Shown here piece after piece: positions 1-64,000 of a DNA stretch of 64,000 nucleotides (positions are counted from its first letter, which is position 1; each line of letters opens with the position of its first letter). This stretch comes from Endomychus coccineus. Its lineage: Eukaryota; Arthropoda; Insecta; Coleoptera; Endomychidae. The notes beneath the pieces were generated by a model that was not told where the DNA came from, did not search any database, and worked only from the letters and a program-made list of their open reading frames with translations. Location: contig OY294070.1 in the NCBI GenBank assembly GCA_958510875.1, positions 44,601,299-44,665,298 of the forward strand, read 5' to 3'. Made by a program: the position numbers and the translations under genes.

Positions 1-1055
1 GAGCTACAAAATCTTTGAACGTGAATCTCGTTCGAGAAATGAAATCGTAAAATATTTTTTGATGAACAAACTTTGTCCGCGTAGAATCTCTCGTCGAACG
101 GATCTCCAAACTTATAAGTTCCTCGTCATGCGCACTAGCTCCGTCGAGAAACAGTTTTGCCTCGAATGAAATTTGTTGAAACGAAATCTCACCGGTGGAT
201 TTCTTCGAGCTGTAAAATCTTTGAACGTGAATCTCGTTCGAGAAATGAAATCGCGAAATATTTTCTGATGAACAAACTTTGTCCGCCTAAAATCTTTCGT
301 CGAACGAATCTCCAAACTTTTAAGTTCCTCGTCATGCGTACTAGCGTCATCGAGAAACAGTTTTATCTCGAATGAAATTTGTTGAAACGAAATCTCACCG
401 GTGAATTTCTTCGAGCTACAAAATCTTTGAACGTGAATCTCGTTCGAGAAATGAAATCGTAAAATATTTTTTGATGAACAAACTTTGTCCGCGTAGAATC
501 TCTCGTCGAACGGATCTCCAAACTTATAAGTTCCTCGTCATGCGCACTAGCTCCGTCGAGAAACAGTTTTGCCTCGAATGAAATTTGTTGAAACGAAATC
601 TCACCGGCGGATTTCTTCGAGCTGCAAAATCGTTGAACGTGAATCTCGTTCGAGAAATAAAATCGTAAAATATTTTCTGATGAATAAACTTTGTCCGTCT
701 AAAATCTCTCGTCGAACGAATAATTGTTGAAACGAAATTCCACCGGTGGATTTTTTCGAGCTACAAATACTTTGAACGAAACTCTCGTTCATCGAGAAAT
801 AGTTTTGTCTCGGATGAAATTTGTTTAAACGAAATCTTACCGGTGGATTTCTTCGAGCTAGAAAAACTTTGAACGAAACTCTCGTTCGCGAAATGAAATC
901 GTAAAATATTTTCTGATGAACAAACTCTGTCCGCCTAGAATCTCTCGTCGAACAGATCTCCAAGTTCCTCGTCATGCGCACTAGCTCCGTCGAGAAACAG
1001 TTTTGCCTCGAATGAAATCTGTTAAAACGAAATCTCACCGGTGGATTTCTTCGAG
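1..1055. repeat. hr-like tandem repeat array 1 (partial)
   Basis: Degenerate tandem copies of a block that repeatedly contains an ACCGGT-centred palindrome (TCCACCGGTGGA or TCTCACCGGTGGA), a TTCTTCGAGCT motif, a CTCGTTCGAGAA palindrome-like motif and a GAACAAACTTTGTCCG motif. The array runs off the left end of the window. Long open frames across it come from the repeat itself and are not genes. The arrangement recalls the homologous regions (hrs) of baculoviruses and nudiviruses, which are palindrome-rich enhancers and putative origins. That function is inferred by analogy only. Confidence 0.8.
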
Positions 1056-1427
1056 CTGCGAAAACTTCTGCAGCAGTGATGACTCACAGTTACGTGACGT
1101 ATACGTGACGTAGCACGGGGGCAACGAAAATTGTGGAAAGCAACTTTCAGTTCTCGCGAGAAGCTAACGCCAAGTTTAAACAGTTAACGGGGCTCCACGT
1201 ACCCCCATAGCACCCCCTGCACCCCTATATATATAATATATATATATTATATATATATTATATATAAAACCTCCGCGACGGCCTGCTCCTTCTTACTACT
1301 ACGTTGTTCTTACTCTGGTCAAGGAGGTTTAGGATCGCGGGCGAGAAGCTTGCTGATTATATAGTTAATTTAGGGTCAGCTGAGTGAATACTCGATTCTC
1401 ATTGGACTAGAGCCAATTGACGTCACA

Positions 1428-1435
1428 AAAATCCT
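1428..1435. promoter_or_regulatory. CRE-like site TGACGTCA in repeat A
   Basis: A perfect TGACGTCA palindrome (ATF/CREB-type site). It is conserved in all four A repeats: 1428-1435, 9230-9237, 38466-38473 and 43606-43613. A second pair of TGACGTA half-sites sits next to the hr array at about 1091-1112. Baculovirus hrs are known to carry CRE-like motifs, so a transcriptional-enhancer role is plausible but not proven. Confidence 0.5.
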
Positions 1436-1643
1436 AAAATCTACTGATTTCTGACGAAAATCACGGTAGAAGGGGTAAAATTTTGATCAGATTCAATTCA
1501 GAGTTTCGAGGGCGAAGTCGATTGAAATTGTACAATATTAAACCCACCCCATTCACAGATTTAGTAATTTCATGATATTCATGAGACATCTATGGAAGAT
1601 TTAATACTGTACACGTTGATTGGAAGTTCAAGGGAATTCTACC

Positions 1644-1844
1644 AGATGGCGTTCATCTGCTTTTTGTAACAAATTGATATAACTTTTCGATAGGTGGCGC
1701 TCACCAAGTTGTCACATCGGAATTGCATTATATTTCGAAAGATGGCGCTTTTTACATCACCTCAACGGGATCGCATTACATTTCAATAGGTGGCGCTCTT
1801 CACGTTACTGTGACGAAATTGCATTACATTTCGGTAGATGTCTC
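1644..1844 (+). repeat. 48-bp tandem array with CTCF-like core in each unit
   Basis: AGATGGCGT, AGGTGGCGC, AGATGGCGC and AGGTGGCGC start at 1644, 1692, 1740 and 1788, exactly 48 bp apart. A degenerate fifth unit (AGATGTCTC) starts at 1836. Copy 2 has the same spacing at 9461, 9509, 9557 and 9605. The inverted copy has cores at 43278, 43326 and 43374. The core matches the AGRKGGCGC core described for insect CTCF sites. Because 48 is a multiple of three, the array creates a spurious 16-aa repeat ORF. Confidence 0.75.
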
Positions 1845-2216
1845 CGAATACTATTTCCGATCAGAAATTATCGCACTAAGATCGCTGAATCTGTTTCTAC
1901 GACGATGCATAGTTTTGAAATTCGCATCTCATAACGACTACGTTAGAGTAATCTTCGATTTCCATATAGGGGGGGGGGGGTCAAGCGTATAAAATTTCAC
2001 AATTTAATTTCTCGGACGAGAATTGCGTGCAGAAATAGGAACAACTGGTACGTTGACAACTCTATCTTTTCTATCGACGTTTAATAAAACTATGTATCGT
2101 TGAAGTCGTTAGTCGATAAATTTTGGTCGTTAGTGGATATGTTCGATTCCATTTCATGTATGTAAAATACGTTCGGAACGAGAAACGACCTAAACGTTAA
2201 CGCCCACCAATCGCCA

Positions 2217-2330
2217 ATCGACATGAAGTATGAATTTCGTTCTAATATACTGCAGCGCGGTATATTCTTATTACACAAAAACGAAAATGACAAAGGTAAA
2301 AATAGAAACAAATCATTGGATAATATATTT
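2217..2330. other. Short non-coding spacer
   Basis: After repeat A ends within Fanzor-upstream sequence, the DNA switches to unrelated AT-rich sequence that leads to the 3' end of the minus-strand gene. No gene is seen here. Confidence 0.5.
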
Positions 2331-2825
2331 TTATTCATTCTCTTCCCCGAGCCAATCGAAATATAATCGCTTGAGTTCGAATTCCTCCTCTGCATATTGT
2401 TCGCGATTCTCCTCCTGCTCATTTTGTTGCCATAACGCGTCCAACAGGTCGGACCAATCCTCTCTCCGTCTGGTACGATAATCCTGGTCTCCTTCACCAG
2501 GGTCCGACCAATAGCCTTTTTCTTCTCGTGTACGATCTTGTCCCCATTCGCAAGAGTCCCAATCTTCTATTTTTCCCCTCGCACAATCCTCCTGTTGTTT
2601 CCCGTCACACCAACCCTCTGTTGTACGATGCCGTTGTTTCCCGTCACGAATGTCTGACCAATCCATTGTTGTACGATCCCCTTGTTTCCCGTCACGAATG
2701 TCTTCACGAATGTCTGACCAAGCTTCTCTTGTACAATGATGTTGTTCCCCGTCACGAATGTCTGACGTGAACTTCATCGTGGTCCACTCGATTTTTCGAC
2801 GTTTGGATTTCTTACTTGGCGACAT
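2331..2825 (-). CDS. Acidic repeat protein, 164 aa
   Basis: The frame opens further upstream at a GTG. The first ATG (2825) gives a basic start (MSPSKKSKRRK) that could be a nuclear localisation signal. The middle holds four to five imperfect repeats of about 18-20 residues around SDIRDGKQ and TT.DWSDI, followed by a Glu-rich tail ending in EEFELKRLYFDWL. The tail pattern (W.DL, an acidic stretch, a tyrosine and WL) resembles the C-terminus of the minus-strand 109-aa protein at 40853-41182, suggesting a small divergent family. No enzyme motif is seen and the function is unknown. The repeats are also visible in the DNA as repeated CCCGTCACGAATGTCTGACC. Confidence 0.6.
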   Translation of the reverse strand: MSPSKKSKRRKIEWTTMKFTSDIRDGEQHHCTREAWSDIREDIRDGKQGDRTTMDWSDIRDGKQRHRTTEGWCDGKQQEDCARGKIEDWDSCEWGQDRTREEKGYWSDPGEGDQDYRTRRREDWSDLLDALWQQNEQEENREQYAEEEFELKRLYFDWLGEENE

Positions 2826-3055
2826 ACTGAACGCGTAATTTAGTCGAACTAATGACAAATGATTATCCACGACTTCATTATATACTCTTTATCGAAATAC
2901 GCCCAATTTCGAAGCAGGGTGATCGAAACGCGACTTGGGAATGCTCTCCCATAAGAAAATTCGTGAGTGTGAATCGATGTAATGCTAGTTCGGAAAATGG
3001 AAATGATAACACTTCTGTTGTATATTTAGAACCTATGCTATAATGAATATCGTCT

Positions 3056-3067
3056 CCTATATAAACG
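3056..3067 (+). promoter_or_regulatory. TATA box for the 397-aa zinc-knuckle gene
   Basis: CTATATAAACGG lies about 60-70 bp before the ATG at 3129, and a short TCAACA-containing leader follows. This upstream region is unlike the Fanzor promoters even though the encoded N-terminus is shared. Confidence 0.45.
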
Positions 3068-3128
3068 GAGATCGTGCATATACAAACATCCAGTCGATCA
3101 ACAGCTAAACACCGTTCAACATCACAAT

Positions 3129-4322
3129 ATGCCGTGTGCAACATGTGGCGGTCCAGATCACATGCGAAGTACCTCGAAAAAATGCATACATCGAGTGTTC
3201 AAAAAGAAACGAGTCAACAAGCCATGCATAACGTGTGGCGGTTCAAATCATAGGAGTAATACTTCAAAAAAATTTCCACGTCGGGAAAAACTAGTCGAAA
3301 ATAGCGAACAAACTTTACCGGTATGCGAGCGTGCCAGTACCTCTCCTATCGAAAGTAACAGTTCGGTTGAAGGCGACGAAGAGTTATCTTCGTCCGAATA
3401 TGAAACTGAACAAAGTGATGATAATTCGTCCGATGATAACGCTTCACAGTTTTTAGTGACCGATATGAAAGAGTCGTCGAGCGAACCGAACGACAATTTC
3501 CAAGACCTGTGGAAGCCTATGCCAATATATCGAGTGGACCTGAATACGGGTGAATTAATTGGTCCAACTGCGATGTACGAAGATCCCAAACGAACAAGCG
3601 AAACACTCGTGGCCAAGGAGAGCTGTAGATATCTGATGGAAAACGCATTTTTCTTCGATGCCGAATATGAGAAATTCGGTACGGATTTCATCTATATCGC
3701 TGCGGCTTTCAGACAGGGGACACTGACGACATATCTGAATGGCACACCGTATAGCTTGGCAACCAGGGAAACGTTCCAAATTGAGAAACATTTTGCATTT
3801 CTATTCGGCTTGCCGAACGATCGACTGCTCCGCGTGAGTAATCACGTGCGAGCGGGTCACTGGAGAGACGCCACCAAGGCGGTGTCGCCGATTACAATAA
3901 TTGACAGCATATATGTTCGCCGGCCGGTACTACCGATACCGATTATCGTGACTTGGGACGATGATATGAATGGGAAATTTTTTGATGGATATTTTCAAAA
4001 CGATTGGGATAATAGTAGGGGCTTGGTACTGGTATTGAATAACGAGCGAGTTTCCATGCCGATCGAGTGGTACACACTGACCGGCAGAACGTGCGGAAAG
4101 TATATACACTATGACATGGTTCGAATACCTTCGCGTCAGCGACTGTTCACCTATACCATTGTCACGACCGATTCGCATTACTCGTGTAAGAGTGAATTCA
4201 CATTCGAAGATTTCCACGATGTTCTAGGGTGTAATGTCAATCACGAACAAACTACATCTTGTGAGGATAGGAGTGTGAAATTGCAATGTATTGTAATAAA
4301 CATGTACCTTTTCGCTCAATAA
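3129..4322 (+). CDS. Zinc-knuckle protein with Fanzor-like N-terminus, 397 aa
   Basis: The first 19 residues (C3, C6, H11, C19 in the context MPC.TCGG.DH) match the N-terminal CX2CX4HX7C knuckle of the three Fanzor proteins in this window. A second, broken copy of the knuckle follows at residues about 32-48 and has lost its last cysteine. Residues about 75-125 are Ser/Asp/Glu-rich. The C-terminal half (about 145-397) is globular and unrecognised, and it has no RuvC-like motif. The AATAAA signal overlaps the stop codon. The shared knuckle suggests domain exchange within the element. It may bind nucleic acid, but the function is unknown. Confidence 0.7.
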   Translation: MPCATCGGPDHMRSTSKKCIHRVFKKKRVNKPCITCGGSNHRSNTSKKFPRREKLVENSEQTLPVCERASTSPIESNSSVEGDEELSSSEYETEQSDDNSSDDNASQFLVTDMKESSSEPNDNFQDLWKPMPIYRVDLNTGELIGPTAMYEDPKRTSETLVAKESCRYLMENAFFFDAEYEKFGTDFIYIAAAFRQGTLTTYLNGTPYSLATRETFQIEKHFAFLFGLPNDRLLRVSNHVRAGHWRDATKAVSPITIIDSIYVRRPVLPIPIIVTWDDDMNGKFFDGYFQNDWDNSRGLVLVLNNERVSMPIEWYTLTGRTCGKYIHYDMVRIPSRQRLFTYTIVTTDSHYSCKSEFTFEDFHDVLGCNVNHEQTTSCEDRSVKLQCIVINMYLFAQ

Positions 4323-4836
4323 AGATGTTATTATTTTCCATTATCTTTCAATTTACATACGAATTTTTCAACGGATCAATTCTTGATCTTGAAACACTAG
4401 CATAATAATACCAGAACAAAATAATAATGATAATTTATTTATTATAAACAAATGAACACATCACATTACGTAGTATACATTGTAATTTCTACTGTTATTT
4501 TGACACGATTGTTCATCTTTATATCCGTGAGTCCTTTTGCATCCCAACGCGAAATGAAAATCGTTTAGAGTAAAATGATCTTTAGCGATGATCTTTAGCG
4601 ATGAACTGTTGATCGGTTATTTCCACAGTATGAGTCCATGCGACAATGATACATTTCATATCGTACGAATTATCATATTGTGGCTATTGTGGCCATTAGT
4701 TCGATTTTGAGCGATTTAAGTCTTAGCTTTGAATTATCGTCACTAAGATATCCATTAAAAAAACTTGTATCGTTCACATCGCACCTTGTTTGGCAGCAGA
4801 TTCGAAATAAATAAAAATAATAATTATAAAATCAAT
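4323..4836. other. AT-rich intergenic region, no gene seen
   Basis: It lies between the 3' ends of convergent genes. It contains a short direct repeat (GATCTTTAGCGATGA, twice near 4578-4605) and AATAAA-type signals. No supported ORF or RNA gene was seen. Confidence 0.5.
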
Positions 4837-5361
4837 TTATTTATGCAAATCCATACAATCGGGGAAAATTCGCACTGTCAAATACGTTGTCGGACTTTTT
4901 TCATGCCGCCTCAGGAACTCGTCGATCTTGTCCAAGAGTCGCACATATATCAGACGAATGTGTGAACATATACACGTTTCCGGGCCAGTACGTACTTTGG
5001 GATCACTCCAGACACATTGTATGTAATGATCATTGTTCATTTTTACAAATTTTTTACTGTAATTGTACATATCCCGAACCATAAACTCGATATGTCGGAT
5101 CTGCCTAACATATTTCAGATTGAAATCTTGCTCTGCCAAATCCGAACGCTCAAATTTTCTTCTTTCTTCGAGAAATAATTCATACGCGTTATTCATCAAT
5201 AGCTCGCACACTAAATTCATCTGGACGTCGTAGAAACAACGATTGCAAACTGAACCGCGTTTGAATAGGCAGACCCATATATATGTAATTGACTGTATAC
5301 GAAGAAAATGGAAATATAGAGCCTTATTAATTTGTCGTTCGAGAATTGGTTCTTGAAACAT
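4837..5361 (-). CDS. Hypothetical protein, 174 aa
   Basis: An ATG-started frame whose residues 45-174 have gene-like composition (helical, charged, with scattered Cys and Trp). No domain is recognised. The region around its start (5230-5425) is duplicated at 7455-7660, where the coding frame is absent. So this could be an intact gene whose promoter was copied, or a gene fragment. An alternative start is the Met of MNLVCELL (residue about 48). It is transcribed away from the hr-like block at 5400-5690. Confidence 0.4.
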   Translation of the reverse strand: MFQEPILERQINKALYFHFLRIQSITYIWVCLFKRGSVCNRCFYDVQMNLVCELLMNNAYELFLEERRKFERSDLAEQDFNLKYVRQIRHIEFMVRDMYNYSKKFVKMNNDHYIQCVWSDPKVRTGPETCICSHIRLIYVRLLDKIDEFLRRHEKSPTTYLTVRIFPDCMDLHK

Positions 5362-5425
5362 ATTTTTCCGTGTATCAATGAATGTTTTATTTTTTCAATG
5401 TAATTTCACTTCGAACGAATTCCAC
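5230..5425. repeat. Duplicated upstream segment (pair with 7455-7660)
   Basis: The same order of blocks occurs in both places: a GATTGC-AACTGAACCG block, an ATATATATG run, a GAAATAT block, a TGGTTCTTGAAA block, then CCGTGTATCAA.GAATGTTTTATTTTTTC and a TGTAATTTCACTTC block. Both copies lead directly into hr-like repeats. This is a segmental duplication within the left arm. Confidence 0.65.
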
Positions 5426-5690
5426 CGGTGGATTTCTTCGAGCTACAAAAATTTTGAACGTAACTCTCGCTCGAAAAATAAAATCGTAAGATATTTTCTG
5501 ATGAACAAACTTTGTCTGCCTAGAATCTCTCGTCGAACGATCGATTGTCGAAACGAAATCTCACCGGTGGATTTCTTCGAGCTGCAAAAACTTTGAACGT
5601 AATTTTCGTTCGAGGAATGGAACAGTTTTATCTCGAGTGAAATTTGTTGGAACGAAATTCCACCGGTGGATTACTTCGAGGTTCGGTTAT
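5400..5690. repeat. hr-like repeats, short block 2
   Basis: About two units of the same hr-like repeat (ACCGGTGGATTTCTTCGAGCT, CTCGTTCGA-type and ACAAACTTTGTC motifs) lie between the 174-aa gene and the 3' end of the 439-aa gene. Confidence 0.75.
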
Positions 5691-5768
5691 CTTTTGAACT
5701 GACGAGGATCACTGCAATTACGGAAAATAAAACAAAAACATTTGAGAATATATTTTTATTAATAAATA

Positions 5769-7088
5769 TCACACTTTCAAATTCAATTGTGTCGATGGCC
5801 GAACACGATTCCGGACGAACGTTTTTTCAATTTTGTCGATGAGTCGGCCAACCAGATCATACTTTACTATGCCGTATCGATCGTACGCGTGACGAATCTC
5901 ATGATTCAGCTCTAACCGATTGATATAGTATTTGCAAAAAATAAACATCAGATGCTGATTTGTGAAAATAAATCGTAATGCCAACATTTTCAATGATCTC
6001 GGCGATACCGTCGAATCTACAAAAAATTCGAAGAACCCAGTCGACCTAGTTCTCTCACGCAACAGCAAATAAATGTGTCGTGTACGCTCATTGAGATGGT
6101 TCGCGGAATCGGTTCTCGAATTGATAATGTAATACAGTGGGGAGTCGATCGATGGATGAGGACTCGATATAAACGGATACAACAACGAAATTGCTGTAAA
6201 AATCGAACACCGATCATTGCGATAGCAATGTAATTTCAATTCCTCCAGAAAATTAACATCTTCTTCGTTCGATTGCAGGTAATTATGAGTGGCCAACAAA
6301 AATATAACGGCGACAGTCGCAATTTTTCGATAGGTGACATTGCTATCGAATTTAATTTTCGTGTGATCGGCCGAGCAATAAGGAACAAATGTCATAATCA
6401 GTTCACGAACATGACGCAAATCCGTCAAGTAATTTTTCGTTTTCAATGCTGTGAGATTATCGAGTAAATGCGGCAAATTAATTTTGTAATACGTGTGTTG
6501 CGTGAACATATATCTGAAGCACATGACAACGATTTCGATGTCCGAGTCACACTGCAACAAATCGTGTAATGACGAATTATCGTCGTTAAACGCTCGGAAT
6601 ATCAGAGCGTACATGATTGCCGATCGATTGTAAAACACATCGATATGCAACAAACTTTCAAAAAAATTATCGATATACAACAAACTTTGAAAAAAAGTAC
6701 ACCTCATAAAACTGATGTAGTCAACGATGTTAGCAACTTCGCTTGATAAACACACCGTCGCTGCTGACGAAGACGATATCGATGGTAACGATGATATCGA
6801 TGGATGTTGTGTCGACTCGAAATTGGTTAGAAAAAGACACATTTCCCATCCACAAATATACGCATCGACGACATTGAAAGAAAATCGCATATCTTTATGA
6901 TATAATTGTATACCACGATCGTGCAAAATCTCAATTATGAAATTTTTCAAGTTATATTTCACCCTCGTAACTTTTTTTTTGATATCGATCGGCACTTCTT
7001 GTAGCGGACGAAAAACTCGTTCCGTTACGTGACTGCAACGTTTGTTCTGATAGGTCTCGGTAGACGATGACGGCAGCGATACCTGCAT
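5769..7088 (-). CDS. Paralogous protein family, left-arm copy, 439 aa
   Basis: Homologous along its whole length to the plus-strand protein at 41621-42838 (shared MQVSLPSSSTE start, TERVFRPL.EVPIDI, DAYIC.WEMCLFLTNFES and the C-terminal VRNR.RPSTQLNLKV). The ATG at 7088 is chosen because both genes carry an in-frame TTG 18 nt upstream and the Met is conserved. The protein is helix-rich with a Ser-rich insert and has no recognised domain. The homology continues into the flanking DNA (5680-5768 and 7089-7145), so the whole cassette was duplicated in inverted orientation between the two arms. Function unknown. Confidence 0.75.
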   Translation of the reverse strand: MQVSLPSSSTETYQNKRCSHVTERVFRPLQEVPIDIKKKVTRVKYNLKNFIIEILHDRGIQLYHKDMRFSFNVVDAYICGWEMCLFLTNFESTQHPSISSLPSISSSSAATVCLSSEVANIVDYISFMRCTFFQSLLYIDNFFESLLHIDVFYNRSAIMYALIFRAFNDDNSSLHDLLQCDSDIEIVVMCFRYMFTQHTYYKINLPHLLDNLTALKTKNYLTDLRHVRELIMTFVPYCSADHTKIKFDSNVTYRKIATVAVIFLLATHNYLQSNEEDVNFLEELKLHCYRNDRCSIFTAISLLYPFISSPHPSIDSPLYYIINSRTDSANHLNERTRHIYLLLRERTRSTGFFEFFVDSTVSPRSLKMLALRFIFTNQHLMFIFCKYYINRLELNHEIRHAYDRYGIVKYDLVGRLIDKIEKTFVRNRVRPSTQLNLKV

Positions 7089-7660
7089 ATCGGTTTTATG
7101 TTCCAACTATTGTGATATCTATCTGATGTGTCGAATCGCACTGGTGGCTTCGTGATCACGTTCTCTTTATATTGCTGTCGACGTCTGGAGAAGGAACAAC
7201 GGATGCGCAGCAAAATTCCGAATCGTTGAAGTCGTTTGATGAAAAGTTGAACGTTACTCTTGTTCGATGAATGAAATTGTAGGATATTGTTTGGTGAACG
7301 AAATTCGTCTGTTGGATTTCTCATCGAATAACTTCAATGACTCGTTGCTAGAAATCACGTTTTTTTTTGGATTGTTCACTAGCTGCCACACAGGACAATA
7401 ATTTTTCGTTTTTATCTGACATGTTAGGGTAGAATGATCGATTTGGTCGAACGATGTCGTACAAACTACGATTGCGAACTGAACCGTACGTTACTTGGGA
7501 ACATATATATATATATATGCACTGCATTGTAAAGGAAGAAAACGGAAATATGCAGTCGTATTCGTTTGTGGTATGGAAAATGGTTCTTGAAATATATCCT
7601 TCCGTGTATCAAGGAATGTTTTATTTTTTCGATGTAATTTCACTTCTAACGAACGGTTCA
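7089..7660. other. Intergenic region with degenerate repeats
   Basis: It holds the upstream flank of the 439-aa gene (matching 41540-41620 in reverse), a decayed hr-like stretch (about 7215-7335) and the second copy of the 5230-5425 duplication (7455-7660). No gene is seen; the small ORFs here are short and unsupported. Confidence 0.5.
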
Positions 7661-8865
7661 CAATTAAACGAAATTCCATCGGTGGATTTCTTCGAGCTAC
7701 AAAAACTTTGAACGTGACTCTCGTTCGAGAAATGAAATCGTAAATTATTTTATGATGAACAAACTTTGTCTGTCTAGAATCTCTCGTCGAGAAACGAAAT
7801 TCCACCGGTGGATTTCTTCGAGCTACAAAAACTTCGAACGAAACTCTCGTTCGAGAAATGAAATCGTAAATTATTTTATGATGAACAAATTTTGTCCGTC
7901 TAAAATCTATCGTCGAACGATTGAGTGTTGAAACGAAATTCCACCGGTAGATTTCTTCGAGCTGCAAAAAATTTGAACGTAACTCTCGTTCGATGAATGA
8001 AACAATTTTGTCTCGAGTGAAATTTGTTGGAACGAAATTCCACCGGTGGATTTCTTCGAGCTACGAAAACTTTGAACGAAACTCTCGTTCGAGAAATGAA
8101 ATCGTAAATTATTTTATGATGAACAAATTTTGTCCGTCTAAAATCTATCGTCGAACGATTGAGTGTTGAAACGAAATTCCACCGGTAGATTTCTTCGAGC
8201 TGCAAAAAATTTGAACGTAACTCTCGTTCGATGAATGAAACAGTTTTGCCTCGAATGAAATTTGTTGAAACGAAATCTCACCGGTGGATTTCTTCGAGCT
8301 ACAAAAACTTTGAACGAAACTCTCGTCGAACGAGTCTCCAAACTTAAAGTTCCTCGTCATGCGCACTAGCTCCGTCGAGAAACAGTTTTGCCTCGAATGA
8401 AATTTGTTGAAACGAAATCTCACCGGTGGATTTCTTCGAGCTACAAAAACTTTGAACGAAACTCTCGTCGAACGAGTCTCCAAACTTAAAGTTCCTCGTC
8501 ATGCGCACTAGCTCCGTCGAGAAACAGTTTTGCCTCGAATGAAATTTGGTGAAACGAAATCTCACCGGTGGATTTCTTCGAGCTACAAAAACTTTGAACG
8601 AAACTCTCGTCGAACGAGTCTCCAAACTTAAAGTTCCTCGTCATGCGCACTAGCTCCGTCGAGAAACAGTTTTGCCTCGAATGAAATTTGGTGAAACGAA
8701 ATCTCACCGGTGGATTTCTTCGAGCTACAAAAACTTTGAACGAAACTCTCGTCGAACGAGTCTCCAAACTTAAAGTTCCTCGTCATGCGCACTAGCTCCG
8801 TCGAGAAACAGTTTTGCCTCGAATGAAATTTGTTGAAACGAAATCTCACCGGTGGATTTCTTCGA
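7660..8865. repeat. hr-like tandem array 3, includes a 142-bp higher-order unit
   Basis: hr-like repeats continue up to repeat A. From about 8270 the array becomes very regular, and the same open-frame boundaries recur every 142 bp (8344, 8486, 8628, 8770). Each unit contains the ACCGGTGGATTTCTTCGAGCT block, the CGAACGAGTCTCCAAACTT block and the CTCGTCATGCGCACTAGCTC block. The near-identity of the units implies recent expansion or gene conversion. Confidence 0.85.
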
Positions 8866-10031
8866 GCTGCGAAAACTTTTGCAGCAGTGATGACTCACAG
8901 TTACGTGACGTATACGTGACGTAGCACGAGGGCAACGAAAATCGTGAAACGCAACTTTCAGCTGTCGCGAGAAGCTAGCGCTAAGTCTAGACAATCAACG
9001 GGGCTCCACGTACCCCATAGCACCCCCTGCACCCCTATATATATAATATATATATATATTATATATATATTATATATATAACCTCCGCGACGGCCTGCTC
9101 CTTCTTACTACTACGTTGTTCTTACTCTGGTCAAGGAGGTTTATGTTCGCGCGCGTGGAGCTCTCTGATTATATAGTTAATTTGGGGTCAGCTGAGTGAA
9201 TACTCGATTCTCATTGGACTAGAGCCAATTGACGTCACAAAAATCCTAAAATCTACTGATTTCTGACGAAAATCACGGTAGAAGGGGTAAAATTTTGATC
9301 AGATTCAATTCAGAGTTTCGAGAGCGAAGTCGATTGAGGTTAAATTGTACAATATTAAACCCACCCCATTCACAGATTTAGTAATTTCATGATATTCATG
9401 AGACATCTATGGAAGATTTAATACTGTACACGTTGATTGGAAGTTCAAGGGAATTCTACCAGATGGCGTTCATCTGCTTTTTGTAACAAATTGATATAAC
9501 TTTTCGATAGGTGGCGCTCACCAAGTTGTCACATCGGAATTGCATTATATTTCGAAAGATGGCGCTTTTTACATTACCTCGACGGGATCGCATTACATTT
9601 TAATAGGTGGCGCTCTTCACGTTACTCTGACGAAATTGCATTACATTTCGGTAGATGTCTTCGAATACTATTTCCGATCAGAAATTATCGCACTAAGATC
9701 GCTGAATCTGTTTCTACGACGATGCATAGTTTTGAAATTCGCATCTCATAACGACTACGTTAGAGTAATCTTCGATTTTCATATATGGAGGGGATGGTCG
9801 AGCGTATAAAATTTCACAATTTAATTTCTCGAACGAGAATTGCGTGCAGAAATAGGAACAACTGGTACGTTGGCAACTCTATCTTTTCTATCGACGTGTA
9901 ATAAAACTATGTATCGTTGAAGTCGTTAGCCGATAATTTTTGGTCGTTAGTGGACATGTTCGATTTCGTTTCATGTATGCAAAATACGTTCGGAACGAGA
10001 AACGACCGAAACGTTAACGCTCACCAATCGC
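8866..10031 (+). repeat. Conserved repeat A, copy 2 (direct orientation)
   Basis: Near-identical to 1056-2216, with the same TA palindrome (about 9040-9079), CRE (9230-9237) and 48-bp CTCF-like array (9461-9613). Here it runs uninterrupted into the Fanzor 1 promoter. The left end of the Fanzor unit is therefore missing, replaced by repeat A at about position 9840. Confidence 0.85.
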
Positions 10032-10036
10032 CAGCG

Positions 10037-10077
10037 TATAAATAAGGCCGCGGTACACATGTCGATTCAGTTTCAGT
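10037..10077 (+). promoter_or_regulatory. Fanzor 1 core promoter (TATA + TCAGT initiator)
   Basis: TATAAATA at 10037-10044 is followed 30 bp later by the arthropod initiator TCAGT (10067-10071, and again at 10073-10077). The ATG is at 10082, so the 5' leader is very short. The same arrangement precedes the other two Fanzor genes. This indicates RNA polymerase II transcription with a typical arthropod start site. Confidence 0.75.
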
Positions 10078-10081
10078 CGAC

Positions 10082-12064
10082 ATGCCGTGCAAAACATGTG
10101 GTGGATTAGATCACAGTCGCGTTTCTTCGGCCAAATGTGCAAATCGAATATTGAAGCAAAAACATAGATTCAGCACAGTGAATACTTGCACCGAGACGTT
10201 CACGATAAAACGCGGTTTTCGTAAGTTTTGCCGACGTCCAGAGTTACGACAGCGAATCGAGGATGACGTTTTGGAAATTTCTCAACTGACCATCGAAGCA
10301 TCGCTCTACGTCAGTTTTCATTATACGAAATTGTTACATCGGAACGAATTTCCGATCGGACAGTTTTCCATAAGTCACCTACAAGATTTCTACTACCATC
10401 TTCAGGGCAAACGACAAAAAAAAGAACGCGTTGCGTTGGACGAAGAATATTTCGCTATGCGGCCAGACAAAACGTTATTATACAACGGCCGATTACGAAC
10501 ATACCTGATTAAGTCGTGTGTCAAGCAACACGAAACCAGTATGAAAAATTGCATCACGGTCCATTTTTACGATAGACTAGTCCGATATTTCTATGAAAAA
10601 TACAAGGAAGAGTTTGATCGAAAACGCTACGAATGGAAGACGATAGTTTACGACGAATTGTTCGCCTTCGTACCACGTCACGTCGCCCACAGCCGAGAAG
10701 TTGCAGAATTTCTGGAAGATTTTCGTTTCGACTATCACAAGAAATTCATTAATATCGAAAATGACTGGTGGAATTTGGTACCGATCACTTTCGAGTTGGG
10801 ACGATGGTTCGAAGAGAGAAAGTTGAAATCCTTCTCGGCGTTTCCTGTATTTTCGTCTGGTCGAAAACATTTACTTTATAACGCTATGGCTTTGAACGAA
10901 TTATTAAGTAGTGTAAAATTGCTGCCGGACAAAACTACCGCTCCCGTGTTTAGGATGGAAACTCCAAGATATTGGTGGCAATATTTCGATCTATCTCACT
11001 CAGTTTACGGCAAATTCGACAATACAACTATGCACATCGAGCCCCACAAGCAGCGGACGTCTTTCGCCATGAGTTTTTCCACCAACGGGATTGATTGTTC
11101 CATCATGATGAATAGATATGGGCGATCCACGATTCAACAACTGCAGAAGAAGAAGCGAAAGAAGACGAACATAAAACCGGAGACTACAGTGGTTAATTCC
11201 AACTTCACTAAATATTTGGGAATCGATCCGGGGGTCGTTAATTATATCGGCGCGTGCTATATCGATAAGGAAACTCGAACAGAAACCAATTTCGTGTTAA
11301 AATCGGCCACATTCAAGGAACATTTCTGTAAAGAACGTGCTCGACGACATAAACGGAAAAAAATGTCCGGAATCTTTGAAAAACGCCTGCTTGAATATCG
11401 CGAACGTATAAACATAGAGAAAAAATTAATTGTTTCGCCGAAGTGTGGTTCTAATTTTAACTCTCGTGTGGAGTACATTTTATACAGACTGAATTTCTTA
11501 TCGTCCAGTCGCGAAATTTACGCTACGCGGAAATATACGCGCTTGAACTGGGACTCGTACATTTCACGTCGTAAAGCGGAGGATAAGGTGGTAAATCAGT
11601 TATTACCCGCTAAAGATGATGATGATGATGATAATTCCGTGTTGGTTTGTTTTGGAGATGGAACACTGAAAAAAAATTTCAGTTATGGCAGAAATAAAAA
11701 ACCCGCCGTCGAAATGCTCAAACGAGCGTTTCATCGTCGACGCGATAAATGTCACGTTATATGTGTTGATGAATATTTGACCACACAATCTTGTTCGAAA
11801 TGTTTCGATAAAATGCCTTTGCCACCCAAAAACACGACCGTAAATAGAGACGATACGAAGCGACGACGACGACGTCACGATCATAGATTTCAAATTTGCC
11901 GAAAATGTAAAATCGTTTGGAATCGTGACGTCAATGCTGCGCGTAATATCATTTTGGTTGGTCTCGGATTAATCGATTATCGTTGTAAAACGTCAGATGA
12001 ATTTGTTCGTTTGACGGAATTTCAAAATTATGTCTTGCATAATGGTGAAATTCGTATCTCATGA
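10082..12064 (+). CDS. Fanzor 1: TnpB-like RNA-guided nuclease family protein, 660 aa
   Basis: Eukaryotic TnpB homologue. An N-terminal CX2CX4HX7C zinc knuckle (C3, C6, H11, C19) is followed by about 350 residues of helix-rich sequence. A RuvC-type nuclease then carries D382 (in LGIDPG), E564 (in VDEY), a T567-T568 pair, a four-cysteine zinc finger (C571, C574, C606, C609) and the final R615-D616 (NRDVNAARN). The order D, [TS][TS], C4 finger, RD is the published Fanzor signature. Fanzors are known to use a guide RNA overlapping the gene's 3' end to cut DNA. All catalytic residues are present, so the protein could be active. The last codons (GEIRIS) lie inside the terminal inverted repeat. It is about 90% identical by eye to Fanzors 2 and 3. 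Its left transposon end is lost, so this copy is probably immobile. Confidence 0.88.
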   Translation: MPCKTCGGLDHSRVSSAKCANRILKQKHRFSTVNTCTETFTIKRGFRKFCRRPELRQRIEDDVLEISQLTIEASLYVSFHYTKLLHRNEFPIGQFSISHLQDFYYHLQGKRQKKERVALDEEYFAMRPDKTLLYNGRLRTYLIKSCVKQHETSMKNCITVHFYDRLVRYFYEKYKEEFDRKRYEWKTIVYDELFAFVPRHVAHSREVAEFLEDFRFDYHKKFINIENDWWNLVPITFELGRWFEERKLKSFSAFPVFSSGRKHLLYNAMALNELLSSVKLLPDKTTAPVFRMETPRYWWQYFDLSHSVYGKFDNTTMHIEPHKQRTSFAMSFSTNGIDCSIMMNRYGRSTIQQLQKKKRKKTNIKPETTVVNSNFTKYLGIDPGVVNYIGACYIDKETRTETNFVLKSATFKEHFCKERARRHKRKKMSGIFEKRLLEYRERINIEKKLIVSPKCGSNFNSRVEYILYRLNFLSSSREIYATRKYTRLNWDSYISRRKAEDKVVNQLLPAKDDDDDDNSVLVCFGDGTLKKNFSYGRNKKPAVEMLKRAFHRRRDKCHVICVDEYLTTQSCSKCFDKMPLPPKNTTVNRDDTKRRRRRHDHRFQICRKCKIVWNRDVNAARNIILVGLGLIDYRCKTSDEFVRLTEFQNYVLHNGEIRIS

Positions 12065-12087
12065 CGGTCACGTTGGCCGTAAATGGG
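12044..12087 (+). repeat. Right terminal repeat of Fanzor 1 unit (eroded end)
   Basis: GGTGAAATTCGTATCTCATG and the downstream GTCACGTTGGCCGTAAATGGG match the termini of the intact Fanzor 3 element, but the expected TTAA is replaced by ACAG. The Fanzor stop codon lies within it. Confidence 0.7.
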
Positions 12088-12489
12088 ACAGTAAAATATC
12101 GAAGGAACGTTAAATGATTTTGACAATTCTGCGTATTTGTTGTACGTCGCAAAAACGCCTCGTATATCCGAACTGAATAAAATATTGTGACAAAGTACAA
12201 AAGTCCCGTACAGAATCCAAATCACTATCAGAAGCTCCATATCGATCTTACAATTGAGATTTATTTCACGTAGACGTTGGTATCATTATTGCTATTGTGC
12301 AATCGTGAACGCGTTAGAGCTTGCATGAACTCGAAGCGTATAAATACGACTGAAGTCTAACTATGAGTGGGTGGAGAATGAATATATTCAACTGTTGATA
12401 TAGTTTATTAGACTTTTGTTATCGATCAATTTTATGTAAAAGTTTATCTAAAATAAAACTTATGTTATTCGTGGTCTACGATATCGAAT
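12088..12489. other. Intergenic, no gene seen
   Basis: Sequence downstream of the Fanzor 1 end. It has TATA-like and AATAAA-like strings and a TCGTGAACGCG stretch but no supported coding frame. At its right edge the 3' end of a reversed pseudogene begins. Confidence 0.45.
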
Positions 12490-12860
12490 CTGCCCAAACA
12501 TAACACCTGGAGAGTTGGCGGAGATATTCTGTTGTCAGGTCCAATCGCTACCGATTTCATTTTTTTGAAACTGTTCACGAGACTGACCACTTCCTCCATA
12601 TCATGCCGTAGTGACCAATACCAAATCCCGGAGGGTGCTGCCGCAACAGTACGACAATTGGAATTGTGTAATGTATATAAACTTGATTATCCCTCATTTT
12701 ATTAATCCACCGATACCACTCCTCCTTCGAAGATGTGAAATTCTTGCCGACATAAACGACCGACACGTAACGGCATTTGGTAGAAGCCCCGATCATGAAG
12801 GACACACAACTCCCAACGATAAACCAATCGTTCGTCGGAAATAGCGGTTCTATGAAAACA
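12490..12860 (-). pseudogene. Broken third copy of the 181-aa gene family
   Basis: Read on the minus strand, it matches the proteins at 15935-16480 and 16515-17060: NDWFIVGSCVSFMIG, then YVGKNF and SSKEEW, and near the 3' end SPPTLQVLCL. The frame is interrupted and the N-terminal third is missing, replaced by the unrelated GC-rich stem-loop at 12887-13025. It is a decayed copy in opposite orientation to the intact pair. Confidence 0.7.
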
Positions 12861-12886
12861 CTTGCTTCGCGACCACGTTTATATGT

Positions 12887-13025
12887 TTCGTGTGCACGAT
12901 GGGGTACCCGGTCCCCCATAAGGCACCCGCGTAAAACGAGCAAGGGACATATCCGCCTGAAGCGGATATGAACCAACGGTCGCGGGTGCCTTATGGGGGA
13001 CCGGGTACCCCATCGTGCGCACGAA
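12887..13025. repeat. Long GC-rich inverted repeat (45-nt arms, nested hairpin)
   Basis: Arms 12887-12931 and 12981-13025 are complementary with one mismatch, and the 49-nt loop contains a second hairpin (CATATCCGC at 12948-12956 with GCGGATATG at 12962-12970). The arm sequence (for example GGGGTACCCGGTCCCCCATA) is far more GC-rich than its surroundings and has no relative elsewhere in the window. It sits at the break of the 181-aa-family pseudogene, so it may be a small foldback insertion. Confidence 0.85.
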
Positions 13026-13102
13026 GCGCGCCCCATTCGATATATTCTAAATCACTTAAACTCATTTACCGCCAACGTGACTGTCACGAGATACGAATTT
13101 CA

Positions 13103-13264
13103 AAATTATGTTTGCACACTCGCATCACACACAAAAAAAAAGATGTGATGCATATAATGTTTTTACATACATGACTCTCTTTTATATAGGTAATGATTTC
13201 ATAATTGCACTTTGCACATGTAGAAACAGTTTCAAATATAGAAACGAATGTTTCTTGTTTTGTT
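13103..13264. mobile_element. Probable insertion inside the left terminal repeat of Fanzor 2
   Basis: The terminal repeat is split at GAATTTCA (ending 13102) and resumes at ATTTCACCCTTATAAAC (13265 onward), with ATTTCA present on both sides as a possible target duplication. The 162-bp insert is AT-rich with no ORF. Recombination between diverged copies is an alternative explanation. Confidence 0.4.
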
Positions 13265-13665
13265 ATTTCACCCTTATAAACATTTCGAGCAACTACGTTC
13301 ACTAGCGAATATTTTACAGTTTCAATTTCCGAACGATAATAACGTTCAACAAGGGGAACGACTGATGCGTTGACTACCATCATTCTTTTCAAGCGATGGG
13401 TTATACTTAAAATTCTTAAACGTTGAAATCGTTCGATGAAAATCTCGACCGACAAAGTTTGTTCCTCGTCAAATATTTGCAAAAATAGGAACGACTGGTA
13501 CGTTGGCAACTCTATCTTTTCTATCGACGTGTAATGAAACTATGCATCGTTGAAGTCGTCAGATGATGAATTTTGTTCGGTAGTGGATATGTTCGATTTT
13601 ATTTCGTGCATGCAAAATACGTTCGGAACGAGGAACGCTACGTTAACGCCCACCACTCGCGAGGC

Positions 13666-13708
13666 TATAAATACAGCTGCGACACACACATGTCAATTCA
13701 GTTTCAGT
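13666..13708 (+). promoter_or_regulatory. Fanzor 2 core promoter (TATA + TCAGT initiator)
   Basis: TATAAATA at 13666-13673 and TCAGT at 13698-13702 are 32 bp apart, 11-15 bp before the ATG at 13713. The upstream 130 bp match those of Fanzors 1 and 3. Confidence 0.75.
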
Positions 13709-13712
13709 CGAC

Positions 13713-15686
13713 ATGCCGTGTAAAACATGTGGTGGATTAGACCACAGTCGCACATCTTCGGCCAAATGTGCAAATCGAATATTGAAGCAAAAACATAGAT
13801 TCAGCACGGTAAATACTTGTACCGAGACGTTCACGATAAAACGCGGTTTTCGTAAGTTTTGTCGAGATTCAGAGTTACGACAACGAATCGAAAATGACGT
13901 TTTGGAAATTTCTCAACTAACCATTGAAGCATCGCTCTATGTCAGTTTTCATTATACAAAATTGTTGCATCGTAACGAATTTCCAATTGGACAGTTTTCC
14001 ATCAGTCATCTAAAAGATTTCTACTACCATCTTCAGGGCAAACGACAAAAGAAAGAACGCGTTGCGTTGGACCAAGAATATTTCGCTATGCGGCCAGACA
14101 AAACGTTATTATACGACGGTCGATTACGAACATACCTGATTAATTCGTGTGTCAAGCAACACGAAACCAACATGAAAAATTGTATCACGGTCCATTTTTA
14201 CGATCGACTAGTCCGATATTTCTATGAAAAATACAAGAAAGAGTGTGATCGAAAACGCTACGAATGGAAGATGATAGTTTACGACGAATTGTTCGCTTTC
14301 GTGCCACGTCACGTCGCCCACAGCCGAGAAGTTGCAGAATTTTTAAAAGATTTCCGTTTCGACTATCACAAAAAATTCATCAATATAGAAAATGACTGGT
14401 GGAGTTTGGTACCGATCACTTTCGAATTGGGACGATGGTTCGAAGAGAGAAAGTTGAAATCCTTCTCGGTGTTTCCTGTATTTTCGTCTGGTCGAAAACA
14501 TTTACTTTATAACGCTATGGCTCTGAACGAATTATTGAGTAGTGTAAAATTGCTGCCGGACAAAACTACCGCTCTCGTGTTTAGGATGGAAACTCCAAGA
14601 TATTGGTGGCAATATTTCGATCTATCTCACTCAGTTTACGGCAAATTCGACGACACAACTATGCACATCGAGCCCCACAAGCAGCGGACGTCTTTCGCTA
14701 TGAGTTTTTCCACCAACGGAATCGATTGTTCCCTCATGATGAATAGATATGGGCGATCTACAATTCAACAATCGCAGAAGAAGAAACGAAAGAAGACCAA
14801 CAAACAACCCGAGACTACAGTGGCTAGTTCAAGTTTCACCAAGTATTTAGGAATCGATCCGGGAGTTGTTAATTATATCGGTGCGTGCTATATCGATAAG
14901 AAAACTCGAACAGAAACCAATTTCGTGTTAAAATCGGCCACGTTCAAGGAACATTTCTGTAAAGAACGTACTCGACGACGTAAACGGAAAAAAATGTCCG
15001 GAATCTTTGAAAAACGCCTGCTTGAATATCGCGAAAGTATAAACATAGAGAAAAAATTAATTGTTTCGCCGAAGTGTGGTTCTAATTTTAACTCTCATGT
15101 GGAGTACATTTTATACAGACTGAATTTCTTATCGTCCAGTAGCGAAATTTACGCTACGCGGAAATATACGCACTTGAACTGGGACTCGTACATTTCACGT
15201 CGTAAAGCAGAGGATAAGGTGGTAAATCAGTTATTGCCCGCTAAAGATGATGATGATAATTCCGTGTTGGTTTGTTTTGGAGATGGAACACTGGAGAAAA
15301 ATTTCAGTTATGGCAGAAATAAAAAACCCGCCGTCGAAATGCTCAAACGAGCGTTTCATCGTCGACGCGATAAATGTCAGATTATATGTGTGGATGAGTA
15401 TCTGACTACGCAATCTTGCTCGAAATGTTCCGGTAAAATGCATTTGCCACCCAAAAACACGACCGTAAATAGAGACGATACGAAGCGACGACGATGTCAC
15501 GATCATAGATTTCAAATTTGCCAAAAATGTAAAATCGTTTGGAATCGTGACGTCAATGCTGCGCGTAACATGGTTTTGGTTGGTCTCGGATTAATCGATT
15601 ATCGTTGTAAAACGTCAGATGAATTTGTTCGTTTGACGGAATTTCAAAATTATGTGTTACATAATGGTGAAATTCGTATCTCATGA
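13713..15686 (+). CDS. Fanzor 2: TnpB-like RNA-guided nuclease family protein, 657 aa
   Basis: Near-identical in layout to Fanzor 1, with the N-terminal knuckle C3/C6/H11/C19, D382 in LGIDPG, the DEY glutamate, TTQSC, the C4 zinc finger and the final RD (NRDVNAARN). Against Fanzor 1 it lacks three residues, in the aspartate run near residue 515 and the arginine run near residue 595. The frame is fully open and ATG-started at the same place. The C-terminal GEIRIS and stop codon are encoded by the terminal repeat. An intact frame plus a canonical promoter make it a good candidate for an expressed nuclease. Its transposon ends are eroded, so mobility is doubtful. It is closer to Fanzor 3 than to Fanzor 1. 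Confidence 0.88.
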   Translation: MPCKTCGGLDHSRTSSAKCANRILKQKHRFSTVNTCTETFTIKRGFRKFCRDSELRQRIENDVLEISQLTIEASLYVSFHYTKLLHRNEFPIGQFSISHLKDFYYHLQGKRQKKERVALDQEYFAMRPDKTLLYDGRLRTYLINSCVKQHETNMKNCITVHFYDRLVRYFYEKYKKECDRKRYEWKMIVYDELFAFVPRHVAHSREVAEFLKDFRFDYHKKFINIENDWWSLVPITFELGRWFEERKLKSFSVFPVFSSGRKHLLYNAMALNELLSSVKLLPDKTTALVFRMETPRYWWQYFDLSHSVYGKFDDTTMHIEPHKQRTSFAMSFSTNGIDCSLMMNRYGRSTIQQSQKKKRKKTNKQPETTVASSSFTKYLGIDPGVVNYIGACYIDKKTRTETNFVLKSATFKEHFCKERTRRRKRKKMSGIFEKRLLEYRESINIEKKLIVSPKCGSNFNSHVEYILYRLNFLSSSSEIYATRKYTHLNWDSYISRRKAEDKVVNQLLPAKDDDDNSVLVCFGDGTLEKNFSYGRNKKPAVEMLKRAFHRRRDKCQIICVDEYLTTQSCSKCSGKMHLPPKNTTVNRDDTKRRRCHDHRFQICQKCKIVWNRDVNAARNMVLVGLGLIDYRCKTSDEFVRLTEFQNYVLHNGEIRIS

Positions 15687-15709
15687 CGGTCACGTTGGCA
15701 GTTAATGGA
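15560..15709 (+). ncRNA. Candidate Fanzor guide RNA (fRNA) scaffold region
   Basis: In the TnpB/Fanzor family the guide RNA scaffold covers the 3' end of the gene and the element's right end, and the guide is read from the adjoining flank. Here the last ~110 nt of the Fanzor CDS and the terminal repeat are conserved in all three full copies and in the decayed fragments. This is a prediction by family analogy; no RNA structure was computed. Confidence 0.35.
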
Positions 15710-15764
15710 CTATTCCTAGTTTCCAAACAAATTCTACATCTACTTGTATAGTAATAAATAATTC

Positions 15765-15845
15765 GTTCATCTGATGGAGTTTCAAAATTATGTTCCGCAT
15801 AAAGATGGAATTCGTATCTCATGACGCTCACGTCGGCTGTAAGTT
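15765..15845 (+). pseudogene. Fanzor C-terminus / terminal repeat fragment
   Basis: A second, diverged copy of the Fanzor 3' end lies about 130 bp after the Fanzor 2 end: GAGTTTCAAAATTATGTTCC, then GGAATTCGTATCTCATGACG and CTCACGTCGGCTGTAAG. It is a tandem relic. Confidence 0.6.
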
Positions 15846-15934
15846 GGCTATATAACTGCCGTCGAACAGACACAAAAAGCAGTAGTCTCGAATTGAGCAT
15901 ACACGACGCTTCATTATTTTTCGGGACGTAAGCG

Positions 15935-16480
15935 ATGAACGTGCCATATAATACTTTCGTTCGCGGTGTGTTAACTACCGTATACGATGCCGAAAAATGT
16001 ACCAGTATGTGCCCGAGTGTGATGGAAAATATAAAAATGTTTCAATCGCAATTTCCCTCTAAAAATTGGATGATCGTGGGTCAATTTGTATCGTTTTTGT
16101 TGGGGGAAATTGCAGATTATGATTCTGTAGAAATTTTATATTTTGGCGAATGTTTCATCCCGTCAAAAGAAGAATGGGCACCACTCGGAGTCGAAGACGA
16201 TTCGGACAGCAGTATAGTCTACAGGCATAAGCAGACGGGGTTTTTGTTGTGGCAGATTGAATACGTTAGTGCGGTATTCACATCATATATAATGGAGTGT
16301 TTCTTGTTGTTACGTCAAAGCTATTCGCCTTCTTGCAGACTCGCATTCCTACCACATCGTTGGGAAATAATGGATGTACGCTGTGGGAAGAGCCGTTCCA
16401 AACGTCGAATAACGACCAATAGCAAGAAATTCCCACTAACACTCCAGATGTTGTGTTTGAATATTGCCACCACCGTTTAA
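15935..16480 (+). CDS. 181-aa protein family, copy 1
   Basis: ATG-started, with a TATATAA box at about 15850 and GTAAG five bases before the ATG. It is a full-length homologue of the next gene (also 181 aa) and of the pseudogene at 12490-12860. The shared pattern is an N-terminal TFVR.VL.TV, then NW.I.G..VSF..G, then YFG..F.PS..EW, a middle segment with FTSY..CF...R, and a C-terminal R.AFLP.R.EIMD ending in TLQ.LCL. It is a single compact domain with no signal peptide or membrane segment. No known family is recognised and the function is unknown. The two genes are a tandem duplication with a 34-bp gap. Confidence 0.7.
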   Translation: MNVPYNTFVRGVLTTVYDAEKCTSMCPSVMENIKMFQSQFPSKNWMIVGQFVSFLLGEIADYDSVEILYFGECFIPSKEEWAPLGVEDDSDSSIVYRHKQTGFLLWQIEYVSAVFTSYIMECFLLLRQSYSPSCRLAFLPHRWEIMDVRCGKSRSKRRITTNSKKFPLTLQMLCLNIATTV

Positions 16481-16514
16481 TTTTTGTTCCGCTCGGAGAA
16501 GAGTGATAAACGAA

Positions 16515-17060
16515 ATGGATATAACACGTGAAACGTTTGTGCGCTCCGTGTTGTCAACCGTACGCAACGCAGACGAATTCACAAAATGTCCGCGACTGAT
16601 GGAAATCGTAGAATGGTTAAAAGTGCAACTTCCCACGAAGAATTGGTTCATAGCCGGAGATTGTGTGTCATTCATGGTCGGAGCCGTTAACGCTTTCAAC
16701 ATGGTATCCGTGTATTACTTTGGCGATAATTTCGTTCCATCTGACAAAGAGTGGTGTCGACCTGCTTGGGATTTGGGAGGATATGTGATCTATATCAACA
16801 TATACATGGGAACAAAACTGACATTATATGTTGATCGTCGTGTCGACTCGATGTTCACGTCGTACATGTTGAAGTGTTTCCGGGTGGTACGTGGAATTGA
16901 TGTGACACCCCACAGGGTTGCGTTTTTGCCGTTCCGCTGTGAGATAATGGACTTGCGGGGTATGGGAAATCGTTACAGGTGCACGCACGGTGACAAAGCG
17001 GTGTCGAGCAGAGCATCTCCTCCAACTCTGCAGGTATTATGTTTGGATCGTATATTATGA
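16515..17060 (+). CDS. 181-aa protein family, copy 2
   Basis: Tandem paralogue of the preceding gene, same length. The ATG at 16515 (MDITRETFVR) aligns with the start of copy 1 (MNVPYNTFVR); the frame opens earlier at a TTG that is not used here. Conserved blocks include NWFIAGDCVSFMVG, YYFGDNFVPSDKEW and SPPTLQVLCL. The protein is Cys-containing and probably intracellular, of unknown role. Its 3' end faces pif-3, which is transcribed towards it. Confidence 0.7.
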   Translation: MDITRETFVRSVLSTVRNADEFTKCPRLMEIVEWLKVQLPTKNWFIAGDCVSFMVGAVNAFNMVSVYYFGDNFVPSDKEWCRPAWDLGGYVIYINIYMGTKLTLYVDRRVDSMFTSYMLKCFRVVRGIDVTPHRVAFLPFRCEIMDLRGMGNRYRCTHGDKAVSSRASPPTLQVLCLDRIL

Positions 17061-17152
17061 AAAATGAAATAAAAAAAAATTATCGAATGAATTGTTTATT
17101 TTTCACCTTCCATTTTCTGCTATCAAAAATCGCACAAATATAAAGATTTCAA

Positions 17153-17860
17153 TCATGTGTACAAAAATGGATAGCGTACACAACGCGGAATCTGCGTGAT
17201 GGATATTCTGTTGTTGTTATCGTACGTGCGCCCGAAAGAAGTCAATGTTAATCCCGGAGCACACTCGCAATCGGAAGTGATCGGATAATGGGTATGAACG
17301 TTCATGTGGACGAGGGAACTCGACCCTCCGCTACATACCCCGTCCATTTGTTTGCCGTTGTCATTTATCAAGGCGGGAAAGAGCGAAACGCATTTCCAAA
17401 AAGCATTAGAAACTTGAACGTCCGCATGTAGTAGAGCGAATACCCCCTTGATGGTATTGCATTGCTTTTTCTGGCGAATAGAAGTTCCAGCATTATTATC
17501 GTCGTCGTTTTCGTTCGCTGTATCATGTTCCTCGTTTCTCGGCACGCACAAGCGCGTATCCGAAGAACATTCGTAAAATCCATTATACGCACTGCTACAC
17601 GAGTCGATACAATCTTGATTGTGAGTACAACGTACGGCATTACTAGCACAATCGGCAACGTTCGACTTGTAAACGAATCGTTGTAACGATTCAATTTTTG
17701 TCGTCACATCTACACGTAGAATTTTATTCGTTTCTATTTCTATATTCGCGATGCGTCTATTCATTTCGGATATTCGTGGCAATATTATGAAATTACCGAT
17801 AACGATGACGCCGACGACGACGACGATAATAATGACGATATTAGCGCGAACGAAGATCAT
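17153..17860 (-). CDS. pif-3: PIF-3-like per os infectivity factor, 235 aa
   Basis: A short N-terminus is followed by one hydrophobic anchor (about residues 7-27) and a Cys-rich ectodomain. The Cys pairs around residues 68-105 (CASNAVRCTHNQDCIDSCSS) and later the SDCECAPGLT segment fit PIF-3, a conserved protein of the occlusion-derived virion entry complex in baculoviruses and nudiviruses. The length is close to the usual ~200 aa, with an Asp/Asn-rich insert (residues about 115-125). A TAAG motif lies 11 nt before the ATG, like the late-promoter motif of baculoviruses. It lies head-to-tail with pif-1, 18 nt apart. The frame is intact. Confidence 0.75.
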   Translation of the reverse strand: MIFVRANIVIIIVVVVGVIVIGNFIILPRISEMNRRIANIEIETNKILRVDVTTKIESLQRFVYKSNVADCASNAVRCTHNQDCIDSCSSAYNGFYECSSDTRLCVPRNEEHDTANENDDDNNAGTSIRQKKQCNTIKGVFALLHADVQVSNAFWKCVSLFPALINDNGKQMDGVCSGGSSSLVHMNVHTHYPITSDCECAPGLTLTSFGRTYDNNNRISITQIPRCVRYPFLYT

Positions 17861-17878
17861 AACTATCTCTTACGTCTA

Positions 17879-19201
17879 CTACTCGACGTTATCGATATCT
17901 AAGAATTTATCGGCTTTGTTGTACATCATAATTTTCGATCTTTTGATGGCATATCCGACTATCGGATGAGCCGCACGGGGCTGACTCGTACGCGTGTCAG
18001 ACGAAGACGACGGTATCCTATTGTAATATTCACCGACTATATAATCGATATCGCTCTTGTCGTTCGTGAAACGATAACAACCGTTGCCGAATCGACCGGT
18101 GTTACCTTTCAGATAGTCGTCGTCGTATTGCAAAGTGGCGACGGAAACGTCGTTACTACGACAGAAATAAATCGATTTGTCAGGCGTGTGCGTCAATAAG
18201 CATTCGCTATGAGCGAACGGTACGAAAGTGAACGCATCGAAAGCACAAGGATCGGGTACTTTACGCGCCTGCGGATGACCGAACTTCTCCCTGAACGTCG
18301 GTTCTATCGCGTCGTCGGTTACGTTCAACAAAGCGATGTTCTTGGGATAGACGGTTTCGTCGTAGCTTTCGGATGAATGCTCGGCGAACGTGGATTTTCT
18401 ACACACGGGATGATTCGTGATCGGATCGCGATCGGGAAAAGTGCCCGAGATACAACGATCGCACGATAACTCGTCGATTATGTTTACGTATCGTGTGGGA
18501 TCGCGCCAGTCGGGGCCGATCAATTTTCCTCCAGAGCAAGCGGTCGGCACGTCACAATCCGAATCCAACAGGATCGTTTGACTGATAATTTCCGGATATT
18601 TACACAAACAACTGATTTTGTAGCCGGCAGCTTCCGTGTGCGGTTTGACTAGTACGCGATCGCCCGTATTCGTGTTACAAGGATCCAATCGAATAACGCC
18701 GTCACCGGAAGCGATCGCGGAAGATGATCCAGACGACGACGACGACGACGACGACGACGACTCGTACACTTTCGAAGCGTTGCTAAATACCGGAGTACAA
18801 TAACCGAGATCGGCATTTTCGTGCACGTCATAGATTCTACTACCGGTCATGGCGCCCGTTTTCTTATCGATCGTGACGATTTTAATAGGTTCGTCGTAAC
18901 GGACGCATTTCGCGTTCGGCTCGTTACAATACGTACACGAATCCGCGTCGAACCTGGACGCCTTCAGAGAACAAGTTCTCAAAACGCTATCGCAATCCAA
19001 GCCGGTCAAATGTAACTTTTCGTTTGTTACGCCGTTACGATAGAGATTCGAGCGAATCGCTTCGTTGACCGGATAATACTTGAAATCTTTTTCTTTTTCT
19101 TTTAGCCACAGCGAATTGTCGGAGAACTTTTTCAGATTTCCGATCAACATCGTATTCGTGACGATAATGATAAATATTATACAACAGAAAAATACGGTCA
19201 T
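17879..19201 (-). CDS. pif-1: PIF-1-like per os infectivity factor, 440 aa
   Basis: An N-terminal membrane anchor (residues about 3-20) is followed by a cysteine-rich ectodomain. Landmarks in order are a CTYCNEPNAKC block (about 73-83), YCTP, a polyserine run (about 150-165), RLDPCN, SCLCKYP, DCDVPTACSGGK and a CDRC...CRK block before a Tyr/Asp/Pro-rich turn (YDETVYPKN) and DPCAFDA. This order fits PIF-1, a core entry factor of occlusion-derived virions. It is shorter than the usual ~530 aa because the C-terminal region is reduced. A TAAG motif lies about 35 nt upstream of the ATG. The frame is intact. Confidence 0.75.
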   Translation of the reverse strand: MTVFFCCIIFIIIVTNTMLIGNLKKFSDNSLWLKEKEKDFKYYPVNEAIRSNLYRNGVTNEKLHLTGLDCDSVLRTCSLKASRFDADSCTYCNEPNAKCVRYDEPIKIVTIDKKTGAMTGSRIYDVHENADLGYCTPVFSNASKVYESSSSSSSSSSGSSSAIASGDGVIRLDPCNTNTGDRVLVKPHTEAAGYKISCLCKYPEIISQTILLDSDCDVPTACSGGKLIGPDWRDPTRYVNIIDELSCDRCISGTFPDRDPITNHPVCRKSTFAEHSSESYDETVYPKNIALLNVTDDAIEPTFREKFGHPQARKVPDPCAFDAFTFVPFAHSECLLTHTPDKSIYFCRSNDVSVATLQYDDDYLKGNTGRFGNGCYRFTNDKSDIDYIVGEYYNRIPSSSSDTRTSQPRAAHPIVGYAIKRSKIMMYNKADKFLDIDNVE

Positions 19202-19307
19202 CCTATCATATACATATATACGTGATAGTTCTTATGGAAGCGTGTCGAACAAAAATCGTACGTATAAGAACAGTCGAAAGACGCTAAGGAGAAAAGGGAA
19301 CGATAAT

Positions 19308-19487
19308 ATGGATCGCGATTTGTTACCGATCACACGCAACGATCTCTATATGGGATATGTACGTGAACATTTTGGACCTCACGTATCTTTCGTTTTTTCT
19401 TATTGCATAATTTTATCTTCCATATTGATTTGTACGTTTTTTTGTTTGTATTCCACGTTCGAACTTTCGTCGCCACGACAATCGTAA
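19308..19487 (+). CDS. Small membrane protein, 59 aa
   Basis: A short ORF in the divergent gap between pif-1 and pif-5. Residues 1-27 are polar (MDRDLLPITRNDLYMGYVRE), residues about 28-50 form one strongly hydrophobic segment with three cysteines, and a short polar tail follows. TAAG lies 20 nt before the ATG. Its size, single anchor and position inside the pif cluster would suit one of the small PIF proteins, but no motif proves this. It could also be a chance ORF. Confidence 0.45.
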   Translation: MDRDLLPITRNDLYMGYVREHFGPHVSFVFSYCIILSSILICTFFCLYSTFELSSPRQS

Positions 19488-19634
19488 TCGTCGTCGTCGT
19501 CGTCGTTATAAGACGATATTTGTTATTTTTCTTCACGTGCCGGACGAGATACACCGACCCGACCCCTTAGCTAAGCGGAGATACCTGTTCGAATCGTGTT
19601 GTTTTTTTTTTTTTCTCGTAATACGAACGACGGA

Positions 19635-20947
19635 ATGGACACGTTAGCCAAAGGTTTGAACAAATTGAGACGTGTCGATCGAGGAGTAGCCGACGTGTCC
19701 GAAGGTTTAGCAGCTCTGAAACGTTTGCGAACGAACGAATTTAGCGTTGACGCTTTATCTCACGGAGCCGGTAGTCGCATCCCTGTCGACGTTATACAGC
19801 CCATATCGCACGTATTACGTACGTTAATCGACGATGTCGAATTCGTCAGATTCACCGGTGGAAACATCGGCCAATCGTATCGGCCCCTATCGAAAACCGT
19901 CGTCGACATCGACGGGAACGCTCCGTTAGATAACATAGCACATCATTTACGACGCGGCGATTTGGATTATGTTATCGACCGTTATCGAAACGTACCCGTC
20001 GAAAATAGATCGTCGGTCGTCGACGGGCTCGTAAACGATTATTTGGATAAGGTCGAAGTGAAGGAGGTATTCAAAAAATTAGCTGTAGAAAATTTTCCCG
20101 ATCACGAATTCGATCGGATAATGTCCGCTAACGAAGCATCGTTGAAAAACGTCCTGACCGGCAACGAAGACGTACTAAATCGTAAAATACGTACCGATCT
20201 ACCGTACGGCGGTTTAGATCATCTTTACCGGACGAATAAGAAATTTCGTAAATTGATAAACAATCTACAATCGCTACCCCGAAAAAGCGGCGGAGGACGA
20301 CGATATATCACTTTTAAGGGTGTCTTCGTCTCGTTGACCGTCGGCGTCGGTCTTTACGCTTTGTTCAGTCACATCGTGGAGAACGCCAAACGAATGGCCG
20401 GCTGTTGGAGAATTTACACGACTCGTTCGGGTGAACTGGTAACGTGCAAACTGGTCCAATGCAGCTGTGCGCACGTCGAAGTGCAAGTGAAGAACACCTG
20501 TAACAATTTGCCGCGCTCGTTCCATAATGTAAAGGATGTCCGTCGGAACTTATGGACGTCAAAGAGCCGGACCGGAGGCAATGTCGTCGTTGCGATATCA
20601 ACGCACCGAAAAATTCGTTACAATATTTGCCGATCGAAGATATGATCGATCCCAAGGATATTTACGTGTGTAAAGATACGCCGAATATCGGCACGTTGCT
20701 GTCCGACATCATCACGGAATTACCGAAGCAAGTATGGGACGGAATGACGGACACGGTCGGTGTGCTACTATACGTTTTCGAATTCTGCTGCGTGTTCGTA
20801 CTGGGCGGTATCTTTATAGCTATCGTGATGAAGCTTATCGACGTGTACGAAAAATTCGACGGTGGGAACGGGAACGATAAGAACGCTCACGCAGACTCGA
20901 TAGCGGGAAATGACATCACGGGTAACCGTATAAAAGAGGCAGGATAA
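19635..20947 (+). pseudogene. pif-5: PIF-5 (ODV-E56)-like gene, split by a frameshift
   Basis: The first part (19635 to about 20525, ATG at 19635) has the long soluble N-terminal region, a GGGRRYITFKGVF segment leading into a membrane segment (about residues 235-255) and a Cys-rich patch. After about 20528 the homologous continuation lies in another frame (to 20947). It encodes further cysteines, the SLQYLPIEDMIDP region and a second hydrophobic segment near the C-terminus. Two membrane segments enclosing a Cys-rich loop are typical of PIF-5. The shift equals one missing base (or two extra). It may be a real inactivating mutation, a sequencing error or, less likely, a programmed shift. The first frame runs on to a stop at 20645. 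Confidence 0.7.
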
Positions 20948-21117
20948 TCGTACCAGAACATCAGTTAGTTCCTGCCTTTTGCTGTTGTTATAGTATTAGT
21001 GGTGGTAGTAGTAGTCGTAGTAGTAGTCATCGTGTTCCAACCCAGTCATCCTCACGGCTATTATCAGTACGTACAGATTCGTGTATAATTTCCGATTCGT
21101 TTCGCCGACGAACGAAG

Positions 21118-22884
21118 ATGTACGGTAAAAATTTGGAAGAGGACGGAGATATCATCGATAGATTGCCGTCACCACGCTCGAATAAATCCGAAATGTCGTG
21201 TCCACCACCTTGTCCGAATAGGAATCATAATCATCATATACCTACGATACTACAGAAGAGACGCGAGAACGGAGTCGACGATAACAACGACACGGTACCG
21301 AAGTGCCGGAGCGGTAATCCGTTCGCCGACGTGCTCGATAGTCAATCGTTCGATATCGATTCGCCGGAATCTCTGTCACCTACTTCGCCGCCGGCATTTT
21401 CACCTTCGCAACGGACCCCGTCGACTTCGACAACTAACAAGAAACCATCGCCGAGTAACGTGGTTATCGATTCGGACCCCGACGAGGAGGATATTATCGT
21501 CCAGGACATTATCGTCGACAGATCGCCGTCACCACGTTCGTATAAACCCACGATGTCGTACCCACCACCTCGTCCGAACAAAAATCGCCATATACCTATG
21601 ATACTACAGAAGAGACGCGGGACCGGCGGCGGCGACGATAAAAAGGACGTGGTATCGAAGTGTCGGCGCGTTCAGTTATTCGCAGACGTGCCCGAAAGCC
21701 AACCGTACGATATCGAGTCGCCAGAATATATGTCACCCGGTAACGATGGATTTGGTTCGGTCGAAGATGATTTTGTTATCGACGGTGGTGGTGTTGTCGC
21801 TTCTGTATCGGGTATTACCGATAAAAAACGGTCCGATAATAACGTTCGGCGGTCGGACGAGAATAAAAGAGAACGCACCGACGATATAGTGGATTCTTAC
21901 ATGGAGCGGAATCAATCGATCGCCGTGAAATATTCCTACATCGACAAAGAACAAGCGAAATTGTGCGTGGAGAAAATATGTGGGAGTCGTACCATCGGGA
22001 ACGTTGCGGCCAACGTGAAATCTGTAAAGCTGCCGATGATGACGAAATATCACGTCGGTGATACGGCCGATTTCGATAGAAATAACGAGAAACACATATC
22101 TAGCTATTTGAAAATGTTCTTTTTCACGTTGTACGATCGTAACTCACAATTGTGCGTGGACGCTTCGTTCGACCCGTTGCCAGAAAACGTGATCGCCGGC
22201 ATAACTAAAAAATTACGAGTAGCGTTTCCGATATCGAGAGATCGTAGCGATATAAAGTCGTCCAACACGAAAGCGTTGTCGTTCGATATAAACAATTTCG
22301 GTTACGGTTGCGTCGTGTTGGCGTCGCTATCGTCGCGCTCCACTTCCAATCAGAAGGAAGAATTCAGTTTCGATCTGATAAATCGTGCCGGTCCCATCAC
22401 GACCAACATCCAAACTATCATGCGAGAAGGTTGTAGACAAATAATGAATCTCCGTGAAACGTGGCGCGCGACGTTGGACGCTTTAGACGCTGCCGACCAC
22501 GACAATTACCAACGTTCGCTGTCGGCGAGTGGAAAGTATTCGCGAGTGGTGGCACTCAACGAAAAATCTATAAACGATGTACAATTGGTGGGAATCGCGA
22601 GACATTCGTCGTTCGACACCTTTATAAGTTCGCGTGATGAAATTACCGGAAGCGCGTTATATCTGCAGCCCACGACCGGTTTTACGAAGAGTGCGAACGC
22701 GTTCGGTTGTTTCGCGGTACAAGACGTGGAAGAACAATCGTATTTGACCAGTTGCGACCTGGAGGATTTGCGAGACGAACAAATTTACGTATCCGCTGTG
22801 AATTTCAAGCTATGCTGGACGGAAACTAACAATTGTTATCTGAAGGGGTACGTTCGCTGGGGATTCAAAGTACCATCTAATTAG
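21118..22884 (+). CDS. 588-aa protein with internal duplication, unknown
   Basis: The N-terminal third is low complexity and contains a duplication of about 75 residues, with the second unit starting 120 residues after the first (SPSPR/LPSPRS, PPP.PN.N.HIP.ILQKRR, FADV, ESLSP/EYMSP). Residues about 270-588 form a globular domain with mixed strands and helices (ISSYLKMFFFTLYDRN, SFDLINRAGPITTNIQ, KLCWTETNNCYLKGYVRWG). There is no signal peptide or membrane segment. It lies in the plus-strand run after pif-5 and could be a virion protein by context. No family is recognised. Confidence 0.7.
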   Translation: MYGKNLEEDGDIIDRLPSPRSNKSEMSCPPPCPNRNHNHHIPTILQKRRENGVDDNNDTVPKCRSGNPFADVLDSQSFDIDSPESLSPTSPPAFSPSQRTPSTSTTNKKPSPSNVVIDSDPDEEDIIVQDIIVDRSPSPRSYKPTMSYPPPRPNKNRHIPMILQKRRGTGGGDDKKDVVSKCRRVQLFADVPESQPYDIESPEYMSPGNDGFGSVEDDFVIDGGGVVASVSGITDKKRSDNNVRRSDENKRERTDDIVDSYMERNQSIAVKYSYIDKEQAKLCVEKICGSRTIGNVAANVKSVKLPMMTKYHVGDTADFDRNNEKHISSYLKMFFFTLYDRNSQLCVDASFDPLPENVIAGITKKLRVAFPISRDRSDIKSSNTKALSFDINNFGYGCVVLASLSSRSTSNQKEEFSFDLINRAGPITTNIQTIMREGCRQIMNLRETWRATLDALDAADHDNYQRSLSASGKYSRVVALNEKSINDVQLVGIARHSSFDTFISSRDEITGSALYLQPTTGFTKSANAFGCFAVQDVEEQSYLTSCDLEDLRDEQIYVSAVNFKLCWTETNNCYLKGYVRWGFKVPSN

Positions 22885-23111
22885 CAGGCACAACCATCGC
22901 CATCGCCGCCGGAGCCCCGTCAACATGAATAACGACGACGACGACGAAAAACTTAATATTATATAGCTTTGTTCATTGTATAATAAAAATTATTTTTTAA
23001 TCGTTTATTTCAATGTTCGATTTCCCGTTCGTACACGATTCTCTCCCGTTCGACGTTTTTTTCTATCTCTCTCGTACAAAGAGAAAATTGTCGTTCTCGT
23101 CTACACATAAG
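22885..23111 (+). promoter_or_regulatory. Intergenic region with 3' signals and upstream start of the coiled-coil gene
   Basis: Contains a GACGAC run, an AATAAA signal (about 22982) for the 588-aa gene, and the alternative ATG at 23013 in frame with the downstream gene. ACATAAG directly abuts the ATG at 23112. Confidence 0.4.
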
Positions 23112-26100
23112 ATGTCGTCTTCGCACGTGAACGAAAACAAAATCTTACCCCGTTCGTCGCCTCGTCGTAATAACGATAAAAACTACTACTACGATGACGA
23201 TTTCGGCGGCGGCGGCGGCGGCGGCAGTAATGGACACGGCGGTGACCGAAATCTACGAGAAAATCTTAAATCTTTAGCTCCGTCTGCGAACGACGTACCG
23301 TTCGATAAATACGTCGACATATTAGAGACGTACTACACTGATGCGTCCAATTTATTCTCGCATCAATACGTATGGTATATGAACTTTATTCAACCCAACG
23401 TGTATACTATGATTCTGGAGTCGGATCGTTTGAAAAAAGTGTACGCGAAAAAAACCAAACAAATTAACGACAACGTGCCCATCACATCTCTTTCGATATA
23501 CGAACATTTACTCGCTCACGATCGCTACGCCACCCTCGAAGTGGCTGATGATATCAGAACGTTGACGAAAATGATAAAGTCCATTCCGATCGGTAGCGGC
23601 GAATTAACGTGGAAAGTGCGACAAGAGTATTCCCGAACGATAAACGGCATTTCTAAAACGTACATTAGCAATTTGAATTCGTGTACGACGCGACAAGAAC
23701 GAACGAGTAAGGAAAAATTGAAATTACAAGAGGAAATCGGTAATATCGCGTTGTTTATTACGAACGAATTGGACGAGTCCGTGTTAAAAAGGTCCAATAA
23801 GTCGTTTCGTTCGATAATCGAAATTCTCGTTCGCTGGACGAATTGGACCGTCAATTTATTACCGATGGATAGACAGGATCAGATACGTAAAATATGCGAG
23901 AGATTCGATAAACAAAAACAACAACAACAACAACAACCGGGACAGTCGCAACAAAGTCGTAAGTGGACGACGAAAACGAACGAGATGTTCGAAATGTGCG
24001 TGAATTTCGTTTATCAGATACGTGAATTTTATTCGCGATCGAAATTGCTAAAAGACCTACCCGTGTCACTCCCGTCGTCATCGTCGCTCGTGACTTATAA
24101 CGACAAGCGCGACAATTCCGACAGTTACGACGACGACGACGACGACAACGACGATAACTATAACGTATTGTTACATCGTACGTTGGCTTATATGGCGTTC
24201 GTCGAGTGGATGATCGAAACGTGTCGCGTATACGTTACAGATCTAACTATCGTGAATATAACGAATTTCGTGATAGAAACGATCCGAAAGAACGAAAATA
24301 TGATACAAGAGCATCGAGATCGATTGGAATCGTTAACTCGAACGTTCGAAAAAGACTCCGAACGAAACGCCGACGCGATGGAATATCGTCACAACGAACT
24401 AGCCAACGAGAAGCGTAATTTAACTCAGACGATCGAAACTCAACGAGCGATCATGGCACAGATGCAGACGCAAATCGACGAATGTACGTCTGAGAGTCTA
24501 CGGGCGAAAAGCGTTTACGACGAGAACGTCGCGACCGTCCAACAATTACGTACCGATTTGGTCGAGGCGAAAAGACATTTTTCCGAAGTCGAGCGTACTC
24601 GCGAATCGGAAAAACAAACATACATAGAACAGATCGATAAGCACGATCGGAAGCTGGCAGAGTTGAATTCGCAAATCGCCACTCTCGAACAAAACGATAC
24701 GTTACAACGCGAAAATATAACGCATTGTAATCGAATACGAGAAGAACTCAACCGGGAGAATAACGATCGGCTACAACGTCACGTTCAGGAATCGGAGTCG
24801 CGTCATCGATTAGAAATCGACGGATACGTGCAACAAATAGCACAGCTAAATACGAATCTGGTCGTCGCGCAAGAAGAAAAGAATCTCATGTCCAACGAAA
24901 TGATTCGTTACGCGGAACAGCAAGATGCGTATTTTCGACAGCAGTGCGTCGCCGATCAGGAAAAATTCTTTTCGGGAAAGAAACGATACGAGTCCGTCAT
25001 AGAAGCAAAACAAGATCGAATCGTACAGCTCGAACGTTTCGCCGAAACTTTGACGTTAGAAGTGAGCGAATTGAAATCTCGTATCGATACTTTCGATCGG
25101 TATATCGTCGATCTGGAAACTAACGTCGAGACAATCCGAACGGAACGTGACGATCTTCGGAATAAATACGATGAAATTATGCAAAATCGGAAAAAAATCG
25201 ATAGCGGTGGGACGATGACGACGCTACGAAATGCAAGTTCCGGTAACGGAGCTGGCAACGACGATGACGACGACGACGACGACGATGAAACGAGGAAACG
25301 TCAAAAACAACAATCGATAGTGATGATGAATCGAGTCGGCGAATTGTTGAACGGATCCAGCGAGATTTTCGCCAATACCGATAAAGGTGGTGTTGTCGGT
25401 GGTGAATTCCGCGCGTATCTACAGATATGCTTCGGAATAGCGGAAATAGTTTTATCCACGACGAAACAGTCGCCCGCTATTTTCCGAAGGATTCGAGCGA
25501 TCCATGAAAATTTAAATTATAATCTAATATTGAATTTCAAATCGGAATTCGACGATATCGTCCTGGAATATAGACGGTTGAACGGTGGTAAAGGCATACC
25601 GGTGCCCACGACACGGAACGATCTTTTGTCGTTGATAACGAAATTCGCGTTCAGTACCGGCATACTAGCGCGAGAGGTGAAAAATGCTCAGATATGTAGA
25701 CGATACAAACAGATGCGACATAAAATATGGATTACAAAACTGTCGGTCGACACGTCGCATAAAATATTATCTTCGCTCGACTATCATAACCGATACATTT
25801 CTCGACGCGACGACGACGACGACGACGACTCCAAACTCGATACGAAACGTGGAGGTGGCGAGGACGGTGGTGGTGGTGGTGGTAGCATCGTCGAAAATAC
25901 GAACGAGACAACTTCGTTCGCGACAGATTCGTCGTTTGTCGATTATTTTCTAGATACAGTTCTCGATAGTAGCGTACACGTTCCTAGCGGAATTCGAGAC
26001 AGTCTGGCTGCTTATATATTCGAACAATATTTCGTCGGTCCGCTAGACAATAAGAGCTTGATCGAAGAAATCCTTCACGATGAAAGTTTTGCGTTCAAAC

Positions 26101-26123
26101 TGACCGTCGGTCAGAAACGTTAG
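23112..26123 (+). CDS. Large coiled-coil protein, 1003 aa
   Basis: It starts with a short Asn/Asp/Gly-rich leader (a polyglycine run near residue 35). A helical domain follows (residues about 55-380), interrupted by polyglutamine and polyaspartate runs. A long coiled coil of about 300 residues (about 393-696; Glu/Lys/Gln/Leu-rich with DLVEAKRHFSEVERTRESEK-type heptads) comes next, then a polyaspartate run and a C-terminal helical domain (about 740-1003). An in-frame ATG at 23013 would add 33 residues; ATG 23112 is preferred because it follows TAAG and gives a polar start. A large coiled-coil protein in this setting could be a nucleocapsid or tegument component, perhaps comparable with the desmoplakin-like core protein of baculoviruses. 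That link is speculative. Confidence 0.7.
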   Translation: MSSSHVNENKILPRSSPRRNNDKNYYYDDDFGGGGGGGSNGHGGDRNLRENLKSLAPSANDVPFDKYVDILETYYTDASNLFSHQYVWYMNFIQPNVYTMILESDRLKKVYAKKTKQINDNVPITSLSIYEHLLAHDRYATLEVADDIRTLTKMIKSIPIGSGELTWKVRQEYSRTINGISKTYISNLNSCTTRQERTSKEKLKLQEEIGNIALFITNELDESVLKRSNKSFRSIIEILVRWTNWTVNLLPMDRQDQIRKICERFDKQKQQQQQQPGQSQQSRKWTTKTNEMFEMCVNFVYQIREFYSRSKLLKDLPVSLPSSSSLVTYNDKRDNSDSYDDDDDDNDDNYNVLLHRTLAYMAFVEWMIETCRVYVTDLTIVNITNFVIETIRKNENMIQEHRDRLESLTRTFEKDSERNADAMEYRHNELANEKRNLTQTIETQRAIMAQMQTQIDECTSESLRAKSVYDENVATVQQLRTDLVEAKRHFSEVERTRESEKQTYIEQIDKHDRKLAELNSQIATLEQNDTLQRENITHCNRIREELNRENNDRLQRHVQESESRHRLEIDGYVQQIAQLNTNLVVAQEEKNLMSNEMIRYAEQQDAYFRQQCVADQEKFFSGKKRYESVIEAKQDRIVQLERFAETLTLEVSELKSRIDTFDRYIVDLETNVETIRTERDDLRNKYDEIMQNRKKIDSGGTMTTLRNASSGNGAGNDDDDDDDDDETRKRQKQQSIVMMNRVGELLNGSSEIFANTDKGGVVGGEFRAYLQICFGIAEIVLSTTKQSPAIFRRIRAIHENLNYNLILNFKSEFDDIVLEYRRLNGGKGIPVPTTRNDLLSLITKFAFSTGILAREVKNAQICRRYKQMRHKIWITKLSVDTSHKILSSLDYHNRYISRRDDDDDDDSKLDTKRGGGEDGGGGGGSIVENTNETTSFATDSSFVDYFLDTVLDSSVHVPSGIRDSLAAYIFEQYFVGPLDNKSLIEEILHDESFAFKLTVGQKR

Positions 26124-26347
26124 CGCTTAGCTGAGTCGAATAGGTTCCGTTCGTATCGAACGACGCCTCGATCACGTACGTGATATGTAGAAAGGGAACG
26201 AGAGGGGGACGGGGGTGTGAGATTGTCGGATAACGTCTATCGATACGGACGTTACGAGATTTCCTATTCAGTAGTGTGATGTCGTCGGAAGGAGACAAGT
26301 AGAAATTGAATTCGTTAGATCGTTCACCTGTCGCATATATATATACT
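26124..26347. other. Short intergenic region with TATA run
   Basis: Contains GCATATATATATACT immediately before the ATG at 26348, and a TTAGCTGAG stretch after the upstream stop. No gene is seen. Confidence 0.4.
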
Positions 26348-27538
26348 ATGAATAATAACGATCACGATTATCATCGACAGATATTCTATTATCCGTCGAA
26401 TAAATTCCGTATAGGATCTAAAGAAGAAACGAATTTTTTCAAACATAAATGGATCAACAAGACAGATCGTCAGGGGGCGAAACGAATTTATAACGTATTC
26501 CCTAGCGACGTTTGTCCGTGTGAAATTATCGTAGCGTTCAACGTAATCGACGCTATCTCCTTCACGGACGACCGATTGGCCGGTAGTAACATTTCGACCG
26601 ACGACGGAACGATAAGCAGGTTATCGTTCACCAACGAATACCAATTGAAAACGCAATTTTTCTGGAAGAACATCGATCCCACCGTGGTAACGTTCAATAA
26701 ACATTTCGTTCGTACCTTCCACGAACGTTCGTTACCGCAGCATCAGCAACCGTCATCTTCCGCATCCCCGCACGACGACGTCGCCATCAACGGAATTTTG
26801 TCCAAATGTCGATTCAACACGGCGGCGATAACGTCGTCGTCGTCGTCGTCATCGTCAAAATATAATGATTATAATACGAAACGGAACGCCCCTCTTATCG
26901 CCAAACAGTCGAAACATATCAATAAACATTGCAATCGCGATCGAAACAATAGGAATAATATCGAAATTATTCGAGAACTTGCACGAGCATTAGGAAAAGA
27001 TATCGAATACCTTTCAACCGGCGTCAATAACAATAACAACAACAACAACAACAAGACGAATACCGAAACACACCACCCCACGATCGCCTATGACGACGTC
27101 GTCCGGAGAGCACTTTTAAGATATTCACAAATCGATTATTTTCTACAATTCAACGTAATCCTAACCGACCCACGAATGTACATATCGAAGATGTCGAAGA
27201 ATAAAAAATTCAAATTGCGAACGAAAATGTTACACGACGAACTTGTCGGTGACTGTATATCGTTTTGGGGTCTAACGATGGAAATTGAGGATAATCACGA
27301 CGACGACAACGACGACGATGACAACGGCGACGACAACGACGACCAGAATCGTACCGTGATCCACGATTATGGACAGATGTTACCGATCAACGACAATCCG
27401 TCACACGAATGGTACAGATCGAGCTCGCAATGTAAACACGATAAGGGTTTCACCTATCGCTACGAACAGAAACGATGCAGCGACGAAATGATTCACATAT
27501 CGAAATATTGTATCGTATGCGGTCGTCGTGTATCGTAA
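26348..27538 (+). CDS. 396-aa protein with C-terminal zinc-ribbon-like cysteines, unknown
   Basis: ATG 26348 is chosen; the frame opens at an upstream TTG. The N-terminal domain (about 1-140; YYPSNKFRIG, VFPSDVCPCEIIVAFNVIDA, FFWKNIDPTVV) is followed by Ser-, Asn- and Asp-rich linkers encoded by trinucleotide runs. Between them lies a helical segment (about 200-235; IEIIRELARALGKDIEYL). The C-terminus has SSQCKHDKGF, KRCSD and YCIVCGRR, a possible metal-binding ribbon. Function unknown. It is in the same orientation as the preceding genes. Confidence 0.65.
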   Translation: MNNNDHDYHRQIFYYPSNKFRIGSKEETNFFKHKWINKTDRQGAKRIYNVFPSDVCPCEIIVAFNVIDAISFTDDRLAGSNISTDDGTISRLSFTNEYQLKTQFFWKNIDPTVVTFNKHFVRTFHERSLPQHQQPSSSASPHDDVAINGILSKCRFNTAAITSSSSSSSSKYNDYNTKRNAPLIAKQSKHINKHCNRDRNNRNNIEIIRELARALGKDIEYLSTGVNNNNNNNNNKTNTETHHPTIAYDDVVRRALLRYSQIDYFLQFNVILTDPRMYISKMSKNKKFKLRTKMLHDELVGDCISFWGLTMEIEDNHDDDNDDDDNGDDNDDQNRTVIHDYGQMLPINDNPSHEWYRSSSQCKHDKGFTYRYEQKRCSDEMIHISKYCIVCGRRVS

Positions 27539-27671
27539 TTGAATAATTTAGCGAAAAAATGGTTGAATTATACAAGTAGGAATAGTTTAAAAAATACAAC
27601 AAATTTTTGTTATATTATTATTTCCACTGCACAAATTGTATTTGATTCGATTCACAAATATAAATTTCACT

Positions 27672-27938
27672 ATGTGTTGTATTTCAATAACTATTATATT
27701 TGTACATGTACTCGATTATATGATTGTACTATCTCGACGAACGGAAGTCGAAAAGTACTATAAATGGAAAGAGCCCATAACGGGCAGCATCATTTACGAT
27801 TTAATAGAGCGTGAGATGACATCCGGTGTGTGCGAGATGAATAGTATACATGAATTGAACGGGGAAAGTTCCCAATACTATTACGATTCAACGTTCGATG
27901 GGCAGATGCTCGTAGGAAATCAACTACAACAGCAGTCT

Positions 27939-27970
<32 letters not shown>

Positions 27971-27995
27971 AATACTGAATCTACAACTTATCGAG
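27672..27995 (+). other. Possible 5' exon with polyglutamine, spliced to the 519-aa gene
   Basis: An open frame (possible ATGs at 27672 and 27720) with a polyglutamine run ends exactly at a consensus donor (GAG|GTAAGC, 27995/27996). An acceptor (TTTTGTCGTAG|AAG, 28055/28056) follows 60 nt later and restores the same phase-0 frame as the downstream gene. Reading through the intron meets a stop. It may be a genuine 5' exon or an independent small gene. Confidence 0.45.
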
Positions 27996-28094
27996 GTAAG
28001 CTATATTATTTCGTATGCGACTTTTTGTCGTTATTTTACACATATTTTGTCGTAGAAGTTTGGCGCAGTATTGGCGTCGGACGAGCTGAGCAGT

Positions 28095-29654
28095 ATGTTA
28101 CCCGACCAGTCGCAGCCACAGGTACAACAAGGAACTTCGTCGATTGAGACTGAAATGGTGTTTCTGAAACCACCAGAAACCATAGTACCTCTGTCGCAGC
28201 CATCCACGTCGTCTTCACGTCGATCGCTCAAACGACCTAGCCCTGGAGAAATATCGTCGCCGGGAACGTCTCGTCCGGTAGGGAAGATACAACAGGAGGT
28301 GGCTGTAAAAAAAGTCAGAATAGATTCGCCACCACAACCGTCGCCGTCGATATATGAATCAGACGCCGAATCCATCCGGTCCGTCGCAGCTACACATAAA
28401 TCATCGTCGTCGTCGTCGTCGTCGTCGTTGTCATCGGTGGTGAATTATCAACAAACGTTCAGAGACAAGTACGAAGTGTTCCGTTCGAGATTCGCACAGC
28501 TGTCAGAAATCAAGCAGAAATCGATGACCAAGATAATTCGTCGGTCCGGTAGTGTCGTTCTCACGTTCGCTCTCGTCGAATATGGGGAAATTTATCAACC
28601 ATCGGCAAATCTGCGAGAAATATACGACAGCATATTCAAACACAAAGAGGATGCCAATAACACCGTCCCCCACGAATTGCTACAACTGATACGTATGACG
28701 TGTGCGGAAGCGGAACACGCTGGCTGTGTTTGCCGTAGATGGACAGAAAGGAGATCGACATCGTTGATGACGACGACGACGACGACGACAACGACGATGA
28801 AAACGGCACAAACGCAGACTACGGAAGAACCAAACGTAAGCCAACAGATACAGCCTCCACAATCGATTCAGAGAATGCATAACACACCACATTGCAATCG
28901 TATTCCGAAAATTAACTATTTCGCTGTATCGTTCACCCAGAATTTAGCACATGAAATAACCGTACCGCTGATGAGAAGCTATTTTTACAATAATCCAGAC
29001 GGCACCGCCACCAACTCTATAAATATAAATATATTGTTACAGTTGACAAATTCCGCTACCGAAGAAATTTCATCAGCCCTTATCGAAGAAACGTTATCGT
29101 TCAAATTCCCAGTAATCATGGAAAAATATTTTTCGCTATTGAGGCGATCCAGGAACGAATATATATCGGCGAATCATCTGGACGATGTGAAGAGATATCA
29201 AGTGACGGTCCAAATTAACGTGTTAGTAAGTAAATTGGAGAAAATTCTGAAACAATTGAAAGACGAATCGCGTACGATCCCGAACGGTCAAGAGGCTGCC
29301 GAAAGCTATGTCCAAGGCGTGTGTGGAGAATTTTTCAAAACGGTTCCCAATATTTTAAACGATGTCGAAAAAACCGACCAGGAAAATGCACGTGTCTTGA
29401 AGTCTGCGTGGAGGAATAAATTATTGGAATTACACAGAAGACATTTTCCCGAAGAATTAAATGGAACGGGTGTCGTCGAATATCTATACAATTGTCTGCT
29501 TCGTGGTGATCACAATCGTGAGGCCATCACCAAAGAGGCCGATGTGATGTGTTCGATCGCCACGAACGAGACCGTTGGCAATACACATAACGTCTTGCGT
29601 CCCGTAACACATGCGATGATAATGGAAAATTTGCGAAAAACGATAAATAATTGA
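28095..29654 (+). CDS. 520-620-aa paralogue family, member 1 (519 aa or longer)
   Basis: From the ATG at 28095 it aligns with the 527-aa protein at 30306-31889 over its whole length, and its C-terminal half aligns more distantly with the minus-strand 616-aa protein at 48855-50705. An N-terminal Ser/Pro/Gln-rich region precedes a conserved block (FRDKYEVFRSRFAQL, IIRRSGSVVLTFALVEYGEI). A Thr/Met-rich linker and a helical C-terminal half follow (NYFA, ELTVPL-type IRNYF.NPDG, YQ.T.QINVLV.KLEK, SAWRNKLLELH..HFPEE, YNCLLRGDHN.EAITKEADVM). No known domain is recognised. It may have an upstream exon (27672-27995). Confidence 0.7.
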   Translation: MLPDQSQPQVQQGTSSIETEMVFLKPPETIVPLSQPSTSSSRRSLKRPSPGEISSPGTSRPVGKIQQEVAVKKVRIDSPPQPSPSIYESDAESIRSVAATHKSSSSSSSSSLSSVVNYQQTFRDKYEVFRSRFAQLSEIKQKSMTKIIRRSGSVVLTFALVEYGEIYQPSANLREIYDSIFKHKEDANNTVPHELLQLIRMTCAEAEHAGCVCRRWTERRSTSLMTTTTTTTTTMKTAQTQTTEEPNVSQQIQPPQSIQRMHNTPHCNRIPKINYFAVSFTQNLAHEITVPLMRSYFYNNPDGTATNSININILLQLTNSATEEISSALIEETLSFKFPVIMEKYFSLLRRSRNEYISANHLDDVKRYQVTVQINVLVSKLEKILKQLKDESRTIPNGQEAAESYVQGVCGEFFKTVPNILNDVEKTDQENARVLKSAWRNKLLELHRRHFPEELNGTGVVEYLYNCLLRGDHNREAITKEADVMCSIATNETVGNTHNVLRPVTHAMIMENLRKTINN

Positions 29655-30305
29655 CTTTTGTATCTTAAAATTATAAATAAAATTATTAAAAAAAAAATAG
29701 GGCTTTTTATTCATTCTAGCTCGAATTTGACAACCCCCTCGTACAATCGGTGGACGTTTTGAAATCCGTATAATTATAGTAAACTTCGAACGGCGTGCTT
29801 CTTGTGATTCGAACAACGTCGAGACTTGTACGATAGATCGTAGTATGTTCTGCATCTTACGCGAAACTACACATAGTTCGAGAAATAAATGCGTTAATTC
29901 GTACATCGTGTCGCTCGACAGGCGTTCGAGGTTCAAGGACGATCGATCCTAATATATCTAACTAAATCGATGGCACGCCTGACTTCTACGAAATAATACG
30001 CAGTTGAAATTCTCGGTATTCCGCGTGATACGATGAATATATACGAGGCGGCCTGGAGCGCTTTTTCATATCCGTAGCACGTATCGTGTTTGACGGACAA
30101 ATTTTACCTAAAACAACAATTGTGAGTTTCTAGTCTGAGTGCAAATCATCCAGGTAATACATGTTTTGCTATTTCGTTCGTTCGTTGTCAAAATTCATAG
30201 CGTAAACGTTAACAACCCCTTCGAACATTACGTTCATGCGAATCTTTGTTATAGAACTACGAAGCAATTTCATCTTCACCGATTGTACAAATTCTCTCTC
30301 ATAAA
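29655..30305. other. Intergenic region, no gene supported
   Basis: AATAAA signals follow the stop at 29654. The stretch GCTCGAATTTGACAACC...GGACGTTTTGA (about 29718-29762) resembles 48308-48350 near the Fanzor fossil, hinting at a dispersed fragment. A small minus-strand ORF (29484-29936) overlaps the upstream gene and is not supported. Confidence 0.4.
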
Positions 30306-31889
30306 ATGACCGATAATTCGCCACCTGCATCCTCGCAAGAGCAACGACGATCGCAATCACCACACGACTCGTCTGCGGAAACAGAATTTGTACAAGAGTC
30401 AGCAACAAGTTCAACCTCGAAGTCGTCTCGATCGCCTCTCGATCCTCTCGAACTACTACCGCAGCATAGTCGTCAGATGCCCATGTCTGTAATGCAACCA
30501 CCGTCGCCGTCGTCACCACCACCAACAACACCGACGGAACCGACATCGGTAGTAACGCAACGACAGGGGACTAGGAAACGTACGCTTACGTCGACGCCAT
30601 CGATATGCGAATCGAACGTGGAATCTACGAGCTCCGCTGTCGCGGTATCAACATATAGTACTGCATCGTCTGTGATGGATCACAAACGACTTCTCAAAGA
30701 TAGTTACGAAATTTTCCGTCCTACATTTTTACAGCTGCCGCAAGCCGATCAGAAAGCGACGAGTGAAATAATTCGCCGTTCGGGTAGTATAATACTAACG
30801 TTCGCCCTACTCGAATACGGTAGAATTCATCGGCCGTCAACATCTCTGAAAATACTATACGACGACATATTCGGCAGCAGATACGGCGACGACGCTGACG
30901 ACGACACCGTTCCAGTCGAATTGCTATCGATAATTCGTAAGGTGTGCGCGGAAGCATCTCACGCCGGTTGCGTTTGCCGAAAGTGGAAAAGAAAAAGGTC
31001 GCTGTCTCCCGCCGTATCGTCGGTAATAGCGGCGGCGGCGGCGGCAAGTGAACCGAGTACTAGTCGATATATACCACAGCATCCGTCCAAGAGGCCACGT
31101 CGTTCGCTCGAAACGAAATCGCCTCCTCCCAAAATGAATTATTTCGCCGCGCCGTTAGTGAGAACTTATGCTCGGGAATTGACCGTTCCACTGATCCGTA
31201 ATTATTTCTACGACAATCCAGACGGCGGAGATAGCGGTGACACTACGGACACGAATATATTTCTACGATTGACAAATTTGGCGATGAACGAAATTTCGTC
31301 TGCCATTTTTGACGAAACCCTATCGTTCGATTTCGAATCGATCGTACGTCGATATTTTCTAGAGATGAAACGGTTCCGAAACGAATTCATACAGACGCGA
31401 GACCTCGACGACGCGAGAAAATATCAAATTACGATTCAGATCAACGTGTTAGTCAATAAGCTCGAAAAGAAATTGAAACTAGTCAAAGACGAATCTGACG
31501 AGATTCCTAGTCAACGAGAAACTATCACGAAGTACGTCGACGATGTATGCGGACAATTCTACAGAACCGTCCCGAACGTATTGAATAACTTGGACAAGGT
31601 GTACGAGGAAAATGTACGAACGTTGAGGTCTGTGTGGCGAAATCGTTTGTTAGAAATACACGGCAGCTATTTTCCAGAAGAAACGGGTGACATTAACGTC
31701 GTCAAATATTTATACGATTGTTTGTTGCGCGGAGATCATAATCACGACGCGATCACGAAAGAGGCCGACGTGATGAGTACAATTGCCACGGACGACGAGA
31801 CGGAAAACGATGATACGCAAACTATGCTCAGCACTCTGGCCCATTCGATGATTATGAGAAAATTGAAGGATTTTTCCACAGGGGAATAA
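30306..31889 (+). CDS. 520-620-aa paralogue family, member 2 (527 aa)
   Basis: ATG-started, tandem to member 1. The N-terminus is Ser/Pro/Gln-rich with the shared SSAETEFV-type motif. Next comes LKDSYEIFRPTFLQL...IIRRSGSIILTFALLEYG, a shared cysteine motif (VCAEA.HAGCVC.KW), an alanine run and a helical C-terminal half matching member 1. The CVC motif occurs in both and could be a disulfide or metal site. Function unknown. The duplication is old enough for clear amino-acid divergence but with conserved order and spacing. Confidence 0.72.
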   Translation: MTDNSPPASSQEQRRSQSPHDSSAETEFVQESATSSTSKSSRSPLDPLELLPQHSRQMPMSVMQPPSPSSPPPTTPTEPTSVVTQRQGTRKRTLTSTPSICESNVESTSSAVAVSTYSTASSVMDHKRLLKDSYEIFRPTFLQLPQADQKATSEIIRRSGSIILTFALLEYGRIHRPSTSLKILYDDIFGSRYGDDADDDTVPVELLSIIRKVCAEASHAGCVCRKWKRKRSLSPAVSSVIAAAAAASEPSTSRYIPQHPSKRPRRSLETKSPPPKMNYFAAPLVRTYARELTVPLIRNYFYDNPDGGDSGDTTDTNIFLRLTNLAMNEISSAIFDETLSFDFESIVRRYFLEMKRFRNEFIQTRDLDDARKYQITIQINVLVNKLEKKLKLVKDESDEIPSQRETITKYVDDVCGQFYRTVPNVLNNLDKVYEENVRTLRSVWRNRLLEIHGSYFPEETGDINVVKYLYDCLLRGDHNHDAITKEADVMSTIATDDETENDDTQTMLSTLAHSMIMRKLKDFSTGE

Positions 31890-31932
31890 TCAATTGTAGC
31901 GGTGTCGTCGGATGATCGTTATGATGATGATT

Positions 31933-31964
<32 letters not shown>

Positions 31965-32013
31965 TTCAATAAAACAACAAATAAAAATGTAAAATTCTTT
32001 TTATTTTTCCACC
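31890..32013. repeat. ATG/GAT trinucleotide microsatellite in a convergent intergenic gap
   Basis: A run of TGA/GAT repeats (about 31920-31963) is followed by AATAAA-type signals between the convergent 527-aa gene and the integrase gene. Confidence 0.6.
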
Positions 32014-34029
32014 TCACTTATTGGCACAGTTCTCGTTATTGTGACATTTCGAATTACACAAAATCTTATTCCTAACACAAGCGCACAATTTCGTTCCGCA
32101 CTTTTGTCGACACCAACACCGTACGAATCCTTGTCCCGTACCGTAAGATTGAGCGATGGCCACCGAGCGCAAAGATATTTTCTTGTCGGGCACTTCGCTC
32201 GCATCGATTAATTTCCGCTCACAAACGCCAAATTGGGAACGGCAATACAATTGCTTCAGTATACCGTTACGCGTACCCAATTGATACAGTCCGTCGGCGG
32301 CGTTTCTTCGTAGTACCACGGCCAACACGGCGCGAGCGTCACATTTCGCACGATCGACGTCCGGCACGGTTATACGAACCGTCGCACCCACCTCGACGGT
32401 AGGATTCAATCTGTCCGAGGTTTTCTTCATTACGATCGCCTGTCGTTTCAAACATGTTTTCGAATTCTCACGCTCACCGACGATTCGTTTCGTTTTAGCA
32501 CACAACGAACACAATTTGAGCGTCACGTAGGTCGCGAGAGCAACGTCGTCGCTGTCTTCGTCGTCGCTGTCGTCGGTATTCGCAGATCCCGGCGACGGTA
32601 ACGCGCTACCTTGTACGCAAGAGACGTGCATCGAACATTTACACCGGTCACACTTATCCGTTGGCGTAAACACTTTTGTACATACCGAACACTTTTCGTT
32701 CGATGCAGCCGTCGACGACGTGGACGGCTCGTTTGTCGTGTCGTCGTCGTCGTCGTCGTCGTTATCGCTTCCTTGCTCGGCGTTGTCGTTGACGTTGTCA
32801 TCATCATCATCATCATCGAAATCTTCACGATCGCGCGGATCTTTCTCGGTAGCAACCGCGATACGATCGCCGCGAGCAACGTAACTTCCGCCGAATTGTG
32901 ACGACGCGATAACGTTTTCTAATTCTTCTTCCGTACAAAGGATACGTGACAATTCTCGCGGAATGGGAATCGACGACAGTCCCATCTTCACCGGACACCC
33001 GAACATCGCTTCGTACGGAGACCTACCGATACCGGCGTGGTACGATCTGTTCTTCATCAATTGTACGAACATCAAACCGTCGCTCCATCTCGTCGTTCCG
33101 TTGTCGGCCATCCAAACGCTTATCATGTTCTCCACGTCTTGATTGGCACGCTCCACGCTACCCTGACTGGCGCTATGTCTAGGTTTACCGTGAACTATTC
33201 GGAATCCGGGGAATATAACGGTCAAATGTTCGATAATGCTGTTGCAGAATTCTCGACCGTTGTCGGATTGTAGAATATTGGGAGCGCCGAACAACGTGAA
33301 AATTTGCAATAGATTATAAGCCACTTCTTGGCCACGTTTCGATTCTAACGCTCTCAGAATCACGAACTTGGTCAAATGATCCTGATACACCATGATGAAC
33401 TTGTATTTACGATCTTTGGACGATTGTAGATCGATCAAATCGACTTGGCATCTGCTGTTGAACTCCGAGAACAGTAGCGGTCTTACAACGATATTTTTCT
33501 TTTCGCGCTTTAGCTTTTGCTGACAATTTTCACAGACGCTAATGAAATACTTAACGTCCGATTGCGTGATATTTTTGTAACGACGCGACAATTCCTTGTA
33601 GGTACGAACTCGTCCTCTATGTCCCAACGATACGTGCGCGTCGTAGATGACGTCGAACAACTCGTCGTGATGCACGTAAAAGAGTATATTCGTCAAACAC
33701 GCGGCAGACGAATCGATCGGTTTACTTTTCTTTTTCGACGACGACGACGACGACGACGACGCGCCTACCGGCTTGATCAGTTTATCGATACCGTTAACGC
33801 GCAACACGTCGAATTGTCTCGTCAACCAATAATATCTAGGTGTTTTTTTAACGTTCGATTTTCGCAGTTTTCGAATCTCGTCGATTAAAGACCAATACTT
33901 TTCTTGCGATAAAGATACCGTGTTTGTTCGGACACTTTTTTCTTCCAATAAATCGTAGAATCTTTGCTTCATAACATCCTTATTTCTATCTGGCTTATCG
34001 GCGATTTTTTTCCGTTTCGACGATGACAT
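32014..34029 (-). CDS. KRBA2/GIN-type DDE integrase with zinc domains, 671 aa
   Basis: A retroviral/Gypsy-like integrase core. An H2C2 zinc finger (HVSLGH...CENCQQK, about residues 130-172) precedes the catalytic triad D197 (CQVDLIDL), D256 (LQSDNGREF) and E293 (GSVERAN), a DD36E spacing. The GKPRHSASQGSVERAN context is typical of cellular KRBA2/SCAND3-like and Ginger (GIN) integrases. After an Asp-rich linker comes a PHD-like C4HC3 region (CSVC, CDRCKC, LCSLC), and at the C-terminus a cysteine-rich CRC-like segment (CWCRQKCGTKLCACVRNKILC). ATG 34029 is chosen over an upstream GTG. All catalytic residues are present. It could insert the element into DNA or be a captured transposase. Confidence 0.85.
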   Translation of the reverse strand: MSSSKRKKIADKPDRNKDVMKQRFYDLLEEKSVRTNTVSLSQEKYWSLIDEIRKLRKSNVKKTPRYYWLTRQFDVLRVNGIDKLIKPVGASSSSSSSSKKKSKPIDSSAACLTNILFYVHHDELFDVIYDAHVSLGHRGRVRTYKELSRRYKNITQSDVKYFISVCENCQQKLKREKKNIVVRPLLFSEFNSRCQVDLIDLQSSKDRKYKFIMVYQDHLTKFVILRALESKRGQEVAYNLLQIFTLFGAPNILQSDNGREFCNSIIEHLTVIFPGFRIVHGKPRHSASQGSVERANQDVENMISVWMADNGTTRWSDGLMFVQLMKNRSYHAGIGRSPYEAMFGCPVKMGLSSIPIPRELSRILCTEEELENVIASSQFGGSYVARGDRIAVATEKDPRDREDFDDDDDDDNVNDNAEQGSDNDDDDDDDTTNEPSTSSTAASNEKCSVCTKVFTPTDKCDRCKCSMHVSCVQGSALPSPGSANTDDSDDEDSDDVALATYVTLKLCSLCAKTKRIVGERENSKTCLKRQAIVMKKTSDRLNPTVEVGATVRITVPDVDRAKCDARAVLAVVLRRNAADGLYQLGTRNGILKQLYCRSQFGVCERKLIDASEVPDKKISLRSVAIAQSYGTGQGFVRCWCRQKCGTKLCACVRNKILCNSKCHNNENCANK

Positions 34030-34071
34030 TTCGTATGACAAACGAGCGGAATAAATTGGGGATATATATAT

Positions 34072-34104
<33 letters not shown>

Positions 34105-34149
34105 TGAAACGACGACGGACGGAACGGTTCGATACGTACACGTTCGCAC

Positions 34150-35871
34150 TTACAATAATATATCGTCGTCGATCATCAAGGCTACGAGACCGTCCATTTT
34201 CAACGAAGCGGGTAGGAAATTATCGACCGGACCGAGTACGGTACGTTTATCGGCAATTTTCAAGATTACGTTCAAATCGATATCGACCGTGACGTTTTGT
34301 AGAATTTGCAGCATCTGATTTTCCGTTTGCCACACTTTCGCTATCGTATTATTACTACGAATAAACTTTTGGGCGTATTTCAAGCTTTCGGTTAACGTTT
34401 CGCTGGCACGCTGAGGCTTGTTTTTCATGATAGATAGAATCTCGTCACTCCCCTTCGCTCCGGAATCTATTATGGCTCTGCACACGTCGTCGTCGACGTT
34501 ATCGGTAACGAAAAAAGAATTCGAATCCGCGTCCGCGTCCGCGTCGTCGTCGTCGTCGTCACCGTTGGAACGTTCGAAAGCCATATCGTTGGCGTATTGC
34601 ATAAAATCGTAGGCCGTCATACTGTCGTACAATTGGACTAAACACAACAGTACGTGATTGAAAATATCGACAGTCTTACTTTTCGTCCGTTTCCTTTTGT
34701 TACCCTTCGTATCGACGTCGTCACCATCGTCGTCGTCGTCGTCGTCATAGCAAACGTTAGCGAGATATACGTATTTGAACACGCGACCCCATTTCGGATG
34801 GCGTTCGAACGACGTAATATTCTTTCCGATCTTATCGTGTAAACGGAGAGCGTGCGTCTGCGAAAATTCTATTCTCGTTTTGCCAAAGTAAACGTACATG
34901 TTAAGGTGACAATTTATACGCAACAACACTTCCAACGAAACGGCCTCGCTTACGATAACCGTTACGGTGGTCGTATCACCGTCGTTGTCCATGTTCATCG
35001 ATTTGTATCGTCCCGAGTGTACGCGCACACATCGTCCGTCGACCAGCACTATACTATCGGAGGTGTGTATGCTATAATAACAAATGACGGGATCTCGCTT
35101 GAATATTAATACGACGCGAAACCTGTTCAGATCGTCGACGAGTCCGGGAAAAATTTCGTATGGAATCCCGATTTGATCGATCGTCATGTCGGACGTCGCC
35201 GGTAGCACGGTACACCGAAAAGTAAAATGATATCGACCGGGCGAAGCTTCCTGCTTCACGAAACTTCTACGTCCTTGCGTTTGCTCTCTCACCGACTTGT
35301 TGAGCAAATCGCAATTCTTCACGGTCTTCTCCAATTTCAGCATGTCCGCAGCGTCGATGTGATCGATCGGTGTTTTTGACGTTTCAATTTTATAGATACG
35401 ATTGACGAGAGTGAAATACGGCTCGGTCAGTTGTTTCCATTGAGGCGTCACCCAGATGCGTCGCTTGCCGTAACGATATCGACACTTTATAATGGCCGGA
35501 CCCAGCGATTTGATGAACGTCAATAGTTTGTAGAGACGCTTCTCGTTCCGTCGAAATACATTTCGGCAATTCGAACAACTGTTTGCGTGCGATTTCATCC
35601 GCTTACGGGCGTTATTCACCGAACTGTTGCTGTTATTTAACGATCGCAAAATTTTCGCCAACGCCCGAAATTCGTCCCATTCTAACAGGTTCCGGTCGGG
35701 ACCCGTTTTCAACACACGCGTATCGTTCGTTTCGTCAATTTCCATGTTGTTCTCCAATTCGATCACGTTGTCCACGATTTCGTACGAATCCAAAGGTTGT
35801 CTATTTCTTCGACGTAGCGGCGTCTTACCCGGTGTTGACGATAACGACGAGGACGACGGTAGTAACGACAT
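34150..35871 (-). CDS. 573-aa protein, unknown
   Basis: ATG 35871 is used; the frame opens at an upstream TTG. The N-terminus is Ser-rich and polar. A small cysteine pair (SCSNCRN) lies near residue 100. Residues about 120-400 look globular (KRRIWVTPQWKQLTEPYF; YHFTFRCTVLP; LVDGRCVRVHSGRYKSMNM). Two Asp-rich runs precede a helical C-terminus. It lies 120 nt upstream of the integrase in the same direction, so co-expression is possible. No family is recognised. Confidence 0.68.
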   Translation of the reverse strand: MSLLPSSSSLSSTPGKTPLRRRNRQPLDSYEIVDNVIELENNMEIDETNDTRVLKTGPDRNLLEWDEFRALAKILRSLNNSNSSVNNARKRMKSHANSCSNCRNVFRRNEKRLYKLLTFIKSLGPAIIKCRYRYGKRRIWVTPQWKQLTEPYFTLVNRIYKIETSKTPIDHIDAADMLKLEKTVKNCDLLNKSVREQTQGRRSFVKQEASPGRYHFTFRCTVLPATSDMTIDQIGIPYEIFPGLVDDLNRFRVVLIFKRDPVICYYSIHTSDSIVLVDGRCVRVHSGRYKSMNMDNDGDTTTVTVIVSEAVSLEVLLRINCHLNMYVYFGKTRIEFSQTHALRLHDKIGKNITSFERHPKWGRVFKYVYLANVCYDDDDDDDGDDVDTKGNKRKRTKSKTVDIFNHVLLCLVQLYDSMTAYDFMQYANDMAFERSNGDDDDDDADADADSNSFFVTDNVDDDVCRAIIDSGAKGSDEILSIMKNKPQRASETLTESLKYAQKFIRSNNTIAKVWQTENQMLQILQNVTVDIDLNVILKIADKRTVLGPVDNFLPASLKMDGLVALMIDDDILL

Positions 35872-36069
35872 CGTCACGTCGAGCGTTACGGGGGAAAAAA
35901 AAAGTATCAATCCGGAAACACGTCGTTACAGAGTGAAATACTCGATTGAATAATAAAAAAAAAACTTAAACTTCAATATCGTTTATTACAATTCATAATT
36001 TGTGTGGTCGTGAGTGGGGGTGGGGGCGTGGAGGTGGCCGAGGAGGCGGTTCGCACAGATGAACGCGTG
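35872..36069. other. Intergenic gap with poly(A) signals
   Basis: A short gap between two minus-strand genes with AATAAAAAAAAAAC (about 35950) and a G-rich GGGGGTGGGGGCG stretch (about 36017-36030). No gene is seen. Confidence 0.4.
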
Positions 36070-36603
36070 TTACTGTTCGGCGAGAATAGTCCATTTGAAA
36101 TAATCTCTATCGGTAACTAACGAAAATTTCGAACGTCGGATCGAAAACCACTCTCGGACAAACGGATACGAAGTGGCATCTAATACGAAAATATTCCGAG
36201 CTCTTTTCGTGGCAATCGATCCCTGCAACCATTCCAAAAACGAATTCATATATCTGATTATCGAAATATTCTCGATGGCTAACGATTTCTCTATCGTATC
36301 TTTTCCGATAGTCCTCTGCCTTTGTTGGGGATTCATACACGCCAACAACACGTAACACGTCGAATATTTCACAAACATTTCGGTAATAACGTTGTTATTG
36401 ATGGTTTCCATAGTCGAACAACCGTCGATTATTATCAAGCCTTTTACAGACTTCGGAGAATTTACATACAATTCGCGCATAACATGATACGTAGCAGGGT
36501 AATAGTTATCGACTATCGAATTGTAATTGAACGACGGCCACGGTGAGAATTCGTCATCGCTATAAGTTTCCTTCAATTGCTGGAAAAGAGAAGAGCTATC
36601 CAT
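36070..36603 (-). CDS. 177-aa protein, unknown
   Basis: ATG 36603 (MDSSSLFQQLKE) is chosen over a GTG four codons upstream. The protein shows alternating hydrophobic strands and helices (KGLIIIDGCSTMETI, CYVLLACMNPQQRQRTIGKDTIEKSL, NIFVLDATSYPFVREWF). This resembles a Rossmann-type or RecA-like fold but has no Walker motif. No signal peptide. It is the last minus-strand gene of the core, divergent from the tyrosine recombinase. Confidence 0.6.
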   Translation of the reverse strand: MDSSSLFQQLKETYSDDEFSPWPSFNYNSIVDNYYPATYHVMRELYVNSPKSVKGLIIIDGCSTMETINNNVITEMFVKYSTCYVLLACMNPQQRQRTIGKDTIEKSLAIENISIIRYMNSFLEWLQGSIATKRARNIFVLDATSYPFVREWFSIRRSKFSLVTDRDYFKWTILAEQ

Positions 36604-36694
36604 GATGGCAGACACACAGATACCGACCGCTCACTAACACGACTACTCGACATACGAAATTTCTCTACTGGAAATCTCACGGAACGACTTCAAT

Positions 36695-36831
36695 TCAGTT
36701 ATAGACATCGACGCGATGAATGTTACGTTATATGTGTAGACGAGTATCCCACCACTCAATCTCGTTCGAAATGTTTATAAGGGTGAAATTCGTATCTCAT
36801 GGCGGTCACGTGTTGGCGGTGAACGGGTTAA
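36695..36831 (+). pseudogene. Fanzor internal-deletion relic ending in TTAA
   Basis: HRRRDECYVICVDEYPTTQS (the Fanzor RuvC/zinc-finger approach) is followed by TCGAAATGTTT. The sequence then jumps straight into TATAAGGGTGAAATTCG, the inner edge of the left-type terminal repeat, and ends ACGGGTTAA (TTAA 36828-36831). The junction coincides with an 11-bp sequence present at both parental sites, so it looks like a microhomology deletion of the zinc finger and gene end. Confidence 0.65.
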
Positions 36832-36857
36832 ATAAAACGCTATTCACGATATAAGAG

Positions 36858-38174
36858 ATGGCAGAAACGCATACACCGCTCACCACTCAACAATCACGAC
36901 AGCGTACCGTTCTCTATCGTATAAACGTTGAAACTGACAGCCGCTGTATCATACACACCGAGCAAAACATCGGAAGGAAATGTGAATGTAAAGTCCGAGT
37001 GATACGTGACGAATCGGTTGGTGTCGATCCGTCTTCTCACTCGTCCCCTTCGTGCTCAACGACCACCAAGTCGTTACCCGCCGCCGCCGCGTTGTCTCAT
37101 ATGAAATACATCAACCTATTGAACGGCAACTATTCTCTCGTATCTTTCGTCGATTTCGTCAAGTATCTCACCCTATATCGGAAGCGACCGTTGCGAATGA
37201 CGTACGTCAAGAAAATTTTAACGACTATAGTAACGTATCTGAAAAATACCGACCAGTTGGACGCTTACTTGTCATCGGACGATCGACAACGTCTTTTCGA
37301 CCGGTTCGGTATGCTTTCATACAAACATCTCGAATACGAAGTTCAAAAAGATCTCCACGTCCTATCGAAAAATCACCAACGTCGCATCTTGTCGCTGAAC
37401 AAACAACGTCAATTGGTATTCTCTGACGATTCCGTCAAACGAATGTTATCTTGGTGTATCGAAACGCTGAAGAATCATCATCAAAAGTGGCGGCGGCAGC
37501 AGCAGCAGCAACAGCGACAACGACAACGAACTACCGATCCATCAGACAACTTTTTATTTTCGTCTTCCATTTCGTCGCTCACACCAAACGACGATTCACC
37601 GATGAAATCTCCGTCGCGTGCGATCGCGAAACTGTACATAGCCGATATCGTTTTCAGCACGTTATTCGTATTGTCATATTTTACGGGAGCTCGTATGATA
37701 GCTTCCCTGTATAGTCTGAGTCGGAACGAATACGAAGAGTTACTGAATAAAGGTCAGATAGATGCGATAGGAAAACGTGATGTAGTTTTTACGATTTTCC
37801 TCGTGTCCGACATACGCAAAAAGTACCACGATTTATTTCATTTGATCCTCGACATACATGCCACGCTCGGCGACAAGAATGTCTCAGACGACGTGCCGTT
37901 CCTTACGCTATACTCGTCGAAAAAGCAATTACATTTGCGTTTCGATCGTTTATATCGTCTGTTATTCGGAAAAGATCGTCCACATTGGATACGATGGCAC
38001 GCGTCAAGGCGTTGGTTTTTGGGTGAAATATTTTCCAAGTACGGTGTGAAACATGCATCACGAGCGATCGGGCATAAAAGTATCAAAACAACGATGAGAT
38101 ACGTTCAACTTTCGACTCACGATGACGACGTACACGACAAATTGGATAAAACATTTCAACACGTCTTGGAATGA
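36858..38174 (+). CDS. Tyrosine recombinase/integrase, 438 aa
   Basis: The C-terminal catalytic domain shows the tyrosine recombinase residues R279 (TGAR), H381-x-x-R384 (WHASRRW), H406 (AIGHKS) and Y415 (TTMRYVQ). The N-terminal half contains a plausible SAM-like core-binding domain (about 90-200) and a Gln/Arg-rich linker. The enzyme would cut and rejoin DNA through a 3'-phosphotyrosine. Naldaviruses carry a tyrosine recombinase-like core protein (VLF-1), and Crypton-like elements also use this fold; which is closer cannot be settled here. ATAAGAG immediately precedes the ATG. All five residues are intact, so activity is plausible. Confidence 0.83.
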   Translation: MAETHTPLTTQQSRQRTVLYRINVETDSRCIIHTEQNIGRKCECKVRVIRDESVGVDPSSHSSPSCSTTTKSLPAAAALSHMKYINLLNGNYSLVSFVDFVKYLTLYRKRPLRMTYVKKILTTIVTYLKNTDQLDAYLSSDDRQRLFDRFGMLSYKHLEYEVQKDLHVLSKNHQRRILSLNKQRQLVFSDDSVKRMLSWCIETLKNHHQKWRRQQQQQQRQRQRTTDPSDNFLFSSSISSLTPNDDSPMKSPSRAIAKLYIADIVFSTLFVLSYFTGARMIASLYSLSRNEYEELLNKGQIDAIGKRDVVFTIFLVSDIRKKYHDLFHLILDIHATLGDKNVSDDVPFLTLYSSKKQLHLRFDRLYRLLFGKDRPHWIRWHASRRWFLGEIFSKYGVKHASRAIGHKSIKTTMRYVQLSTHDDDVHDKLDKTFQHVLE

Positions 38175-38269
38175 CTTCATTTGGCGGGATCGATGCTGCC
38201 ATCTGTCGGTGTATGATATGAACTGATTTGATTGGGAGCGGTGATCGTCTTGGCGACACCTATCGGGAA
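38175..38269. other. Degenerate outer edge of repeat A, copy 3
   Basis: Decayed CTCF-like cores (TGCCATCT, GACACCTATCG) suggest that repeat A originally extended to the recombinase stop codon. Confidence 0.4.
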
Positions 38270-38832
38270 AACAATATATCGAATGTCTACCATAGATGTC
38301 TCACATAGTTCACGGAAAATACTAAATCTGTGGATGGGGTGGGTTTAATATTGTACAATCTAACCTCAATCGACTTCGCTCTCAGAACTCTGAATTGAAT
38401 CTGATCAAAATTTTACCCCTTCTACCGTGATTTTCGTCAGAAATCAGTAGAATTTAGGATTTTCGTGACGTCAAACGGCTCTAGTCCAATGAGAATCGAG
38501 TATTCACTCAGCTGACCCCAAATTAACTATATAATCAGAGAGCTCCACGCGCGCGAACATAAACCTCCTTGACCAGAGTAAGAACAACGTAGTAGTAAGA
38601 AGGAGCAGGCCGTCGCGGAGGTTATATATATAATATATATATAATATATATATATTATATATATAGGGGTGCAGGGGGTGCTATGGGGTACGTGGAGCCC
38701 CGTTAACTGTTTAAACTTGGCGTTAGCTTCTCGCGAGAACTGAAAGTTGCGTTCCACAATTTTCGTTGCCCCTGTGATACGTCACGTCTACGTCACGTAA
38801 CTGTGAGTCATCACCGCTGCAAAAGTTTTCGC
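38270..38832 (-). repeat. Conserved repeat A, copy 3 (inverted orientation)
   Basis: Reverse complement of the left-arm A repeats, with CRE TGACGTCA (38466-38473), the CCGTCGCGGAGG block, the TA palindrome (about 38622-38665), the GCAGGGGGTGCTATGGGG block and CACGTCTACGTCACG. It abuts hr array 4, just as the left copies abut hr arrays, but mirrored. Confidence 0.85.
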
Positions 38833-40640
38833 AGCTCGAAGAAATCCACCGGTGAGATTTCGTTTCAACAAATTTCATTCGAGGCAAAACTGTTTCTCGA
38901 CGGAGCTAGTGCGCATGACGAGGAACTTGTAAGTTTGGAGATTCGTTCGACGAGAGATTCTAGGTGGACAAAGTTTGTTCATCAAAAAATATTCTACGAT
39001 TCCATTTCTCGAACGAGATTCACGTTCCACGTTTTTACAGCTCGAAGAAATCCAACCGGTGAAATTTCGTTTCAACAAATTTCATCCGAGACAAAACTGT
39101 TTCTCGATGATGCTAGTACGCATGACGAGGAACTTATAAGTTTGGAGATTCGTTCGACGAGAAATTCTAGGCGGACAACGTTGGTTCATCAGAAAATATT
39201 TTACGATTTCATTTCTCGAACGAGATTCACGTTCAAAGATTTTACAGCTCGAAGAAATCCACCGGTGAGATTTCGATTCATAAATTTCATTCGAGACAAA
39301 ACTGTTTCTCGATGATGCTAGTACGCATGACGAGGAACTTATAAGTTTGAAGATTCGTTCGACGAGAGATTCTACACGGACAACGTTGGTTCATCAGAAA
39401 ATGATTTACGATTTCATTTCTCGAACAAGATTCGCGTTCGAAGATTTTACAGCTCGAAGAAATCCACCGGTGAGATTTCGTTTCAACAAATTTCATATGA
39501 GACAAAACTATTTCTCGATGAACGAGAGTTTCGTTCAACGTATTTGTAGCTCGAAGAAATCCACCGGTGAGATTTCGTTTCAACAAATTTCATATGAGAC
39601 AAAACTATTTCTCGATGAACGAGAGTTTCGTTCAACGTATTTGTAGCTCGAAGAAATCCACCGGTGAGATTTCGTTTCAACAAATTTCATCCGAGACAAA
39701 ACTATTTCTCGATGAACGAGAGTTTCGTTCAAAGTATTTGTAGCTCGAAAAAATCCACCAGTGGAATTTCGTTTCAACAATTATTCGTTCGACGAGAGAT
39801 TTTAGACGGACAAAGTTTATTCATCAGAAAATATTTTACGATTTCATTTCTCGAACGAGATTCACGTTCAAAGTTTTGTAGCTCGAAGAAATCCAACCGG
39901 TGAAATTTCGTTTCAACAAGCAATCGTTCGACGAGAAATTCTAGGCGGACAAAGTTTGTTCATCAGAAAATATTTAACGATTTCATTTCGAGAACGAGAG
40001 TTTCGTTCAAAGTTTTTGTAGCTCGAAGAAATCCACCGGTGAGATTTCGTTTCAACAGAATTCACTCGAGACAAAACTGTTTCATTCCTTGAACGAGAAT
40101 TACGTTCAAAGTTTTGTAGCTCGAAGAAATCCACCGGTGAGATTTCGTTTCAACAACGAATCGTTCGACGAGAGATTCCAGGCGGACAAAGTTTGTACAT
40201 CAGAAAATATTTTACGATTTCATTTCGAGAACGAGAGTTTCGTTCAAAGTTTTTGTAGCTCGAATAAATCCACCGGTGAGATTTCGTTTCAACAGATTTC
40301 ACTCGAGACAAAACTGTTTCATTCCTTGAACGAGAATTACGTTCAAAGTTTTGTAGCTCGAAGAAATCCACCGGTGGAATTTCATTTCAACAATCAATCG
40401 TTCGACGAGAAATTCTAGGCGGACAAAGTTTGTTCATCAGAAAATATTCAACGATTTCATTTCGAGAACGAGAGTTTCGTTCAAAGTTTTTGTAGCTCGA
40501 AGAAATCCACCGGTGAGATTTCGTTTCAACAGATTTCACTCGAGACAAAACTGTTTTATTCCTTGAACGAGAATTACGTTCAAAGTTTTGTAGCTCGAAG
40601 AAATCCACCGGTGGAATTTCATTTCAACAATCAATCGTTG
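38833..40640. repeat. hr-like tandem array 4, with 97-bp and 237-bp units
   Basis: hr-like units in inverted orientation relative to the left arm. A 97-bp unit repeats at 39483-39780 and a 237-bp higher-order unit starts at about 39913, 40150 and 40387. Core motifs are AGCTCGAAGAAATCCACCGG, GAGATTTCGTTTCAACA and GACAAAACTGTTTC. Confidence 0.85.
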
Positions 40641-40852
40641 CCAGATAATATATTCAATTTTATTTTATACACGAGATCACTGAGATCAGTGCTTGCGGGA
40701 TGGAAGAAATGGAAGACAACATTTTATCTATCTTCCATAGATTTAGTATTTTTATCGACTCCATAGTGTGTCCATAGTAAGTTGTCACACTATGAACGTA
40801 GAACGAAAATCAGTTTTGCACGAATGCGAATCATTGTAAATAACAAACAAGA

Positions 40853-41117
40853 CTAGATTTTAATATTTTTATTGTTGTCCGATATACTAGTATTCACTAT
40901 ATCATCTTGTGACAACCATTCTTCATAACATCTTCCAAATTCATCTTCCTCCGCCTCATCGGCACTCCAATTGAGGACTTCCTCGTCATCTCGTCGAATC
41001 ATCGCCCATAAGTCCTCCCAACCTGGTCTTTCGTACATCGGCGGAACATGTTCTTTGGGTCGTCTGTTTTCCACCGTTCCCTCTCGATCGGTTGACACGT
41101 TTTCTCGATTATTATCG

Positions 41118-41149
<32 letters not shown>

Positions 41150-41182
41150 CGATACACTAGTAGAAGTTGCCGGTTGTAACAT
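40853..41182 (-). CDS. Small acidic protein, 109 aa
   Basis: ATG-started, with an N-terminal Thr/Ser stretch, an asparagine run encoded by AAC repeats, then an acidic C-terminal half (RPGWEDLWAMIRRDDEEVLNW...EEWLSQDDI). The Trp/Asp/Leu and Tyr-x-x-Trp-Leu pattern resembles the C-terminus of the left-arm 164-aa acidic protein (2331-2825). Its 3' untranslated region shares sequence with about 51745-51840. Function unknown. Confidence 0.55.
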
Positions 41183-41430
41183 TGTTATTATTATTTCGAA
41201 TATGACGTTGTTTTTGGTTGAACGATTGGAAAGTAACTGACGTTCCCTGTCACTATGCTCGCGTTATATACCAATTCGAATTTCACTCGAAATAAAGGGT
41301 ATTCGGTATAGGATGCGATTTTTCATTCAGGTCTCAGCAGAGATATACATTTTGTATTGCTAGAAATATTACATATAAAATTAGAAATGGTGTTACAACT
41401 AAATATACAACTATAACATGATGCGCAGAT

Positions 41431-41521
41431 CGCCCATCACTCGCGAGCGTATAACTACGGCTGTGACATACATGTCGATTCAGTTTCAGTCGACATGCCG
41501 TGCAAAACATGTGGTAGATAA
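41431..41521 (+). pseudogene. Fanzor 5'-end relic (promoter plus 8 codons)
   Basis: A TATAACTA box (about 41450), the TCAGT initiator (41480-41484) and an ATG at 41495 match the Fanzor genes, but the frame ends after MPCKTCGR. The sequence then continues as the upstream flank of the 405-aa gene. The relic may now act as that gene's promoter. Confidence 0.7.
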
Positions 41522-41620
41522 ATCACAGTCGGCGTTTCTTCAGTGAGAACGTGACACGAAGCCACCAGTGCGATTCGACACGTCGGATAGATATTACGAT
41601 AGTTGGAACATAAAGCCGAT

Positions 41621-42838
41621 ATGCAGGTATCGCTGCCGTCATCGTCCACGGAGAACTACCAGAACGAACATTACAGTTATGCTACGGAACGTGTTTTTCG
41701 TCCACTACGAGAAGTGCCGATCGATATTCGAGAAAAAATCATGCGGGTGCTACATAAGCTGGGAACTTTCGTGCTTTCGATTTATGTGGATCGCGATAGA
41801 CCATTATGTCATGATAACATGCGATTTTATTTGAATATGAGCGATGCGTATATTTGTGCGTGGGAAATGTGTCTCTTTCTAACTAATTTCGAGTCGTCGC
41901 GACAATCATCGATATCGTCTTCGACAGCAGCAATGAAGTATTCATCAACCGAAGTTGCATCTAACATGGTCGACTACATCAATTTCATAAGGCGTATTTT
42001 TTTCCGAAGTTTGTTGTATATCGATGCGTTTTCCAATCGATCGACTATAATATACGCTCTGATAATCCGAGCGTATAACGACGACGATTCGGCCTTACAC
42101 GATTTGTTGCAATGTGATTCGGACATTGATATCGTTGTCATGTGCTTTGAACATATGTTTATGGAACCCACATTTTACAAGATTCAGTTGCGGTCGTTAC
42201 TTGATAATCTGAGAGAATTAAAAATAACAAATTACTTGACGGAATTATGTCATGTGCGTAAATTGATGATGATATTCGTTCGTTTTTGTTCGGCTGATCA
42301 CACGAAAATTAAATTCGATAACAATCCCATCTATCGAAAAATTGCGGCTGTCGCCGTTATATTTTTGTTGGCCACTCATAATAATCTGCAGTCGAACGAA
42401 GAAGATGTTAATTTTTTGGAGAACTTAAAAGTACACTGCTATCGCAATAATTTCTGTTCGATTTTCATAGCAATTTCATTACTATATCCTTTCATCGCCG
42501 CCCCACTGTATTATGGAATCGCTGTCAACAATCGTACACAACACATTCGCGAGAGAATTGGAACGACTGATCTTTTCGAATTTTTCGTACACCTGACGAA
42601 ATCACCGAGAACGTTGAAAATGTTGGCATTACGAACTGTTTTCTCACATCAGCATCTGATTTGTATTTTTTTCAAATACTATGTGGATCGGTTGGCTCTG
42701 GATCCGGAAATTCATCGTGCCCACGATCGCTATAACATATTGAAATTCGATTTGGTCGGCAGATTGATGGATGAGATCGAAAAAACGTTCGTCCGGAATC
42801 GTAGTCGGCCATCGACACAATTGAATTTGAAAGTGTGA
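41621..42838 (+). CDS. Paralogous protein family, right-arm copy, 405 aa
   Basis: Full-length homologue of the 439-aa minus-strand protein at 5769-7088, in inverted orientation. The two match in start (MQVSLPSSSTE), middle (YINFIRR.FF.SLLYID, NYLTEL.HVR.L.M.F, VAVIFLLATHN.LQSNEEDVNFLE) and end (VRNRSRPSTQLNLKV). The present copy lacks about 30 residues in Ser-rich and C-terminal stretches. It has captured a Fanzor-type promoter and leader upstream. Helical and soluble; function unknown. Confidence 0.75.
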   Translation: MQVSLPSSSTENYQNEHYSYATERVFRPLREVPIDIREKIMRVLHKLGTFVLSIYVDRDRPLCHDNMRFYLNMSDAYICAWEMCLFLTNFESSRQSSISSSTAAMKYSSTEVASNMVDYINFIRRIFFRSLLYIDAFSNRSTIIYALIIRAYNDDDSALHDLLQCDSDIDIVVMCFEHMFMEPTFYKIQLRSLLDNLRELKITNYLTELCHVRKLMMIFVRFCSADHTKIKFDNNPIYRKIAAVAVIFLLATHNNLQSNEEDVNFLENLKVHCYRNNFCSIFIAISLLYPFIAAPLYYGIAVNNRTQHIRERIGTTDLFEFFVHLTKSPRTLKMLALRTVFSHQHLICIFFKYYVDRLALDPEIHRAHDRYNILKFDLVGRLMDEIEKTFVRNRSRPSTQLNLKV

Positions 42839-43170
42839 TATTTATTAATAAAAATATATTCTCAAATGTTTTTGTTTTATTCTCCGTAATTGCAGTGATC
42901 CTCGTCAGTGCAAAAGATAACCGAACGTAGTGGACGAAACATGGTAGTCGAACCATCAGTTTAAATTGCTTTGTATATTTTGATGGTATTTTATGCCATG
43001 CAAAAAGAATCTCCATAGAATCCGGTATTTTGAGCAGATACGATAACGGTAGAGCGGATATTTCGTGTTCTGTTAATTCATACAATCGTTTATCCATGGT
43101 TTTCAAGCTAGGTCGATCGCTTCAACGTATCGGACTGATTGGACTATCCTTCACATGTTGCCTAGTTTTA
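42839..43170. other. Downstream flank shared with 5680-5768, then possible gene remnant
   Basis: The first ~90 bp match the other arm. A minus-strand frame (ATG 43097; MDKRLYELTEHEISALPLSY) extends to 42672. It has a TATAAAA box (about 43166) and a CAGT initiator-like site upstream, but it runs antisense into the 405-aa gene. It is probably the 5' piece of a gene cut off by rearrangement. Confidence 0.35.
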
Positions 43171-43250
43171 TAACCCATTTATCCCAACGTGACCGTCATG
43201 AGATACGAATTTCACCCTTATGCAAGACATAATTTTGAAATTCCGTCAGA
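43171..43250 (-). pseudogene. Fanzor terminal repeat and last codons, relic
   Basis: TAACCCATTTATCCCAACGT, followed by the conserved GACCGTCATGAGATACGAAT and the last Fanzor codons in reverse. The expected TTAA reads TATAA. It directly joins repeat A copy 4. Confidence 0.65.
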
Positions 43251-43261
43251 TGCGATCCCGT

Positions 43262-43965
43262 TGAGGTAATGTAAAAAGTGCCATCTTTCGAAATATAATG
43301 CAATTCCGATGTGACAACTTGGTGAGCGCCACCTATCGAAGAGTTATATCAATTTGGTACAAAAAGCAGATGGACGCCATCTGGTAGAGTTCCCTTGAAC
43401 TTCAAATCAACGTGTACAGTATCAAATCTACCATAGATGTCCTATGAATATCATGAAATTACTACATCTGTGGATGGGGTGGGTTTAATATTGTACAATC
43501 TAACCTCAATCGACTTGGCTATCGGAACTCTGAATCGAATATGATCAAAATTTTACCCCTTCTACCGTGATTTTCGCCAGAAATCAGTAGATTTTAGGAT
43601 TTTTGTGACGTCAATTGGCTCTAGTCCAATGAGAATCGAGTATTCACTCAGCTGACCCTAAATTAACTATATAATCAGCAAGCTTCTCGCCCGCGATCCT
43701 AAACCTCCTTGACCAGAGTAAGAACAACGTAGTAGTAAGAAGGAGCAGGCCGTCGCGGAGGTTATATATATAATATATATATATTATATATATAGGGGTG
43801 CAGGGGGTGCTATGGGGGTACGTGGAGCCTCCTTGACTGTCTAGACTTAGCGCTAGCTTCTCGCGAGAGCTGGATGTTGCGTTCCACAATTTTCGTTGCC
43901 CCCGTGATACGTCACGTCTACGTCACGTGATAACGAGTCATAGCTGCAAATGTTTTTGCAGCTCG
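43262..43965 (-). repeat. Conserved repeat A, copy 4 (inverted orientation)
   Basis: Reverse complement of about 1056-1768, including three CTCF-like cores spaced 48 bp (43278, 43326, 43374), CRE (43606-43613), the CCGTCGCGGAGG block and the TA palindrome (about 43764-43796). It abuts hr array 5. Confidence 0.85.
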
Positions 43966-46430
43966 AAGAAATCCGCCGATGGATTTCGTTCCAACAAATT
44001 TTACTCGCGACGAAACTGTTTCTCGACAGAGCTAGTGCGCATGACGAGGAACTTGTAAGTTTGGAGATTCGTTCGACGAGAGATTCTAGGTGGACAAAGT
44101 TTGTTCATCAAAAAATATTTTACGATTCCATTTCTCGAACGAGATTCACGTTCCACGTTTTTACAGCTCGAAGAAATCCAACCGGTGAAATTTCGTTTCA
44201 ACAAATTTCATTCGAGACAAAACTGTTTCTCGATGATGCTAGTACGCATGACGAGGAACTTATAAGTTTGGAGATTCGTTCGACGAGAAATTCTAGGCGG
44301 ACAACGTTGGTTCATCAGAAAATATTTTACGATTTCATTTCTCGAACGAGATTCACGTTCGAAGATTTTACAGCTCGAAGAAATCCACCGGTGAGATTTC
44401 GTTTCATAAATTTCATTCGGGACAAAACTGTTTCTCGATGATGCTAGTACGCATGACGAGGAACTTATAAGTTTGGAGATTCGTTCGACGAGAAATTCTA
44501 GGCGGACAACGTTGGTTCATCAGAAAATATTTTACGATTTCATTTCTCGAACGAGATTCACGTTCGAAGATTTTACAGCTCGAAGAAATCCACCGGTGAG
44601 ATTTCGTTTCATAAATTTCATTCGAGACAAAACTGTTTCTCGATGATGCTAGTACGCATGACGAGGAACATATAAGTTTGAAAATTTGTTCGACGAGAGA
44701 TTCTAGCGGACAAAGTTTGTTCATCAGAAAATATTTTACGATTTCATTTCTCGAACGAGATTCACGTTCAAAGATTTTGCAGCTCGAAGAAATCCACCGG
44801 TGAGATTTCGTTTCAGCAAATTTCATTCGAGACAAAACTGTTTCTCGATGAACGAGAGTTTCGTTCAACGTATTTGTAACTCGAAGAAATTCACCGGTGA
44901 GATTTCGTTTCAACAAATTTCATATGAGACAAAACTATTTCTCGATGAACGAGAGTTTCGTTCAACGTATTTGTAGCTCGAAGAAATCCACCGGTGAGAT
45001 TTCGTTTCAACAAATTTCATATGAGACAAAACTATTTCTCGATGAACGAGAGTTTCGTTCAACGTATTTGTAGCTCGAAGAAATCCACCGGTGAGATTTC
45101 GTTTCAACAAATTTCATATGAGACAAAACTATTTCTCGATGAACGAGAGTTTCGTTCAACGTATTTGTAGCTCGAAGAAATCCACCGGTGAGATTTCGTT
45201 TCAACAAATTTCATCCGAGACAAAACTATTTCTCGATGAACGAGAGTTTCGTTCAAAGTATTTGTAGCTCGAAAAAATCCACCAGTGGAATTTCGTTTCA
45301 ACAATTATTCGTTCGACGAGAGATTTTAGACGGACAAAGTTTATTCATCAGAAAATATTTTACGATTTCATTTCTCGAACGAGATTCACGTTCAAAGTTT
45401 TTGTAGCTCGAAGAAATCCAACCGGTGAAATTTCGTTTCAACAATCAATCGTTCGACGAGAAATTCTAGGCGGACAAAGTTTGTTCATCAGAAAATATTT
45501 AACGATTTCATTTCGAGAACGAGAGTTTCGTTCAAAGTTTTTGTAGCTCGAAGAAATCCACCGGTGAGATTTCGTTTCAACAGATTTCACTCGAGACAAA
45601 ACTGTTTCATTCCTTGAACGAGAATTACGTTCAAAGTTTTGTAGCTCGAAGAAATCCACCGGTGGAATTTCATTTCAACAATCAATCGTTCGACGAGAGA
45701 TTCTATGCGGACAAAGTTCGTTCATCAGAAAATATTTAACGATTTCATTTCGAGAACGAGAGTTTCGTTCAAAGTTTTTGTAGCTCGAAGAAATCCACCG
45801 GTGAGATTTCGTTTCAACAGATTTCACTCGAGACAAAACTGTTTCATTCCTTGAACGAGAATTACGTTCAAAGTTTTGTAGCTCGAAGAAATCCACCGGT
45901 GGAATTTCATTTCAACAATCAATCGTTCGACGAGAGATTCTATGCGGACAAAGTTTGTTCATCAGGAAATATTTAACGATTTCATTTCGAGAACGAGAGT
46001 TTCGTTCAAAGTTTTTGTAGCTCGAAGAAATCCACCGGTGAGATTTCGTTTCAACAGATTTCACTCGAGACAAAACTGTTTCATTCCTTGAACGAGAATT
46101 ACGTTCAAAGTTTTGTAGCTCGAAGAAATCCACCGGTGGAATTTCATTTCAACAGTCAATCGTTCGACGAGAGATTCTAGGCGGACAAAGTTTGTTCATC
46201 AAAAAATATTTTACGATTTCATTTCTCGAACGAGATTCACGTTCAAAGATTTTGCAGCTCGAAGAAATCCACCGGTGAGATTTTGTTTCAACAAATTTCA
46301 TTCGAGATAAAACTGTTTCTCGATGACACTAGTACGCATGACGAGGAACTTATAAGTTTGGAGATTCGTTCGACAAGAGATTCTAGGCTGACAGAGTTTG
46401 TTCATCAGAAAATATTTTACGATTTCATTT
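43966..46430. repeat. hr-like tandem array 5, with 97-bp and 237-bp units
   Basis: The longest array. A 97-bp unit recurs at 44910, 45007 and 45104, and a 237-bp unit at 45438, 45675 and 45912. Same motif set and orientation as array 4, and the order of unit types is also the same, so arrays 4 and 5 are duplicates of one another. Confidence 0.87.
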
Positions 46431-46593
46431 CTCGCACGATCGTTGGCGTTATGCGCGATAAACGTGGAGGGGCGGTATGAGATCATCTTCGTATTATATA
46501 ATCGCAATCGTACCAATATTTAGATACCAGTATTCCGATCTCGGTCGTTCCAACGTCAGCCATTCGTTCGAGATGTAGTGCGGTATTCGAACT

Positions 46594-48255
46594 ATGAATC
46601 TGCACGATGACACGGAGACATCTGAATACAACGACGATATTTGTGACTTCGAAAAACTATTACGATATGACACCACGATCGTCGATGCCGACTACCAAGA
46701 GATATGTTCGAATTTCGACAATTTTAACAACGTCGATGGTATTGTCGACGGGAAGTCATCAGATGAATTGTCAGAAGTGCAACAAGAACGACCGATGTGG
46801 CAACGAGGTCAGTCCGAAGAAGCGCTCGTCAAATATGATTTACGGGTGCAATCTAAAGTAGACGATAACCCCGTAAATGACGAATATATATTAGTGCGAC
46901 AACCGTCTAGCGATGATGGCCACAACGATGAACACATCAAACAAGTTCGTAGGAATATCTTGGCAGCTTGTACCGATACGATGAATAGCGAAACGAAAAA
47001 AAAGAAGAGGAGAAAGAACAAGAAGGAGCGGTTTGACAACAAACGGATATTATCGTTGTACGACCGATCCGTAAAAAACAAATATTATTATTACATCGCG
47101 CACGAGAATAACCACGAATACAGGGTCGTTTTGGATGCATTCGTAAAATGTGTGAACGCGAAAGACTCCGACAGTGCTACTTGTGAGAAAATTTGTGCGA
47201 ACGAGACCGAACCGACACTCTTCGTACGAAGCGTTTACCGCGTACCTGTTTGTTATTTGATGCTACCGTATATAGTAATAGTCGAAGACGAAAGTAAACT
47301 CAGGGAAATGGGAAACATTCAGAAACAACGGGTCGACAGGATATCGTTTTCTAAAATCGAGCTGCTGGATGTGAGAGAAGACACGTATCGACCTAGTATA
47401 GACGTTCGCACCAACGGTACGATTGACGGCATCGATACGAAAACTGCTCGATTCGTAGGTGATGCCGGCATGAAATTTATCGATAAATTGTCGGAAATTG
47501 ATAATTGTTTAATGAGGAAATTATACGGGTATAGGGATTACGAAGAATCAAGTGGCGAATCGCGAGAATTATATATTCTGCGATATTTATTGAATCGGAA
47601 AGGAACGTTCGATATAAACGGAAATGGCGCTTTCCTATTTTATAGTGCGAAAATATTATTTCGACAACCGGATTTTGGAACGATCGTTGAACCGTTATTT
47701 TCGGACGTTCCGTTGGGTGGAAAACTCGCGATCGAGCCAAACGTAGGAATGATAGTGAAAAACGATAAGATTCTCACGTGCGTAGATATATTGAAATTAG
47801 TCGATCACGAGCGTATCGAAGTAATCGATGATGACACACAATTGCGAATCACTCGACTGCTGAGCGAATTCTTATGGGCGCGTGTTTGTGTTATCGACGG
47901 CGTTCATAATGGTATTGCGAAATGTATACGTGGCAAGAAGAATTCGATGAAGGTCCTTCGATGCAAGAATGCTGTAATGCCTATTTTTATGGGAGACGAA
48001 TTTGTGGCAAGAACATCGATCAAATGTGAAGATATTACGGTCAAATACGATGGAGTTCGATTGTGGGTGCACAAGAATGATAATTGGAATAAGAAATATT
48101 TGAGTAACATTGGTGTGAACGCTGATAGGATGAAAAACACGCACTCGATGGTGTATTCAAAACGTAGCTCACAATATTTGATGTTTTCGTGTAATGTTGA
48201 GATTATCAAAAATCAAGGTGTATTATTTCTGATTAAAAGAATTATTATATTTTAA
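46594..48255 (+). CDS. 553-aa protein, unknown
   Basis: ATG-started, preceded by a TATTATATAAT box about 110 bp upstream. The N-terminal 130 residues are acidic. A strongly basic run (KKKRRKNKKE, about residues 132-141) is a likely nuclear localisation signal. The rest looks globular (KYYYYIAHENNHEYRVVLDA, VCYLMLPYIVIVEDESKL, SFSKIELLDVREDTYRPSIDV, LSEFLWARVCVIDGVHNGIAKC). No family is recognised. It lies just outside hr array 5 and is not duplicated in the window. Confidence 0.65.
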   Translation: MNLHDDTETSEYNDDICDFEKLLRYDTTIVDADYQEICSNFDNFNNVDGIVDGKSSDELSEVQQERPMWQRGQSEEALVKYDLRVQSKVDDNPVNDEYILVRQPSSDDGHNDEHIKQVRRNILAACTDTMNSETKKKKRRKNKKERFDNKRILSLYDRSVKNKYYYYIAHENNHEYRVVLDAFVKCVNAKDSDSATCEKICANETEPTLFVRSVYRVPVCYLMLPYIVIVEDESKLREMGNIQKQRVDRISFSKIELLDVREDTYRPSIDVRTNGTIDGIDTKTARFVGDAGMKFIDKLSEIDNCLMRKLYGYRDYEESSGESRELYILRYLLNRKGTFDINGNGAFLFYSAKILFRQPDFGTIVEPLFSDVPLGGKLAIEPNVGMIVKNDKILTCVDILKLVDHERIEVIDDDTQLRITRLLSEFLWARVCVIDGVHNGIAKCIRGKKNSMKVLRCKNAVMPIFMGDEFVARTSIKCEDITVKYDGVRLWVHKNDNWNKKYLSNIGVNADRMKNTHSMVYSKRSSQYLMFSCNVEIIKNQGVLFLIKRIIIF

Positions 48256-48414
48256 CGATTTGTTTTTTTTTTGCCGAATACGATGCTTCGAGAGGTATGA
48301 TTCTTGCCAAGCTCGAATCCGACAACCCAATATATTTGGTTGACGTTTTGATGCTTGCTGCTGACTCGAATCCGATAACTCAACATATTTTGAATATCGT
48401 GAAAGGCTATGGCA

Positions 48415-48765
48415 GAAATAAAAAACCTGCCATAGAGCTGCTTGTACATGCGTTCTATCGCCGACGCGATAAATGACACGTTGCTCGAAATGTTTCGGTA
48501 AAATGCCGTTACCACCAAAACACACCACTACCACCACCATAAATAGAAATGATACGATCGTAGATTTCAAATTTGCCGAAAATGTAAAATCACTTGGAAT
48601 CGTGACGTTAATGTCGCGAATAACATAATTTCGGTTGGTCTCTAGTTGATCGATTATCGCTGCAAAACGCCAAATGAATTTGTTTGTCTGGCGGAATTTA
48701 AAAATTATATTTCCTATGAGAGTGAAATTTGTATCTTATGGCCGTTACGTTGAGGTACGTGAGTT
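48415..48765 (+). pseudogene. Fanzor C-terminal fossil
   Basis: Starts at GYGRNKKPA and follows the Fanzor C-terminus through the zinc-finger region (CSKCFGKMPLPP-like), KCKITWNRDVN-like sequence and the IDYRCKT...EF region to a decayed terminal repeat (GTGAAATTTGTATCTTATGG). It contains several stops and frameshifts and no TTAA at the end. The ~110 bp before it resemble 29718-29762. Confidence 0.75.
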
Positions 48766-48854
48766 ACGTGAAATGAATCGCAATATTTTCTGACATTTTT
48801 TATTCGAATTACATATGAAATACATTTTATAAATCGTACGAAAAATTCTTTTCA

Positions 48855-50705
48855 TTAGCACTCGTAACATTTCCGTTTTAGAATTCGCATTATTTGGAAA
48901 TGTGTTAATGTTCGCAATATATTATCGATTTTGGGAATTTCGTTCGTTATTATACTAATCATGTCGTCGCTTTGTTTGGCGAGTATATTTTGATTGCTAC
49001 AACCTCGGAGTATGTACTGGAAAAACCGGTGAATCGGGTGAAGCTCGTCTTCGCTGCCAAAATGTCTAATATAAATCTCTCTCATCGTCTTCCTCCATGC
49101 TGTCTTCAATGCGCCGATTATTTCGAGCTTTTCTCTCTTCCGATCATGCATAATCGGTAATAGTATTTGCGTAAATTTTTCCACCACCTCTTTGGTATAG
49201 TTATCAATCGATTCGGATTGACGCGCGTGATCGATAATCGGGTACGCTCGGATCGCATCCGCGATCGCCCACATCAACAAGTTCATATGAACAAGCATCT
49301 TTAATTTTTCCACTTCCACGTTATACTTTTCGAAAATTATCTCCAAATTGTTTTTCGTTAAATCTACGTACCTTTTCAATATCCAATGAAACTCAACGGG
49401 ACGATCATTTGCGTTCATATCGGCGTGAATCGATTTCATATTCAAATTAGTGAGTTCGATAATTATATTTTTCTTCGACACACCACGGATGATTGATAGT
49501 TCACGACAAAACATTTCGGTTATTAGCGATGCGGTAATGGGTTGGCCATAGCTTATCGTGAACGGTAATTTCATTTCGATCGCTTCGGATGACATTTGGT
49601 TTATATACCGTCGATTTGATCTCGTCGTTCGATGTTCCGAACGAATTTTCGGCGATTTCGATGCGGACGATTGAGGTAATTGTGGTTGCGGTAATGACAA
49701 TGGTGAAACTTTCATGATATGTTGTTCGTCGCAAGTCATTTCCGATTTTCGTTTTCTCGATATTTCACTACGATGTTCCGATTTTCCCCGTAAATCGACA
49801 CTCGATGGATAGCTGGTACGTAGCGAGTGTAGTTTGGGATTCGATATGGAATTCGGCGGTATGGTTACGCTCTCCTGTTCAACAGCGAGATTTGCGGTGA
49901 TTTCGGGTATCATATCAGCAACGGAACGTTCGATATCATCTTGTATCATATCGATTATTACTGCGTCGATCGTTGTTCCTCCATTTCTCGCTACCAACGT
50001 ATCAATTTCTTCTAACTCTTCCGTTCTCGATTCTGGTTCGTTGTCAGGTTCGTTTCCATTACCAGAAAGTGAATTTAATGACGGCGATTTTTCTTCCACA
50101 CACGACGATTGTTTTTCTATCGAATGTGACCTGTTGGTAGTTATTTCGTCGTTTGCGATCGACGTGCTACTTCCCTTCCCCTTTTCTGTTTTCGATTCTG
50201 GGTCTGGGTCGCCGTCCGCTTCGTTTTCATCGCCAGAAATTGAAATTGACGGTGGAGACTGATCGTTAACGCGAGACGATTGCTCGGCTATCACGTCGGT
50301 CGATATTCCATTGTTCCGGACCGATGTGCTGTGTTCTTCTCCATTTTCCGTTTCCGATTCTGATTCTTCGTCCGTTGTGTCATCATCAGAAGAAATTGTA
50401 TGTAACGATGGCGATTTTTCATTGACGTAAGATGTTTTTTGTTTAGCTGTCAAATATGACACGTTGGTCGTTCTGCCACCGGTCGTGATCGATGAACTGT
50501 TTCTTTTATTTTTTCTTCTCTCCGATTCTGACTCGTCGTCCGTACCATTCTCATCGCAAGATATCGAATTTAACGATGGGGATTTCTCGTTAACGTACGA
50601 TGATTTTTCGTCAATCGAGCGCGACCTATAACGAACTGTGAGATTCTTCGATCTTTCGCGTTCTTGTGATGACACAATGAAATTTTTACCACTAACATAC
50701 GACAT
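48855..50705 (-). CDS. 520-620-aa paralogue family, member 3 (616 aa)
   Basis: The C-terminal ~240 residues align with members 1 and 2 (LPFTISYGQPITASLITEMF, LTNLNMKSI, LVHMNLLMWAI, LKTAWRKTMREIYIRHFG, FFQYILRG.SNQNILAKQSDDMISI, THFQIMRIL). The N-terminal half differs: it consists of four imperfect repeats of about 55-57 residues, each with .Y/CVNEKSPSLNSIS, an acidic segment and a GGTT/.ITT stretch, probably disordered. A KRKSEM basic patch follows. Expected to be helical at the C-terminus. Function unknown. Confidence 0.7.
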   Translation of the reverse strand: MSYVSGKNFIVSSQERERSKNLTVRYRSRSIDEKSSYVNEKSPSLNSISCDENGTDDESESERRKNKRNSSSITTGGRTTNVSYLTAKQKTSYVNEKSPSLHTISSDDDTTDEESESETENGEEHSTSVRNNGISTDVIAEQSSRVNDQSPPSISISGDENEADGDPDPESKTEKGKGSSTSIANDEITTNRSHSIEKQSSCVEEKSPSLNSLSGNGNEPDNEPESRTEELEEIDTLVARNGGTTIDAVIIDMIQDDIERSVADMIPEITANLAVEQESVTIPPNSISNPKLHSLRTSYPSSVDLRGKSEHRSEISRKRKSEMTCDEQHIMKVSPLSLPQPQLPQSSASKSPKIRSEHRTTRSNRRYINQMSSEAIEMKLPFTISYGQPITASLITEMFCRELSIIRGVSKKNIIIELTNLNMKSIHADMNANDRPVEFHWILKRYVDLTKNNLEIIFEKYNVEVEKLKMLVHMNLLMWAIADAIRAYPIIDHARQSESIDNYTKEVVEKFTQILLPIMHDRKREKLEIIGALKTAWRKTMREIYIRHFGSEDELHPIHRFFQYILRGCSNQNILAKQSDDMISIITNEIPKIDNILRTLTHFQIMRILKRKCYEC

Positions 50706-51539
50706 TTGGATAAGTCGTATGCACCCGTATTAGATAACACTCTGACTTGAATGGAATATCCTTATTCTACATGTTATCGGGCTTTATATACATTCGAATC
50801 CCCTCCGTACAACGAATCGATGACTGTCATGAGATACGAATTTCACCCTCATGCAAAACACAATTTTGAAATTGAGCGATTCCAACGTACACGTTCATCG
50901 CAAAAACATCATAATCATGTGTTTGTGGTATCTGTGTGGTGGCGACGGTGTCTCTGGAAACGCCGCCGCTACAATTCACAATAGAAGTAATTTGTTTTCT
51001 ATCCCTATGTCACGGCCGTTCTTATACGACGATCCGAAAACCAAAATAACGTTCAACTTTGCGGATAAACGGTCGCTCTTTTCGTGTGACTCGAGATGTG
51101 TATGGAACATTTATAAAATAATAGTTGTAAACGATATTTTCATTTCCTCTCCATTTATATCGTAGTAGCGAATATGTTTTGCATTGTTTTGATATATTCC
51201 TCTTCCTGTCCCGTTCAGTTAGTTATAGACCTCAACAATTTACAATATTTCTGGTACTGCTGGTTGTATCATCGAAATCGGTTCAAAATATTGATTGAAC
51301 CATTTCCGTCTTCACTTGGAGGGTGCTTAGTGAATGATGACATTATCAACATCTACCTCATCTATAATGTCCTCTTCAATAATGTCTGAATTTATTTGAA
51401 CATTTTGAATGTTGTGTAAGTAAATGCGTCTAATATTGGTACAAGAGTAAAGAGACGTACTGCTTTCTTTTTTGGCACACTAGCAAACGACCTACATCTC
51501 AAGATGTGTAAGAGCTCTAATATTGGTACCTGGTATTCT
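50706..51539. other. Intergenic debris with a Fanzor terminal-repeat relic
   Basis: 50821-50873 matches the Fanzor terminal repeat and last codons in reverse (GACTGTCATGAGATACGAAT, then ACAATTTTGAAATT). The remainder shows no gene. A plus-strand ORF at 50751 is an antisense reading of the relic. Confidence 0.55.
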
Positions 51540-51735
51540 ACGGGTAGGTCACATTCGAAAGAAAAACAATGGTCGTGTTTGAACGAAAAATCGCCGTCAT
51601 TGAATTCAATTTCCGGTAATGGAAAAGAAAACGACGACGAACCAGAATCGAGAACGGGGGAATTAGAAGAAATCGATACGTAGGTAGCGAAAAACGGAAC
51701 AACGACCGACACAGTAATATTATATCAAGACGCAA
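51540..51735 (+). pseudogene. Fragment of the member-3 repeat region
   Basis: Read on the plus strand it gives LNEKSPSLNSISGNGKENDD, then EPESRTGELEEIDT, a stop and VAKNGTTTDTV. This is one repeat unit of the 616-aa minus-strand protein, placed about 1 kb away in the opposite orientation. It is broken by a stop and unlikely to be expressed. Confidence 0.65.
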
Positions 51736-52077
51736 AATCGATCAGTTCCGATACGAACTATGAATGTGATTCATTGTGAATAATAAACGAGACTTTAGGT
51801 TCTACTGTTTTTATTTTTATCTGAAGTCGGGCTCAAACGACCCATGTACTTGGCGAATAATCGTTACTTGCGTATACTTGCCATGTCGTGTGAGTGGGTT
51901 ACTTGTACAATTATTTGTCAGTCGTTGGTTTTCCATTTGTGATCGGTAAAAATGGTCCGAGTCAAAGCGATCGCGATTATTCGTACACTTGCCAATTACA
52001 TACTTGTCTATACTTCTCGACGCATAGATCATTGTCCGTGGTGAACTTCAAACAGACTTCCAAGAATGATTACAAGG

Positions 52078-52225
52078 TGGATTTCTTTTCAACAAATTTC
52101 ACCCGAGGCAAAACTGTTTCATTCTTCGAACGAGAGCTACGTTCAAACTTTTTGTAGCGCGAAGAAATCCAGCGATGGAACTTCGTTTCGACAAATTTCA
52201 CTCGAGACAAAACTGTTTCATTGAG
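52078..52225. repeat. hr-like repeat relic marking the right edge of the viral block
   Basis: About one and a half hr-like units (GGATTTCTTTTCAACAAATT, AAACTGTTTCATTCTTCGAA, TAGCGCGAAGAAATCC) are followed immediately by an unrelated transposon. No viral-type sequence other than Fanzor units appears to the right of this point. Confidence 0.7.
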
Positions 52226-52227
52226 AC

Positions 52228-53118
52228 AAAACTGTGATGACTGTTATATGAAGCGTCTAAATGCACAAGCAGACATTTCACCTTTTCGAGTAAAATGAGT
52301 CGGCTATGTATTCTTCAAGTAGAGTTTATTAGGAAAACGATTTTCGGACGTCCAGGAGCATAAACAGTCATTTGAGTCCGATATTGGCGTCTTAAATTTA
52401 GCCTTAGATGCAAAAGCAGACATATGCACATACAAGTTGGATGCAAAAACAGACATTTGCCTGTGGACGAATCAGGTTGCACTTCGTTAGTCACGTGAAC
52501 TCGAGATCATAATAAGACGTATATTGTTCATCATTATAACCTGCGCGTGGTTGAAGAAGTTTCACTTGAATACATATCTACGCATTGTTTCTGATGAATC
52601 ATTTAGTGAACAATAATACAGTATTAACATGGATCGCGATAGTAATATTGAACCAAGTCCTAGTGGAAAAGGCAGAAAAAGAATGGCAAATAAGCAAGAA
52701 TGGAAAAGAGAGAAAGTCAAGACTCTGAGGTTAGACTGTAAAATCATTTATATGGACAGAAATAATAAACAAGTTTTTCAATTATACTTCTTGATGTTTT
52801 TTATGTCAATACCAAATTTTATAGCCTGCCGTAATATTATTTTGGAGTTCACTCAGATGCATAAGCAGACATGTGCAAGGTTCAGCTGCAAAAGCAGACA
52901 TGTGTCATTTTTTAAACAAATTTTCTTGTTAATAATAAATCAGATATTTCTGAATAAAACTCTAATATCAGTAAAAACATTATAGCAAATTTTTATCAAA
53001 ATTTCAAGTTGATTGATCGAGTTATAAGCTCTAGGCAGGTTTTTTGCGTTTTACTCAAAAATGGTTATAAGTGAAATGTCTGCATTTGCATTTAGACGCT
53101 TCATATTAGAACTTGTCA
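52228..53118 (+). mobile_element. Non-autonomous TIR DNA transposon (~0.9 kb)
   Basis: The ends are inverted copies of TATGAAGCGTCTAAATGCA followed by a GCAGACATTTCAC block (about 52240-52292 and, reversed, about 53058-53112). Inside, a short motif ATGCA.AAGCAGACAT recurs at least four times (about 52408, 52440, 52858, 52886). A short ORF from 52629 (MDRDSNIEPSPSGKGRKRMA) resembles the basic N-terminus of a transposase first exon, but no catalytic part remains. Confidence 0.65.
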
Positions 53119-53132
53119 TAATTTCAAATTAA

Positions 53133-53181
53133 CCCATTAACTGCCAACGTGACCGTCATGAGATACGAATTTCACCCTTAT
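53133..53181 (-). repeat. Terminal inverted repeat, Fanzor-3' side
   Basis: Reads CCCATTAACTGCCAACGTGA and onward. It contains the Fanzor 3 stop codon and its last codons, so the gene terminates inside the transposon end. Confidence 0.85.
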
Positions 53182-55129
53182 GTAACACATAAATTTGAAA
53201 TTCCGTCAAACGAACAAATTCATCTGACGTTTTACAACGATAATCGATTAATCCGAGACCAACCAAAATGATATTACGCGCAGCATTGACGTCACGATTC
53301 CAAACGATTTTACATTTTTGGCAAATTTGAAATCTATGATCGTGACATCGTCGTCGCTTCGTATCGTCTCTATTTACGGTCGTGTTTTTGGGTGGCAAAT
53401 GCATTTTACCGGAACATTTCGAGCAAGATTGCGTAGTCAGATACTCATCCACACATATAATCTGACATTTATCGCGTCGACGATGAAACGCTCGTTTGAG
53501 CATTTCGACGGCGGGTTTTTTATTTCTGCCATAACTGAAATTTTTCTCCAGTGTTCCATCTCCAAAACAAACCAACACGGAATTATCATCATCATCTTTA
53601 GCGGGCAATAACTGATTTACCACCTTATCCTCTGCTTTACGACGTGAAATGTACGAGTCCCAGTTCAAGCGCGTATATTTCCGCGTAGCGTAAATTTCGC
53701 TACTGGACGATAAGAAATTCAGTCTGTATAAAATGTACTCCACATGAGAGTTAAAATTAGAACCACACTTCGGCGAAACAATTAATTTTTTCTCTATGTT
53801 TATACTTTCGCGATATTCAAGCAGGCGTTTTTCAAAGATTCCGGCCATTTTTTTCCGTTTACGTCGTCGAGTACGTTCTTTACAGAAATGTTCCTTGAAC
53901 GTGGCCGATTTTAACACGAAATTGGTTTCTGTTCGAGTTTTCTTATCGATATAGCACGCACCGATATAATTAACAACTCCCGGATCGATTCCTAAATACT
54001 TGGTGAAACTTGAACTAGCCACTGTAGTCTCGGGTTGTTTGTTGGTCTTCTTTCGTTTCTTCTTCTGCGATTGTTGAATTGTAGATCGCTCATATCTATT
54101 CATCATGATGGAACAATCGATTCCGTTGGTGGAAAAACTCATAGCGAAAGACGTCCGCTGCTTGTGGGGCTCGATGTGCATAGTTGTGTCGTCGAATTTG
54201 CCGTAAACTGAGTGAGATAGATCGAAATATTGCCACCAATATCTTGGAGTTTCCATCCTAAACACGAGAGCGGTAGTTTTGTCCGGCAGCAATTTTACAC
54301 TACTCAATAATTCGTTCAAAGCCATAGCGTTATAAAGTAAATGTTTTCGACCAGACGAAAATACAGGAAACGCCGAGAAGGATTTCAACTTTCTCTCTTC
54401 GAACCATCGTCCCAATTCGAAAGTGATCGGTACCAAACTCCACCAGTCATTTTCTATATTGATGAATTTTTTGTGATAGTCGAAACGGAAATCTTTTAAA
54501 AATTCTGCAACTTCTCGGCTGTGGGCGACGTGACGTGGCACGAAAGCGAACAATTCGTCGTAAACTATCGTCTTCCATTCGTAGCGTTTTCGAACACACT
54601 CTTCCTTATATTTTTCATAGAAATATCGGACGAGTCGATCGTAAAAATGGACCGTGATACAATTTTTCATATTGGTTTCGTGTTGCTTGACACACGAATT
54701 AATCAAGTATGTTCGTAATCGGCCGTCGTATAATAACGTTTTGTCTGGCCGCATAGCGAAATATTCTTCGTCCAACGCAACGCGTTCTTTCCTCTGTCGT
54801 TTGCCCTGGAGATGGTAATAGAAATCTTGTAGGTGACTGATGGAAAACTGTCCGATCGGAAATTCGTTACGATGTAACAATTTCGTATAATGAAAACTGA
54901 CGTAGAGCGATGCTTCGATGGTCAGTTGAGAAATTTCCAAAACGTCATCCTCGATTCGCTGTCGTAACTCTGGACGTCGGCAAAACTTACGAAAACCGCG
55001 TTTTATCGTGAACGTTTCGGTGCAAGTATTCACTGTGCTGAATCTATGTTTTTGCTTCAATATTCGATTTGCACATTTGGCCGAAGAAACGCGACTGTGA
55101 TCTAATCCACCACATGTTTTGCACGGCAT
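53156..55129 (-). CDS. Fanzor 3: TnpB-like RNA-guided nuclease family protein, 657 aa
   Basis: Same architecture as Fanzors 1 and 2: knuckle C3/C6/H11/C19, RuvC D382 (LGIDPG), the glutamate of VDEY, TTQSC, the four-cysteine finger and RD in NRDVNAARN. The frame is completely open. Its promoter has TATAAATA (reverse of 55167-55174) and the TCAGT initiator. Because both TIRs and both TTAA sites survive, this is the youngest-looking and best candidate for an active nuclease with a functional guide-RNA locus. The guide would be expected to come from DNA beyond 53133, here the host transposon at 52228-53118. Activity is inferred. Confidence 0.9.
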   Translation of the reverse strand: MPCKTCGGLDHSRVSSAKCANRILKQKHRFSTVNTCTETFTIKRGFRKFCRRPELRQRIEDDVLEISQLTIEASLYVSFHYTKLLHRNEFPIGQFSISHLQDFYYHLQGKRQRKERVALDEEYFAMRPDKTLLYDGRLRTYLINSCVKQHETNMKNCITVHFYDRLVRYFYEKYKEECVRKRYEWKTIVYDELFAFVPRHVAHSREVAEFLKDFRFDYHKKFINIENDWWSLVPITFELGRWFEERKLKSFSAFPVFSSGRKHLLYNAMALNELLSSVKLLPDKTTALVFRMETPRYWWQYFDLSHSVYGKFDDTTMHIEPHKQRTSFAMSFSTNGIDCSIMMNRYERSTIQQSQKKKRKKTNKQPETTVASSSFTKYLGIDPGVVNYIGACYIDKKTRTETNFVLKSATFKEHFCKERTRRRKRKKMAGIFEKRLLEYRESINIEKKLIVSPKCGSNFNSHVEYILYRLNFLSSSSEIYATRKYTRLNWDSYISRRKAEDKVVNQLLPAKDDDDNSVLVCFGDGTLEKNFSYGRNKKPAVEMLKRAFHRRRDKCQIICVDEYLTTQSCSKCSGKMHLPPKNTTVNRDDTKRRRCHDHRFQICQKCKIVWNRDVNAARNIILVGLGLIDYRCKTSDEFVRLTEFQIYVLHKGEIRIS

Positions 55130-55134
55130 GTCGA

Positions 55135-55175
55135 CTGAAACTGAATCGACATGTGTACCGCGGCCTTATTTATAC
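55135..55175 (-). promoter_or_regulatory. Fanzor 3 core promoter
   Basis: Reverse-strand TATAAATA (55167-55174) and TCAGT initiator copies (about 55136-55146) lie immediately before the ATG at 55129, identical in layout to the other two copies. Confidence 0.75.
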
Positions 55176-55566
55176 GCTGGCGATTGGTGTGCGTTAACGT
55201 TTCGGTCGTTTCTCGTTCCGAACGTATTTTACATGCACAAAATGGAATCGAACATATCCACTACCGAACAAAATTCATCATCTGACGACTTCAACGATGC
55301 ATAATTACATTACACGTCGATAGAAAAGATAGAGTTGCCAACGGACCAGTCGTTCCTATTTCTACAAATATTTTATGAGGAACAAACTTTGTCGGTCGAG
55401 CTTTTCATCGAACGATTTCAACGTTTAGGAATTTTTCGTATAACCCATCGCTTGGAGAGAATGATGGTCGTCAACGCATCAGTCGTTCCCCTTGTTGAAC
55501 GTTATAATCGTTCGGAAATTGAAACTGTAAAATATTCGCTAGTGAACGTATTTGTTCGAAATGTTT

Positions 55567-55615
55567 ATAAGGGTGAAATTCGTATCTCATGACGGTCACG
55601 TTGGCTGTTAATGGG
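55567..55615 (+). repeat. Terminal inverted repeat, Fanzor-5' side
   Basis: Ends GTTGGCTGTTAATGGG next to TTAA (55616-55619) and is the inverse of 53133-53181 with one mismatch. Confidence 0.85.
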
Positions 55616-55774
55616 TTAAGTTCCCTGGAAATAATCAATTATCAAAATATAGGACACATGCAAATACTGAATATCGAAATCGACCAATCTCCGTTTCATC
55701 ATGAGTATATTGAATCATCACCTACACAATTGAAACTAATAAACTTGAATGAACTGCAACTCCTTATACATCAA

Positions 55775-55932
55775 TTAACCCATTTACGGCCAACGTGACC
55801 GTCATGAGATACGAATTTTACCCTTACACGGCACATCATTTTGAAATGCCACTAGACGAACAAATTCAAATGGCGTTTTGCAACGATATTCGATTAACTC
55901 CAGACAAACCCAAGTTACGGGAATCTCGTTGG
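55775..55932 (-). pseudogene. Diverged Fanzor C-terminal fossil with TTAA end
   Basis: TTAA (55775-55778) then CCCATTTACGGCCAACGTGA. On the minus strand the frame reads LIEYRCKTPFEFVRLVAFQN and ends GKIRIS before the stop, clearly homologous to the Fanzor C-terminus but diverged. It indicates an older wave of the same element. Confidence 0.75.
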
Positions 55933-56587
55933 ATAGTTGGCCCGGCTAATAACGTATCGTTTAAACTGACTCCGGTAATGCTTTTCGCAGATCCATCAAA
56001 TACTACGCGAAGCTTTGTAGTAGTACAAGAATTTTTGGAGATAAATAAAAATGTTTTGTTGTTTTGTTTGAATCTTCATTCAAACTATCGGACACAATTT
56101 CCATATGTCCGAGATCTGTGCCCAAAGAATAGAAGTCATTTTTGAATGGCAATTGCACTACATAACGTCCGTGTTTATCGCGTTTATGCGTTTTTGCAAA
56201 ATGAGTTTCACATACCATCTCATTTCTTGTTCGGTTTACTTTTGTGTTTTGGTATTTTTCGAGCTCTCAGAATTTTAACAATTTGAGTTCTAAGTTGGTT
56301 TATTGCAAGATTACACATGAAATGTCTAGCATTGGATGCCGTACATTCATAGAACCCCAAGCACCTAAGTGCGTTTGCTACAAAATAGGATTATTTTTTC
56401 CCTAATTTTATTCTACCTTCTCAAGCGAAGTCCAAAAACAGCTGTGCTCCAAATAAAATGTCGATTGGGCTAATTTGAGGTAAATTTTGCGTAATTCTTG
56501 GTAGCACAAGATGTAAATAATAATAATTTTCTTTTGGATAGTAGACTTCAGCGGACAGCTAATCTTGGAAAATTTTGTCTTTCGCAT
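55933..56587. other. Host-type DNA, no gene supported
   Basis: AT-rich sequence with only short unsupported frames (for example the 116-aa plus-strand frame, which begins antisense to the Fanzor fossil). Confidence 0.4.
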
Positions 56588-56731
56588 GGATTCTGCTACA
56601 CAATAGCTCGACTTGATGCCAACCATTACAGGTGACATTTTCAGTTCAAACCTCAAGTCTGTCCTGAAAATGCCACCTGCAATGGTTGGCGAAACGTCGG
56701 CATCAAGTCGAGCTATTGTGACACGGAATCC
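56588..56731. mobile_element. 144-bp foldback (MITE-like) sequence
   Basis: Imperfect palindrome. The left arm GGATTCTGCTACACAATAGC pairs with the right arm GCTATTGTGACACGGAATCC, and pairing continues inward (GACTTGATGCC; AACCATT.CAGGTG; CATTTTCAG). No coding capacity. Confidence 0.65.
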
Positions 56732-56779
56732 ATCCGGGGACAAGATGTTTCAATAATTTTATTTCTGGCACCTGGTTAA

Positions 56780-57125
56780 CATTTTGATTATATGAAAGAA
56801 CAACTTTATACCACTTTTATTAATAATAACGTGAAAACGTAACTATAGTTTCAACACCGAAGTGCCATTATCAAACAATTAGAAAAGTATGAAGAAATCA
56901 ATGAAACAGTTCAAATGTAAATAGAGTAGAGTAAAGTAGGGTTGGGATCGAGGGATCAACGGAAATTCCAAAAACAGGTAGATCTTATGAAAGTATAGTA
57001 TTTCATTGGTTCCTTCATAATTTTCTAATTGTTTGATAATGGCATTTCGGTATTGAAACTATAGTTACGTTTTCACGTAAAGTGATATTCAAACAGAGTA
57101 ATTATTCTTTCATATAATCAAAATG
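56780..57125. mobile_element. 346-bp foldback/MITE
   Basis: The outer repeats CATTTTGATTATATGAAAGA (56780) and TCTTTCATATAATCAAAATG (57125) are inverted. The inner arms (ACGTGAAAACGTAACTATAG and its complement, then GCCATTATCAAACAATTAGA and its complement) extend the pairing over about 130 bp each side. No ORF. Confidence 0.75.
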
Positions 57126-57786
57126 ATAAATTACCATAAAGTAACGGCTTCCATCATCGATTTTTTGGTTAACATTTATAAAATCAAAGACATACAATAA
57201 AAATGTATTACTGTACAATTGGGCAGTAAATAAAAATCATATTCACATTGTGTTACGTGGTTATTAAACAATCATAATAAAAATAATCCACTTATTTGAT
57301 TTTTGTTTCAACACAAGTAATAAAAATGTCTTACCTTACGGTATACACAAAACACGGTAGGTAGTGTACGAATAACATAAAAACATAATGTATGTCTGAC
57401 TTTATATACTTTTTGAAACTTGAAATTTGAAAGTGAACACCCATGACATTTAGCTGCAATAAAGTACAATCTTTACTCCAAATTGGGGCTTAGTATCAAT
57501 AAAGTACAGTTGTTAAAAAGTGCAATTTTATTAAGGTCATACAGTACTATATATAAGAATGAAAATCATTCCAGACATCACATACAAGATACCAGGTGAG
57601 TACACACATACTTAAATCACTCGTAAATTTTGCTGCCCTTGCTGCAGATTGTTATGATTGTAACTGTTAATTATAAAATGTTAATATTCTAAATGAGAAA
57701 ACCTTTTCATTTATAAATATCTCAAAATATGCCAGTAGACCCGGCCGATTTTAATATTATTTTCCAGTTTGTCTGAAACATACCAA
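57126..57786. other. Host intergenic DNA upstream of the MADF gene
   Basis: AT-rich, with a direct repeat around CAATAAAGTACA (about 57457 and 57498). A TATATATAAG box (about 57550) followed by CAG-containing sequence could be the promoter and 5' exon of the MADF gene. A TTTTCCAG acceptor-like site precedes its first codons. Confidence 0.4.
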
Positions 57787-59131
57787 ATGGAACAAGATAT
57801 AATGAACGACGAACAATTAATAGAATGTGTGAGGAGATATAAGATTCTATATGATTCATCGATCACCAAATGCATGGATAACGATACAAAAAATCATATA
57901 TGGAGAGAAATCGGAGTAGAGATGAGAACACAAGGTAATAAAATTTTTTAATACAATTATGTAGAATATACGTCGCCGGTACAACGTTATCGGCATTTTT
58001 TGGTGTTGCTTGAATTCGTTTGTTGTAAATTCGAAATTTGTGGGATAAAATACTAAACGTGTTTTCAACAACTCTTCTGATACGACAATGGTGGTAGCTG
58101 TAAACACATTCTGGAACATTCAAATCCTGACGTGGATATGGTAGCCTCCGACTATCATATATGGCACGTCAACATTTGTATTGGGCCAAATTTTATTTGG
58201 TGATACTTGCAGTGTTCCTCGTTGCAGTCTTTTGTCTAGTGAAGAATTTGCAAAAATTCCGCCATCGCTGTTTTGCCATATTCTTCGACGTTAACAACTT
58301 ATAAATTGTAATTAGCGTTTACAAGAGCCATCAAAACAATTGAAAACGATTTTTTATAATCGAAACACAACGATCCAATGTTCCCATGCAGTTGGGAAAG
58401 TTCCAAGTTATGTTGAAATTTTTAGCAATTACTAGTAGTGTTTGAGCTATCGAATCGCTGCATATGATTCTGCATGATTCATGTATAATCTTTTACGATG
58501 TGCTATGTCGTAAGCGGAAAAAGAAAGAACAAATATAATGCTAACTTTTTTGTGGAAATTGTTGTTTTTATTCTATTATCAAACTACTTTTTTAGGTCAA
58601 CTCTGTAAGATTAGATGGAAGAATATTAGAGACGTTTTTAGAAGATATTTGAAAAAAAATACAAAAAGTGGACAAAGTGGTAAAATACAAAAAAAGTACA
58701 AATACGCTGATCGGTTAAATTTTTTGAAGGACCATATTGACAGAAGAGAGACAAAAACTAACGTAGGATTTGACAATACCAAACAAGAGGCTGAAAAAAT
58801 TGTGCACCAAAAAGGAAGTAATTCCAGTGATGAAATAGAACATGATATAGCTGTCCCAAGCCAAGAGACAGAGGAATATCGGAATGAAGAAATACAAAAA
58901 AACTAAGAATTGCAAAGAACGTTTGTCTGCTCCTAAACAAAGACCTGAGAAATGCACTAATGAAAGGAAAGTGACAAATTCTCAGTCTACTGTGCGAGCT
59001 ACTATCACAACAAAAGTAAACGCTGTTGATAGCTTTTCAATTTTTTTAACACCAGTTTTAAATTCGATGTCACCTTTACTTTTCCATTTTGCGAAAGCAG
59101 AAATATTTGCGATTGTACAAAATACGAGTTA
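57787..59131 (+). pseudogene. MADF-BESS domain gene (host), two exons, frame broken near end
   Basis: Exon 1 (to 57934) encodes the first half of a MADF DNA-binding domain (LIECVRRYKILYDSS...IWREIGVEM). A canonical phase-1 intron follows (GTAATA at 57935; TTTTTTAG ending 58595). Exon 2 continues GQLCKIRWKNIRDVFRRYLK and KYADRLNFLKDHI, completing MADF. A BESS-like motif (DSFSIFLTPVLNSMSPLLFH) lies near 59030-59130 in a different frame, separated by a shift at a seven-A run near 58895. MADF-BESS proteins are arthropod transcription factors or transposon-associated DNA binders. It is either a pseudogene or a sequencing slip. Confidence 0.65.
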
Positions 59132-59599
59132 AAATCATTTCACTAACAAAATGGCAATATACCAACCACGAATGATGATAATACAAGCTCTTTTAACTTT
59201 CCGGATTTGTATGATTGTTTCCGCAATTTTAAATAAAGTATATCTTAGAAAAAATGCTCTAGTTTTATTAGTAAATAGCAAATGAAGTGATAACTTAAGG
59301 ATTGGGGCATTTGAAAACGTTAGTATACAAGACTCCTGTTCGAAACCTGGAAGATCGAATCCCATAATTATTTCATGTAGGGTTATTCAAAATATCCCAG
59401 AAATGTTTCATCGGATCCGAGAATCAATGCGTTACCGTACAGACGTGTGTATAATGACTGAAGGGGGTCATTTCGAACATCTCATATGATCTCTATTAGT
59501 TTTTAATTCGAGAATTTAGTTGTTACATTATTTCAAGTGTAATTTAAATAGCATATCGTCGCTTAAGATGTAATACCTCTCAACCCACACTTTATGCCA

Positions 59600-61021
59600 A
59601 AACAACATTTCGGCTTCATTGGACTCATGGGATGTATGTTTATGTACGTGCAGACAGCTGTTTGAAAAGTTTTGGAAAATGACTTGGGATCAGCGCGAAG
59701 TTTTTGTGGTTAATAATGTAACACGCTCAAGTGTCAAAAGGAGATATACAAAAAACCAAAATTCATCAAGAAATTGTTCAATATTTTATAGTTTACCAAT
59801 AGACTGTCTAAAGGTGAATATTTGCAAGAAATTGTTTCTGTTTACCCTAAGTCTATGAGAATTTCAAATGAGCTCCTGGATTAAATCTGCTGAACATAGC
59901 ATGCACAATCCGAAAGATTATAATAATATAGAAAATAGAGCTGCTCACATAAGAGAAAAGAAAAATGGAGATAAGGAATTTTTAAAGCAGTTTTTGGTGA
60001 TTTGCCTACACTGCCATCTCATTATTGCCGCCAAACATCATCTACATTGTATTTGGATCGAACAGTGCCTTCCAAAACAGCTTTATATAATGAGTATGTT
60101 TCAAAATGTAAGACTGAAAAGAAAAATTGTATGAGTCGAAAATCTTCTGATGACTTGTTCGTAGAGAAAAACCTTGCTATTTGTCAGCCTAAAAAAGATA
60201 GATGCGATCTTTGCTGCCAGTATGATGTCGGAAATTTAGAAGAAGAGCTTTTTACGAGACACATTGCTAAAAAAGACAGAGCAAGGCAAGAAAAAGCGAA
60301 AGACATCGATTTAGCCGGAAATGAAGAGGCCGTGATACTGATGATAGACTTACAAGCTGTAAAAGTATGTCCCAGTTTAAACGCAAATGCTTTGTACTAT
60401 AAAACAAAATTATGCTGTCACAATTTTACAATTATGAACATAAAAACGAAACACGTAATGTGTTATTGGTTCAGTGGGGTAGACAGTGATCTCTCAGCTT
60501 CAACGTTCGCTTCATTGGTGGTTGACTATATTTCAAGATTTACGGACAACAGCTTGCCAATTTTAATCTATAGTGATGGGTGCACCTATCAAAATAGAAA
60601 TAATATAATGGCCAATGTTCTTCTTTTCATATCTGTTGCCAGGAATCAAACTATTGTACAGAAGTACTTAGAACGTGGGCACACACAAATGCAGTGCGAT
60701 TCTGTTCACAACAGAATTGAAGCTAAAATAAAAGAAACCAGAGAGATTTTTCTTCCTTCCGCGCATTTGTCCATTAGTCGACAGGCTCGAAGGAATCCCT
60801 TTCCGTACTGTACCGAATGGGTAAATTATGACTTTTTTCGAGATTTCTCTCAAAAAGGATATCAGATGTATGGGAGCATTAGACCAGGAAAGAAAAATGT
60901 AACAGATATTCGAGCCATTAAATATTCTCCCGATGAAAAAATCTTGTTTAAACTTAACTTTGACGATTCTTGGAAAGAGCTACCGCAGCGGCGACGTCGG
61001 AAAGAAGTTTGTCGTGATTGA
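59600..61021 (+). pseudogene. Decayed transposase-like gene of an arthropod DDE-type family
   Basis: The 3' two-thirds (from about 60002) is one open frame of 339 residues without an ATG. It contains SHYCRQTSSTLYL, a CDLC cysteine pair, MIDLQ, YSDGCTYQNRNN and GHTQMQCDSVHNRIE. The conserved Asp, Asp and Asp/Glu in those three blocks suggest an RNase H-like DDE transposase. The upstream part (VTRSSVKRRYTKNQ..., SSWIKSAEHS) is in another frame with a premature TGA near 59857 and a one-base shift near 59995-60005. It is a non-functional host transposon remnant; the family name is uncertain. Confidence 0.6.
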
Positions 61022-61233
61022 CCACAACTGAATCCAGAAAATAAGAAAATAAAAGCCCAAAAATTCAAGCACATATAGGAGCTTAAATCAGTTATTCCTG
61101 CCGATTGTCACCACTTTTATGATAACTTAAGCCATATCTTGTTGTATTATATCAAACGTTTAGTTTTCTTTTGTATTTTTCATATTATTAAAAAATAAAG
61201 TTACAGTCAAGCCACACTTTGTTCTTATTTTTG
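61022..61233. other. 3' flank of the transposase remnant
   Basis: AT-rich with AATAAA (61194). No gene is seen. Confidence 0.4.
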
Positions 61234-61427
61234 TAGAATCAATAGCTCGTAACCCACCTGGAATATCAAAATGGGGTTTCATATATTTTTATTTATTTCA
61301 GAAATATGCGTAATTAAATTTTAGTCCTATATCCATGTTTTATTGGTTGAAATAGATTATAGGTTCAAGTGTAGTTAGTTTTTTTGCTCTCCTGCACAAA
61401 CAACCATATGTGGGTTACGAGCTATTG
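61234..61427. repeat. Inverted repeat pair (18-bp arms)
   Basis: CAATAGCTCGTAACCCAC (61234-61251) and GTGGGTTACGAGCTATTG (61410-61427) are perfect inverted repeats about 160 bp apart. This could be a small MITE or the end of the neighbouring transposon. Confidence 0.65.
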
Positions 61428-63120
61428 CATCTTAAACGACGATATCTGTCAATTCTGCATTTGTGTACATTTCCATTTTACTGAAATTCTTATTATTGCA
61501 CATACTAAAAATCTGTATTTTTTCTTATTGAATTATCAACTCCAGCGAATACTCATCCAACGCGCCATACAATGATGGGTATGCTAGAATATTAATGATG
61601 ACCAGCAAGCTTGAGAGATAAAATAAAATAAATAAAATAGAGTTTTATTTACAAACAATCAATGTGTATTGTTCTTTGAATAAATATTTTGTGATCACGT
61701 TCAACAGCACTTCTTACGACCCGTTCTCGACCCTGTGTAGCGTTCAGCTCTTTGTCGACAGATTGGTACATCATCTATAACATAAGGAAAATTTGTTTGA
61801 ATACGTGAAAGTATATTACTAAGAAATAATTAGTTAGAATTTATCGAAATAAAAAAACGAGTTAATGTATGCAAATGCTAAAATCGAAATTCAAAAAATT
61901 GATTACTGATTAGTTATAATATACAAAATGTTCTATCTCAGACGGATCACCCAGTATATTTCTTGTCCATAGTAAGTGGAAAAATCTCTTGAAACACGTC
62001 GAATGATTTTGTTTGGGACATCTCTTGACGTATATTTGAGGATTGAACGAGTAATCCCCTTTTAGGGGACACTCCAACCCCTCAAAATTGAACATGGAGA
62101 GGGATTGAGTGATACGTCATTTGAAAGGTCTTGGAAGCCTCTTCAGAACGGTGTATGAAAAACGCAAATTTAATGGACCGTTTTCGTCAAAAATTAATTT
62201 TGCTGCTCGAATGCACCACCTTGAATATTTTGGTTATTTGTACAATGTACAAGCTCATTTTTATTAGGCATTTTTTACAAAATTAAGCAATCTTCAAAAA
62301 ATCACATTCGTAAAAAATTGAATTGTGTTGTCATGCTTCAATGAAAAAAAAATTAGATCTGTGTTTTTAGGTCAAATGTTCAAATTGTCATCCAATAATG
62401 ATCGCCATTCAAATTGCCCTCGATGAAAAAGGTACCAATGATGCGGTTTTCAACAATCCCTGTTCAAACATTAATCTTTTTGATGGTATTGCGTGTGTTC
62501 TTCTCTCATCCAGTGAGAATTTTTGTAGACTAGTAGTGACAAATTTACACTCACCAGAAAACATAACGTTTTCGTTATCTAACATGTCCATCCTTCGCCC
62601 ATAAAAATAAGTTCTCCTATCAAAATCGTCTTCCATAAGTCCTTGAGTAGATATCCTTTTTGTACGGATGCATTTTATTTTCTTTCGATGTTTACTATTG
62701 ATGTATGGCTAACATTGAATGCATGGGTTATATCTGTAATTCGAATGGGGTTGAATATGGGGTCGCATTTTTAAGTGTGAATTCATAATACTTCGGAAGT
62801 TGGAGAATAAAACTCGGTCTTGTTGGTGGATGGATTGACTTGCGTTTCAATTAAGACCAGTATGTCTGCGGGTCGTATATGTTTTTAAATTTTACACAAA
62901 ACTTTTAACATTTAATTTAAAAATGCTGACAAATTGTTTCACCACACTGTGGCTAGAATAGTGGGAATGTGTTCACAAAATTGTTAACGAGTGGTGAATT
63001 ATGTGTGTCGATTGAATTATATAATGTTAATGATGAACCCGCTGTAGATTTTCCCGAAGAACAAGAAGAAGTAGATAATTCTTTTTTATAGGAAGATGCC
63101 TCGGAACAAATTTCGAACTT
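61428..63120. other. Host intergenic DNA, no gene supported
   Basis: AT-rich, with many stops in all frames; the longest frames are under 80 codons and lack homology. A possible splice-type or old retroelement 5' region lies near 62990-63120. Confidence 0.4.
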
Positions 63121-64000
63121 ATGAATTTAACAAATAATCAAAGTGAACTACCATACATAATATTTCCAGGGTATAATTTAAAATTCTTACTGGATATCGG
63201 TAGCACAAAATCATTCGTTAATCCTGAAATCGCAAAAAAATTCTTCGATAATTTAATCAAAAAAGACCCATTCCAAATTTCTACCGCTCGTGGCACTTCA
63301 ATAGAAAAGTACAGTACTCTCATAAAATGTTCGAAACTATTTAAGATAGAAAATCCTTCTTTAAAATTTCACTCGTTTAATTTTCACAGCTTTTTTTCAT
63401 TGTTTACTAGGATTATACAATCTCAAAATAAACTATTATAAACTACCCATTCAATCTAATTGCATTGCAGTTACACCAAGATCAGAACAAAAAGTGAATA
63501 TGGACATTACAAAACATTTACTAGCAGAAAAATTCGACGAATATAAACAAAATTGTAATCTAAATTGCAACAGTATACATACCGGAAGTATAAAATTTGA
63601 TATTTCTAACGTCCGAACTGAACATATGAACTCAGAGGAAAAGAAAATTATTACTACTTTGAATAAAAACGCTGATGCTCTATCACGAATTCAACTTAAC
63701 GTTTTAACTGCTTCTAAAGCCCCAAAGCAATTTTTGACTATAACCCCATTTACGGAAAATTCAGTAAAGTGCTACGGAAATATTTCAAAAGCTCTGAACT
63801 CAATATGATTAAATGTACAACAAAACTCGTAGATATTATCGAAGATAACGAAATAGTACAAACTATACAAAACTATCATGAGAGTAAAACGAATCATAGA
63901 GGACTAAATGAAACAGAAAATCAAATAAAAAATGTATATTATTGGCCTAATCAACGAAAATCTATACAAAACTATATCAATAATTGTGAAATATGCCAAG
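63121..64000 (+). mobile_element. Gypsy-type LTR retrotransposon fragment (truncated, internally deleted)
   Basis: 63121-63441 resembles a retropepsin domain (LLDIGSTKSFVNPEIAKKF, with DIGS in place of the usual D[ST]G). After a stop, 63494-63808 reads NADALSRIQLNV, the typical end of a Gypsy RNase H domain. From about 63806 to the window end a frame shows YHESKTNHRGL...YYWPNQRKSI...NCEICQ, the H2C2 zinc finger of a Gypsy integrase. Most of the reverse transcriptase is missing, so this is a deleted copy that continues beyond the window. Confidence 0.75.

Follow-up and report, generated by a model that had tools for sequence, protein, structure and literature searches.

The locus studied here raises two questions: what moves a transposon whose only gene encodes a Fanzor protein, and what the Fanzor itself contributes to the spread of its carrier. 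It lies in a window of 64,000 nucleotides (C5:44601299–44665298, contig OY294070.1) of the 906-Mb, 129-contig genome of Endomychus coccineus; L numbers below denote loci fetched from this genome. The Fanzor unit spans 53133–55615 (2,483 bp). The preliminary description, made from the window's letters, gave it TTAA on both sides and 49-bp terminal inverted repeats (TIRs), and both were confirmed (Table 1). The TIR sequence set for comparison with other TIRs is CCCATTAACNGCC; its 5′ terminus is of the CCC type and reads CCCATT. Because the Fanzor stop codon is situated 23 bp inside the left end, the left TIR overlaps the end of the gene. An ungapped scan of the window with 46 nt of the TIR, allowing at most 16 mismatches, returned 10 sites, compared with 0 in 20 single-base shuffles. 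As had also been described, Fanzor is the unit's only gene: its ORF, with the PF07282 match listed in Table 1, is the sole one of at least 250 aa and fills most of the unit.

Table 1 Features of the Fanzor unit, its copies and its surroundings (window positions unless a contig is named).
Feature	Position	Strand	Remarks
Left TTAA	53129..53132	.	
Left TIR (CCCATTAACTGCC...)	53133..53181	+	Fanzor 3′ side; overlaps ORF end; 48/49 versus right TIR
Right TIR	55567..55615	-	49 bp, 48/49 identical to left TIR
Right TTAA	55616..55619	.	
Second left end of same family, TTAA-flanked, remnant	55775..55910	+	Matches unit 1–136, 83% over 137 nt
Fanzor1 ORF	53156..55129	-	657 aa; PF07282 E=8.2e-10; SpuFz1 chain 8gkh_P 8.3e-05
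Predicted reRNA (omega RNA) scaffold	53129..53234	-	Three stems; stem 3 = TIR plus part of TTAA
Putative guide segment	53115..53129	-	Outside element, flank bases 4–18; inferred from native-site offset
Fanzor copy 1	9845..12087	+	94.7%; left end at 12087 abuts CTGT, no TTAA
Fanzor copy 2	13265..15708/15709	+	96.4%; left end at 15708/15709 abuts ATAG(T), no TTAA
Site A block	C5, C30, C67, C128 (L001–L007)		5.5 kb, seven times including the window's own
PIF3 gene	17159..17860	-	PF05006 1e-16
LEF-5-like ORF, weak	26306..27538	+	PF11792 0.0029, below cut-off
LEF-9-like ORF (RNA polymerase Rpb1 domain 2)	34150..35910	-	PF00623 3.8e-05, 24.4 bits versus cut-off 25.3

The Fanzor ORF showed weak but significant similarity to SpuFz1, a Fanzor1 of solved structure, over residues 443–588. 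The Fanzor1 motif D-X(125,275)-[TS][TS]-X-X-C4-X(5,50)-RD was found, and the alignment displays D382, TTQSC, the zinc-finger cysteines and NRD. By this motif and by similarity to the solved structure, the protein can be assigned to the Fanzor1 class. The relatives found were four proteins: two unnamed (46–50%) and a pair from the beetle Hypothenemus hampei (33–36%). A profile search with alignment A1 returned the same four as the single-sequence search. Scans of viral contigs with three queries (the ORF at 17879–19201, the LEF-9-like ORF and the Fanzor) retrieved no relative, and neither did the genome-contig search. An AlphaFold model built from alignment A1 was unusable (mean pLDDT 36). A full-length ORF (657–659 aa) is present in 27 of the 30 fetched loci, the exceptions being L007, L024 and L026, a share biased upwards by drawing these loci from the best-matching scored copies. 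These 27 loci and the three window copies yielded 19 distinct coding sequences, among which dN/dS was 0.13–0.37 where dS exceeded 0.03; the protein is therefore kept by purifying selection.

The DNA around the element can be read, from its gene content, as integrated Naldaviricetes-like virus DNA in an insect genome. Judged by PIF and LEF core genes, the surroundings are of the Naldaviricetes type: besides PIF3 in the window, P74 (1.8e-15) and PIF2 (1e-12) lie within 10 kb to its left (L033). Relatives of the LEF-9-like ORF were found only in seven unnamed contigs (51–56%), so the virus lineage may be an undescribed one. The virus genes span 15932–38174 of the window and the 10 kb to the left in L033. 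Amid them, on the minus strand at 32014–34149, is a 711-aa ORF that combines an H2C2 zinc finger with a weakly matched rve integrase core. The virus block is flanked by two copies, 64% identical and in opposite orientation, of one protein of no known kind (5769–7106, minus; 41603–42838, plus). AT-rich sequence fills the window's final 8 kb, where a retroelement protease was weakly matched.

The element has multiplied widely. At least 40 long Fanzor copies are present in the 906-Mb genome (the best 40 of 1,748 candidates were scored), and a search with the left end only gave 1,081 candidates, of which 40 were scored. The site A block, flanks included, is 99.9–100% identical over 5,551 bp in all seven places (the window's included). 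Copies 2 and 3 also lie ~40 kb apart at C5:56.77–56.81 Mb and on C67. Recent multiplication of a large virus-derived block is suggested. Two-ended copies outside sites A and B are mostly not clean, combining different left flanks with one right flank: L013, L018 and L024 have one right flank in common, and L014, L021–L023 and L025 another, a tandem repeat, while their left flanks differ. Copy 1 joins other DNA at unit position 2238. For copy 2, the preliminary description had removed an interruption of ~168 bp and obtained a length of ~2481 bp, close to that of the unit. This is doubtful. The TIR-like end in question, at 13061 and separated from copy 2 by a 162-bp gap, has 8 mismatches in 46 and reads ACTTAAA/CTC, which resembles TTAA/CCC without being identical to it; together with its flank and the 'interruption' it recurs in L021–L023, away from copy-2 Fanzor DNA, and may thus be the end of another repeat. 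Much of the spread might be passive, integrated virus DNA being duplicated and recombined and its broken ends joined at short matches. The near-identity of the site A copies over their flanks, the common right flanks with differing left flanks, and one flank common to 19 of 20 further fetched copies all fit such a process, which we nevertheless find doubtful in view of the left junctions: end joining would be expected to produce neither the fixed three-base offset described below nor motif positions (Y at −1, K at 1) that have no match to the element end.

We then compared the bases that abut the element ends. The preliminary description had proposed to look for copies with flanking TTAA, and these exist: TTAA stands on each side of the complete element at site A (seven loci, the window's own included) and at site B (four loci), whose AT-rich flanks are unrelated to those of A. 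However, among the 36 distinct termini of the window and L001–L054, only 12 carry TTAA (four of them from sites A and B), followed by ATAA (4), GTAA (3), TTAC, TCAA, TAAA and ATAG (2 each) and nine others once each; 13 further termini are one base away from TTAA. This is far above the frequency of TTAA in the window (0.32%), yet not the rule. Copies lacking TTAA at the boundary, which the same description had named as evidence against itself, include copies 1 and 2 at their left ends (Table 1). All 20 further left ends fetched, of 25, abut CTAA (TTAG read outward); site C accounts for 19 of them and a neighbouring site for the other. By our own reading, five of seven right ends have a TTAA flank.

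TTAA combined with a 5′-CCC terminus had been taken as the mark of a piggyBac-type non-autonomous unit. In its plain form, this reading has a transposase supplied in trans act on TTAA/CCC ends and insert the element at TTAA, the odd junctions arising from later decay and recombination. Part of it stands: the unit is a Fanzor-only TIR element, shares TTAA on both sides at A and B, the CCCATT end and a similar length range with piggyBac non-autonomous elements, and has the excess of TTAA and near-TTAA termini just described. Available passages of PMC12732532 place CCCATT among six TIR motifs of beetle piggyBacs; in a few of these elements the target departs from TTAA. Other parts did not hold. 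TTAA is not general and gives way to CTAA at two further sites (20 copies), the TIR is longer than in piggyBac elements and forms a hairpin, the left junctions carry non-native bases rather than the pattern of a duplication, and a Pfam scan of 36 distinct ORFs found no piggyBac transposase domain of type PF13843. Among the titles and abstract beginnings listed from the literature, at most 20 per search, no Fanzor element was assigned to piggyBac; both words occur in Bao and Jurka 2013 and in PMC12324416, where the accessible Fanzor passage is unrelated. We take TTAA plus CCC as a lead to piggyBac, not as a test passed; the piggyBac reading is partly supported, and its plain form appears rather unlikely to us. 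Sola3 is another TTAA user. Kolobok also uses TTAA and has 5′-RR ends, according to a partial text of PMC9587614; it was rejected because the present element ends in CC.

Read outward, the termini suggest a broader target. TTAN accounts for 19 of the 36 (TTAA; ATAA = TTAT; GTAA = TTAC) and for both CTAA sites. Five Fanzor1 families of insect viruses have been described with 4-bp TTAN target site duplications and 13-bp TIRs, their superfamily being left unassigned (Bao and Jurka 2013, PMC3627910). These 'TTAN' elements are the nearest kind so far described. As far as the accessible descriptions of the ascovirus and baculovirus elements go (SFav-1, HVav-1 and others), they resemble the unit in having Fanzor1 as sole gene, TIRs, a setting in insect dsDNA virus DNA, a TTAN-type flank read outward, and a predicted three-stem reRNA that includes TIR and target bases; the unit differs by its 49-bp rather than 13-bp TIRs and its high copy number in a large genome. 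The element may be of this same kind, moved by an unassigned transposase, with TTAA as one case of TTAN. Most left ends do show an invariant TTA with a native base after it, and since the GTAA, ATAA and CTAA flanks read TTAN outward, we give this possibility considerable weight, if somewhat short of an even chance. On the other side, the native paralogues mostly lack the TTA at bases 1–3 that a TTAN duplication requires (1 of 14), and the proteins of Bao and Jurka were not retrieved in our protein searches.

To examine what the element replaced, we called native any paralogue of the flank, 100 bp or longer, that lies uninterrupted in the window or the loci, with the flank from its fifth base on as query. 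Native matches were found for 14 distinct left ends and only two right ends. These paralogues are ~95% identical and are not true pre-insertion alleles. Agreement between interrupted and native sequence at bases 1 to 4 was 4, 7, 11 and 14 of 14, and ~96% beyond base 12; a stricter choice (highest identity, at least 88%) covered 13 of 23 left ends and gave 3, 7, 10 and 13 of 13. At left junctions, flank bases 1–3 are thus usually non-native, and native sequence resumes at base 4. The three bases are TTA at 8 of the 14 ends, ATA at 3, ACA at 2 and ATT at 1, whereas the native sites read TTAA in none of 14. Bases copied by a true duplication should agree with the native site, so most left junctions speak against plain duplication, and the junction data as a whole speak against a strict TTAA mechanism. 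In L026 and L027, both among the 14, all four bases are native, which is what plain duplication would give. The same holds for L044, which was left out of the count because the script had not typed it. Matches shorter than 100 bp were also left out. Among them is the 44–46-bp native match of L028/L029, with TTAA in place of the GTAA of the interrupted copies. L067 seems to hold a native version of site C, but a deletion between AACTA repeats would account for it just as well, and it too was not counted. As to the Tc1/mariner target TA, base 2 is native in 7 of 14 and base 3 in 11 of 14, against ~96% further out, which speaks against a TA duplication, although A and B are compatible with TA or TTAA.

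The native sites themselves have a pattern. At positions −1, 1, 2 and 3 they carry Y in 13, K in 12, Y in 13 and A in 10 of 14, that is, YKYA. The relative entropy of this four-base junction window sums to 2.66, compared with a mean of 0.74 (sd 0.29, maximum 1.78) in 108 other windows; similarly, YNYR occurs in 9 of 13 natives, compared with a mean of 1.67 and a maximum of 5 at other offsets. As a hint, the natural insertion junctions may indicate a motif that the Fanzor recognises, since YKYA stands where a target-adjacent motif (TAM) would lie. In IS200/IS605 TnpB elements, the guide starts at the element end, and the element side lacks the target-adjacent motif. The element might likewise insert without duplication, joining 3′ of a TAM-like motif and carrying in the bases at its own end, in most cases TTA. 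The TTAA/TTAA pattern of A and B would then be coincidental, TTA happening to precede the element's own A and an A happening to follow its TTA. Non-native bases 1–3 with native sequence from base 4, the YKYA-like native motif and the measured TAMs of Fanzor1 proteins (TTAAN for GtFz1 and CATA for SpuFz1, in the accessible part of PMC10432273) would all agree with this. The right-side flanks fit poorly, however, being TTAA at 5 of 7 rather than the KYA mix of the left natives (with only two right natives), both clean sites have TTAA on both sides, and the unit differs from IS200/IS605 TnpB elements in its long TIRs, the lack of TnpA and its duplication-like sites A and B. We therefore keep insertion in the IS200/IS605 manner only as a rival, and an improbable one.

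A guide RNA is predicted at the Fanzor end. Taken on the Fanzor strand, the element's terminal 106 nt are predicted to adopt the three-stem structure of Table 1, with a folding energy of −34.1 kcal/mol (z −5.31) that none of 200 shuffles equalled. Folded outward, 110 nt of the right end gave a less stable structure (−21.5 kcal/mol) in which stem 3 is retained and stems 1 and 2 are missing. In our own reading of the predictions, stems 1 and 2 or similar folds are present in most left-type copies. Compensatory changes exist, for example in stem 1 of L026; covariation was not above shuffles, with 4 double-change pairs compared with a mean of 1.6 and a maximum of 5, and the fraction paired (0.932) was not in excess of the shuffle maximum (0.934), after 2 of 24 rows with a broken TIR had been dropped. 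Rfam and tRNA scans gave no match. The predicted layout resembles that of insect-virus Fanzor1 elements, for which the accessible text of Yoon 2023 (PMC10711439) gives a predicted three-stem reRNA whose scaffold includes TIR and target site duplication, the RNA extending ~15 nt beyond. The putative guide, flank bases 4–18, finds an exact 15-nt match in 10 of 13 native sites; about half would be expected at ~95% identity, and the match is not clearly above what general identity predicts.

Beyond what was observed directly (the element, its TIRs, TTAA/TTAA at two sites, many copies and purifying selection on the ORF), we consider it probable that the unit is a non-autonomous TIR element with Fanzor1 as its sole gene, carried by an endogenous Naldaviricetes-like insect virus, and that its Fanzor end encodes a guide RNA. 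Under this reading, the reRNA scaffold would be made up of the terminal part of the Fanzor ORF, the TIR and the flank bases next to it; the guide would be the ~15 flank bases that follow. An enzyme supplied in trans would insert the element into short AT-rich targets. The Fanzor ribonucleoprotein could then cut uninterrupted copies of the same site that still bear the YKYA-like target-adjacent motif, and repair might copy the element in; the element itself would be spared, as its end has G where the motif favours C or T. More tentatively, and with rather less than an even chance of being right, we propose that the junctions record this motif, the element ending 3′ of YKYA-like sites in repeated virus genes, with GGG-TTA replacing the motif and the guide matching uninterrupted paralogues.

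If so, an RNA-guided nuclease would be spreading by homing among the members of virus-derived sequence families in an insect genome. The 'TTAA target duplication', perhaps also the TTAN of related elements, would then in part have been left by the target motif and the guide-RNA scaffold, not by a piggyBac transposase. This bears on how Fanzor1 nucleases help, or gain from, the transposons that carry them, and the unit would add a case to the idea that Fanzor elements are spread by dsDNA viruses of insects. Because near-identical copies under selection, interrupted sites and uninterrupted sites coexist in one genome, both the homing idea and the target motif are directly testable.

The SpuFz1 (Spu-1) elements of Spizellomyces offer a further comparison. 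Like the unit, they combine a Fanzor1 with inverted repeats, many copies, a flank-derived guide and no transposase found; the protein similarity is weak, and the CATA motif was measured for SpuFz1, whereas that of the unit is inferred. Left ends without an adjoining Fanzor gene occur at window 43171–43248 and in L028 and L045; they keep the sequence of stems 2 and 3 and resemble the 'ghost' loci of SpuFz1. Tandem repeat arrays with units of 97, 139, 206 and 237 bp (window 1–1057, 7666–8879, 38789–40669 and 43938–46439) lie between gene blocks, like viral homologous regions, and several Fanzor copies adjoin them. Finally, a different ORF at window 3030–4319 (plus strand) has an N-terminal cysteine motif in common with the Fanzor (40% over 60 aa); the DNA upstream of it (2028–2216) matches that upstream of the Fanzor, and in L013, L035 and L036 a Fanzor left end is joined to this ORF, each time at a different point.
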